From Loxodes magnus (Eukaryota; Ciliophora; Karyorelictea; Loxodida; Loxodidae): a stretch of 64,000 bases of DNA. Below, piece by piece: positions 1-64,000 of the stretch (positions within the stretch are counted from its first letter, which is position 1; each line of letters opens with the position of its first letter). The stretch spans positions 62,001 through 126,000 of the forward strand of contig CAMPDV010000017.1 in NCBI GenBank assembly GCA_946699065.1. The letters run 5' to 3'. The notes beneath the pieces are model-generated. The model was given only the letters and a program-made list of their open reading frames with translations, did not search any database and was not told where the DNA came from. The position numbers and the translations under genes were made by a program.

Positions 1-3000
1 TGCGATCGCTAAAACTCCTGACTCGTTTCCTTTCAAGGTCCTCGTACAACTACCCGTCCAGAAATCTCATACACGAATCGTTCCATCGACTCTTCCAGAT
101 ACGATCCATTTCGTGTCATTGCTTAGTGCGACCGCTCAAACTCCTGACTCGTTTCCTTTCAAGGTCCTCGTACAACTACCCGTCCAGAAATCTCATACAC
201 GAATAGTTCAATCGTCACTTCCAGATACGATCCATTTCGTGTCATTGCTTAGTGCGATCGCTAAAACTACTGACTCGTTTCCTTTCAAGGTCCTCGTACA
301 ACTACCCGTCCAGAAATCTCATACACGAATCGTTCCATCGTCACTTCCAGATACGATCCATTTCGTGTCATTGCTTAGTGCGATCGCTCCAACTACTGAC
401 TCGTTTCCTTTCAAGGTCCTCGTACAACTACCCGTCCAGAAATCTCATACACGAATCGTTCCATCGTCACTTCCAGATACAATCCATTTCGTGTCATTGC
501 TTAGTGCGATCGCTATTTCGACTCGTTTCCTTTCAAAACTACAATCCATTTCGTGTCATTGCTTAGTGCTCGTTTCCTTTCAAAAACTACTCGTTTCCTT
601 TCAAGGTCCTCGTACAACTACCCGTCCAGAAATCTCATACACGAATCGTTCCATCGTCACTTCCAGATACGATCCATTTCGTGTCATTGCTTAGTGCGAT
701 CGCTAAAACTCCTGACTCGTTTCCTTTCAAGGTCCTCGTACAACTACCCGTCCAGAAATCTCATACACGAATCGTTCCATCGTCACTTCCAGATACAATC
801 CATTTCGTGTCATTGCTTAGTGCGATCGCTAAAACTACTGACTCGTTTCCTTTCAAGGTCCTCGTACAACTACCCGTCCAGAAATCTCATACACGAATCG
901 TTCCATCGTCACTTCCAGATACAATCCATTTCGTGTCATTGCTTAGTGCGATCGCTCCAACTACTGACTCGTTTCCTTTCAAGGTCCTCGTACAACTACC
1001 CGTCCAGAAATCTCATACACGAATCGTTCCATCGTCACTTCCAGATACGATCCATTTCGTGTCATTGCTTAGTGCGATCGCTAAAACTACTGACTCGTGT
1101 CCTTTCAAGGTCCTCGTACAACTACCCGTCCAGAAATCTCATACACGAATCGTTCCATCGTCACTTCCAGATACAATCCATTTCGTGTCATTGCTTAGTG
1201 CGATCGCTCCAACTCCTGACTCGTTTCCTTTCAAGGTCCTCGTACAACTACCCGTCCAGAAATCTCATACACGAATAGTTCAATCGACTCTTCCAGATAC
1301 AATCCATTTCGTGTCATTGCTTAGTGCGATCGCTAAAACTACTGACTCGTGTCCTTTCAAGGTCCTCGTACAACTACCCGTCCAGAAATCTCATACACGA
1401 ATCGTTCCATCGAAACTTACAGATACGATCCATTTCGTGTCATTGCTTAGTGCGACCGCTCAAACTACTGACTCGTTTCCTTTCAAGGTCCTCGTACAAC
1501 TACCCGTCCAGAAATCTCATACACGAATCGTTCCATCGTCACTTCCAGATACAATCCATTTCGTGTCATTGCTTAGTGCGATCGCTAAAACTACTGACTC
1601 GTTTCCTTTCAAGGTCCTCGTACAACTACCCGTCCAGAAATCTCATACACGAATCGTTCCATCGTCACTTCCAGATACGATCCATTTCGTGTCATTGCTT
1701 AGTGCGATCGCTCAAACTCCTGACTCGTTTCCTTTCAAGGTCCTCGTACAACTACCCGTCCAGAAATCTCATACACGAATCGTTCCATCGTCACTTCCAG
1801 ATACGATCCATTTCGTGTCATTGCTTAGTGCGATCGCTCCAACTCCTGACTCGTTTCCTTTCAAGGTCCTCGTACAACTACCCGTCCAGAAATCTCATAC
1901 ACGAATAGTTCAATCGTCACTTCCAGATACGATCCATTTCGTGTCATTGCTTAGTCGATCGCTAAAACTACTGACTCGTTTCCTTTCAAGGTCCTCGTAC
2001 AACTACCCGACTCGTTTCCTTTCAAGGTCCTCGTACAAATCTCATACACGAATCGTTCCATCGTCACTTCCAGATACGATCCATTTCGTGTCATTGCTTA
2101 GTGCGATCGCTCCAACTACTGACTCGTTTCCTTTCAAGGTCCTCGTACAACTACCCGTCCAGAAATCTCATACACGAATCGTTCCATCGTCACTTCCAGA
2201 TACAATCCATTTCGTGTCATTGCTTAGTGCGATCGCTCAAACTCCTGACTCGTTTCCTTTCAAGGTCCTCGTACAACTACCCGTCCAGAAATCTCATACA
2301 CGAATCGTTCCATCGTCACTTCCAGATACGATCCATTTCGTGTCATTGCTTAGTGCGATCGCTCAAACTCCTGACTCGTTTCCTTTCAAGGTCCTCGTAC
2401 AACTACCCGTCCAGAAATCTCATACACGAATCGTTCCATCGTCACTTCCAGATACAATCCATTTCGTGTCATTGCTTAGTGCGATCGCTAAAACTACTGA
2501 GTCGTTTCCTTTCAAGGTCCTCGTACAACTACCCGTCCAGAAATCTCATACACGAATCGTTCCATCGTCACTTCCAGATACGATCCATTTCGTGTCATTG
2601 CTTAGTGCGATCGCTAAAACTACTGACTCGTTTCCTTTCAAGGTCCTCGTACAACTACCCGTCCAGAAATCTCATACACGAATCGTTCCATCGTCACTTC
2701 CAGATACGATCCATTTCGTGTCATTGCTTAGTGCGATCGCTCAAACTCCTGACTCGTTTCCTTTCAAGGTCCTCGTACAACTACCCGTCCAGAAATCTCA
2801 TACACGAATCGTTCCATCGTCACTTCCAGATACGATCCATTTCGTGTCATTGCTTAGTGCGATCGCTCCAACTCCTGACTCGTTTCCTTTCAAGGTCCTC
2901 GTACAACTACCCGTCCAGAAATCTCATACACGAATAGTTCAATCGTCACTTCCAGATACGATCCATTTCGTGTCATTGCTTAGTGCGATCGCTAAAACTA

Positions 3001-5255
3001 CTGACTCGTTTCCTTTCAAGGTCCTCGTACAACTACCCGTCCAGAAATCTCATACACGAATCGTTCCATCGTCACTTCCAGATACGATCCATTTCGTGTC
3101 ATTGCTTAGTGCGATCGCTCCAACTACTGACTCGTTTCCTTTCAAGGTCCTCGTACAACTACCCGTCCAGAAATCTCATACACGAATCGTTCCATCGTCA
3201 CTTCCAGATACAATCCATTTCGTGTCATTGCTTAGTGCGATCGCTAAAACTACTGAGTCGTTTCCTTTCAAGGTCCTCGTACAACTACCCGTCCAGAAAT
3301 CTCATACACGAATCGTTCCATCGTCACTTCCAGATACGATCCATTTCGTGTCATTGCTTAGTGCGATCGCTCCAACTCCTGACTCGTTTCCTTTCAAGGT
3401 CCTCGTACAACTACCCGTCCAGAAATCTCATAAACGAATCGTTCCATCGTCACTTCCAGATACAATCCATTTCGTGTCATTGCTTAGTGCGATCGCTAAA
3501 ACTACTGACTCGTTTCCTTTCAAGGTCCTCGTACAACTACCCGTCCAGAAATCTCATACACGAATCGTTCCATCGTCACTTCCAGATACGATCCATTTCG
3601 TGTCATTGCTTAGTGCGATCGCTCAAACTCCTGACTCGTTTCCTTTCAAGGTCCTCGTACAACTACCCGTCCAGAAATCTCATACACGAATCGTTCCATC
3701 GTCACTTCCAGATACGATCCATTTCGTGTCATTGCTTAGTGCGATCGCTCCAACTCCTGACTCGTTTCCTTTCAAGGTCCTCGTACAACTACCCGTCCAG
3801 AAATCTCATACACGAATCGTTCCATCGTCACTTCCAGATACGATCCATTTCGTGTCATTGCTTAGTGCGATCGCTCAAACTCCTGACTCGTTTCCTTTCA
3901 AGGTCCTCGTACAACTACCCGTCCAGAAATCTCATACACGAATCGTTCCATCGTCACTTCCAGATACGATCCATTTCGTGTCATTGCTTAGTGCGATCGC
4001 TCCAACTCCTGACTCGTTTCCTTTCAAGGTCCTCGTACAACTACCCGTCCAGAAATCTCATACACGAATCGTTCCATCGTCACTTCCAGATACGATCCAT
4101 TTCGTGTCATTGCTTAGTGCGATCGCTAAAACTACTGACTCGTTTCCTTTCAAGGTCCTCGTACAACTACCCGTCCAGAAATCTCATACACGAATCGTTC
4201 CATCGTCACTTCCAGATACAATCCATTTCGTGTCATTGCTTAGTGCGATCGCTCCAACTCCTGACTCGTTTCCTTTCAAGGTCCTCGTACAACTACCCGT
4301 CCAGAAATCTCATACACGAATAGTTCAATCGACTCTTCCAGATACAATCCATTTCGTGTCATTGCTTAGTGCGATCGCTAAAACTACTGACTCGTGTCCT
4401 TTCAAGGTCCTCGTACAACTACCCGTCCAGAAATCTCATACACGAATCGTTCCATCGAAACTTACAGATACAATCCATTTCGTGTCATTGCTTAGTGCGA
4501 TCGCTCCAACTACTGACTCGTTTCCTTTCAAGGTCCTCGTACAACTACCCGTCCAGAAATCTCATAAACGAATCGTTCCATCGTCACTTCCAGATACAAT
4601 CCATTTCGTGTCATTGCTTAGTGCGATCGCTAAAACTACTGACTCGTTTCCTTTCAAGGTCCTCGTACAACTACCCGTCCAGAAATCTCATACACGAATC
4701 GTTCCATCGTCACTTCCAGATACGATCCATTTCGTGTCATTGCTTAGTGCGATCGCTCAAACTCCTGACTCGTTTCCTTTCAAGGTCCTCGTACAACTAC
4801 CCGTCCAGAAATCTCATACACGAATCGTTCCATCGTCACTTCCAGATACGATCCATTTCGTGTCATTGCTTAGTGCGATCGCTCAAACTCCTGACTCGTT
4901 TCCTTTCAAGGTCCTCGTACAACTACCCGTCCAGAAATCTCATACACGAATCGTTCCATCGTCACTTCCAGATACGATCCATTTCGTGTCATTGCTTAGT
5001 GCGATCGCTCAAACTCCTGACTCGTTTCCTTTCAAGGTCCTCGTACAACTACCCGTCCAGAAATCTCATACACGAATCGTTCCATCGTCACTTCCAGATA
5101 CGATCCATTTCGTGTCATTGCTTAGTGCGATCGCTCCAACTCCTGACTCGTTTCCTTTCAAGGTCCTCGTACAACTACCCGTCCAGAAATCTCATACACG
5201 AATCGTTCCATCGTCACTTCCAGATACGATCCATTTCGTGTCATTGCTTAGTCCG
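1..5255. repeat. 126-bp tandem array, about 41 units
   Basis: The unit starts near TGCGATCGCT at positions 1, 127, 253 and so on, every 126 bp. It is clearly GC-richer than the rest of the window. Two units are scrambled by internal deletions and duplications (about 510-600 and 1,950-2,050). Because 126 is a multiple of three, all plus-strand frames also stay open for long stretches; those plus-strand ORFs are shadows of the minus-strand WD40 reading. A rare variant combination recurs at about 1,270-1,420 and 4,318-4,465, so blocks of units have been copied within the array. Confidence 0.95.
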
Positions 5256-5359
5256 ATCCCACCCAGACATCCAGTGTAAATTTCTGCGCAAAAAACAACC
5301 TTATATAAAAAAACTTTTATTCCAATCCGAAATTATTTAATCCGATCCAACTCAGTCAT
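1..5359 (-). CDS. Giant WD40-repeat protein, about 41 near-identical repeats (C-terminus beyond window)
   Basis: Read on the minus strand with TGA as Trp, each 126-bp unit encodes exactly one 42-residue WD40 repeat with the core SGSDDGTIRVWDFWTG, preceded by TKWIV and followed by a linker ending GNE. The Trp of the WD dipeptide is TGA. WD40 repeats form beta-propeller scaffolds for protein binding; the partner is unknown. A possible start is the ATG at 5,357-5,359, inside the flanking 87-bp repeats, which opens in phase with the first repeat. Units differ at few residues: Gly/Val, Leu/Gly/Trp, Asn/His, Glu/Asp, Val/Leu and Gly/Trp sites recur in different combinations. Frame is kept across most of the array. 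It is lost and regained near 1,950-2,050, and shifts by one base in a scrambled unit at about 510-600, so the last four repeats are in another frame. Forty-odd repeats far exceeds the usual seven. Fungal NLR-type proteins show similarly homogenised WD40 arrays, but no NTPase domain was recognised here. The WD40 identity is secure; an intact functional gene is not. Confidence 0.75.
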
Positions 5360-6036
5360 CTAGTGTAAATCTCTGAGCAAAAAACAACCTTATATAAAAA
5401 AACTTTTATTCCAATCCGAAATTATTTAGTCCGATCCAACTCAGACATCCAGTGTAAATCTCAGTTAAAACAACCTTATAAAAAAACTTTTATTCCAATC
5501 CGAAATTATTTAGTCCGATCCCACCCTGACATCCAGTGTAAATATCTGAGCAAAAAACAACCTTGTAAAAAAACTTTTATTCCAATCCGAAATTATTTAG
5601 TCCGATCCAACCCTGACATCCAGTGTAAATCTCTTAGCAAAAAACACCATTGTAAAAAAACTTTTATTCCAATCCGAAATTATTTAATCCGATCCAACTC
5701 AGTCATCTAGTGTAAATCTCTTAGCAAAAAACAACCTTGTAAAAAAACTTTTATTCCAATCCGAAATTATTTAGTCCGATCCAACTCAGACATCCAGTGT
5801 AAATCTCTGAGCAAAAAACAACCTTGTAAAAAAACTTTTATTCCAATCCGAAATTATTTAGTCCGATCCAACCCTGACATCCAGTGTAAATCTCAGTTAA
5901 AACAACTTTATAAAAAAACTTTTATTCCAATCCGAAATTATTTAGTCCGATCCCACCCTGACATCCAGTGTAAATCTCAGTTAAAACAACCTTATAAAAA
6001 AACTTTTATTCCAATCCGAAATTATTTAGTCCGATC
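5252..6036. repeat. 84-89 bp tandem array, 9 units
   Basis: Units begin with TCCGATCC at about 5,252, 5,341, 5,430, 5,514, 5,601, 5,688, 5,775, 5,862 and 5,946, ending at 6,036. Lengths are 89, 89, 84, 87, 87, 87, 87, 84 and 84 bp. On the minus strand the 87-bp form would give a 29-residue repeat in the same frame as the adjoining WD40 array, but the two 89-bp units next to it break that frame. The array is therefore more likely 5' flank or leader of the WD40 gene than coding. It contains the possible ATG at 5,357-5,359. Confidence 0.9.
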
Positions 6037-7193
6037 CTAAAAGTGTTCTAGAAAAACATATGTTATAAATAAATTTTTTTTTTTTTTCTACATTATAGCT
6101 ACTAACATTTTTTTTTACCTTTAATTTATCATTTATTTTGATTTGTTCAAAACTACTTTTTATAATTTCAATTTAAGATAATTTAATATTCATTCCTAAT
6201 ATTCGAAAGCTTTTTTAGTTTTCTATTTTAATCCTGTTTTATTTTTAAAATTATATGAATTACTAGAATTGTGATGATATTTTGCGAATTTATTTTATCT
6301 ACGTCTTTTATGAAAAACTTAAAAATTTATATAAATAAATCTAATAGCTTAGTATAAACTTACGACTGATTTCTTAATCGATTAAATATTAAAAAATAAA
6401 ACTTATTATGGTAATATAGTTAATTATTAGATTGTTAGAAGTTATATAATATTACTATATTGTATGTCATTTATTTTTAATTTTAGCTACTAAGTATTAA
6501 GAAAAAATGAAAAAAATGAACAATTGAAAAATTTTGATATAGAACTTTTTTTAATCTTATTTAGAAAGTATTAGGATGATTAACAATTTTGATGCTTTTG
6601 AATGCTTTTGAATGCTTTCATTATGATTAATAAAATTAAATTTTACATTTTGATTATTTTTTTATTATAAATTGTAAATTAAACAATTTTTTACCTAACT
6701 TAAAAATATCAAAAACAAAAATTTATTTTCAAATCAAATTTTTGGTTTTTACATTTATCAGCCTTATAAATTAAAAGATTACTTATATAACATAATAATA
6801 TAAACTTAATAACAATTAAGAGCTAAAAAATCTTATTATTATTATACCCTTTTTATTACTTTTGTCTTTATTTCTGATATATCTTTATTTAATTATTACT
6901 TCTTCTTAAAACTTTTCTTTTTCTAATACACCTTACTTCTATCATTTTTTTCTTAAGCTTTTATTCATAAAATCCTACAACACTTTGATTTAAAGTCACT
7001 CTTGACTCTATTCCATCTCTAAAGTTTAGTAAACTAACTATTTAGTATCTATTTTGATGTTTTTTATTAGTATTATTTGATCAATTTTCTTTTTTATATA
7101 TTCTCTAAGCAAATCTTTCATAGGAGCATTATAAATCTCTTTCTTAGTAACAAGACGTACTGAGCTTGTTGGAAGAAGATTTCAAGAGAGAAT
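6037..7193. other. AT-rich stretch, nothing recognised
   Basis: Homopolymer-rich AT sequence upstream of both the minus-strand WD40 array and the plus-strand open region that starts at 7,194. It would hold both 5' flanks if those genes are real. I see no motif, RNA gene or repeat that I can support. Confidence 0.4.
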
Positions 7194-10100
7194 ATGTCTA
7201 AAGTTTTCTAACTCCCTGTGATTTTTCCTAAATAAAGGATTTTTATTTCATAAGTTTATTTTTTACTAAAATCATTCTATTATTTTGCTGCCTCACTATT
7301 TAACTTTCTCCAAAATGGTCTTATTTGTATATTATCATTTTGATATGATAATTTAATAAATTATACCGAAAGTAAGATCTTCTCTAAATTAAATTTTTAC
7401 TTTCTTAAAGCTATCAGCACTCTAATGCCTTTCTATATAAATTTTCTACCTTCTTTTAAGTTATTAGCACCTAAATCTTTTCTTTACTTAAATTTTGAAA
7501 ATAAACAACTAATCAGATTTCATAAATTTTAATAAATCTAACTTCAAAATTCTAATTTACACTATTCTCAGATCTACTTGTAAAATACTTATCTATTAGA
7601 ACTAATTAAGGAGAAGTTGTGTTTTTAACTTTATGATTCTTAATCCTTTAATTTAATTTTAGGACTTTTTAGTTTAGTTATCTTAGATATTTCAAAGTAA
7701 TCGCTTTATCAACTTATTCGATCTAGTGTCTTGAATTTTGTTAATCTGATTTTAACTTCTTTTTTGTTTTTCTTCGAATAAAAAGATTGAGATAATGGAT
7801 TTCAGCTATATACTAAGTAAAATATTTATTTCCTTAATACGACTTAATCTAGATTGTTTATTCGATAAAGCTCTAAATCACTCGGAAATCCAGAAAGCTC
7901 CTGAATAATGAGAGGGTTATTTAATTCTTAAAATGTTAAGTTTATCTCTAAGCTATAAATTGCTCTTAACACTCTTACTGGAGTTAATATACACTGTCTT
8001 ATTTAATATCTACATCTCTTTGTCTTAATCTTATTTTGATTTTATAGGATTGAAACTTTTAAAAGTCTAGTAAAGTACTATTACGCACTAGCTGATTTTT
8101 AATTTAAATGGCCTATAATTTCATTTGTAATTTATTAAATAATTCTATTATTTTCTTAATGTATCTTATTTTTTTTTAGCAAGAGATATACTTAGTATTC
8201 TAAAATCTTATGTCTTAAAGGAAAATTTGGCTATTCAAAAAGCATAGTTTGTTGAAATAACTTAGAGAATCTTTGCTAAAGTTAAATGACTCAAAATTAA
8301 TAAATTAACTTCTTACTCCGTTGATTAAAAGTCTTTTTACCTTACAATTTCTATTTTCGCTATATTTTTTGTAATAGATAACTAATGAGAATCTGTTAGT
8401 TATGACACTTATATTATTAGGAAAATTTTGATTTCAAGACAATTCTAGAATAAAGCCATCTTAAAACACTAAAGTGAGAAGTTTCTAGACAGCACCTTGG
8501 TAATTCTTAATACTAAGGATAAAGGTACTTATTATCAAATCAAGGATTTAAGCAGCTTTAAAGATAAGAATTTGCAAATAGTAAGAAAAATTTTCCTTTT
8601 TTTTTCTCTATAACTTTTTATAAAATTTTCCTATAATTTAAGATATTATTTACATAGTGGAAGTTATATTAAAGCATAAATAATAGATTATAATAGCTTA
8701 CATAAATAGTAATTAGATAAAACTAATCTTTGTCTAAAATAATTATGAAGCATTTGCTTATTTTAATTACCTTTTTCTTTATCAATTTCTAATTAATCAT
8801 CACACTCAAATAAATTCAATCCTTTTTCTAGTTAATCATGTACTTTGATTTTAAATACACTCCAAAGTCAATTTAGCTTTATTCTTTTCTACCATACAAG
8901 TTTCCATTTAGTTTATAATTTTTGTCATTAAAATTCAAAATAATAAAGGCTCCTTATACAGACTTCCTCTTTAGCTTCTTTGTTTTGTAGTCTTAATCTT
9001 TAAATTCAGCTTTGAAAGTAATTAGTAAATGATTGATGTGACAATTAATAATAATAGTACAGCAAAGAGAAACCAAATTTTCATCTTAAGGCGTTTCCTT
9101 GCAATTATTTCTAGCTGATCTCCCTTAATATTTTAGTATCATTAAATTAGCTCATTTATGAATCTTATAAGCTTACTTACAAAATTTCCACTTTAACTGT
9201 TAGATAGCTTTAATATGGGTTATAGCAAAAGGATATTATAGATGTAGCTTAGCTAATGCTTTAGTTTTAGTAAATGCTCTTAATAAATAAGGTATTATAA
9301 ATCTTCTAAAGCAGAGTTGGAAGCTAATCAGTAGCTTAGAGTTTCAGCTACTTAAGTTCTCATTGTGGATTTAGCATTCTAAAAGGTAATTTTATAATTG
9401 AAAATAGTGTATAATGAGGATGCTTTTTAATATAATATATGCTTAGCAATCTCTTATTTGATACAATTCTATTTATCTATACTAAGCATTTAAATTCTAA
9501 AGATAATAGAAATTATTATAGAAAAGCTTATATTTAGCTTAGCTTTATTATTAGTTCAATTTAGAAAGCAACATTTTAAATCATTTTTAATGCAAAACTT
9601 AACTTTTATTTCTAAACCTATAATTCATATTACTGTTTTGTTTAATGCTTTAGAAGCAAAATTTAAATGAAGAAAGAACTAAAGGTATTAGAAGAATCTG
9701 AGGTACAAAATTAAGAATGTTGTAAATTTGCTGCAAGGGATATATTTTAAAATTAGAGAACTATATTTCTTGATAGGATTTCTGAAGTTCTGTGTGTATC
9801 ATTGCTTATAAGATAATTAATATAGCAGATTCAAGGAAAGCTTTTAGATAAATAAATCTAAGAGCAATTTATTAAAAATAGTTAAAGATTAGTATTACTT
9901 TTTAGAATTTATTGACTAAATCCATAGCTATACTTATACTTCTATGGTTTCGTTTAATTATCTTAATATTTAGAAAAAAGCAAGTAATTAGGATTATAGT
10001 TAGCTTTAACTTAAATTTAATTGCTTAATAAAAATTTTCAAACTATTGGATATAAAAAAGGTGAAAGTTATTTAGCTTTTAAAATATAAAAATCTGATTC

Positions 10101-13100
10101 TACTAATTATATGATATATAGAGTATAATCAATTAATTATAAAGCTTTTGCTATTCTTTATTTAGCAAACAATAGCTATTGTCAAATATTTTAAGATTAG
10201 TAAATAAATAACCTTTTAGTTGCTAGTTACTTTGAATAATCGAGTTTATATTTTTCATTTTATTATTATGAAGCATATTATTATGAATTATGGAATTAGA
10301 ATATATTTCTTATTTGATGATTTAATGTACTAGCTAGAATGATAATTTATCTTGTGGTACTTTCAATTTTTTAAAGATTCTATTTTTTAGATTTGATTAA
10401 CTAGCTCTAAAGAACTACTCTAATTTATGATCTGGACAGATGCAAACTCTTTGATCTTTGTCACTTTTCAAGTTAGTAACTATTTCTGAGAAATTAGCTT
10501 TTGAAAAATAAGTATTGCTTATCTCTTTACTACAGCCTAATTTTTAGAAAATTAGATCAAATTCTTTATCAGCAGTTAGATAAATAAAACGGCACAACTC
10601 AAAATTTATAAAACCTTTTGAAAGTATTCCGCTTGATAAAGTTCTTAATCTTTAGATATCTCAATTAAGTCATCATCTTTAGCACATGTTTATTTCTTTT
10701 TCTTTAGCTGGAGTTTTCTCTAAGTTTTTTAACCGTAATTGTGTTTTGTAATTATTCATTGACGATTCAATCTCCCTTTGTTCTTTAAATTTCATTCTTT
10801 AATCATTTATTCAAATTTTTTATCGAATTATAGAACCTTGAAGAACCGAAATACATGTTTAAATGAAGCTTTTAAGTAAATTCTTAAAATCTAAGGTAAT
10901 TTACCTAAGTTCTATTAAATTGAAAGTTCAATAAATATAAGAAAAAATATATAATCATTCAAATCAAGTCCTTGGAAAGAAAATCTTAAGCCTAAACTTG
11001 TAAAGGAGAAACCCACAACTTTCTAAGATATAAAGAAACAATAGAATGCTTTAGTAAACTAATAGAACTTAAACTCTATTCTCATAACTCTTAGTTAAAA
11101 AAAGAGCAACCAACAAATTCTTACTCTTAAAATCTATTTAGTTCTTGGAAAAACAATTATTTGAATCTTAACATAGACATAACTTATACATAGGGAATTT
11201 ATAAGCACAACTATAAAACATTTATTAATAAAATGAAAAAATACAAATGTTTAGTTAGTTAGACATAATGCAGTTCATATAGTCTAAGCTATAAATATTT
11301 CAAGAGTGTTAAATATAAAGCTTTTTAGATGAATTTCAATTAATTCTTTCTTCTCTAAAACGATGAGCAATTCAAATTCAAGAAATTAAGTTAAAACTTC
11401 TGAAATCAAAACTAGAAGAGATAATATTTACCTTTGAGCTAAAATCCAAAGATGAAAAGCGTAAAGTAATAAAGAGAGCTTTTATTATCTTTAGACGGAA
11501 AAGAAAAAAAGGTATTAATTTACCAAAGAGAAAATACTAAGTATAATTAAAAGACTACTTGCAGATAGAATTATATAAGAGTCTTCATCAAATAGGTTAA
11601 TATATTATTTGCTTAGATTTATAGATAAAATTGTATAAATATCTCTTAATTTAGCGTAGAGCTTTAAGTCTAATATAATCTATATCTAATGGCTATTATC
11701 CATAATGCTAAACTTTTATAATTTTATAATTTTAATATTTGCTTAAAATGCTGCTTTCTGAACTTATCTAAACTCTTACTTTAATAATTGTTTAATATAA
11801 AACAAAAAGATAGTAAATTTTAAAAGTTTTAGTTTAAATAATTAAGTATAAAAGTGAAATAAAGAATATAATATCTTATATTAGCTAGACTTTACTCTAT
11901 TATTACATAGCTACTTAATATTTAATTCTTGATTGTACGCTCTATTGTAATAGCTTTTTGAAAGCTTCTATAGATCATTATTAAAATTTATTTATAGCAA
12001 CATCATAAATTTAATACTACTTACTTTTTTCAACTAAATACTTTAGGAGGATATATTATGAGCTTGCTATCATGCTTATTAAAAGGCATATTTTTATAAA
12101 GAAATTCAAAATTATATTGGCAATCTAAATAGTCATTTCAATAGGGAATCTATGCATTAATAATTTTATCTTTTTAGATATATTAACTTCTTTATAGAAT
12201 CTTAATATCTCAAACTTCTGCCTTTTTCATTATAATTTTTAAAGTTTTAAAGATAATTTCCTTTTATTCTAAGGTTAAAGCTTTCCTTTATAATTAGTTT
12301 TGTTTGCTTCATACAGTATTATAAACTTAACGAAGGGAATTATTATTAATTATAAAGAAATCTAATAATAGTAATATAATTACTAGAATCTAAATAGGGA
12401 TAAGTGAATGCTTATTTAATATAAAAGTCAAAGTTAATTAGACTTATTAGGATTATTAAAGCTTGGAAATAAAATAGTGATTATATTAATGATATTAACT
12501 AAAAGAACATTTTAATTGTATTATGTTTCTTTAAGTTTATTTTAAATCTCTAGATTTAACTTTTGATTTCTAAATAAAACTAAGTACTTTTATTTTTGAA
12601 CCATCTATTTGCCCTTTATTTACTTGAAGAATTGTAAATTTACCCTCTACTATCATTTTCATTATACCTTTTTATCCTATTATAATATTATTAAAGGTTT
12701 CAGCAATAGAAATAAATTTTTAAGGATCTTCTTTTTGACAAGGATAAAATTTAAATTTTGGTGTTTCTTAGATTTATTAAAAACTTCTTGAATTTTTTTG
12801 TTGTTGATCTAGCTTATAAGATTTACATTTGTTCCCTATAAATACAGAATATAAAAATGCTTTAGATAGCATTATATTAAATATCTTACTTATTTTTATT
12901 TATACCTGCGCTTAATTATAATTTTTGCCCATATTTTTATTGCTCCTTTCATAAATCACTTTTTCTTTATTTCGTTTTTGTTTTCCAATTAAAGTAAAAA
13001 CTATTTTAAGATTTTTAAACTAATGCTTTCTTTTTTATTTAATTGTCTATAGTATTTTAAATCTTTAATAAGCAAACCTAAAAGAATTTCCTTAAGCTTT

Positions 13101-14919
13101 TAGCATTTGCTAGAATATAAATACGAACTGATAGAAGAAGCATTTTTAAATTAACCCTAACTGCTTAGACTAGCTTTTTTCTGATTATTTTATATCTATG
13201 ATATCCTTTCAAAGTTTATACGTTATCCTCTAAATCGATTTTATTACTCTTTTAGTTTCAATCGTTTTTAGTATTTATGAAAAGGTCTAGTAGTATAAAA
13301 TGGTTATTTGGATAGAGCTAAGTTTTTTTGTTTAGTTTTTAACCTTTTCACTCTGATTTTCTAATTCTTATTTTAATCTATTTATCTTTATAGCTAAACC
13401 ATTAGTTCTAGATTGAGAAAATTTAAGCCAATTTCTCAGTCAGCTTATGAAGAGCTAAGAGTAAATAAGAGATTAAAGTCGTTCTCTGAGTTTTAAATTT
13501 TCTAATTGAGTCTTTTTATTTTTTAATTTAAAGTGAAATAATAAAGCTTCACTAATTACAATTAAAGCTTGTTTAATATACAATTACTATAGCATTATTT
13601 AAACAATACTAATAATTAAAGACTTTTTAAATAAATAGCCTTCTACTATTATTATGCTTTAGTTCTTTATTATGTCTCTTAGATTATCTTAAGTCTCATT
13701 ATTTATGATTCTTAACATCATTTCACTATAAATTTTAAAATGAGAAACTAATTCTTTGTTTCTTATTTTAAATATTATACAGTTATTAGTTACTAAAAGA
13801 GAGATATAGAAACATATGATAATCTTCTAAGCTAATTAAAATATTATAAAATAGAGCTTCCTGTAAGAGTTTAAAGGAATAAATTAACTAATTTAACTAA
13901 ATAGAAGACAACACTGTATCCTCTTTTATCTCTTTCCTACCTATTTATTTTTCTAGTTCTATTCATAGTTTATTTTTTAGACTTTATAAATCTGAGTTTT
14001 GGCTTTCTGAAGCTTCTGGTATTCAAATTTTTATTTCAAGTTATTTTCACAAACTATTGCAATGCTTTCAGATAATTCCCATAAAATTAGCTTGTAACTT
14101 TATTATATTTCCCTCTAATTAATTTGCAGATGCTAAGCAATTTCAATAAAAAGGAATTAACTTGAAACTGGCTATAAATAAACTCCTGTTTCTTATAAGG
14201 GCAAAGGTTATAAAAATAAAGCAATTCTTTGATTTCTTTCCAGATAATCTTTTATATTAAAACTCTCTACATTTAGCTACTAGAGTCTTTTTCTAGAGTG
14301 TGATACTTTACTTTCTATAAAGTTATAAAGAGTTAGGGATTTAACTAGACAGTATTATTCTCTAAAGATAATGATAGCTTAAATATCTCTTTGAATAGTA
14401 TTAAATAATCTAAAGATAATTAGTATTACTACCAAAATTTTTAAACTTTAAGCTCTTTTGTTGCTATTCATATTTTAATAATTAAGCTCAGAGATTAAAT
14501 AAACCGGATAATCCAAGAAAGCCATATAAAAAAATCAAAATTTCCGTTAATTAGAGAAATTTTAGTTATAGTTAATTAATAAAGGAGATAGAAATAAGGT
14601 TATAAGAATAAGAAGATGAGAAGAGTAATACTCAGAAATTAGTCAAAGGCTTTTGTCAGTATGCAAAGCGCTCTTATGTGTCGATAGCCCAAGAAAAATA
14701 AGATTTTTGGGTGTAACCATTGATTTCTCTTAAGAATATAATAAAATGCTTTTGCTGAATACTACTATTTTAAAATTAAAAAGTTCATATTAATGAAGGG
14801 TTCTTAAACTGTATTATTATAAAAAAGAACTATTAGATATCTAGCTTGTATAACCACAGAAGTATTTTATGAAAATCGTTTTATTTATTTTTTTTATTTT
14901 AAATTTATTTAAAAAATGA
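7194..14919 (+). CDS. Possible very large multipass membrane protein (weak call)
   Basis: From ATG 7,194 one frame is open to 8,160. After a putative 19-nt intron (8,161-8,179), the next frame stays open to a TGA at 14,917-14,919, if TAA/TAG are Gln and internal TGA is Trp. The predicted product is rich in Phe, Leu, Ile and Tyr with many hydrophobic stretches, as expected of a multipass membrane protein, but also of T-rich non-coding DNA. Support is an excess of G in the first codon position in the part I counted (8,180-8,600: about 27 first, 17 second, 15 third) and some balanced segments near 8,200-8,600, 10,800-11,600 and 14,550-14,760. No family was recognised. Further short introns or several genes are possible. 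The stretch holds no RNA gene or transposon motif that I can see. Confidence 0.3.
8161..8179 (+). other. Candidate 19-nt intron
   Basis: GTATCTTATTTTTTTTTAG begins with GTA and ends with TAG. Removing it joins the frame used upstream to the frame used downstream exactly in phase (a codon split 1+2). Ciliates of the heterotrich lineage have introns of about 15-16 nt, so the size is plausible. It rests on two frames chosen by eye. Confidence 0.35.
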
Positions 14920-15269
14920 TTAGAAAAGCAAGCTAAAAGTATTTTTTAGTATAAAAATTAGTTCTAAAAAATTGTAAGCATTTTTATATAATAAATGCAT
15001 TAAGATAGCCTTTGGATATTCTTTTTATAATTTAATATTTTACTTTTTCATCATCTAAGACTGTAAATCTATTATACTTAAGTACTCTTAATTATAAATT
15101 ATTAAACAATAAAAACTTTTAAACTTTATTGAACTTTTTTTATTAAAATTGCTATTTAAAATAAAATTAGTAATTTTGTTTCTTTATAGAATTTTACGTA
15201 AAATTACTTTATTTTTAAATTAACTTCTTTAAATTTTTAAATCTGATAGATTTAAATGCATTTTACTTC

Positions 15270-17650
15270 TTACTCAACTTATTATTTCCATTTTTGCACA
15301 TACTATTTATTCCTCCTGATACAATCTATTTGTTATCTATATTCAAAGTTATAGATCTTGCTACTTAGTTAGGACATTAAATAGTTAAAATGCATTCATC
15401 ACTTTTAAAATTCCATATCTTAATTGTTCCATTTCATGAACAAGATGCTATTAAGCTTGAATCATTACTAAGTTGAATATTTGATATACTTTTGAATGGC
15501 CTTCGAGAGTTCGAATACATTATCCAGTTTTTAAATTCCATATCTTGATCGTCTTATCAGTACTTCCTAATACGATTCATTTCAGATTACTTGATATCGC
15601 TGCAGAGTATACACAATTAATATATCCCTACAAATTATTCCTTAACTCGCCAGTTGCAAAGTTTCATAACTTTATTGTATAGTCTCAACTTCCCGAAATA
15701 ATTCATTTTTGGTCACTTGAAATCGCTTCAGAGAATAAACTATACATATGCCCCTAAAAAATAATTATTAACTAACCAGTTGCCAAATCCCATAACTTTA
15801 TCGTATTATCATTGCTTCCGAATATTATTCATTTCTGATCCTTTGACATCGCTACAGATAATACAGAATTCTTATGTCCCTACAAAGTTCTCTTTAACTA
15901 ACCAGTTGTGAAGTCTCATATTTTTATCATATTATCAGGGTATGCTGAACCAGAAACAATTTATTACTGATCATTTTATATCGCTGCAGATAATACAGAA
16001 CTCGTATATCCCTGTAAATTTTAGTCTAAACATTAAGAATTACCTTCGCTTTTGTTTTAGTTTATTTTTTTACAAGATTATAAAAGCTCAAGTTAGGTAG
16101 AATTTCATATTTAAAAATAAAAAAGCTGTATTCAGCCTAGTGAATCATTTCTTTATCTTAAAATTTTTCGTAAAAAATGGATTTACTAAATTGCATTTTT
16201 TTATCTTCCATTTTATAATTTTATGGCTTACTTTAATAATTACTGTATTAAAATAACTCTTCTTATATAGTAACTGAGATATGTATTTATAATTATAGCT
16301 ATTTGAGTTGTAAATCAAAAGCTTTTAATAAGAAAAACTTTATTTTTCTAAACTCCTTTTTTAGTGGTCAATAAAATAATACGTTACATTTACTTTGAAA
16401 GCTGCTATTACTAATCATTTGCTTTTTGTTTCCATTTAATCAACATCTTAGTGCTTTAAGCTTTTATTACTTTTAAAAAGTCAAATGAAATTAATTTCTT
16501 CATGATTGGTTTATATAACAAAGCGTAACTATAGAAAGTAAAGAAACAGTAGATTAGTAAAATAGGAGTAATGAATCTTTTAATTTAGAAGCTATTCTTT
16601 AATTATCTAATTTCCTATTATTATTTCCTTTCATTCTGTTTAACTAATTTATTCTTTTAAAATTTACAAATTCATTCCTTATTTATAATCAATGTCTATT
16701 CTAAGTAAATTGAATATCTAAATTTAATATATAAAATAAAGTTGCGGAAAGGAACTAAATAAGCGTTTTTAGCAATGGAGTGTTTATATAGCCACTAATT
16801 TAGTTGATGGTGTTAAAATGTAGACTTTTATTGTTCTTAGTCTAATCTTTACTATGTTTTATTATAATTAACAAGGAATTTTAAATAACTATTTGTATTT
16901 TTATTGCCAAATTGTGAGTTTTTACCTGAATGGAGAAAAAAAATTATAAATATAAAAGTAGGAAAGCAAACAAGAGAAATAATTAGACTATATTACATAA
17001 GCAATGTCATAGCTTAGTTTTTATTGAAGCTAGGAAGCATTTCCAGAGTTCGTTTCTACCTTATATTAATCAATATCAGCACTAGCTTTTCCTGGAGGAA
17101 TTTCAATTTAATCTTACTACTAAGTTACTTTTTATTAAATTAGCAAGATTTCCTATAAAATCGTAGTGGCCTCTTTAAAACATCCATTTAAAAATACATA
17201 AACCTTTAATTACAGTATTTCAAAAAGATTTAGTCAGGGTATTAAGCTTGGCAAGGTTTTGGTTCTAAAGCTTTAGACATAAATTTAGATATTTTTTTGC
17301 ATTTTTTTAAATAGAATTTTAGTCAAAGAACCTCCAAATGCATCAAAAACTTGGTGACTATCCTTACTTTCACAAAATTATCGCAGATAATTTTGGAAAT
17401 TAGTTTTAGAGAAATAAATACAAATTTAGCTTATTTCTGATTTGAAAGCTTTTCCTAAACCGTCAAAGATCTAGCAAATTTCTAGTTCCAGTATTAAATT
17501 GCTTAACAAGACTAATAAAAATAATAGAATGATTATGAAACTGCATTTTTTTAAAGAAAAGCAATAGGTATAAAATGAATCTTAAAGTATAATACTCTTT
17601 TATTCAAAAAAAGGCGGAATTTAAATTAAAGATAACAGTTTAAGCACTAC
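15270..17650 (-). pseudogene. WD40-repeat gene with ordinary diverged repeats, frame-damaged
   Basis: Between about 16,200 and 15,300 the minus strand encodes at least five WD40 repeats, including KWIIFGSNDNTIKLWDLATG and SGSWDYTIKLWNFATG, separated by QGH-type turns. Several of the Trp residues are TGA. Unlike the array at the left edge these repeats have diverged from each other normally. Near 15,470 two extra bases break the frame; dropping them restores VYQIQLSNDSSLIAS and a further repeat ending IKIWNF. Upstream, 16,250-17,650 reads as an open, mostly helical N-terminal region of about 450 residues with no recognised domain. An intron may lie near 16,940, where a pyrimidine-rich stretch ends in CAG. 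The WD40 part is certain; gene limits and the N-terminal part are not. It may be a decayed gene, or the two bases may be an assembly error. Confidence 0.65.
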
Positions 17651-20600
17651 AATAAAAAAAAAATTATCTACCTAGAAAGATAATTAATAATTAGCTACTT
17701 AATCATATTAGCTCTTTAATTATTTCCCTTTCATCTTCTGATTTTTACTTAAATTAATGATTATCTAAAATTAAGCTAATACTAGATAAATTTTTATTAA
17801 ATAGATACTTTTTTGCTAATTTTAATCCTTTTTTTTTATTTTGGTTGCTTTTTAAATTCGCTCCAAACTCTTTAGATTGAACTATTATTAATATAAGCGC
17901 TAGATTCTTTAGAATTCATCTTAATTTACTTCTGAACAAGTCTAAGTAAACTTTTATTTTTTCCTTCATCTTTCTAAAAAAAATTGAAAGGTTTGAAATA
18001 AATTAATATTAGCAGCAGAAACTAGAAAATTGCCGAATGAATATTAAAGTTTAAATAGGAACGAAATAACAATTTCTGAGATTTTATAAAACTCAAATAG
18101 AAGATTCGTCATGAAATCTTGATTCCCTTTTCTCAATAAGATACCAATATTCTCATAATATTGCAATCAGATTCTCTATATCTCTATTTAATTAAAAATT
18201 GTTCTCTTATTTTTCTATAAATATTAGCAATATTAATATTTCTAAAAGCTCAGAACTATTTTTCTTATTAAAATAATAGATTTGATGCTAGTTATTGTAA
18301 TTAATTAATTTAAATATTCTTATAGTTGTCTCTCTATTACTTTTAGCTAAAAATTATTTTAATTTACTATTTTAATAATGTATCCTACCTAACTTTATTA
18401 ATTGTATCTTTTGTATCATATTAAAAACTATAATCTATAAGGCTACTAATAATGCTTATTTCTGTTCTTCCTTCTTTTTAATATATGCGTATAAGAAGAT
18501 TAGAGTTTGTAATTTAATATTTTCTATTTATTATAGAAATAACTCTTGCTTATTGTTTATTTACATTTATTATAGTTTAGTCTTTATATAATTAAGCTTA
18601 GTTAATGAGTATTAAGTGTAACCACTTTTTTTCTAATTTTAATATCTCTATTAAAATATAAAAAATGCCACTTAGAATCAAGTTAAATACAATTACAATG
18701 GAATACTTAGCTAAAATGCTATCACTCATTTATTAGAAGATTTTATGTTAAGCTAAGAAAATAACTGGAGAGCTAGCCATTTAAAGGTTCTAAATTTTAC
18801 TTAAAGACTGACACTCTTGATTTAGAAATAAAAATATTGAGAAAATCTTAGAAATTTTATTAAAAGTATATTGGCTACATTTATCTGATAACTATTCTAG
18901 ATTTTATTATTTCTTCTATTTTTCCTTTCTTAATATTAGAAAATCAGTCTTTTGTAGACTAATGGCTAGTAAAATTATTAAGAAAGTGCTTAGATACTTA
19001 TAGGCTGAATTTTTTCAACAATCGATATGAAGGTTTTTTATTTAAATCTATTTGAATATCTATTTTAAGAACTCTCCTTCTATTTAAAAATATATGTTGC
19101 TGTTGTTTAGGCTAAAATATTTCTTACTTTTTATAAGTTTTTTTTTTAATTATTGTAATATAGATTCAAACTAAAATTTTTATAAGAAGAAAAAGAAAAT
19201 TCAGAAATATTAGTGGTAAAATATCCCTTTACTTAAAAAATCCTATTACTATACTTATAGAATGATAATAGTCAATAAGATCTACTCTTTATTACTTTAC
19301 ATGGTCCTGGTATTTAAAATAAATTATAAGTAGTTAAGTAGATTTATTTTATGCAAGTAGAACTGAAAGGAATAAATATTTCTTTCTAGCTAATTTTATA
19401 AATTAGAAGGCAGATATCTTATTAAAAGACGTAGTAATGAATGAACAGGTAACTTGTAAACTTTTTAACTTCGATTGCTTCTATTATTATTAAATGGAGT
19501 GTTTCTTCTTATTTCTGCTATGAAGTTAAAAATGTCTTCTATTACTTAGTGAACTTGATTATTAATGACTTTTTCAAGGTTGAACCACTTTGAATTCTTG
19601 CATAAATTTACTATAAATCAGATCAAGAATACCCTATATACTTGGAGAGTGGTCAGTTGCTTGCTTATGAGATTTTATTACTAAATGCGATACAGTTCTA
19701 CTTTCTTCTAGAACTTAACATATCAATTTAAAGCAGTGTAGCAAGAATGTCTTTGATCACTTCATAATTGTGCGTTACTGAAGGTATAGATTTTCTCTAT
19801 TTTTCATCTTCAAAGAAAAAAATTTTGAGTTTCTAATGTAAGTTAAATGCTTTATACTTAAATATTAAAATTCTCCATTAATTAGAAACCGTTTTAGCTT
19901 ACCTAACCATTCTTTTGTATATTTTGACTATTATAGAAATAATTAAAATTTATCCTAAGTGTTAATATCCTATTTACAAGAAAGTAATTTACCATTTTAT
20001 TTGAAATTAGCAGGATAATCTAGCTGATTAATCAAAAGATTAAGAAACTGATAAATTAAATTATTTGTCTTTTCAATTCTATTGCTAGTTAGAGTTCTTA
20101 TATTACAGCATGATATATCACTTTTTTTGGTTTCAGAAATAGAAATTACTAATAAAGCTTGTTCATAAGTGTTTAAGTATTTAGAAAATAGTAAATTCTA
20201 ATATTTTATCTTCTCTTCTTCAGAGCTTCTAGGCATTACCAAATATTTTGATCATTCACATGAAGATTTCTTCTTAGTTTGAGTTTAGATATTTTGAAAT
20301 TAGTTAAGTTGCAATTTATCTAAAAGACAGTTTTAATTTATAATAGTATTTTGCTTAAAACCTACATTAGTTAGCATTAATTAATAGAATTATAAATAGC
20401 TATAAGCTTATTATTTGAATACATTGAATTAAGAATTTTAAATAGTCCTAAATATTAGTTCCACTGGTTTTAAATAAAGGCTATTCATTTAGTTATTATT
20501 AGCATGTCTATATTTATAGGAATAAGCCTTTTATTTAATCTAAATGAGATATACGAGTATTTTATTAAATAGCTTCATTAGATTGTATCTTCTTACTTAA

Positions 20601-21200
20601 CTAAACTCATAAGTCAGATTTTCAAGTTTTAAAAAGGAAAATTATTACCAAACTAAAATTATAAAGTTAATGAGCAAAATAGTAGAACAATGAAATTATA
20701 GCTAGAAAATAGTAAAGTATAGCTAAAAGTAAATACTGCAATAAAAAAGAAAAAGCTAAAGATTTAAAAATTAATAGTAAAAATTGAAGATTTAGTAAGT
20801 TTACTTGATTAAGATAATTATTCAAACAGAATTAATATTAACATAAAAGTTTCTTCTGCTGTCTTAATACAAAACTGAGCAGCAAGAATAGCCAGATAGA
20901 TGTTTTTATCATCAGTTGAAATTTTTAATTAACAGAAATGTTCATAAAGGAGATTTATAATTAGCTCAATAAATTTAAAAACTTGAAATAGTTACTTAAT
21001 TAAAGATCTAACAAACTTTTAAATTAGATGCAGCTGTATAATACAATACTTGGAAATTGACAAAGCATTATAAGGAAAAATATACTAAGCAAGATGCAAG
21101 TAAAATGTAGAAAATAGAAATAAATAAAATGAGCCATTAATTAAGTTTAATGTGTAATAATAGCAAGAATAATAATAAATATGCTTTTTTATATTTCATT
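17651..21200. other. AT-rich region with weak plus-strand coding signals
   Basis: No recognised gene. Two plus-strand segments look more protein-like than their surroundings under the alternative code. One opens at ATG 18,665 and runs about 80 codons to 18,905. The other spans about 20,640-20,950 and contains IQNWAARIAR, which resembles a calmodulin-binding IQ motif. A-rich sequence continues to 21,150. Both could be chance, since every frame is open in this code. Confidence 0.2.
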
Positions 21201-22777
21201 TAGGCAATAAGTAATCTCTTTATATTTTCTGATAAATTAACTTGGTCATATCTGTAATCTTCTCTTCATCCTCATTTTAGTTTTCAAGGCTTTCATAGTT
21301 CAATATTTCTTATAAAAAATTGTCATTTTGACCAATAATTAGATTTATTCTTTTAAGTAATTTTTTATGAAAATCTTTTATTCTAAAATCTATTTGCTAA
21401 AGTTATTTTTTTGGAAAATTTTGATTACGATAACTTTAATTATAAGTCACAAGTTTGAGTAAATCATAATTTTTAAATCTTTAAATTCTTCAATCAAATC
21501 TATTAGGGATTTACATTGTTTAATATACTCGAATTTTTTCAATTATCCATTATTACAAACTTCTGAATGTTTTATTTGAGATGTCTTTACTTCAAATAGT
21601 ACTGAAAATTGTAGCAGAAATTTCTTATTTTGCATATGAAATTATTTCTCTTGCTTTTTCTGGTTAAGTTTTATATAGGTATAACAAGGAGACTTTTTTA
21701 TTTCTTTTAAGTTTCTCAAAATTAAAGGCTTAATGTAGGCATATTACTCACTCGAATCACTGCCTCTTGATAGATTTTCATTATATCAAAGTTTAAAGTT
21801 TTATTGATTGGTTGTTTGCATTCATAGTTATTTTCAATATTTGTTAAAAAGTATTTAGACAACTTCTAAAGATTTTTAAAATAGTCTAGATTATCACTTT
21901 TGGATCTTTTAAAAAGGAAATTAATATCTGAATTAGGTTGTGATTAAGTTTTTTTTAAAAATCAATTTTATTTGTTATATTGCAATGTATTATTCAAATG
22001 GTAAAGAATTTAAACCTTGAAACAAAATTAATTAAATGTCTAGTTCAGATTTTTTAAGGACTATCTTGTTAATTTTATTTATTTTGCGTGAATATTATTT
22101 TCCATTTTTTCAATTCCACGAATAATAGCTCAAGGAATTACTTCTGAATCATATTCTACTTTTGGAAGAATAAATGATCGAAAAGTCTGTTTATAATTTG
22201 ATGGTGTAATATTTCTATATTTAGATAGCTATAAAATAGCGCTATAACTCAATTATAATTTATGAGGTTCTTAAATAAATAGGATCATTGTTATATCTTC
22301 GTTAATTTTTAAAAAAGAAGAAATAAATTTTTAAGTTTGATGTAGATATTTTTAAGCTTAAGTATATAGAATAAATATAAATTTTTATCTTTTTTAATAT
22401 TTAAACTAAATTGCATTGTTATGATGAATTTACCATGCAAATTTAGCTAATTAATAGTGAACTTAAAAGGTTTCTCTTTCAAGGAACTGGAAATTCCTTT
22501 CCAAATAAACCACCCAGGGCATTCTCTTGATGCATATGATGAGGATATCCTGTTGATTAGTCAATTACACTTAAGTTAGAGAATTCCATAATTATGGACT
22601 GTCAGGCTTTAAGCCGCTAGTAAGAGAAGAAAAAAAAATTATGTGTTCTTGCTGAAAACGATTCAAATCGGGATTTTTTAAGCGACGGGATAGGAATTTG
22701 ATCTTATATATAGAACTAGAAGGTTTTATCATGGAATCACCCACAGATCCGACCTCCTTTAAATTATTAGCATGCAA
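21200..22777 (-). pseudogene. LINE 3' remnant (post-RT region)
   Basis: On the minus strand, near 22,167-22,130, the frame reads LPKVEYDSEVIPW. The C-terminal part of the LINE ORF2 at 61,420 (plus strand) has LPKVEYGGDLVPW at the equivalent place; both use TGA for the final Trp. Flanking residues are loosely similar. The first 60 codons of the stretch (22,777-22,592) are open under any code but match nothing I know. No reverse transcriptase core is visible, so this is a fragment. It belongs with the LINE family at 56-62.5 kb rather than the one at 40-45 kb. Confidence 0.55.
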
Positions 22778-23143
22778 ATTATGTTAAAATTGTGTTTTGA
22801 GCTCCTTTAAAAACTAGATTATGTTCCTACTCTAAATATACTTCGAAGTTAATTAAAAATGTTCTTAAGCTTCTTTTTCCATTTTAGGATTACATTAATC
22901 TTTTTTCATCTTAAAATTAATAATACTTTATTAATAATCCTTTATGAAAGATTTTGACTAATAAATCTATAAGGAAGCTAGATTCTTGATAATATATAAT
23001 TGATATAATTTAAGTCATATAAAATTAAATATCCTAATATTTTCCAAAAGAAACTACTAATTATTAAATTCACAAAATAAATCTCTATAATAAAGCTTTT
23101 AAGATGTGTTCAAATTTTTTATAATCTTAAGCACTTAAGCAAG
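22778..23143. other. AT-rich stretch, nothing recognised
   Basis: No repeat, motif or RNA gene that I can support between the LINE remnant and the first possible start of the GTPase-SecA gene. Confidence 0.3.
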
Positions 23144-26100
23144 ATGGACATGAATGAGTATAATGTGACTATAACTGAGTTTATAATAGAAATAAGAGCA
23201 TGTTTCTAGTTTATTAGAGTAAATAATCTACTGAAAGATATTTATTTAATGTATGATATTTAAGAAAGCACATTTTAATTACTTTCAATCTATCTATTAT
23301 TCATTTTGTAATTGGTATAAGTGTGCTCCTTAGGAGATATTCTATGAAGGAATAATTTTTAACTTTAAAAGTGAGATATTTATTAAACTCTTAGAAAGCA
23401 AGAGTTTAGCAAACATCAAATTGACATGTTAAATGCTTCTACTTACATACTTTCGATGTGGTGAGACTTCTTAATTCCATTTTGACAGTAAAAAGCAATA
23501 TATGAATTTTGATTTTGTAAATGAATTAATTTAAAATAAAAGTAAGAGCACTACTTCATTACATAAATAGCAAGAATGGAAATCTGCTTAAATCAATAAT
23601 TTGGATTTACTAAATGTAAATTAAAGATTATAAAGGAAGCAAATTCATCAACTAGCATTTTTGATATAATCTAAAATCTTAGTTTTATACTATACTTTTA
23701 CATTATCTTTTAACAAGTATTTATTTCTAATACAAGCATTTTTCAAGCATTATATATCATTTATACGAAGCTTTATCTACTTAATACTTTAAAACTGAAT
23801 TATTTTATAAATAAAATAGTCTTGCTAGATTCGCAGAAATAATTAAATAAGTTCTCTAATAAAATTAATAGATCATATAGAATCATACTGATAACAAAAG
23901 ATTTATAATATAATATAAATCTAATTGAAGCATCATAATAATACTATTTATTAGAATCTTGTTTATTAGAGTTATAACTAAGGATATTTAATAAGAAACA
24001 TATTTAAAGAAAATCAGATAAAAATAGTGCTTAATAGAAATAATTAGGGTTTATTATTGGACTACCCATTAAGATTAATTTTGTAGTTTAGCAAAAGTTT
24101 TATGAATTAAACTCTCGAAAATACTATTTAAGAGTGAAATTCCTATTTTTATTATAAACATGTAAAGTTAAGGTGTTAAGCACTATTAGCAATACTGCTT
24201 AGATAAAGAAAAATAAATTTTAGATCAAATTTGCGAATTTTGCTAAAATTAAGAAAAAGTTAACTGAAGAAATTGTTAAATTTTGGAAAAAGAATTCAAA
24301 TAAACTGTCAGCTGTTCAAAAATCAGGGTGATTGGGAATATAGAAAAAGGTGACAAAATTTCGTAATTGGGATAGATTTAGAGATAAAAAGATCTGGTAG
24401 CGATTTAAAAATTGGTTACAGGCTAATGATAATTTACTAAAAATCTAAACAAATGGGATTATGCTTTTCTTAATAATTAAAATCTGAAAGGAGGAGGAAG
24501 TTGCTTGCGTAAAAATAAAAGCAAGAGCAAAAATATCGAAGATTAAAGGCTTAAATCAGGTCAAAAGTATAAGGAATATCTAAAGACCATTTAAGAAGAC
24601 CCCCAATCTAATAATCAATGAAATTTGGAAAAATAAGAAAATATTATATCTCAAAATTAAAATTAATAGAATTTATAAGAGAAATAATTGAGTTAGATTG
24701 AATTTTTTGAATAATGATCTAAGTAAATTTAGGAGCCTCATTAAATTATTGATCAATTAGAAGTTCTTAAAAATTAGCGATTTCTTCTATCTTAAATTTT
24801 TTAGTTTCATTTCTAAGAAAAAGTAATGCAAGAAATAAGATAAAATTTATAAGAATAATTTTCAAAATTCCTTTCCTTTATGATTAGATAAGTCTAAAAT
24901 AGTAGTCAATTGTAGTAAAATAACTAGAGAATTAATAGGGATTAATTAGTAGAATTTTTAAATAAAGATTAAGTTAAGGAGTTATACATTGAAGCTGTAT
25001 AGGATAATTTTCCAGGGAATTATTTGGAAATAAAAGCTATAGAGAATATGTATGAATGTACAATTGCTATTAAAACTAAATGAAATAAATGACTGAATAG
25101 TCTTGGAAAGGACTATAACTAGGAGACTTCCAATTTACTACGTTTGGAAGAAGTAAGTTCAGGCTTTTTTGATGTTTATACATAAAACAATTAACAAAAT
25201 TCTTAACTACTATAATGAAGGTCTATTTTTAAAGTTGTTATGCAAGCTGCTTAATAAAAGGATGCTTTTAAATAATCTGAATTGAGTTTTTTATCCGAAT
25301 CAGATATTAGACATAAAATAGGAAATTACATAAAATAAAAATTGAGTGATGAAATACCATAACAGCTTTACTTTTATTGAACTAAACAAAAAGATTTAAT
25401 TCCTTAAGATATTTAAAAAGAATGATAGAAATTTAGTTAAAAATAAGAGAAATCTATTTCATAATAAGAATAGCAAGTAAATTTAAAAACAGTATCAGAG
25501 TAAGATTTATAAAAGCTTTAAGAATATTTTATTTAAGGTAACTAAATAGCTTAAAAAGCAGCTTAGAATGATGTTGTTTTTATTTTAGGCAATACAGGAG
25601 CAGGAAAAAGCACATTTATAAATTATCTTCATGGATGTACTTTTATCAGCTAGAAATAAAAGAATAAAAATTAAGTTATCATATCTGATCAAGGAATTTA
25701 ACAATTAGTAAAAGTGGGTCATGGAGCTTAATCAGAAACATTTTTCCCTGAAATAGTTACTGATGAAAATTTTACTTACTGTGATTGTCCTGGATTTATG
25801 GATAATAGAGGTGAATTGATTGATATAGCAAATTCTGTAAATTTAGTTTAAACTTTAAAATAGTCTAAAAGTATTAGGATTATTGTGCTTATAAATTTCT
25901 TTAGTCTTTTAGCTGAACGTTTTAAAGGTTTAAGTGATTGTTTAAAGTTAATAGAATATCTATTTAATACAGCATAAAAAGCTAAGGAATATAAATCTTC
26001 AATTCTACTCGGAGTTTCTCAAGTACCATCAAGTAGTTCAAATCTACCACTGTTACCTGAGTTAGAAGCTATTAAAGAAGCAATAAGTCAAAAGGCCTAA

Positions 26101-29100
26101 TAGACAGAAAATGAAATACTAAATGATTTTATAGACTAAATGTTTATTTTCAATATATTTAATGAGGAATTGTAAGGAGGATCAACTAGAGAGGAACTAA
26201 TTAAAAAAATATAAAGTATGGAAGCAATTCAAAATCCATAAAATGTCTTTAGACCTCCTTTAAGTAATGATTCATAACTGTATCTTTCAAAACTTGCTGA
26301 AGAGATTAGAATTCGAATAGATAAGTGAATAAGCAAAAAAAAATACAGCAAATTAAAAAAAGATTTATTCTTACTGGATTAGCTTCATGTAATTGGAATG
26401 TAATAGATTGTAAGTCTTCATGATAGCAAGATTAAGGAAATTAAATAAAAAATAGGAGAAAATATAACTAGCTTCTCTGAATATCTTCAAAGCAAGCAAT
26501 ATTTTAAAGCAAAAAAATGTTTATGCATGTTTGATTAACTTTTCTAAGCATAAATATCTTAATTATAAGATTCTCTTGATCAAAATTATAAAAAAATAGA
26601 AGATAAGATTAATTAAGATCTTTAGTCATAATAAAATATTATCGCAAGATATATTCAATAGGAAAATTTCTAGAACGCTAACTCTTCCTTATAAACACTT
26701 CATCATTTTAATCAAATTTTTTCAGATCTCAAAAAAGACTTAAATGCAATCGTAGAAAAGACAGTCTAAGAATTAAAAAATGAGTTACTAAAAACGATTG
26801 AAAAATGAAAAGTTGAGTAAGAATCTAGTAAAGTAGTAAAAAATTTAATGAATCTACAATAAATAGACAAAATTAGTTTCCTTTCTTATAAAGAGCAAGA
26901 ATTCTAAGCAATATCTTCTATAGTTTAATAGTTTAGAAATAACTAATAAATATTTTAAATAATAAAAATCCTTAAAAATTAAAATTAGCATGCTTTTATA
27001 CAAAACCATTTTCAAATTCCTGTTCCTTTGTTTTGCTGGCAGAAAATAACTATTTCCACATTAGTTACTTAATTCGAAGATATCGTTAATGCTAATTTTT
27101 AAGAAGTAATTGCTTCTTATTAGAATGAATAATTTATCTAAGCAGATGAAAAAATTAAATCTTGCGAAATGTTAAAAGTCTTATATGATGAGGAAAGCTA
27201 CTTAGGATTTAGAATATAGGAGATGCTAATAAGTAAGAATTCTTATATTTAAAAATAAAACGAAAAATGAAGACTTAATTTTTAATAATTTTCAGAACTA
27301 TTGAGATAAAATACTTTCTCATAAGAAGAAAATGCATAAAAAAATAAAATTAAGATGTATCAGCAATACCTTGCGAAGCTTAAAAAGCATCTTTAAGAAT
27401 GGACCAACTAAAAAGAAAAAGATTGACTTGCTAAAAATACTGAATTCTTAAAAATTTTATAAAATGTGCTTGCTAGGATTTAAGATTATGGTGACCAATT
27501 AGCCAAAAAATAAAAATTTGAATATATGTAATAATTCATTTAGACTTTAGATGAATTTTAGTCTAATACCTGGTGTTCGTAAAATACTGATATTTAAAGA
27601 ATAGTTTAGAAGCTCAAAACTGAAATTATATAATAATTTTAAAAGTTCTCTGAGAATATTAATGATCAAGTGCAAAATTGTATCTAATTACTAGAAAGCG
27701 AATAATTTCTAAATGCTTAAACCTCTTTTGAAATCATAATAAATATTCGAAAATCCTAAAATGGATAAATTTAATAGAGTATTGATAATAGCTTATAAAC
27801 TATTTATTAAATGATTACATAAAAACTGACCAATTTTTGCAATAAATTGAATTAAGGATTATAAAACAAGATATATAATGAAGAAAATTGATTTTAATGT
27901 ATACAGTCATATTATAGCTTCAAGGATTTAATCTAGTAATTCAAAAATTATAAACAAAATATTGGAAACTTTGATTAAATTTAGAGATAAGTAAAGGGCT
28001 ATTTTACATAAATATTAAAAGGATTGTAAGAAAAAGCAAGATCCTTTTAGTATGCTTTGTTTGAATTTTAATAAAATTGAAAGAATTCAAAAAGCTTATA
28101 AGAGAAATAATTTAGATAAGCTTCAGATAATCTATAAAAATTATTGTCATTAAATAAAAATTTAGAACAAGTATAAGAACTAGCTTCAGAAAATGCCTAA
28201 ATAAATAACTGAATTAAGGAATATTTAAATGATATTAAGGAAAGAATTCTAAACTTAATAAAATGATTAGAGATAGCATTGGAGAAGAATGATTCATAAA
28301 GAATTATATTCTGCTATTAGTAACTTACCTTTTCATCTAAGAACTTTTCCTAACATGGAGTAATTAATGAAGCTAGCGATTTTACATAATAAATATAATA
28401 TAAAATAGAATCAATTGCAAAAGAAGCAGAAAAGCAAGTGACTAAATATATTGAATAGAAGATTAAGATTTTATTTTTAACTTTGAAGAAAAATTGAATT
28501 CTCTCAAGCTTATAAGTGAATCTAGTTACTTAGATTAGATTATAGATTTCAAAAAAATGGAAAGATAATTTATTAAACATTTTCTAAGCTAGTTTAAAAA
28601 CTATTTGAGTAATCTTTAGTAGTAAGAATTTAAAAGTTAGTCTTAAATATATAAATTGTGCTGCATCAGATTAATAAAAGTAAAAGTTTTGTGATATCTA
28701 ATGTCACATTTATAAGGATTTCCTACTGAATAAGAATAAAATAAAATTAAACAAATCTTAGAGCTCCATTGTAATGCTGCTATTTAAAAAGAAAAGAAAA
28801 CTTAGGAAGCTGATAAGAAAAGCTTATTCTTCTATTAATTAGGAATTCAAATTAAAGAATTATAGTCAAACTTTTAAAGTATTTAACGTTATGCGAATGA
28901 GCTAATTGCTGAATTCCCTTAATTTAAATAAATTTCCAATAAAATATTTTTAGAAAAAGCTGATAGAGTATTTAGTTTCAACGATACACTTAGAGCAATT
29001 CAAAGTTTTAAATAAATTATAAAATATAACATTAACGAAGAAAGTTTGAATCAGGCTTTAGAGGATTATTAATAAGAATATTAAGATAATATTAATACCG

Positions 29101-31106
29101 CTATTAAAAACGATATTGAATCAGATATAGCTATAAAGAGAATAGTAAATAGGGCAAATGAAATAAAGAATTAAATTATAGAATTCTTTCCATTAAACAA
29201 ACTACAGGATTCAAAAAAACAAGTAGCATAGTTATTAGGGTGCATTTTATCATTGTATGCTATAATTAATACTGGTACACAAAAAGTGCCCAACTAAGAT
29301 TATTCCTTTGTTTAACCTTAAGTTATATAAATAATAACTATTTTTAAATTAATTGGATTTGATAGTTAAGATTCAATACAAAATCATTTAATCTAAGTTG
29401 GCACAGGAGAAGGAAAATCTTTAATTTTAGGAGGTTTAGCTGCTTTGCTTTCTTTTCTTGATTATAAAGTCACTGTATCATGTTTCAATTCTTATTTAAG
29501 TGAGAGAGATTAAGAACTTTTTAAACCTATTTTATAAAGTATATAAATTGACTAAAAGGTAAATTATTCAAATTTTAATACATTGTAGGATTAACTCATG
29601 AATCTATAAAACGGAAATTTGAGAGACTTTGCATAATGCCTTATAAAAGATGAAAATATATAAAGTTAAATAAAGGAAGTTGAAAAGGATAAAAATATTT
29701 TATTAATAGATGAAGTAGATGTTTTCTTTGGAAAAAATTTTTATGGATCTACATAAGGTATGTGTACTAATATAAGCGACAAAAATATTTTCAGCTTTAT
29801 AACCTTAATATGAGATAGTTCAAAATATTATAAAAAATAATGCAACTAATTGCTAAATTTATAATAAGCAGAGGAAAAAGTAGTTATAATAGCTACGTAA
29901 TCAAAGTAATATTAAAATATAATAGAAAAATATAAGTTATAATTGATTATGAATTAAATTACTATGTAAATGGTTAATCACGCTTTTAAATTATTAAATG
30001 GCTAGCATTAATATACATTTTGTAGATCTTAAAAGAAAGTAGGTTATGAATCATCAGATGGTAATATAAATTATATAACTATATATGGATATTACACAAC
30101 TTTCGCATACTTTTTGGAGTATGAAAAGTATGCATATGATAAATAAGAATTAGAAAATTAAATAGGAATTTAAATTTCATGTGGTAGAATATCATATGCT
30201 GAAATGCCATAGTTTTTTTCTTACATATTTGGAGTTAGTGGAACATTAGAAACTTTAAGTGAAACTGAAAAAGCAATTATGGCATAGTATAACTTGAAAA
30301 GATAATCTATTGCTCCTTCTATATTTGAGAAAAAGTAAATTTTTCGTTCAAATGAATAATAAAAGGGGAATACAAAAGGGATGATTGTTAATAAAATGAA
30401 TATATTTGATAGTTCTGAGGCATAATTGGAGGAGATTAAAAAATAAGCAATAAAAACAATTTCTCAAAACGGAGCTGTAATTATTGTTTTTGAATCACGC
30501 TAAAGTCTAAAAAATTTCAAAAAGAATGTAGATATAATGAGTGATTTTAAATCAGTATGCCCTTGAATTAATATATTAAATGAAAAAACAGAAAAAGACA
30601 AAAGAAATATTATTATAAAATAAGCGGCCATTCATTAGCAAATAACTTTAATCACACGTGTATTTGGAAGAGGCTCTGATTTTATTTGTCATGATCCAGT
30701 TGTTAAAGATGCAGGTGGAGTTCATATTATATAGACATTTTTCTGCGATAGTGAAACTGAAGAAATTTAAATAAAAGGAAGAACCGGAAGATTAGATGAC
30801 CCAGGAGAATATAGTTAATTTTTGTGATGGAATGATTTGTAAAACATTGGAATCTAAAGTAAACCAGAACAATAATAATATGAATATTTACATATATTTG
30901 ACTTTGATATTGAAAAATATTTGAAAGAAATGAGGAAGTAAACTTGCTAAGATTCTTTATAAGAAAGACTACTAAAAGTTTGAGAAGCAAAGAAACTACA
31001 TGATAAAACATTAGAATTTGGAAAACGTGCAAGAGAAAATTCACATTAGTCAAGATAGAAAGCTATGAAAATTTTAATGGAATTCCAAGATTTCAATTAA
31101 CGTTAA
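23144..31106 (+). CDS. Giant GTPase-SecA fusion protein, copy 1 (one frameshift)
   Basis: About 2,600 codons. Firmly coding from about 24,530 by conservation with copy 2; the ATG at 23,144 and a 17-nt intron at 24,509-24,525 are tentative. Order: helical N-terminus; P-loop GTPase with GNTGAGKST at 25,588 followed by a DCPGF switch (G3) about 70 residues on; a long Gln/Lys-rich coiled middle (26,300-29,200); then a SecA-type motor with GTGEGKSL at 29,400, LIDEVDVFFG, GVSGTLE, FGRGSDF and KGRTGRLDDPGEY. These match SecA motifs I, II, III, V and VI. In bacteria SecA drives protein export; here, fused to a GTPase in a eukaryote, the role is unknown. Conserved Trp residues are TGA at sites shared with copy 2. 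One base is missing at about 28,459 relative to copy 2 and shifts the frame once. Similarity stops at tandem TAA codons (31,098-31,109), suggesting that TAA ends translation there. It may be a recent pseudogene or an assembly error in a live gene. Confidence 0.8.
24509..24525 (+). other. Candidate 17-nt intron in GTPase-SecA copy 1
   Basis: GTAAAAATAAAAGCAAG lies between codons. Its removal joins the frame used from 23,144 to the frame that is conserved downstream. It has GT and AG ends and a size typical of the shortest ciliate introns. The upstream frame is only weakly supported. Confidence 0.35.
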
Positions 31107-31331
31107 ATTTAAATACTTTTCTTTAAAAAATTAAAAAAATCCTTAAAATTAAAATAATTTTTATTTTCCTTAATATAGAAAGCTCAATTCTTTATTAATT
31201 TCTTAAATAATTTTTCTTTAGGTTTTAAATTGATATTATTTTCCTATAACCTAGAAATTTAATTTATTTATTTTAATTATTTGATTTGAAAGTAAAATTC
31301 GTTATAAAGTATGCTTAAGATACTATAATTA

Positions 31332-31403
31332 GAAATAAATAAATAATAAATAAATAAATTTGATTATAGAGCGCGTAGCACTCTCGTTGGTGCGCAGCTC
31401 TTT
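31332..31403 (-). mobile_element. Retroelement 3' tail (hairpin plus TTTA run)
   Basis: Minus-strand sequence AGAGCTGCGCACCAACGAGA leads into CTATAATCAAATT and a (TTTA)n-like run. The core can form a hairpin (AGAGC with GCTCT). The same tail recurs at 35,421, 38,277, 45,757 and 60,754. It lies about 225 bp after the last conserved codon of GTPase-SecA copy 1. The element body to its right is unclear. Confidence 0.7.
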
Positions 31404-31409
31404 AAAAAA

Positions 31410-31526
31410 AATGTTTCATACTGACAAGAATGTTTCTTACTGATAAAATTATCAGATACTGATAAACCTTGTTCAATACTGTATAATTATTCAGTACTGA
31501 TAAAAATGTTCAATACTGATATAATT
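31410..31526. repeat. Degenerate ~20-bp tandem repeat (TACTGATAA core), about 6 units
   Basis: Units such as ATGTTTCTTACTGATAAAAT recur with substitutions every 17-22 bp. They may be a decayed microsatellite or protein-binding sites within the element whose tail lies at 31,332. Confidence 0.6.
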
Positions 31527-31556
31527 TTAGAATATTCGTAATCTTTAATATTTGTT

Positions 31557-31823
31557 GGAGGTCCAAGGACATGGCAGGATTGTGTCTCATTGCATCACCA
31601 AAGCAGAGGACGACATGTGTCAATTATGGGTACTTAAATTCCCCACCTCTGATGAAGCTCGCAATATTATTTCTTTTTCGTTCTAGAATTAAAAATAAAC
31701 GAAACCAAGTCAAGCCAACGTCGAAGGTCTAAGAATCTTATGTCTCGAGGCCTAACCAAAGCAGAGGAAGACATAAAGTCGATTATGGGTACTTAACTTC
31801 CCCAACCTCTGATGAAGATGACC
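31557..31823. ncRNA. Duplicated ~100-bp structured motif of unknown function
   Basis: Two diverged copies, 31,557-31,661 and 31,724-31,823. Both keep CCAAAGCAGAGGA, then ATTATGGGTACTTAA, then CCTCTGATGAAG. CAGAGG can pair with CCTCTG; inside it TGGG can pair with CCCA, and a short GACA/TGTC or GAC/GTC helix also survives in both copies although its loop changed. This is more GC-rich than its surroundings. It could be a structured RNA or part of a retroelement body. I do not recognise it as tRNA, 5S, snRNA or SRP RNA. Confidence 0.4.
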
Positions 31824-31829
31824 TTGTTG

Positions 31830-32362
31830 CTCACCTTCGAACAACTATGGCGGTTTAAAAGAATATATAATAAAATAATTTAATTAATTAGAAATGTTTA
31901 AATTGAAGATGAATTAGTATATCTTCTTCATTGAATTTATTAAAGGATTTTAAAGCTTGAAGTGTGAAAACTTGAAAATAGCTAAATAACTAGAAGATAT
32001 ATTTATAAAATTCTTAAAATATGATTTTTAAACAAATATCCAAACAAATTCTTTATAACATTTAACTTTAAATAGGAAACAAGTAAAATTATTATTTTAA
32101 GAAATTCTTAGATAAGGAAAATTTTAAATATCTTATTGTAACTTTACCATATACTAACTCAAAAATACAATAAAATGTGATTTTTATGAATATCTGAATT
32201 TAAACGAGTTCATCAAATACTTTTTTAGGAAAAATTTTATCTTTAATAAAATAGAAAATATTTAAAAAAGAAAGAAAAATAACTTTCTTACATATGCTCA
32301 ATAAAATAACTATTCTGTACTGTATTTTTATGATTTTTTTAAGATACTTATGATTAAGCATT
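31830..32362. other. AT-rich stretch, nothing recognised
   Basis: No motif or repeat that I can support between the duplicated structured motif and the SINE-like repeat. Confidence 0.3.
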
Positions 32363-32742
32363 ATCTTTCAATATTAATTTTTAATATTAAGAAAATTTTC
32401 TCATGTTTCTTGTTAAAATTCTAGAGGTCCGATGAGCCATGTCAGCTTCTCCAAATGGGGAATCTTCTTATTAAAATTTATTCTTAAATATTGAGTCAAA
32501 TACTTCAGTCTTCTTGAATAAGGTCCAAATAAGAGATAGTTATTAAGTCGATAATTAGAAGACCCATCAGTCAAACTTTCATTCTGCTAGAGAGAACCCT
32601 CGGGGTAAGATAGGTATGTCTTAATGGAGCTTATCCACCCTTCCCCGTGGTGGCATCTAGTGCGAGATTACTCGCAATGCAGTATACACTACACCAGATT
32701 ACCTATTAGTTTGGCTGACGCGGCCGACATCCATTTTATATA
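32363..32742 (-). mobile_element. GC-rich SINE-like repeat, copy A (tail missing)
   Basis: Closely matches copies at 45,380-45,830 (plus) and 60,754-61,192 (minus). Element orientation is minus: it starts near 32,742 with TATAAAATGGATGTCGGCC and ends near 32,365, where similarity to the others stops just before the shared hairpin tail. The body holds conserved hairpins, for example TGCGAG/CTCGCA and ACCC/GGGT. Substitutions between copies change amino acids in the longest frame, so it is probably not coding. Confidence 0.75.
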
Positions 32743-33390
32743 TTATATAATAAGATTGTATTTGAAAAGGATCTAGATTAAGAAAATATAATAAAAATAG
32801 AAAGTAGTAAACAGAATAAAAGATAAAAAGATAAGAATAGAAAAATTCTAAGAAATAGTTAATATAGGTACGAAATTTTAAATAATTTTTTTTAATTTTA
32901 TTTAATCGGATTTATTTGAAATATGTCTTAAGAAATTTAGATAAATAGAAGCTTTTATTTTACTATTTTTCAATCCTTCTATCTATTAATTTAATAAGGA
33001 AAATAATGAGTAGATAAATAAATACACGATAATATTGCATTTGTTATTATAAAAATTAAATTTAAAATTCTGATCTTCATTTACTAAAATTTTGTAAATT
33101 TAAAGATTATGAGAAAAGCAAATTTTTTATGTTTTTAAAAATGTAGCACTGAAATATTTATAATATCAAAATGATTAATCTTTTCTTTTAGATTAAATAT
33201 TTAATTTATTTTTTTAATTATCTTAAAGTATTATAATCTTATACTTTTTTTAGTTAAAACTCTAAATTGCGATAATAAATAAAGTATTCTTCAATTTTTT
33301 TCTTTTCTTAAATATATCTTTTTTTTGAATAAACACATAATGATCATTGTACTAGAAACCATTGAGTCCAACGAATTCAATTTATTATTA
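32743..33390. other. AT-rich stretch, nothing recognised
   Basis: No motif, repeat or coding signal that I can support. Confidence 0.3.
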
Positions 33391-34260
33391 TATTTTAAAT
33401 TCATATAGATTAAAATTCTCATTTATGCTTGCTCTTATTATAAAATCTAAGCTCTTCTTAAGGAGGAGGAGAAACTTAAGAAGATAATGTCCAAAATAAA
33501 GGGGCCAGGTTATAAAAACCTCTATAAGCGTGGTACTCTCCTGATCCACCACCTGAAAAGAGAAAATAACGATAGATGGAAGACACTGATGCTCCGCCAA
33601 TGAAATTAAAAAAACCCACTGATTTAATAACCAGGAATAAGCCTCTTTAATGCCACAAAAAATTGTAATAGTTTGGACGAGAAATCTATAAAAATTATTT
33701 ATCTAATTTAGATGCAAAACCAAATATGAACACCGATAATATGAGTTAGAATATTGGAAGAAGATAAAATTATTTTTTAAAAAAGTTGAGAACTGTATTG
33801 AAAATGTTGAATCTCATAACTGTAGCGGAAAATTTAGAAAATTAATTGGACAAAAAATAGTTAAAGAAATAATTTACATACCGAAAATTGACATCTGAAT
33901 TTTTAAAGAAAGAAATTAAGAAAATTAGGTGAGGACAGATATAATAAATGCAGAAATTGAAATAAAACTGGAATAAATCTGATAAGAAATCTAATAGAGT
34001 GACTGGGTTCCAATGGAAATTAAGAAAAAAACAAACTAATTAAATCAAAAAAAATCAGAAAAATATATACAATATTTGCAAAGATGCCAGTACCTATGAC
34101 GAAAATGTCTTTAGCAAGAGAAAATAAGAAGAACAATCTGAAGATCGTTCTGACGTAAGACAGAAGTATTTCTTTCCATTGAGCGATGAGAATAATTGAC
34201 AAAGAAAATAAGAAAAACTGGATGGAAATTTATTTACTATTAGAGAAAGAAGATTTTACA
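33391..34260 (+). pseudogene. Retroelement ORF1-type zinc-knuckle protein, degenerate
   Basis: Plus-strand frame with a proline-rich start (about 33,530-33,600), a Lys/Gln-rich helical middle, the landmark VPMEI at about 34,008, then a broken zinc knuckle at about 34,075-34,120. There CQYLWRKC survives, with Trp as TGA, but the first Cys and the His are lost and the frame slips by one base. The intact ORF1 at 40,622 has VPMELEE then CFICGRINHLWRKC in the same order, so this is a decayed member of the same family. Such ORF1 proteins bind retrotransposon RNA. No endonuclease or RT follows it. Confidence 0.5.
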
Positions 34261-34434
34261 AATTTTAAAATCTTTTGATACTTCTAACCAAAAAGTTAAC
34301 TTTATTTGAACTTAATTAATTAAGTAAAAACTTTTAACTATTTAATTAGGATTTGGAAATAATTTTTAATTAATAATAAAATTTAATAAATTTTATCTAT
34401 CCTTTTTTACAGTTATTTTGATATAGAATATAAA

Positions 34435-35250
34435 ATGGCACCTAAGAAATAATCCTCTCTTGGTTCTTTCGTAAAAAAACAAGAATAATAATCTAACATA
34501 AATGAATAAGAGCATCAATAATATTAAGAAATAGAATCTAAGGAAGCTTGCATAATCTATGTAACAACGAATTACTAATATATAATTCAAATTAAAATAA
34601 CAAAGATAAAGGATAGGAAAACTATAAAAAATGTACGAAGAATTGATTTAATCACTAGATCATTAATTTCCATCATTGGAAGAAGAAATCGATAAATTCG
34701 AATTGTAGATAGAAATTAAATTGGAATAAATTGATAATAAATTTAATGAAATTCCTCAACATTTTTAATTCCAATTTTCTAAACTTTAATAAGAAATAAA
34801 ATAACTTTAGGAAAAATAAGAATAATAACAAGTATAATCAAGTATTCCAATGGAAATCGAAGCAGAATATTAATAATAAGAGACAAATAAATATATTCCT
34901 ATCGTAGAAAGATCCGGTGCTACATATGCCAGAAGAATCACTGCTGAAGAAAACGCTGAAAGAAGGCAGAGCTTGATAGAATTAATAAGAAGCAAATATT
35001 AGAAGAACTCTTTTGCTTCTGACTAATAAGGACAAGACAAATTTACAGAAAGAAATTCTACAACTCAAGATTCAACGAGGAGAATAGCAACTAAAGAAGA
35101 AACTAAACGGAAAATTATTTTTTTAGGGGGAGACAAGGAAGTCAGACTAATGAATTCCTACGACATCCTTTAGCTTAGGAGAAAGAAGGAACAAATAGAA
35201 GTTAACTGTGGATCTCTTCTCTAAGACTATAAACTTAATTTTTCTCTTTT
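34435..35250 (+). pseudogene. ORF1-like protein, two frames, no zinc knuckle seen
   Basis: ATG 34,435 opens about 50 codons starting MAPKKQSSLGSFVKK. A second frame opens at ATG 34,631 and runs about 200 codons through Gln/Glu-rich helical sequence, the landmark SIPMEIEAE (about 34,845) and a basic region ending near 35,250. The PME landmark and overall layout resemble the ORF1 family at 33.4, 36.4 and 40.6 kb, but I see no CCHC knuckle. The first segment may be joined to the second by an intron, or it may be a separate fragment. Confidence 0.4.
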
Positions 35251-35420
35251 TTTCTAAATTAAATTATATTTTAATGATCATTTATAAAAGAATTTAGGAA
35301 TTTTTTATAAATCTATTTCATAAAATTACTTTAATTTAAAATAATGTTTTGCTTTTACAGAATTTTACAGCCTTCAATCATATCTGTGAGATGTATTTAT
35401 ATATTTTAAACTAAAATTTT

Positions 35421-35475
35421 TATAAATAAATTTGATTATAGTCGTAGCACCTCGTTGGTACACAGCTCTTCACAA
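35421..35475 (-). mobile_element. Shared retroelement 3' tail of the minus-strand ORF1 unit
   Basis: Minus-strand AGAGCTGTGTACCAACGAGG, then TATAATCAAATTTATTTATA. This is a diverged copy of the tail at 31,332 and 38,277. It lies downstream of the minus-strand ORF1 at 37,215-36,420, so the two probably form one element of about 1.8 kb (35,421-37,230). The 900 bp between them is AT-rich with no other feature. Confidence 0.6.
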
Positions 35476-36419
35476 TAATAATAAAATTGAATTAAAGTAG
35501 CTCTATCATTATTTTCCGATAGGAATATATTTTATTAAAGGTTTTTATTCTTTTTTATCAATTCATTTTGCATTTATGGATGTTTTTGTTTACATATTTT
35601 CGAGTTTTAAATTTATCTTGCTATTTTTCTGTCTGCAAAATTCTTCACAAAATTTGTTGTAAGTACGTGCTTATAGTTAATTCCTATTTTAGTTTTGATT
35701 TTTTTGATTTTAGAATTTCCATAAAGTTTAATAATTAATAAGTTCTCTGATAAAGATCCTTAATAGCTTTTGTTAATTCTTAATTCTCTATCTAAAGAAG
35801 ATAGAGATCATTGGCTACATCCTACTAAATGTTATTAAATTTTATTGATGAAGTTAGTTATTTCTTAGATGCCATTTTTTAATTATAAAAATTAAAAAGA
35901 ACTATTAAATTAGAACCTTCATTAGGAATGTTAGTTCACTTTTGAGAACTTTATTCATAAAATAATATTTTTTATAAATAATAAAATTTGTATTTTTAAA
36001 TTTACAACTTTGAACAGTTATATTAATCATTAAATATTTATAATTCATATCAAATTTTAAAATAATTATAAGCATCTTCTAATTTTCTTTTATTGTACAT
36101 TAAGATGTTAATCTTGAAAATACTTGAAAATATTAAAGTGAAGATTATTAGGTGAAAATTCAAGAAAAATGATTAAAAATAATTTGATTATAAACTAAAC
36201 CAACTTAAGAATCATAATAAAGTTATAATTATTACATTTAAAACTTTTTTGTCTTTTATAAGTTAAATAATTTTGTAATTCTTAAATTAAATATTATTGT
36301 AAAATTCTTTTAAATCATTTTCAATTATAACTGTAAAAGTTTAAAATTTAAAGTTAAAATTTAATTAATTTATTATTATTAAAATTTTCTTTGTATCCAA
36401 CAGATCAATATTTAATAAA

Positions 36420-37215
36420 AATCTTGTAGTTTGATTCTAGTTTTTTACGTGCTCTAGACTTGAGATTCTTGTCATATTGTATTTCCATCTTAAAATTTCT
36501 AGCTCTGATTCTAAATCCATTTTCAAGCTGTGAACAACTTCATTCTCTACGCATAAGGTCTTATTTTTCCTTCTCGTTATTTGTTATTAAAGTTGTTTCT
36601 GTCATGATTTTTCCTTGACTTTACAAAATTCTGCACAGTTCCTCCACAGAAGATATTTACTTTTGCAATAAAAGCATAGTTTCTAAATCTTAATCATTTT
36701 TGCTTCTTTCTTTATTTCTTGAGGAGTCTTTTCAATCTCCATTTTTCATTCTGTTCTAGTTAAATATGTGTCTTCTTACTCTGTAAAATATTTTCAATCT
36801 AAGAATTCTAAGCTTGTATTCTCGCCACTTGGGAGTTCATTTAACTGAATTTCTCTCATTAGTAATTCCAAAGAGCATCGATCTCTCTCTTAATCGGCCA
36901 TTCTAAGGTAAAAGGTATCTGCAAGTCTGTGTTGAATCTTTTCTGTCAGCTTCATATTCTCATTTCCGAGCTTCCTGGCATCTCTTGGAGGTTCATAATA
37001 CTTTGATAAACTATGCCATAATCATCTGACCAGAGGGATTGAACTTTTTAATCTCTTGATGCAAATCGGACTTCATTTACTTTCTGGGCTTTTCTTCCGA
37101 TGTTGGCGTTAGTGTATGTGCGATTTTCTGAAGCTTTTTCTGCTCCTCCTATTTTCGTTGCATGCCAATTTACTATTTCTTAGGAGCTAAAAATTCCTTT
37201 TTGAATCCTTACATT
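36420..37215 (-). pseudogene. Retroelement ORF1 zinc-knuckle protein, minus strand, degenerate
   Basis: Minus-strand frames give a Lys/Gln-rich N-terminal part containing FNPSG, a helical middle with RKLGNENMKLTEKI, then MEIEKTPQEIKKE and a knuckle reading CFYCKSKYLLWRNC near 36,640. Compared with CFICGRINHLWRKC at 41,290 the spacing is kept but the His is Leu. At least one frameshift lies in the N-terminal half (near 37,010). Downstream is the shared hairpin/TTTA tail at 35,421, and no RT is present. It therefore looks like an ORF1-only element that has decayed. Confidence 0.55.
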
Positions 37216-37726
37216 TTTTTCAGAATTCAATTAAAATTTAATTAAGTATTAAAAGTTAAATTTTATTTTGTGAATATTAAAATTTATTTTTACAATAAAA
37301 ATGATTTATCCAAGCTTTTATAAAAAGTAAAATAGATTTTTATCGAAAATTATTTAAATTGCGTTTGAATTTTTATTTAATTTCTAATTTTTATAAACAG
37401 ATAATTATTTTTATATATTTAAATTAAAAAAATGCTATTATTAATAAGAGATATTTAATAATATAATTATTATTTTTTATTAAATTCCTTTTTTTTAGAA
37501 AAATTATTTGCTTTTTCTTTATATTTTTATTATCTCGAATTTAGCTAGTTTAAAATTACAAATGTTTGCTTTAAAAAATAATTTTAAGATATTAAGACTT
37601 TAAGGTTGTATAAATTTCAGCTAAATTAATTTTCTTTTAATTGAAATCTTTAATTTAAATTAAACCTTGTTTATTTAAAATTTTTATTTTATCATATAAA
37701 AAAAATTTTAATATATATTTTTTTTA

Positions 37727-38312
37727 ATGGAAGTTCAAAAAAAAAGTAGTCTCTCGCTCATCCTCTATATGCCGAATATTAGGGTAGAGAACCTCTGAAA
37801 CATATAAGCAAAGACATGAAAGAGCTTTTAGAATTTACAATATTTATTAATAACCGGACAAATTTAAGCATTTAAATGTTGGAATTTCCAATTGTTTAAA
37901 TAAAGAATAGACTTTAAGGAGGTAGCCAGAAAAAGGAGTAACAACTAAAAGAAATAGGAGTGGGTTATTTAAATTAATACCTACAAAGAAAATTAAAATA
38001 CTAAAATTTTAGATGAAATAAATAGAAAGGGCGTAGCAATTAAATAAATTTTACAACACTTGAGAACTAAACAAGGACAAAATATAGTAAAATCTAACTG
38101 CTACCAAATGGAATAATTTTAATCTTCTTGTTAACTCGGAGCAGCTGGAATAATATGGAAGCATGGGAAAACAAGACTCAGAAAATTCTGATTGAAAAAA
38201 GAAATATGGAACAATACTATAACTTAAAGAATTACCCAATACACTGAAGAAATAGACATGTATTGAAACATTTATTAAAGAGCTGCGCACCAACGAGGTG
38301 CTACGCGCTCTA
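37727..38312 (+). pseudogene. Unknown coding-like unit ending in the shared tail
   Basis: Two plus-strand frames are protein-like. The first half (to about 37,960) includes AHPLYAEYQGREPLKHISKD. The second half, in another frame, ends ETFIKELRTNEVLRAL at 38,312, where the last nine residues are encoded by the shared tail itself, followed by TAA and a TTTA run. No family was recognised. A frameshift or short intron must lie between the halves. It sits between a minus-strand ORF1 unit and a minus-strand LINE fragment, so it is probably another retroelement piece. Confidence 0.4.
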
Positions 38313-38345
38313 TAATCAAATTTATTTATTTATTTATTATTATTT
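38277..38345 (+). mobile_element. Shared retroelement 3' tail (hairpin plus TTTA run), plus strand
   Basis: AAAGAGCTGCGCACCAACGA, continuing through GCGCTCTATAATCAAATT to a TTTA run. Best-preserved form of the tail also seen at 31,332, 35,421, 45,757 and 60,754. Confidence 0.75.
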
Positions 38346-38354
38346 ATAAGGTGT

Positions 38355-39720
38355 TTATTTTCTGCTCAGTAATACTATTTTTGTTCACATTCGTGTTCTC
38401 CTTTTAGAACTCTTCCGCTTTTATTATTTTTTTCTTCGATAGTTTCTTTTCTACTGCATTATTTCGTGCTATGACCATTCAATTGGTAAATTTAGCATTT
38501 TCACTTGATTGGATGGCTTAGTTTAATCTTTATTCCTAAATAGTCAATTATTTCTGTGATTTTTGTAGGTCTTCCTCTTTATGTATTTCTAAGTATGTGG
38601 TCATCTTTTCATTTAACATTGTTGTTCCTTCCCATGTATGTATTATTGTCTATTTAATTAAGCCCCATTATTGTAGCTTATTCTCTATTAAATTGAGGTT
38701 CATCTCCTTGTCTAGGTTTCAAGTAAGCCTTCAGGTAATAAAAATTCTTCTCTTATTAGTTCCATATCTTCATTATTTTCTTCTTCAATATCTCTTGTTC
38801 TTCTGTCTTCTATCTATCTACGTTTTATTGATTCTTTGTTACAAGCGTCCATTATTTTTTTTACATACTTTGCTAATTTTCGTTTCTAATTCTTTTCTTC
38901 TTAATCAAGCTTTTATAAACTCATAAAAACTATCCTTTTCCTGCTCTATAATCTTTTCCTATTTCTTTTTTTCATTCAATTTTCTTTTCTAAGTATCCTT
39001 TTTTTCTTTTTTCTAATATGTTTTTGATATAATCTTTTATTATCAAGTCAGTTTTAGCTCTTTTTTACTCTTCTTAGGTTCTAATGAATTTTTCGAATTT
39101 TGCCGTACCTCATATTATATCAAATAGTTCCATTCCTTGTCTTTCTACTCCTATTGTTCTTAACTTTCTAATACATATTTATCTACTTTCTTTGTATTCT
39201 GAGCATTTTTCTATGATATGCCTTTCGTTTTCTCTTGCATCATTACAGAAAGGGCATTTGCTTGTCGCAACTAGGTGTCTTTCTTTTAAACAATCCTGGC
39301 TCCCATTACATCTCGTTCTTATTCTAAATATGTAGCATATTTCTTCTTTTCTATTTTTATTGTATCTTAGGTAGTTGGGTGGTCCTACTACATATTCATC
39401 AAATCATGTTTTTCTATACTATAGAGTTGTTATCATTTACTCCATTCTTTCTCTATCTTCTATGTATACTCTATGTTCTCAAATTGCACGATTAATGTTT
39501 TTCTTCCCTTTTTGATTATTATTACCATCATCTATAAATATATTTTTGTCTTCAATTTTTAATTCTAATTTTATTGTCGTGCAGTATTGTTCAAAAATAA
39601 ATTTCTCTTCTTTACTTAGGTCGAACATTAATCCATCTACTGTTTTTCCTTAGTTACCTATTAGTCTGCCTCTTAATCTCAGCGTTTTCTGCCATAGGTA
39701 ATGTTTAAATTTCATAAATT
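38355..39720 (-). pseudogene. LINE 3' fragment, minus strand (same family as 39.9-44.9 kb)
   Basis: Minus-strand frame contains PNYLRYNKNRKEEICY (near 39,390) and then a C-terminal zinc motif CPFCNDARENERHIIEKC (near 39,250). The plus-strand LINE has PNYLRFNKHRKQEICY at about 44,050 and CQLCNYRKEDEIHIIEDC at 44,168, so both derive from one family. The RT core is absent. Its 5' end abuts the 5' region of the plus-strand LINE, giving a head-to-head arrangement. Confidence 0.65.
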
Positions 39721-40609
39721 ATAATAACTTAAGGATTAAGAATACAGGAATATTAAAATTTAAAATGAAAAGGAAGTGTGATATTTAAAGAGTAATAAGA
39801 AAAATAATTAAAATTGAGTTTATTCACAATGTATACAGTAATTATAAAAAGCTTAGGAGTTATAAAAACGGATAGAGCTTGAACTAATATGATTTGAATA
39901 ACCCTAGGATATTGTAAGGATCATAACTCTAAAATATGACAGAATAAAACTGAGCCCGCTAGAACATAATGAACTTAGCAAAACAATATACCAGGACAAA
40001 GATTCATTACAAGGAAAATAAACCGAAAAATACAATGATAGTAAGAACACAAAAAATCGAGAAGAAAAATCTCAGATTCAGTAAACAGTACAAACGCTTT
40101 AAGAGTTTTGCTTCAGTAAACAAAAAACAATATAAAAAGGTAATAAGAAGATAACGAAGAAAAGGAACCACTAATATAAAAGAAATTAAATACTATTATC
40201 TGAGATAAAATAAAAATTGGTACATCTAATGTTAGGGGATTAAAAACAAATAAGGAAAAACTGCATAAGTTCTTATAAGGTAAGAAAACAGATATAATGG
40301 TAATTAAGAAATATTTATAGAGGAGATTGCAGAGATGTCATAAATATATGGTTATAGATCAATCTTGAAGCAGGAACAAAACACAGCAAAGAAGTGGCTT
40401 TTTACATAAAAGAAGAAATTATGAAAAGAATTAAGGAATGAGAGGTAGATAGATTTAACTAAGCATATATGTTTTAAGGAGGTAGAATAATATGTATAGG
40501 ATTAGACAATAAATTAGTCTTCTTAAACATATACGCACCCACAAAAACTGAGCACGAATAGCTTATTCCTTTCTATGAGGGACTACAATAATTTATATAC
40601 AGGGAGAGG

Positions 40610-41584
40610 CATAAAAAATATGGTAGAAAGTTTCAAAAAGGGCTTCTATACCACCTCTTTCTAAGCTAAAAAGGAAGAGAGGAAGCAGGAAACCTAAATT
40701 TCTAAACACCACACGTCATCTTCCAAAACCAAACCTTCTTCTTAAACCATATAGGAGCAACTCTAAACAACACCCCCCAGACAACCCTAGAAACACTAAC
40801 ATGCAACAATATAGACTGAGGACCTTCCCAAGAAGCAAAAGATTAGTAACTTTCAGGCCTAGATTAGGACATTCAACCCCTACGTGGACCTCGGAGATCT
40901 CAATAAAGAACAAATCTTAGGAATGACGAAGGAGGAAATGGCTAAGCTTATCTTAGCATTAATAGGAAAAAATAAAGACCTGGAAAAACAGATTGAAGAA
41001 CTAGCTTAAGAACAGCAAGAGCATTTAGAAGATGAGGAAATCCATGCTCCTAGAAACAAAAACTAAGCTGCCATGAATATTCGAATTGACGAATTCGACA
41101 GGCAGTTGGAATAGCTATATGATATGAACGAGAACATGCACATCAAGTTAGAGAAAATTGAAAACAATATTAACCTTAAAATGGAGAATATCAAGAATGA
41201 TATCAAGATCTAGACAGCACACTCCGTTCCAATGGAGTTGGAAGAGGTCTAGAATAAACAAATTGAATTAACTAAAGAAAGATACTTTAAGAAAAAATGC
41301 TTTATCTGTGGAAGAATAAACCATCTCTGAAGGAAATGCAGATAAAGAAAAGAGATACAAAAGAAAATTTGAAACGAACTAACCTAATTCTACCCAACTA
41401 GCAGTGGGAATATTTATAGGAAGAAAAGCAATATTCGGAGCAATCCACTGCGAAGACTTGATAGTGACTGGAGGAACAGACCACCAAGAGTTCAAGTACC
41501 TATCAGTTGGATAGGGAGTAGGAAACTATTAAGAAAACAATCCCTTCTCTGAATAACTTTAATTTAATTTAATACAGGGAGAGG
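40610..41584 (+). mobile_element. ORF1-only retroelement nested in the LINE endonuclease, with target-site duplication
   Basis: ATACAGGGAGAGG occurs at 40,597-40,609 and again at 41,572-41,584, on each side of about 960 bp that interrupts the endonuclease reading frame. The insert is somewhat GC-richer and holds one complete ORF1 and a short ACTTTAATTTAATTTAA end. There is no endonuclease or RT. The layout resembles mammalian HAL1 elements, LINE derivatives that keep ORF1 only. Confidence 0.75.
40622..41551 (+). CDS. ORF1 CCHC zinc-knuckle protein, intact
   Basis: Open from ATG 40,622 to a TGA at 41,549-41,551, about 309 residues, with TAA/TAG as Gln and two internal TGA as Trp. There is a Gln/Lys/Pro-rich N-terminus, a helical, probably coiled-coil centre (about residues 115-210), the landmark VPMELEE, then the zinc knuckle CFICGRINHLWRKC (Cys-X2-Cys-X4-His-X4-Cys) and a basic tail rich in Arg. 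Proteins of this type coat retrotransposon RNA and act as chaperones. This is the only copy in the window whose knuckle and frame are both intact. The final TGA could also be read as Trp, extending into the flanking duplication, but the AT-rich end that follows fits a stop. Confidence 0.7.
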
Positions 41585-44500
41585 AATGATGGATTAAAAG
41601 TATTAGTACTTGGTGATTTTAATGCGAACATTCCATAATTCCTACCCAACGAAATAAATTTAGTTGGTCAATATCTATTAGGCATAATAAGAGATTTTAA
41701 GGTATAATGCTAAGATCCCAAGGATGACCCAACTTTTATCACAAATACAGGTAAAAAAAGCTTCAAAATTGACTATTTTTTGACAGATTAAGACATTGCA
41801 CCTAATATAATTAGCACAAAATTCTATCAAAAAAGAATTGAGATCACTAGTCAGGATTAATAACAATAAATTATGCAATAAGGGAACGAAAATCTGCAAA
41901 AGTAAAAAGTCTATTCTATCAGAAACTAAAAAGAAAATAGATATAAGATTAATTCAAGAAATGACCAGAATAAATTTAATAAATGGGTTTTGAAAACATA
42001 AAAAATTAAGACTATTATAAAACATGAAAGAAAAAAATACAGGAAGGAATGGAGAGTATATGTGGATACACAAGTCAATAATAAAGAAAATACAATGAAT
42101 CGGAGGGAACAAAAAAGCTAAGAAGATAATTTAAAAATAAGCAAAAAAAGTGAAAAATTTTATAAGATAAGGAAAAAAGGACATTGTACTCACCATAAAA
42201 ATTAGATAAGAACCCAGAAGTAGATTTTGAAAAAATGAAAGAAAAAATAAAAGAAACTAATTCAATAGCTATCTTGACAAGATTAATCAGAGAAATATGA
42301 ATGATATTAGGAAGGAATTTAAAAGTACACTTTACAAAAGAAAATTACTGCTTGAACACTGATAAACAAGGAAGATATCAAAAATTTTCAGAATAGTTGG
42401 AAAAAGCTTTACAATAACGGAGATAATAACATGCCAGAAAAATTTAAAAATAAACATAAACTAATAGTTTAGATTGAAGACACTAAAGAATGTCTGCATA
42501 AAATAAGCTAATGAAAAGCTGCAGGACCAGCCCAAATCTAAATAGGAGTAATAAAAGCCGGAGGAGAGAATTTAATAAACATAACAGCAAAATTAATTAA
42601 AAATGTAATTCAGTCAAGGAAATTACCTAAACAGATTAAAGAATCCTACATTATATTGCTACAAAAAAAAGGAAACACAGATAACCCTATGAACTACCGT
42701 CTCATATCAGTTATAAATCACCTTTTTAAAATCATAAATCTCTGACTATTTGAGTAATTAAACCCTTATTTGTAAAGACGTGATGATGAATTATAGAACT
42801 GATTTAAAGCAGGTAAATCATGCTCTCAATAAATATTCAACCTAAGAACAATACAAGAATGACTATTAATAAAATCAAGAGACTACCGTCATTTTTATTG
42901 ATATCAAAAAAGCATTTGATTCAGTAATCGGATCAGATATATGAAAAATACTTAATGAGATAGAAGTACCTAAAGGAATAATAAGACTCCTAGCAGATAA
43001 TTATAAAGAGGAGAATATAAGATTAAGAATAAATGATCTGATCTCTGAAACTTAAAAAGGAGCAAATAAGGATGTGTCTGCTCCCCGAGATTATTCAATA
43101 TAATAATAAATTAGCTGCTGAATGAACTAAAGGAAAAAAGCTGGGATTACAATACAAACTGAAACGGAACAGGAAAAGAAGCAAGATATGTAGGTGCCCT
43201 AGCATATGCTTATGATATTGTAGCATTAGTTCTTCCAGATTAACTAGAAGATATGACTGATATACTATAATAAGGATCATAACGCTATAATTTATAAATT
43301 GCGGACAAAGCAAAATGAATGGTATGAAATGATAATGCATTACAAAATTAAGAGCTAATCACAATAAAGGAATAGTAATAGAGAAAGTGAAGAAATTTAA
43401 GTATTTGAACCATTGGATATAAGAAAATAATTCATATAAAAAAGCCCGGAATCAAGAATCTAAGAATGCCAGAAAACCCAAGCATGAATCTTAAGTAAAT
43501 TAACAATTTAGAAAGGAATCACTCTATATAATGCATCTATAATAATAAAATCCTTTATAAATAAATTATTTGATTATGGAAGCGAATATATTCGTTTCAT
43601 AGAAGAATCTATAGTAACAATTCTTTAAATAAATTGAAAATCATGCAGCGAAGATCAATAAGAGCTGTAATAGATGGATTTTTTGCGCATAAAACTGAAT
43701 CCTGGAGAATGAACGGCAATTACTGAAACTACAATACTATATGTGATAATGTAAGTTAATGTTATTAGAAGAAAATTGCTTCTAAACTAAAAATCAACAT
43801 TGGATAATTATGTCAATTAGCAAAGAGGAATAACTAATATTTGAAATATACTCAAGAAGGTAATGAGACACTTCGGCTTAATGATGAAATAATAATACAA
43901 GATAACTGAAAAGGAATAGATGGAAAAATATTTATAAAAAGCGATAATGTTCCATAATGATGTAAATTCCATTACACGAATGTAGAATATAATCACCTGC
44001 TAAAAATATAGAAGTGAATGAATGGAACAATTCATACAAGGAACACCAAACTATCTAAGATTCAACAAACACAGAAAACAGGAAATATGCTACTTATTTA
44101 GATACGGGCCAAATGTAATGGCGCAGCATAAACAATAAAAGAACGAAATCTAATAGAGAGTGAAGCATGCTAATTATGCAATTATAGAAAGGAAGATGAG
44201 ATCCACATAATAGAAGATTGCGGATAATACAAAGAATAAAGAGAATAGCTAATAGAAAATCTCGCGAACGTAAATATCAGTAATAACTAATGAAAATAAA
44301 CCTTCCTGTTTCTCAGGCTTGATGAAATAGTGTGAGGAAATTACAAATTAAAAAATTTTATACGAATCCTGCAAGTGAGCAAAAGAAAAGAAATAGATTA
44401 TCACATTAAAAGTTTCTGATTGATAATTAGAGAAAAGGTAACGGGGTTATATTTAAAAAATTCTTCCTTATTTGAAAACAATTGGCAAAGACTACAGAAC

Positions 44501-44910
44501 AGGAATCAACAAGCTTGCTAGAATTTATAATCGGTTATCAAGAGGACAAAAATAAAAACTTAATTTAGAAGCTTTATAACAATTCTAAGAAAATGTGGAA
44601 AGAAACTTGCGATGCGCTAAGAAAAGACTAACAGATAGCTTAACTATCTAATGCCAAATGAAAAAGTTAGAAAAGTAAAAGATAGAGTAGAGAATTCTAC
44701 TGTTCTAAAAAGACCTAATGATGGAGATTGACTCTAATTATTCAGATTATGATATAATAAATCTATTGGAAGAAGAATTAGAATAAATGGAAGAAAATAC
44801 GAAGATTCTGGTCAGATAAGATAATTTCCAAGAATACTCTTACTTTTGATTGGCTCTTAATTGGTCAACCTATCAATGGTGAAACCACGTAAATTAATTA
44901 ATTAATTCAT

Positions 44911-45379
44911 TATAAATTCTATATTAAAATGTAAAGCAAATAAAAGCTTTTATTTTAATAGATGCTTGTTTAATTTAATACTCAATTAGATGATAAAATT
45001 TCAATTTTTTTAGTTTGAATGTATTGCTTTAAGATAAATTAAATTATTTGTAATTGTTTATTTCATTTTTAATATTTAGCTACTTAATTAATAATTAATT
45101 TATATATTAAAATTTTATTAGTTTAGTAATACTTAAGATACATCATTTTAAACTAATATATGAAATAATAAATCTTTTATTTCTTAATATAAGTATTTTA
45201 TATATCTTTCTTAATCTATAAATAGAAAGTTTAATAAACTAATATAATCTTTTTTCTAGCATATAAGCCTTCGGATTTTATTATTTATATAATAACCTAT
45301 ATTTCATTTATAATAGTTTCTTTATATGTTTGAAAATAAAATATTTAATTTTGATCTAATGAATAGATATTTGTTATTA
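44911..45379. other. AT-rich stretch, nothing recognised
   Basis: No motif or repeat that I can support between the LINE 3' end and the SINE-like repeat. Confidence 0.3.
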
Positions 45380-45799
45380 TATTATAAAATAGACGTCGGC
45401 CGCGTCAGCCAAAATAGTAGGTAATCTGGTGTAGTGTATACTGCATTGCGAGTAATCTCGCACTAGATGCCGCCACGGGGAAGGGTGGATAAGCTCCATT
45501 AAGACATACCTATCTTACCCCGAGGGTTCTCTCTAGCAGTATGAAAGTTTGACTGACGGGCCTTCTAATTACCGACTTAATAACTATCTCTTATTTGGAC
45601 CTTATTCAAGAAGACTGAAGTATTTGACTCAATATTTAAGAATAAATTTTAATAAGAAGATTACCCATTTTGAGAAGCTGACACGACTCATCGGACCTCT
45701 AGAATTTTAACAAGAAACATGAGAAAATTTTCTTAATATTAAAAATTAATATTGAAAGGGCTGCGCGCCAATGAGGTACTACGCGCTCTATAATAATTT

Positions 45800-45830
<31 letters not shown>
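45380..45830 (+). mobile_element. GC-rich SINE-like repeat, copy B, most complete
   Basis: Starts with TATAAAATAGACGTCGGCCG, continues through a GC-rich body of about 230 bp with several short conserved hairpins, then an AT-rich part, and ends in the shared hairpin tail (45,757-45,795) and a (TTTA)n run to 45,830. The body contains GGGTTCTCTC, a weak likeness to a polymerase III B box. A short unit with no protein and a simple-repeat tail is typical of SINEs mobilised by LINE enzymes. Its origin (tRNA, other small RNA or retroelement end) is not clear. Confidence 0.75.
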
Positions 45831-46630
45831 TATCAAACTGATAGAAGTATAAGATTTAATATAATTAAGAAACTTACAATCATTTCAGTCAAACTTACAT
45901 TCAGCAAACTCATCATTCTTTGTCACAGAGTCCATTGACAAACATTCAATAATTAAATTTTTCTAGAACGCTCATTTGACATAAGATATAGAAAAGCAAT
46001 TGATTTTACATAATCAATTTTTGGATTGCACTGAATATCTCTCTAATTCCTTAGTAAAGGTAAGAATACTATCTAAAAGCATAAAATTAACGTGTGAAAG
46101 TGTTTTGCTACATATGCTTACTCCTATTTTCTCTTTTAATTATTAATAAACTAGTGATCTGAGAATTTGAAGATCACAAATAGAAAGACAATAATAATAG
46201 GAATTTAATAATAGACATTTTATAATTTCAAAGGCAAAAACTTAAATAAATTCTTTAATTGCTCAAAACTTAAAATCCTAATTAAACCTGCTTTCTTTAA
46301 ATCTTGAAAACATAGTCATTTTGAATATTTTTGTATTAAAAATTGAATCAATGTAAATTTGGATGAGCTTAAAGAAGTAGAAAAATTTATTAAGATTAAT
46401 AAGCAAAGATATCTTAAAAGAAATTTATTTAAAGACTTCTTTAGTTTTCCTTAGACTTAAGTTATATTTCCTGCATTTATATCAAAATCTTCTTTCATTT
46501 GCATATTTTATATATCTTTAAGACCCTTATGAGGAATATCTTAAATAATAAGTCATGATAGTTTTCTTAGTGGAATAAAGTAGGAAATAGATATTTGATA
46601 TTTAATCGTTAAATCAAATTGAGATAAAGT
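45831..46630. other. AT-rich stretch, nothing recognised
   Basis: No motif, RNA gene or repeat that I can support. Confidence 0.3.
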
Positions 46631-46634
46631 AAAA

Positions 46635-47260
46635 ATGACTTCTACCTTTATAAAGAAAAGGTATATATAATATTAATGACTAAAAGAAATTGAAGAACTC
46701 ATTTTCAGAAAATTAGAGTCTCTAAAAATAAGTTAAGGAGCTAAAAGAAAAAATTAAGAGCCTACTATCGAGTTTTGTGAAGATCCAGCAAAATAATAAT
46801 TCATTAAAAAAGAAAATCATCAGTAAATCTAAAACTTCAGAAGTTAATATATGGGTGGATAAAATAGAAGAGAATTTTAATAAAGTTGCAAAATATACAC
46901 AATCAATATAATTAAAACATTAATCAAATGGAAATCAGATAGACATTGTGACAGAGTAAATATAAATCTACAAATAGAGAAAAATTCCAAGATGCTGGCT
47001 TTGCAAGAATAGAGAACAGTTAGTGAGATAATGTTAACAATTTACTTTAAAACAAAAGATAGAAGAAACAAAGCTCTGGAATAAATAAAATTAACTATAT
47101 TACACAAAATAAAGACTATCTTATAGAAGAAAATTTTACTAAAGATTAGAACATCATGAAGTAATAGCAGGATTAAAAATATTAAAATGAAGAAGAAAAA
47201 GAAGGAGCAAAATGTCATATCATATTAGAAGATAGAATGAAGTACTGAACAGTAGAAAAA
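46635..47260 (+). pseudogene. Retroelement ORF1 zinc-knuckle protein, degenerate
   Basis: ATG 46,635 opens a Lys/Gln-rich segment of about 80 codons. A second frame from about 46,850 carries a helical part and a knuckle-like CWLCKNREQLVRQC near 47,000. Spacing equals the family motif CFICGRINHLWRKC, with Gln in place of His. A frame change near 46,850 and the lost His mark decay. No RT follows. Confidence 0.45.
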
Positions 47261-48419
47261 GAAGAATAGGAGATTCATTCTAGCAATAAAGCTTTCCTTT
47301 TCCTTAAATTTTATTATCCTAGAAATCCCCTTCATATATATTCCAAGAGCAACTTAACAGGAAGCAGCAGAAAATTTTTACAAATGAACTTAAAAGTAAT
47401 TAAATTAATAATGCTATCGCCACTTTAATTTATTATTATTATAATAAGTATTTGAAAAAACATCTTATATTGTTTAACTTTAATGAATTATCTAGCATTT
47501 ATATTTTTATTTAAAAATTAAATGAATAGCTCTATTAATATTTCAACTAAATATAGATATATATTTGCATATAGTTTCATTATATTAATCCAGTGTTAAA
47601 TGACCTGAATTAAGAGGTTAAATTAAAAAAGAAGCAAACAACTAACTTAAAATAAACGAAATTAGATTTATAAAAATTTAGGAAATAATTAATTATCGTG
47701 AGTAGGAGTGGATTTATCTACAGTATTTTTAAACTAGCTATATCTGATCTAACATCTATAGGATTATATTTATTAATCTCTTAGAAAATAAAATACTTTT
47801 TGCTAATCCTTTTTCAACCTTTTTTTTAAAGATTTTTCCTTTGTATTTAGCTATTTCATAATTTATTCTAGCTTGCAAATTTAATCTTTGTTCTCTAATA
47901 AATATCCTATTTCTTCTAAACTTAAGTTTATTAAATCTTAATTTACATTCTTCAAAATCAATAAATATTATGACTGTTTTTACAATATTCATTTTTTTGG
48001 CTAAATTTTATTAAATTCATTAGTATTTATAAGTTTAATAAAGCTTAATATTTCTAATAAAGTCTAAATCATTTTTCTGAAAATTTTGATTATATTTTTA
48101 ACTTAAAAATTACTTATTTCCACATTTGAAACTTAATGAAACCTTATATTTTTCTTTTAAGTTATTTAATTAAAAAGATAGCCTAGCATCGAGCCAAAGA
48201 TATTTAAAAATGCTTATACCCTTGTATTAATTTAAAGTTGTTATCTTTACTATTTGAATAAATTCTAATAAAGTACTATATAAGGTTAAGCTAAAAAGTT
48301 GGTTTATTTAAGTAAATAAAATTATATTTAATAAAGTCTAAGACTTTAAAGCTCTCTTGCCCTTAACTATCTATTTAAATATTAAAAATTAAAGTAGATA
48401 AAATCAATTCTTATTAAAT
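47261..48419. other. AT-rich stretch with one small possible gene
   Basis: A minus-strand ORF at 47,992-47,756 (78 codons, ended by TAG if standard) encodes a basic Lys/Arg-rich peptide. I recognise nothing in it and cannot tell it from chance. The rest shows no feature. Confidence 0.2.
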
Positions 48420-51400
48420 CTCCATTAGGATTTATCATATAACTATTGTAGTTTAATTTTAAATCATCGTGTTTAACATATTTATCAGATTATTCTTTAA
48501 GTTTAATAGAGTAGTTTAACTACTGTTTTAGGAATTAAACTCCTAAAAATGCTATTTAAGGACGATAATTTTATCTAAATTATAATTATGTTTAGTTAAG
48601 GTGTTGAAGACTATTAACTGCAGTGTTAAAGCAAAGAAGTATATTTAGAAAAACTAAGCTACAAGAAAATATGTGGTTTTATCTGGAATCAAGTAAATCT
48701 TCTTTGAGAGAATCACTATCTTTCGAGAAATTAATTTTAAAAAATTAAGAACCAGTAAAACAATGAGCCGCTTCTTAAAGAAGACAAAATTTATTAAAAC
48801 TTTAAAGCAAACCAGTCTTTGAGATAAAAAGAACTTATAATGGTTCTAAAATTCATACCTGGATAATGATATTTTCCCCCGATTTTTCAAAAATTAAATT
48901 ATGCTTTTTCAAAAGATTAAAAACTAAAGGGAAATGGATGCTAGCAGGGGAAAACTTAAAAAATAATAAATAGTTAATAGTAAAAGCTTTAAAAAAATTA
49001 AAATTAAAATTAGGAATAGTAATAAAAATAAAAATAAGAAGATATTTTTCCTACTTAATAAGCTTTGCCAGAATAAAAAAATAAATAGGCATAAAATCTA
49101 TAATTGTAAACCTAAAATTTAGAAATTTAGTCTATGAATTAAGATTAAAGATTTGAAAATTGAGTAAAATAGGTTTAAGAACCTAATTAAATTATTGATC
49201 ATATAAAATTTCTTTAAAGCTAGCGATTTCTTTTATCATAAATTTTTTAATACCATTTCTAAGAAAATACTCTTTAAGAAATTAATTTAAATTTATAAGA
49301 AAATTTTTCTAATTTTCTTTCTTACATGATAAATAAATTTTATGATCCACAGTAATAGAATAAATAGAACTCTGCATCAGATTATTTAGAGCAATTTTTA
49401 AATAAAGATTAAGTTAAGGAGTTATACATTGAAGCTGTATAGGATAATTTTCCAGGGAATTATTTGGAAATAAAAGCTATAGAGAATATGTATGAATGTA
49501 CAATTGCTATTAAAACTAAATGAAATAAATGAATAAATAGTCTTGGAAGTGATTGTAAATACTAAGATTCTATTTAATTATGTTTGGAAGAAATAAAAAC
49601 TGGCTTTTATTATGTTTATACATAAAACAATTAACAAAATTCTTAATAACAGTCACGAAAGTCTATTTTTAAAGTTGTTATGGAAGCTGCTTAATAAAAG
49701 GATGCTTTTAAATAATCTGAATTGTGTTTTTTATCCGAATCAGATATTAGACATAAAATAGGAAATTACATAAAATAAAAATTGAGTGATGAAATACCAT
49801 AACAGCTTTACTTTTATTGAACTAAACAAAAAGATTTAATTCCTTAAGATATTTAAAAAGAATGATAGAAATTTAGTTAAAAATAAGAGAAATCTATTAA
49901 TTAAGAAGACTAGTAAACAAATTTAAAAACATATATCAGAGTAAGATTTATAAAAGCTTTAAGAATATTTTATTTAAGGATATCATATAGCATAAAAAGC
50001 AGCTTAAAAAGATATTATTTTTATTTTAGGCAATACAGGAGCAGGAAAAAGCACATTTATAAATTATCTTCATGGATGTACTTTTATCAGCTAGAAATAA
50101 AAGAATAAAAATTAAGTTATCATATCTGATCAAGGAATTTAACAATTAGTAAAAGTGGGTCATGGAGCTTAATCAGAAACATTTTTCCCTGAAATAGTTA
50201 CTGATGAAAATTTTACTTACTGTGATTGTCCTGGATTTATGGATAATAGAGGTGAATTGATTGATATAGCAAATTCTGTAAATTTAGTTTAAACTTTAAA
50301 ATAGTCTAAAAGTATTAGGATTATTGTGCTTATAAATTTCTTTAGTCTTTTAACTGAACGTTTTAAAGGTTTAAGTGATTGCTTAAAGTTAATAGAATAT
50401 CTATTTAATACAGCATAAAAAGCTAAGGAATATAAATCTTCAATTCTACTCGGAATTTCTCAAGTACCATCAAGTAGTTCAAATCTGCCACTGTTACCTG
50501 AGTTAGAAGCTATTAAAGAAGCAATAAGTCAAAAGGCCTAATAGACAGAAAATGAAATACTAAATGATTTTATAGACTAAATGTTTATTTTCAATATATT
50601 TAATGAGGAATTGTAAGGAGGATCAACTAGAGAGGAACTAATTAAAAAAATATAAAGTATGGAAGCAATTCAAAATCCATAAAATGTCTTTAGACCTCCT
50701 TTAAGTAATGATTCATAACTGTTTCTTTCAAAACTTGCTGAAGAGATTAGAATTCGAATAGATACATGACTAAAAAATAGAAAATACAGCTAATTAAAAA
50801 AAAATTTGTTTTTATTAGATAAACTTTATATAATAGGAATGTAATAGATTGTAAGTCTTCATGATAGTAAGATCGAGGAAATTAAATAAAAAATAGAAGA
50901 AAATATAAATAGCTTCTCTGAAAACCTTCAAAGCAAGCAATACTTTAAAGCAAAAAAATGTTTATGCATGTTTGATTAACTTTTCTAAGCATAAATATCT
51001 TAATTATAAGATTCTCTTGATCTTAGCTATTAAAAGCAAATGGATATAGTAACATAGCATCTTTAAATATAATAAGAATAGATTATAAGAAATATTTAGC
51101 AGGAGCATTTTAATAGTGCTAACTCTTAATTATAAGCTCTTAACCATTTTAGTAATGTTTTCTCGAATATCATGCAAGATGTTAATTTAAATGTCTAAAG
51201 AATACTGAATGAAATAAAAAACTATTTCTTATAAATGATTGAACAATGAAAAAATGAATAAGAACCTAATAAGGTAGTGAAAAACCTAATAAATCTGCAG
51301 CTAATAGAAAATATTAATTTTCTTTCTTATAAAGAAGAAATAGTACAAGTAATTTCTTTAATCATTTAACAGTTAAAGAATAACTAGCAAATCTTTTAAA

Positions 51401-54400
51401 TAGTAGGATTATTAAAAGATTAAAACTAGATTGCTTTTATTAGAAACCATTTTCAAATTCCTGTTGCAATTAATAACTGATAAAGCATAAATATATGTGA
51501 CTTAGTTGTTAAATTTAAAGAAAATGTGGATCTTAAACTTTAAGAAGTAATAAATGCTTATGAATATGAGAATTTTAGTAAAGCAGATGAATATATTAAA
51601 AATTGTAAACTTTTAAAAGCATAATATGATGAATAGAATTATTTAGAAATCAAAATAGAGTAAATGAAAAAAAATAAGCATCTTTGTATTTAAAAATAAA
51701 ATGAAAAATGAACATAGAATTTCCAATAAGTTTCAGAAATATTAGAAAACTTAAATATTTTGCTAGAAGAAGATATTCAATAAAGTTAAACTCAAAAATA
51801 ATAATTAATTTTATAACTTTAAGCATAATTTTAAAAATTAATAAATTAGAAAGAAAAAGATTGGCTTGGAAAAAAGACTTAATATTAAAAACTTTTAGAA
51901 AGTCTGCTAGTTAAAATTTAAGGTTATGGTAACCAACTATGCCAAAAATAAAAATTTGAATATATAGAATAATATGTATAGTTTTTAAATATTTTTAAAT
52001 CTAATAATTGGTGTGTTTCAAATACAGACATCAAAAAAATTTTATTTGACTTTAAAGATGAAGTTAAAAAATAATATTAAAAATTCATATAAAACGTAGA
52101 AGATTATGCAAAAAATTGTATTTAAATGTTAGAAAAAGAATAATGAACGAATGTTCAAACATCTCTTGATACCTTAAAAGATATGCAAAATTCCTAAAAA
52201 GGAGAGATATATATGAGTATAGAAAATAGCATATAAGAAATTTATTAAATAATAATGCAAAAATTGATAGATTTAGGTGATAAAATATAGTAAGATTTAT
52301 AAAATTAAATATATAATAAAGACAATTGAATCTAATGCATAGAGAGATTTTAGAAATTCGAAAAGATAGTCAAATAATTTTAAAAATACAAAAAGAAATT
52401 ATAAAATTTAGATTAAATTTAAGATTAAGTAAATATAAACTTTTAAAAATTATTAGAAAATTTGAAAAATAAAGTTAGATAATTTTAGGGTGATCTTTTT
52501 GACTTTCAATAAAATTGAAAAAATTAAAAAAATTTACAAGAATAATACTTTATTTAAGCTTCAATTAATTTATAAAAATTAATAGAAATTTAAAAAAATT
52601 ACGAAAATGTAAAAGAACTTGTCTAAGAAACTTCTTCATTATCCAACTGAATAAAATAATTTATAAGAGATATTGAATAAAGAATTTAGAACCTTATTAT
52701 ATGATTAGAATAAGCAATAGATCAAAACAACTTTTAAAGAATTATTTCCTGTCGTTAATAACTAAACTTTACATCAAAGAACTTTTCTTAACTTGGAATA
52801 ATTTCTGGAGCTACCGATTATACATTTTAAATTTAATGTAAAATAGAGAACATTTAATAATAAGCAGAAAACTAAGTGAATAAATATATACAGTCAGAAG
52901 ATAAAGAAATAATTTATAACTTCGAAGAAAATTTGAAATCTCTCAAATTTATAAGTGAAGCAAGTTGCCTGGATTAAATAATAGATTTTAAAAAGATAGA
53001 AGAATAGTTTATTTAAAATTTTTTAATTGAAATTAAAAAATACATGAAAAAGATTTAGTAGACAGAATTAAAAAATTAGCATTAAATATATAAATAATGC
53101 TGCTTTGCATTAATTAAAATTAAAGTCTTATGATACATAATGTCACATTTAAATGGATTTCCAGCCTAAAAAGAATTAAAAAAAATTAAAAAGATCTTAG
53201 AATTCTATTGTAATGCGGCAAATTAAAATGAAAAAAAAATTTAAGAGAATGATAAAAAAAGTTTATTTTACTACTAGTTAGGAATCTAAATTACAGAATT
53301 ATAATCAAATTATTAAAGTCTTTAACGTTATGTAAATGAATTGGTTAATGAATTTCCTTAATTTAAATAAATTGCCAATAAAGTATTTTTAACAAAGGCT
53401 GAATAAGTATTCAGTTTTGGTGATCCAGATTTTGCAATATAAAGCTTCAAATAAATTAACAGTTATAAAATAAATTAAGAAAGTTTGAACCAAGCTTTAG
53501 ATTATTATTTATAAGAATATTAAACTAATATGAAAATAGCAATATAAAGTGATATTGAATCAGATAAAGCTATAGATAGAATAAAAGAGAGAGCATAATA
53601 ATTAAAAGCTTAAATTATTAATTTTTTTCCATTAAGCAAGATATTGAATTAAAAAAATCAAGTAGCACAGTTATTGGGGTGCATTTTATCATTGTATGCT
53701 ATAATTAATACTGGCACACAAAAAGTTCCTAACTAAAGCTATGATTTTGTCCAACCTTAAGTTATATAAATAATAACTATTTTTAAATTAATTGGATTTG
53801 ATAATCACGATACAATACAAAATCATTTAATCTAAGTTGGCACAGGAGAAGGAAAATCTTTAATTTTAGGAGGTTTAGCTGCTTTACTTTCTTTTCTTGA
53901 TTATAATGTCACTGTAGCATGTTTCAATTCTTATTTAAGTGAGAGAGATTAAGAACTTTTTAAACCTTTTTTATAAAGTTTATAAATTGTCTAAAAGGTA
54001 AATTATTCAAATTTTGATGCATTGTAGAATAAACTCATGAATGTATAAAACGGAAATTTGAGAGACTTTGCATAATGCCTTATAAAAGATGAAAATATAT
54101 AAAGTTAAATAAAGGAAGCTGAAAAGGATAAAAATATTTTATTAATAGATGAAGTAGATGTTTTCTTTGGAAAAAATTTTTATGGATCTACATATGGCAT
54201 GTGTACTACTATAAGCGACAAAAATATTTTCAGCTTTTTAACCTTAATATGAGATAGTTCAAAATATTATAAAAAATAATGCAACTAATTGCTAAATTTA
54301 AAATAAGCAGAGGGAAAAGTAGTTATAATAGCTAAGTAATCAAAGTAATATTAAAATATAATAGAAAAATATAAATTATAATTTATTATGAATTAAATTA

Positions 54401-55545
54401 CTATGTAAATGGTTAATCACGCTTTTAAATTATTAAATGGCTAGCATTAATATACATTTTGTAGATTTTAAAAGGAAGTAGGTTATGAATCATCAGATGG
54501 TACCATAAGCTATTAAACTTAAGAAGGATATTATACAACTTTCGCATATTTTTTAGAGTATGAAAAGAACGGATATGATAAACGGGAATTAGAAAATTAA
54601 ATAGGAATTTAAATTTCATGTGGTATAATATCATATGCTGAAATGCTATAGTTTTTTTCTTACATATTTGGAGTTAGTGGAACATTAGAAACTTTAAGTG
54701 AAACTGAAAAAGCAATTATGGCATAGTATAATTTGAATATATTATCAATTGCTCCATCCATATTTGAGAAAAAATAAAATTTTAATTAGTAAAAACAATA
54801 AAATAAAAATTTAAAACAGATTATTACTAATAAAATGAAGATATTTGATAGTTCTGAAGCATAATTGGAGGAGATTAAAAAATAAGCAATAAAAACAATT
54901 TCTCAAAACGGAGCTGTAATTATTGTTTTTAAATCACGCTAAAGTCTAAAAAATTTCAAAAAGAATGTATATATAATGAGTGATTTTAAATCAGTATGCC
55001 CTTGAATTAATATATTAGATGAAAAAACAGAAAAAGACAAAAGAAATATTATTATAAAATAAGCGGCCATTCATTAGCAAATAACTTTAATCACACGTGC
55101 ATTTGGAAGAGGCTCTGATTTTATTTGTCATGATCCAGTTGTTAAAGATGCAGGTGGAGTTCATATTATATAAACATTTTTCTGCGGGAGTGAAACTGAA
55201 GAAATTTAAATAAAAGGAAGAACCGGAAGATTAGATGACCCAGGAGAATATAGTTAATTTTTGTGATGGAATGATTTGTAAAACATTGGAATTAAAAGCA
55301 AACCAACGTAATAATAATTTATTAAGTTATAAATATTTAATTGCGATCAAGAGTAATATTTGAAAGAAATGAGGAAGTAAACTTGCTAAGATTCTTTATA
55401 AGATAGACAACTAAAAGTTTGATAAGCAAAGAAACTACATGATAAAACATTAGAATTTGCAAAATATGCGAAAGAGAATTCAGAACAATCAAGATAGAAA
55501 GCAATGGACATTTTAATGGAATTCCAAGATTTCGATTAACGTTAA
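48420..55545 (+). CDS. Giant GTPase-SecA fusion protein, copy 2 (one frameshift)
   Basis: Paralogue of the gene at 23.1-31.1 kb, lying 24.4 kb downstream in the same orientation. GNTGAGKST is at 50,029 and GTGEGKSL at 53,839; the other GTPase and SecA motifs are as in copy 1. Nucleotide identity is very high from about 49,400 to 50,950 and from about 53,680 to 55,545, much lower between. The centre keeps only the helical Gln/Lys character and scattered blocks, including a Trp encoded by TGA in KVLWYIMSHL. The frame is continuous from the GTPase through SecA to tandem TAA codons at 55,537-55,548. One extra base at about 49,930 separates the N-terminal helical region from the GTPase. Start not determined. 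A protein beginning just upstream of the GTPase would avoid the frameshift. Whether both copies are expressed is unknown. Confidence 0.8.
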
Positions 55546-56037
55546 ATTTAAATATTTTTAATTAAAAAAATAATAAAATTTAATAAATCTTTAGATTTAA
55601 ATTTTTCTTTATATTTTCTTTAAGAAATAAATTAGATTTTTTAATTAAAAGCTAACTTTTCCTGCTATTTTTTTATTAGTATTATTTTCCTTTAAATTTA
55701 AAATTAAATTTTCTAACTTTATTCTTTGATTAAAGAAACACTTTTTCATTTAAATGCTTGCTTAATTATAAATTATAGTCATAAATAAGAAAACAAAATT
55801 AATCAGGAACTTTAAAATCCAAGCAAAACTATACTGTATTTTAGTATCTTATATAAAAATTTTGAAAGCATAAATGCGAAAACTAGACTAACCATATTGC
55901 TACGGAATTCAAATGTAAGTAAAAAAACTTTTAATTGGCTTTTTAATAGAAAAAATCACATTAAATTATAATATAATTGAATAGTAACATAACCTAACAT
56001 AAAAATAGAAATATTTGTTTGAGAAATTACTAAAAAA
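55546..56037. other. AT-rich stretch, nothing recognised
   Basis: Lies between the end of GTPase-SecA copy 2 and the LINE ORF1. No in-frame TGA follows the gene until about 55,978. No feature that I can support. Confidence 0.3.
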
Positions 56038-58582
56038 ATGGACGAAATATAGAATTCACTAGTTTTTAATATGACTCTTCTTTAATTAATTTCAAAGAAG
56101 CTGTAAATTCATAGGAAAAGCATAGGCAGGTGCAATAAAATCTCCAAACGAAAGATTTGGAGTCACTACAAATTAAATCAGTAAACTTAATAATGAATTT
56201 ATTAAGGTAACTACTTAAAAGATGTAGTCAATAACCGGAAAACAAATTCATTCGCGTCCCATTAAAACTAATTAGGAACTCTCTTCAATTGGATATTAAT
56301 TGTAGCGTTTTATGAAAGTGAAATCAACCTATAAATAGATGAACAGATTAACCGCTTAAAATAATATCGCGAAAGATACGAAACGATTACCTAAGAAATC
56401 TTTCTAAAAATAAGATATTATCCTAGATAGCTAGAATTCTAAAGATATACCTTCAAATCCTAATTAAAATTCAAATAAAGATATCCTTTTATGGTAGTCA
56501 AAGATAACATAAGCTTAAGATTAATTTTTGAATAATACTAATTAATAATTCTATTAAATTTAAATAACGAAATTAGTCAGAAATAAAACAATATTACTAA
56601 TCCTGTTAATTCAAATAATCATTATTTATCTGATCTTCAGAGCAAGCAACCTTAAAATTAAACTGCTGATTTAAGAAATGTAATATAAAATCATATAATT
56701 AATTAGTCTAATGAGAACTTATTTACTTTAGAAATAAAAGAACTTAAGCATAAAGACTAATAGATAAGAACCATAATTAAATGAAATGCTAATTAATATA
56801 AAAGCAAATTATGAACTAGATATTGAAACATTGATAAGTAACTAAGAAATATCCAAAATATATTATAAAACTTATATAAATAAAATTTATTAGAAATATA
56901 AACTATTGCAGAGCAATTTTTAGTCAATCAAAGCTGATATATAGCAATATCACAAAAAAATGCTATCAAAATAACTAGTTCAAAAAATTACTTAAACAAA
57001 CTTCTACACTTATTACAGTAAATAAATCGTTTAAACAGATGAAATAATTACTATAGTTCAAGAAATTTAGATATAATAGAAAAACTATGAGAATTAAGTT
57101 AATTCGATAGATGAACTATAATCTAATTAAGAGATTCAAATTGAAGCCAATGTTAATTAAAGCTTTACCTAAGCTTAAATAATAGGAGCAAATAATTCAC
57201 TATGTCAAAACATTAATAAAACAAGAAATTTTACTTAAATTGAAACAGATAACTTTCTAAATAAAACTTAGCAAGGATATCAGTAGACTATATTAGAATA
57301 GAATTAATATTTACTTCAACAAATTACCTAATAAAAAATAATAACCGAAATTTAACTCCAAGAGTTATATTCTTAATATTAAAAATTGTAAAACTAAAAT
57401 AAGCAATTTACAGATAAAGAATAGAAAGCTTAAATGGAAATTTTTACTTTGAAAATCGAAATAGATAAGTAAAGATAATAAAGCTATGAAATAAATATAG
57501 CTTTTCAAAATTAAATTCTATTAAAAAATAAGGAAATTCAAATTTATAAAGAATTATTTTAGAATTAAATCTAACATACAAAAGAAATTTGTAATTAATA
57601 GTAATTTTAGAAGAGTAATTAGTAGATGCATAAACTTAGACATTATATGGAAATATTTAAACAAAAGATAGTATTATCTAAACAGATAATATAAATAAAT
57701 AATCAACAGCTTTTATGTGTCAAAAATTTACTCAAATAAATATAATCAAGCAAGACAAGTTAATGTAAACTTAAAATAATTAATAGGAAGCATAAACTAA
57801 CATAACATAATAACTAATACTGTCAAATAAAATTGCCAGATGAAGATTTTGTTTTACTATAGCATTAATATCACTAACTCAACTTAAAATTCATTTAAAG
57901 TACCCAAAATATATAGACACTTGAGATAAAAATAGAAGAGTTTTAAAAACTTAATTAAAATTTGAAAACAGATATATTTAATTATTCTACTAAAAGATTA
58001 AAAAAAGATTAATAAAACTAAACAGATTCGATCGATGCTATTTATCAGAATTAAGCCTTATCTTCCAATATTAATCTTAATATTCTTAAAAGGAAACATG
58101 AAGAAGAAGATAAAATAATTACACCAGGTAAACGTATGAGTAAACATAATAGTAAAAAAGAGTGTGATTAAATAATATGTTATTTCAATCTGACTAGTCT
58201 ATAACTTTAAAAATTTATTAAATCAGAAACTTGAAGACGTCCATAGTACGAAATTTACAATATATAAGGTAGATATGTCACAGTTACTTAAGATTTAGAA
58301 TAAGGTACATGTGATAGTGTGAAAAGTAAAATTTATATAGATAGAAAGCTACTTAAAAATTATACGACGTAAATAATATATATTTTGATACAATATTTTC
58401 ATTAGCATCCTGAGTATGGAAAAGATTAGTATATACTTAGATTAACCAATAAGGATAGAAAAGTGTTTGCATTTACGAAAGTGGACTACCTGCAGGATCG
58501 GAAAAAATTAGAAAGGACTAATAAATTAAAAAAATAAAGATGGGACATATAAATATTAATGGAATAGCGAGCAAGTGCTTGA
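56038..58582 (+). CDS. LINE ORF1 (coiled-coil protein), frame slips near 56.55 and 56.77 kb
   Basis: One plus-strand frame is protein-like from about 56,085 to a TGA at 58,580, except for about 56,555-56,770, where the coding signal moves to another frame and back. It is very rich in Gln and predicted helix, with a long coiled coil (about 56,800-58,070), a short basic KRKHEEEDK stretch, and a compact C-terminal part (about 58,230-58,530) of mixed charge. No zinc knuckle, so it belongs to a different ORF1 type from the one at 40.6 kb. It overlaps the ORF2 start by about 43 bp. The ATG at 56,038 is in another frame, so the start is uncertain. The coiled coil suggests an RNA-binding trimer, as in other LINEs (inference). 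Confidence 0.55.
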
Positions 58583-61500
58583 ATATTGAAGAATTTATCA
58601 GAGATAACAGTATAGATATTTTATCAATAAATGAAACCCGATAAAAAGATGACTTTCCTCAATATTGATAAATGGATTTAAAACATATTTTAAGAACTCA
58701 GGAAAAGGAGGAGAATTATGCTTAATTGTAGGAGAAGAATTTAATAGAAAAGAAATACATACATAAGTTGAAGAAAAAAAATAGATTCATAACAATTAAG
58801 CTGGATAATATATTAATCACATCTTGTTACATGCTTAATAGAGGAAAAAGTTAAGATGTTAAAGATTTAGCGTATGAACAAATAAATACATTGCAGAATC
58901 TACATAATGATAATCCACATATACTAATGGGAGATTTCAATGCTCTTTTATAAGGTTTCGGTGATAATCCTGAAAATGATTATGATAATACCATTAGGCT
59001 ATAAGAATTCTTACTATAAAACAATCTTGAGAAAGTGAATGATAGCAAAATTAATACATGCATTCACAAAGGAACAGGAAAAACGTATTGTAATGATTAT
59101 ATCATTATAAACAACCATTTGAACGTTACATAGTTTGCAAATTTCTCTGCTCATAATAATAGTTTATTTTCTAATCATATTCCAATCACTGTCGACTTTA
59201 CCAATAATTCTATAGTCTATTGGGAAAAGATAACTCAGAGAAAATATAAAATAAATAAGTTATAAGATGCAATAGATAGGCAAAAATATAAAGAATCTTT
59301 CCTACAAACTTATCTAGAATTCTTTTAGATAGATTAAGATAATCTTGAAGATTAATATGAATGCATCAAAAGTAGTATTTAAGACAATGCAAATTAAACA
59401 TTAGGTTCGTTTATTCCAGACTCAAATTATAACAAACTTCCTCAAGCTCTCATAAAGAAATTTATAGAGGCAAAAAGAGCTAACTCAGAATATAAGGACG
59501 CTCACATAAAATTTGGAAGGATAAATTAACAAGTAATTAATCTTCATGAAGCTTCAAAACGACTTTGGAAAGACTTCAAGTATAATCTATGAAAATTTTA
59601 AAAAAAATAAAGCAAAAAGAAATTTCTACTGCTTAATGGAGATTCTAAGGAAATGTTTTCACAAGCTAAGAAAATTCTAAATTCTATTAAGAGAAATACT
59701 ATGAACTTAAATTAAGAAATCAAAAATAAATTAATTGAATCATGGGAAATTGTGTTTTTAACAAGCATTCTAATCTAAATCAATAATAGATAAGTCTTAG
59801 TAATTAAAAAATAGATAAAATATACGATAATATTTAAGAAATTAAAGATTATCCACTCTCGTATTTATAAGGATTTGATCTTTTTACCATAAAAGAAATT
59901 CCGAATTGAAAAGCATTTGGTCCAGATGGAATAAAAGGCGAACTTCTGAAATATGGTGGATAATATTTATTAATAATTCTTCATTATTTTCTGAATAATA
60001 TGCTAAGACTTGGAAGAATCCCTTAGGAATTAAATTGATCGGTGATAATTCCAATGTTTAAAGAAGGAAATAAAGATGATCGGAAAAACTGAAGACCTAT
60101 TTCTCTTATTAATACTATTCTAAAACTATATGATAAAGCTTTAACAAAAAGACTATACAATCTGATTTATTAGAGAAATTTGATTCACCCCTTCGGATTT
60201 ATGAAAAACAGATAAATAACTTAATAAATTTGAATAATATAACAAATAATTGATAACTATCAGAAATGTGCTAAAGGTAAGACTAAATTGATAGCAACAC
60301 TGATAGACGTTGAAAAAATGTTTGGCTCAATAGAAAGAAGACTTTTGTTTGATTAACTTAAGAGAGTTAGATTACCACTTAGAATAATAATAGCCTTAGA
60401 ATCGTTTTATAAAAACCTAAATTCTTCATTTATCATAGATGGAAAGAGCATCAGAACTTTATAATACAACAATGGAGTTATGTAAGGAAGTTCGCAGGGA
60501 CCAGTTTTAGCATTGTTGAATTATGGCATAGTAATTAGATATTTGGAAAGTAAAAGTACCTAATTGGGATTTAAATGCCAGGATTAAGTATTAACTTCGC
60601 TTGTAGAGGATGGACAGATGATCTTATTCTTCTTTCCAAATCTGCAAAGTAGATGCAGAATTTAATAAATGAAACAAATAAAGTTTTTGCATGAACATAT
60701 TTAAAGATCAATTTTACCAAATTTGAATTCATCTAGCTTCTAAAGAAGAATCAGAAATAAATAAAAATAAAAATTATTATAGAGCGAGTAGTACCTCATT
60801 GGCGCGCAGCTCTTTCAATATTAATTTTTAATATTAAGAAAATTTTCTCATGTTTCTTGTTAAAATTCTAGAGGTCCAATGAGTCATGTCAGCTTCTTCA
60901 AATGGGTAATCTTCTTATTAAAATTTATTTTAAAATATTGAGTCAAATACTTCAGTCTTCTTGAATAAGGTCCAAATAAGAGATAGTTATTAAGTCGGTA
61001 ATTAGAAGGCCCGTCAGTCAAACTTTCATACTGCAAGAGAGAACCCTCGGGGTAAGATAGGTATGTCTTAATGGAGCTTATCCACCCTTTCCCGTGGTGG
61101 CATCTAGTGCGAGATTACTCGCAATGCAATATACACTACACCAGATTACCTACTAGTTTGGCTGACGCGGCCGACATCCATTTTATATATATAATAATAA
61201 ATTTTAAATTTATGATTAGGAAATTAGCCAATTGCTTAAAAAGAACAAGTAACATATTTAGGAGTTATTCTACATCAGAAGAAGAATTTTAATCCCCATT
61301 GTAAAGAAGTTGCATTCAAATATATAGCTGCAATGAAGAAAGCTGTTTTTTAACTGAGAGATATAAGAATGTAACTCCTTGACATTCTAAAACTTTATGT
61401 AGACTTTTTATATTACCTAAAGTAGAATATGGAGGAGATTTAGTACCATGAAGTATTCAAAAAGGAGTAACTGGAGTTCTGAACAGAATAGAATCAAGCA

Positions 61501-62500
61501 TGAGATTAATTTAAAGAAAAGATTTTTAATTAGCAACTTCAATATTTAATGAATCATGTTATATAGACCTGAATTGACTACCTTTTAAGCACATTATGGC
61601 TATAAAATTCTTCAGATTCTACTTAAAATTAAATAAGAAAGTATTGATTTTCCAAGATCAACAATAGGCTCTCTTTTCATTAATATATGGAAAAAAGGAT
61701 TTCAATACTACGATTAAGTGTAGAAAAAATACAACAATATTTTACAAAGTAGCAACTAAAAAATTTATGAGAATGAAAACAGCTAAAGTATATACTGAAT
61801 AATTTGGTAATCTTTAACAATTTCCACAAATTACTTATACGAAATTAAACAAATATTATAGACGAGAAATTATCAGTATATATAGACTTAGAACCTAAAT
61901 TTATAATTTTCGTAAGGATCTTTAAGATCGTCATTACACCATTGATAATCCCTATTGTATGTGTGGAGAGTATGAAACTTTCGAGCATATCTTTAAATGT
62001 GTGTACTATTCTAATATAATAAATTGATTATCAGAAAAGATCGAAAATTATGATTTAAGGGGCCTTATACTATATGATCAAGAATATCTAAACTCATTTT
62101 CAAGGTCTAAATTGGAGTATTTAGACTTATAGATCGGGATATTTCACAAGAAGCTAATGACAATGAGACTTGAGATTCTAGAAATGGAGAAAGCAAAAAA
62201 GGAAGAAGCTAAAGATGAATAGAAAGAAGAACTAATTAAAGAAAAATGATGAGATGTAAACAAGAATAAAAAACAATTTAAAAACATTTACTAAAGTCTA
62301 TAATTGAAAGAAGCAATTCTTACAATTAAAGACATCAAAAAACTCTTTTAGTTTAAATTTACTCATGGTGGTCCATGCTTAAAGAAACAAATTATCAGAA
62401 TATCTCCAAAACGTCCAGTAAAAGGCCAAGAGTAAGCAATTTATCCTTAGTTTAACTATCCCTAAAACATGACAAATAATAGTTTTAGTTATAAATTATT
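58540..62500 (+). mobile_element. LINE ORF2: endonuclease-RT-zinc finger, split by SINE-like insert and frameshifts
   Basis: ATG 58,540 opens an APE-type endonuclease (GHININGIASK, then MGDFNA at 58,927, then a NHIPITVDF-like end). The RT follows with KAFGPDGIKGELL (about 59,910), NWRPISLIN (about 60,090), DVEKMF, QGSSQGPVLALLN (about 60,480) and WTDDLILLS (60,611), in the usual order. After the insert at 60,754-61,192 the frame resumes with YLGVIL and LPKVEYGGDLVPW, and ends with a CXCX7HX4C motif at 61,956-62,000 and a basic tail. The tryptophans in NWRPIS and in the Trp before KAFGPDG are TGA. Frameshifts occur near 59,760 and 60,595. Both catalytic Asp residues are present, so it was probably active until recently, but this copy is broken. 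Confidence 0.8.
60754..61192 (-). mobile_element. GC-rich SINE-like repeat, copy C, inserted in LINE RT
   Basis: Minus-strand copy of the repeat at 45,380-45,830. It includes the body, the hairpin tail (60,780-60,815) and an A/T-rich TTTA-like end at 60,754-60,780. It separates the LINE WTDD box from the YLGVIL segment that should follow, so it inserted after the LINE did. A clean target-site duplication is not obvious. Confidence 0.8.
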
Positions 62501-62635
62501 TTTATAAGTAATGTTTACCTTATTTTATGTTTTTAATATTAAATCAATATTATATTGGAATAATATTTATAGTCTTACACTAGAAAAATTATTTTGATAT
62601 TCATTTTAAATTAATATTTATTAAAAAAGATTCAA

Positions 62636-63770
62636 TCAAATTTTTTATACTATATTCATGATTTTATTAGGAACCGTTTTTCATTGAGGTGTGAGTTTTG
62701 ATCAGAGTGGAAAATGTTAGGTTAGTCTTCAGAGTGCTTTCTTTCGTTGAAAGAAGAATCTTGATAATCATGATAGGCATCCTGCTAATTTAGCAACTTC
62801 AATAGCAGGGTTTCATAATTACTCATGTACTTTCTTCTTTTATTATTGGAATTTGTTAATAAATGATTATTCAGATAAAATAGCATTATTAATAAGGTCA
62901 AAGTTTGCACCAAGGTAGGTGATAGTAAGCTGGGCATCGAAGTTTTTGAAATTTAGATATCAAAGTATTTTAAAACAGATAGTAGCGTTAAAAATTTCCT
63001 AGTTGTGCAAACGACAGCAATATCGTCAAGATACCGCATAGTCTTACTGAAAGTCTTAATAATTCTATCAAATGGTTTAAAGAATAATTAACATGCTCTA
63101 GGAGCACTTGAGATTCCAAAGGGTAGTACTCTTCATCTATATAATTATCCATTTTACTCGAATCCTAAATATAAGCGCTATTCCGGTACAACTTCTATTT
63201 GTCAATAGGCTTAGTTGTAATCTATGATTCCTACTAATGAGTTATGCTTGATTAATAGTTTTAGGTCCATAACATCCGGAAGGTATATTTAAGAATTGGT
63301 AAGGTAATAATTAAGTTTGGTAGCGTCATATACTAGACGTAATTCTCCATTCTTTTTAGGAACAGTGAAAATTGGACATGCATGAGTAACTTCTTTGTTA
63401 TTTTCGATAATTTTCTTTCGTATTAAGATTATTAAGAGTTGCTCAATGTCTTCAATTTCCTGTTCATGTATTCTAGACTTTTAAATATAAACTTTAGGTT
63501 CATTTTTGAACTCTAAACTCCAACCATTAATATAAGCTTATTTTAGTTTATCAGATAGAATTAATTTACTTAATAATTCTGGATAATGTCTTTAATAAGC
63601 TTAAATGGAATGTTTATATTTTCATATTTCATCGATGTTAATTTGAATGCATTTTTGTTAATTGGAAATTAATTGATCGAGAAATAATTATTAAATGTCT
63701 AATGATGAACTCACTTTTTCTTGAAAATAGGTTTCTTGGTCTTCTTATTCTTCTTATACTTATAGTCCTT
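62636..63770 (-). CDS. Reverse transcriptase-RNase H of DIRS/LTR type
   Basis: Continuous minus-strand frame ending at TGA 62,636-62,638. Motifs in order: GWSLEFKNEP, PIFTVPKKNGELRLVYDATKLN shortened here to its core KKNGELRLVYDA, DYNQAYWQIEV (Trp is TGA), RWRVLPFGISSAPRA, and the active site YLDD at 63,022-63,033. Beyond it are ITYLGANFD and a LAGCLSWLSRFF segment that fits the RNase H part. LPFG-S-AP and YLDD set it apart from the LINE RTs in the window (WTDD, YAYD). DIRS and Ty3-like elements share this layout. No integrase, tyrosine recombinase or LTR is seen, so the order is open. All catalytic residues checked are intact. It converges tail-to-tail with the LINE ending at about 62,500. 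Confidence 0.75.
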
Positions 63771-64000
63771 TGACTTAGTATTGCTGAGAAATAGCCTCTT
63801 TTCGTTGAGGAATAGCTCCTAAATCGTAAACCCTTGAGGAATTGGAGGGTCATCACGAATTATGTCTGACATGTTCTTGGCTGTAATTATCATGCCAAGT
63901 TAAGAACATTAGGCAAGAACTGTTGCAAAATAGGCCCATCTAGTAATGTTTGGAGGAAGAAGCTAATTTGGAAATAATTGGATGTTGTTATTAGCAACAA
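63711..64000 (-). CDS. Upstream ORF of the DIRS/LTR-type element (gag-like?), partial
   Basis: Minus-strand frame open from the right edge to a TGA at 63,711-63,713, at least 95 codons, including NITRWAYFATVLAQ, an internal Met at 63,872, and a very Lys-rich end (KYKKNKKTKKPIFKKK). It overlaps the RT frame by some tens of bases, as gag and pol frames often do. The basic tail could bind nucleic acid. No zinc knuckle lies in the visible part. The N-terminus is outside the window. Confidence 0.45.

Follow-up and report, generated by a model that had tools for sequence, protein, structure and literature searches.

The window analysed here comprises 64,000 nucleotides of the genome of the karyorelict ciliate Loxodes magnus (positions 62,001 to 126,000 of contig CAMPDV010000017.1, referred to below as C17), and its start cuts through a long tandem array of a 126-bp unit. 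The complete array, designated family A, extends over 31.8 kb of the minus strand (C17:35447-67258) and carries about 252 units, as determined by TRF and 252 anchors; its 5' end, with about 42 of these units (42 exact anchors), occupies positions 1-5258 of the window. The initial annotation had recognised around 41 repeats and extended them to position 5359, which is beyond the point, at about 5258, where the units stop. Read in the standard code, the array yields open reading frames on the plus strand only, the longest of 1570 amino acids, and when the minus strand is translated with TGA as Trp the 126-bp unit becomes a WD40 repeat, both as initially annotated. This karyorelict code is supported by tubulin matches which contain internal TAA, TAG and TGA as sense codons. 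A profile search under the alternative code, recommended at the outset, matched PF00400 at seven stretches of a 297-aa piece of seven units (E 6.9e-85) and at 21 stretches within 885 aa, and AlphaFold2 predicted a confident WD40 propeller for seven units (4292-5182; pLDDT 90). Thus, both the profile matches per unit and the predicted fold place the units among the WD40 repeats.

Of the 251 anchor spacings in the array three are irregular (148, 125 and 190 bp) and the units are therefore not all perfect as had been supposed. The 148 and 125 bp spacings form a pair (1883-2156, minus strand) where, judging from anchor spacings and frames, the WD40 frame is lost and then restored. The 190-bp spacing (about 433-623, minus strand), examined additionally by translation, produces a frame shift of +1 between the 5' 36 or so units and the remainder, and the continuous frame from a start codon expected of a gene is broken. 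There is no Met codon in the unit consensus. Adjoining the 5' end of the array, in the position that the head of a gene should occupy, are nine copies of an 87-bp satellite (5248-6037), detected by repeat finding and sequence reading, in which four of the eight spacings differ from 87 bp, and a motif common to both repeats, TTAGT(G/C)CGATC, occurs at the join. An in-frame ATG is present in this satellite, an observation that we count against the gene-derived satellite proposed below. The array looks headless, its 5' end having revealed neither a kinase nor a head of any other kind, and a kinase profile search of the whole window produced no match. In being long, homogenised and dispersed in high copy, the array conforms to satellite DNA.

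Further along the window, a spacer at 10625-14874 shows 73-84% identity by blastn to the spacers that separate arrays from kinase-WD40 genes on C17 and C1503, and since its mismatches lack a 3-base pattern it is probably noncoding. Beyond it lies a diverged and non-homogenised WD40 block (15323-16017, minus strand; PF00400 E 2e-33, in one frame) for which the kinase profile detected no upstream kinase, and which is probably an older WD40 gene or a remnant of an array. A match to KorB lay below its cut-off and was dropped.

The probable parent gene of the window array, as predicted from sequence, lies on the minus strand of the same contig (C17 approximately 21474-19750), 14 kb beyond the 3' end of the array. 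It encodes a protein kinase (PF07714, E 3.9e-56) followed by a 20-bp GT-AG intron and six WD40 repeats, four of which belong to family A. The intron is also present in a homologue on C1503, and mismatches between the two kinase regions are biased towards third codon positions (15/22/55 by codon phase in one 300-bp bin), a bias that is not obvious in the spacer between array and gene. For the two kinases dS is saturated (pS 0.77) and pN is 0.25. Family A repeats also neighbour a kinase on two further contigs, C60 and C272. The initial expectation of a 5' NTPase or effector was therefore borne out only in part: an effector domain exists, but it is a protein kinase and resides in the neighbouring parent gene, and none of eight NACHT loci (3.3-3.5 kb each, taken from 31 NACHT matches) carries these WD40 repeats.

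There are at least three families of WD40 arrays in the genome and they differ in the DNA of their units. On C1503 related arrays attain some 92 kb, and on C272 they cover a span of some 180 kb. When 58 points of the genome were sampled at random, nine fell inside WD40 arrays (exact 95% interval 7-27%), all of them of the third, 123-bp family, and related arrays may make up about one seventh of the assembly. The family B loci were selected as the best WD40 hits rather than as a random sample, and in six of the twelve none of the 396 spacings was irregular. One family C frame runs for 13,854 codons with no stop, even if the standard code is applied. Such long in-frame runs could result from recent amplification or from real coding, and this retention of frame in families B and C is a further observation counted against a gene-derived satellite, as is the failure to find a head for family C, where 22 array contigs and the kinase contigs did not overlap among the matches listed. 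For family B, heads were sought at two arrays over 3-4 kb of flank each; at locus L036 the array is inverted, and the flank searched there does not represent its real 5' side.

Variation between units was analysed for 245 family A units (253 anchors, 249 units kept), 682 of 740 kept family B units and 16 of 18 kept family C units. The 249 units of family A represent 82 haplotypes, and neighbouring units are barely more alike than random pairs (3.73 vs 4.07). A higher-order period of a whole, seven-unit propeller was rejected, given that mismatch plotted against lag for array A gave no clear peak at seven; loci L026 and L034 dip at this lag and other loci do not. Mean pairwise site diversity is 0.03 in family A and 0.06 in family B, and for most pairs of variable sites almost every combination of variants is present, indicative of recombination within units. 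This reshuffling, together with the homogeneity of the array, agrees with the earlier inference that exchange homogenises near-identical units.

The variation is concentrated in codons 18, 20, 36 and 38. For families A and B, to which the frequency-class test was confined, 20 of 35 common variants lie in these codons, all of them nonsynonymous, compared with five of 69 rare variants, where chance predicts 9.5% (Fisher p 5e-8). At each of the twelve family B loci the four codons contribute 40-72% of the diversity, against 9.5% for an even spread. The rare variants (53 nonsynonymous to 16 synonymous) appear about neutral. This evidence derives from frequency-class and permutation tests and not from codon-model dN/dS. 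Three of the four codons correspond to the known hotspots on the top face of WD40 propellers.

The initial annotation also drew an analogy with fungal recognition repeats, and this is strengthened by the coincidence of variable positions. The HET-D/HET-E (HNWD) proteins of Podospora anserina likewise carry near-identical WD40 repeats of 42 residues that undergo exchange, and codons 7, 9, 25 and 27, around conserved 8 and 26, are reported to be under selection there (PMC1805685). They are equivalent to 18, 20, 36 and 38 around V19 and D37 in Loxodes, with identical spacing. Loxodes arrays share with HIC (high internal conservation) repeats both near-identity within a block and variation at four top-face codons. 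They differ in the head: fungal HNWD genes join HET and NACHT domains to some ten repeats (PMC12222747), whereas the predicted Loxodes parent begins with a kinase, the eight NACHT loci lack these repeats, and the arrays consist of hundreds of headless units.

With respect to architecture, the predicted parent gene, unlike the window array with its missing kinase head, resembles PkwA of Thermomonospora curvata and other kinase-WD40 proteins of highly repetitive sequence, in which a kinase precedes a highly symmetric propeller (PMC6805158); no satellite arrays are reported for such proteins in the literature consulted. In a fold search with the array model the PkwA propeller (5yzv) ranked third (TM 0.94/0.97). 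PkwA is bacterial and has seven blades, and the likeness does not imply common descent. The top sequence match among solved structures was Npun_R6612 of Nostoc punctiforme (2ymu; E 3.4e-118), which has 14 repeats in two propellers (PMC5587647); it is a bounded gene in contrast to the Loxodes satellite.

Satellites derived from genes are generally tandem, homogenised and of high copy number, and lie next to other satellites. The Loxodes array shows each of these properties, including the abutting satellite, but differs in that hundreds of units preserve both the reading frame and the WD40 core, and in that common variants occur at the binding surface. We consider it likely that the array is a gene-derived coding satellite originating from kinase-WD40 genes, with a surface that was selected earlier and is now near-neutral. 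The parents would have consisted of a protein kinase, a 20-bp intron and a small propeller of near-identical repeats, in which selection diversified four binding-face residues per repeat while the core was held fixed, and unequal exchange and conversion between repeats shuffled the variants. Expansion of the WD40 exon would then have given rise to headless arrays, hundreds of units long, in which the selected variation is carried along and constraint is no longer visible. The direction from gene to satellite, the role of the kinase-WD40 protein as a recognition receptor and the lack of array translation are what we infer from these comparisons.

In systems of antigenic variation, silent gene stores donate variants by conversion. 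Headless arrays beside kinase-WD40 genes might similarly supply repeat variants to the genes, an unlikely possibility. In its favour, five contigs (C17, C272, C1503, C1832 and C4046) each carry both an array and a gene, separated by some 10-24 kb, exact tracts of up to 124-125 bp are common to gene block and array (only exact-match tracts were used), variation lies at binding-face codons, and there is recombination within units. However, common origin rather than conversion may explain the tracts, the C4046 array is inverted after one unit, kinase and array lie at opposite ends of C119, and rare array variants look unselected. A specific form for Loxodes, which we regard as distinctly unlikely, would have huge headless arrays flanking the receptor genes on their inward side as a genome-scale source of pre-diversified binding modules, donating repeats that create new specificities, with the genes near contig, and perhaps chromosome, ends. 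Fifteen hits lie within 30 kb of a contig end and each of them has its 3' end facing outward, although this two-ended count is biased because many contigs were chosen for their end hits, and reliance is placed on the count at contig starts alone.

It is improbable that the array is a functional giant gene, translated into one or several proteins that each contain WD40 repeats by the hundred. Units in frame with a perfect core, frames opened by code 27, the ATG in the adjoining satellite and the pristine frames of several arrays would favour it, but the original suggestion of a single 41-repeat gene is contradicted by a total of some 252 units, a frame broken within the array, a 5' end occupied by satellite with no head found, a consensus devoid of Met, the sizes of the arrays on C1503 and C272, and rare variants showing no synonymous excess.

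Inflation of array lengths and numbers by misassembly is highly doubtful. Hit coordinates on C3047 are mirror-image, and the paper on the 706 Mbp MAC assembly (the sequence analysed here totals 705,730,643 bases) voices a suspicion that low-complexity repeats were misassembled and gives a k-mer size of 261-262 Mbp, but similar low-complexity proportions are reported there for unassembled reads of both nuclei (PMC11441545). Moreover, the contigs are built from HiFi/CCS reads, real variants separate the units, and an artefact could falsify lengths without explaining the existence of the arrays. Mutational hotspots at the four codons, for which only the pattern itself speaks, are very improbable indeed, because rare variants are not enriched there, transitions are fewer among common (5/35) than rare (27/69) variants (p 0.013), and three families whose unit DNA differs vary at these same positions.

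If the gene-derived satellite is correctly interpreted, much of the satellite DNA of one genome would be a recognisable protein-coding module, with common variants that preserve a record of binding-surface selection, located in the four codons that also vary in fungal self/non-self receptors but here downstream of a kinase, and satellite expansion would be tied to recognition genes. Where stop codons have been reassigned, such arrays are taken for repeats and go unrecognised if the genome is annotated with the standard code. Whether coding satellites serve as a store of variants would then become a testable question and, were the archive real, a protist would possess an equivalent of silent gene stores in the form of satellite DNA.

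The window covers positions 62001-126000 of contig C17 (CAMPDV010000017.1 of the Loxodes magnus assembly GCA_946699065.1), and its edge cuts through the tandem array at its start. With the upstream contig sequence added, this family-A array spans C17:35447-67258, ending at window position 5258, and carries 252 anchors (exact marker matches, one per unit), spaced at exactly 126 bp in 248 of 251 intervals, rather than the 41 repeats of the initial annotation. The reading of each unit as a WD40 repeat, on the minus strand with TGA as tryptophan, was confirmed; the unit translates as SGSDDGTIRVWDFWTGSCTRTLKGNESVVLAIALSNDTKWIV, and PF00400 matched all seven units of one seven-unit stretch. An AlphaFold2 model of seven units, based on an alignment of three near-identical rows only, yielded 28 strands with pLDDT 90 and pTM 0.88, and its best fold matches were LIS1, the PkwA propeller 5yzv and designed propellers. 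The WD-motif tryptophan codon is TGA in 248 of 249 family-A units, so that almost all units contain a stop when read in the standard code. Tubulin matches in the genome, which totals 705,730,643 bases, carry in-frame TAA and TAG and many also TGA, in agreement with the published L. magnus macronuclear assembly, described as having 706 Mbp, code 27 and 231 Mbp of tandem repeats (PMC11441545).

Tubulin matches on C1348, C3117, C4318 and other contigs, and WD40 matches of the 123-bp family on C3047, lie at mirror-image coordinates on both strands, which suggests that these contigs are palindromic or hold inverted duplications and could be an artefact of assembly. On C64, many tubulin-like matches on both strands, across about 300 kb (~619-934 kb), constitute a large local family of predicted tubulin genes.

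The proposal that the array forms a single gene was not upheld. An irregular spacing of 190 bp sets the roughly 36 units at the 5' end out of frame with the remaining array, the 5' end passes into an 87-bp satellite (window 5248-6037), and a kinase profile search of the window gave no match. Against this, the satellite contains an in-frame ATG. Judged from its sequence, the array is probably not one gene. Elsewhere in the window, a 6.6-kb repeat occurs at 24706-31286 and 49152-55731 (83% identity), and an Exo_endo_phos_2 match barely above the cut-off (41564-41806, plus strand) is probably a LINE remnant.

A kinase-WD40 gene, the probable parent gene, lies 14 kb past the array 3' end, on the minus strand at about C17:21474-19750. 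Its kinase (C17:20641-21474, minus strand) matches PF07714 with an E-value of 3.9e-56, and it contains GSFGVV, HRD and DFG motifs. There follow a 20-bp GT-AG intron, six WD40 repeats, four of family A and two diverged, and a predicted TGA stop after KWKVAN. Introns of about 19 bp are described as usual for L. magnus in the available part of the genome paper (PMC11441545). A homologue at the start of C1503, incomplete since the contig start truncates it, shows 58% kinase identity, a 20-bp intron at the equivalent site and repeats of family B, which has a different unit DNA (TGHADSVLSIAISPDQKWIVSASYDDTIKVWDFQTGSCLRTF). Mismatches between the two kinases show a strong phase bias (15/22/55 in one bin), and those in the 10-kb spacer no obvious one. 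Family-A units directly adjoin a kinase on C60 and C272.

A genome-wide search for WD40 repeats, scoring the best 150 of 98,868 candidates, located family-B arrays, among the matches listed, on C1503, C119, C9, C1832, C620, C6957 and C4046, that on C1503 extending from about 12 kb up to the contig end (104.6 kb). Nine of ten contigs with A or B matches (nine listed and C17) also bear a listed kinase; C6957 has none among the matches listed. Array and kinase gene share a strand on C1503, C1832, C17 and C272, where the spacer measures about 10.6-24 kb, and on C9, where it does not exceed about 14 kb. On C4046 some 10 kb separate the two, and the array turns inverted after one unit. On C512 the kinase lies 0.6 kb from a WD40 match, and on C119 kinase and array occupy opposite contig ends. 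For contigs estimated to exceed 200 kb (93 of 139 listed kinase matches), 18 matches fall within the first 30 kb, where 5.3 are expected, although the matches are non-independent and taken from those listed (of at least 139). Seventeen of the 18 are on the minus strand and therefore point their 3' ends outward. These contig ends may be assembly breaks, not chromosome ends.

A separate 80-bp satellite, of which a 49-base piece has 78,062 exact matches in the genome (reversed control, 0), occurs at C17:1-17115 (loci L017 and L018), at the starts of C12, C25, C28, C31, C43, C57 and C272, on C5 and C11 and, reversed, near the end of C9. Within two mismatches it was present in uniform orientation at 8 of 22 contig starts examined, a share biased by the choice of these contigs for kinase matches. 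The genome paper reports that Loxodes telomeres were not found (PMC11441545), and the satellite may be a terminal or subterminal repeat.

Nine variable sites yield 60 haplotypes among 245 family-A units, and most site pairs occur in nearly all combinations (20 x 36, 12 of 12), with the exception of 34 x 35 (three of four). Exact tracts of up to 124 bp are common to the parent gene and array on C17, and of up to 125 bp to the C1503 gene and family-B arrays. Irregular spacings number 4/252 in family A and 32/754 in family B, compared with 22/210 and 4/8 in the 80-bp and 87-bp satellites, a comparison uncontrolled for array ages, which may differ. At two family-B array 3' ends (L025 and L034), the final repeat closes with ...KTIKV-TGA and AT-rich sequence comes next, and hence the WD-motif tryptophan codon may double as a terminal stop in a context-dependent code.

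Per-codon diversity, pooled over clean units of families A (245), B (682) and C (16; a third family, whose units are 123 bp long), correlates between families with r of 0.68 (A-B), 0.73 (A-C) and 0.82 (B-C), values reached by 2, 0 and 0 of 20,000 permutations each. Codons 18, 20, 36 and 38 account for 56% of the diversity in family A, 52% in B and 40% in C, against an even expectation of 9.5%; in each of 12 family-B loci their share is 40-72%. For A and B together, these codons contain 20 of 35 common variants (at least 5%), all 20 nonsynonymous, but only 5 of 69 rare ones (below 1%); the remaining common variants of the core comprise 8 nonsynonymous and 7 synonymous changes. Of the rare variants, 53 are nonsynonymous and 16 synonymous (A 9:0, B 44:16), a synonymous share near the 24% expected under neutrality. 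Given this contrast and the near-neutral rare ratio, common variation looks to have been shaped at some time by selection, and the arrays look nearly unconstrained now. Identical spacing is seen in the fungal repeats of Paoletti et al., which are reported to vary at codons 7, 9, 25 and 27, flanking the conserved codons 8 and 26 (PMC1805685). The WD40 top-face hotspots R1-2, R1 and D-1 of Wu et al. (spacing 2 and 16), as excerpted, match codons 18, 20 and 36.

Of 80 genome points drawn randomly with contig sizes interpolated, 60 were queried and 58 yielded sequence; WD40 arrays occurred at nine of the 58, all of the 123-bp family (exact 95% interval 7-27%); families A and B occurred at none of the 58. 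Twenty points (34%) were tandem repeat across at least 60% of their length, close to the 231/706 Mbp in the excerpted publication (PMC11441545). When proteins of the 123-bp family were searched for, there were 132,443 first-look candidates, and the best 150, which were scored, fell on at least 22 contigs. On C528 (~207-237 kb) the family-C WD40 frame runs for 13,854 codons without a stop, even when read in the standard code, reflecting an array of very recent origin or else a genuine giant frame.

In the literature searched, no paper linked Loxodes with WD40 tandem repeats, nor satellite DNA with tandem arrays of WD40 repeats, and 'WD40', 'satellite' and 'kinase' are absent from the main text of the L. 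magnus paper as far as it was available (PMC11441545). Bacteria and fungi are already known to possess WD40 proteins that are highly repetitive and vary at hotspot sites (PMC5587647). In our view, the propeller face encoded by binding-protein-type kinase-WD40 genes was diversified, and unequal exchange expanded their WD40 exon into satellites lacking the kinase head. By analogy with the fungal repeats, we infer that the kinase-WD40 protein may be a recognition receptor, and the results allow that the arrays could provide an archive of variants for the kinase-WD40 genes.
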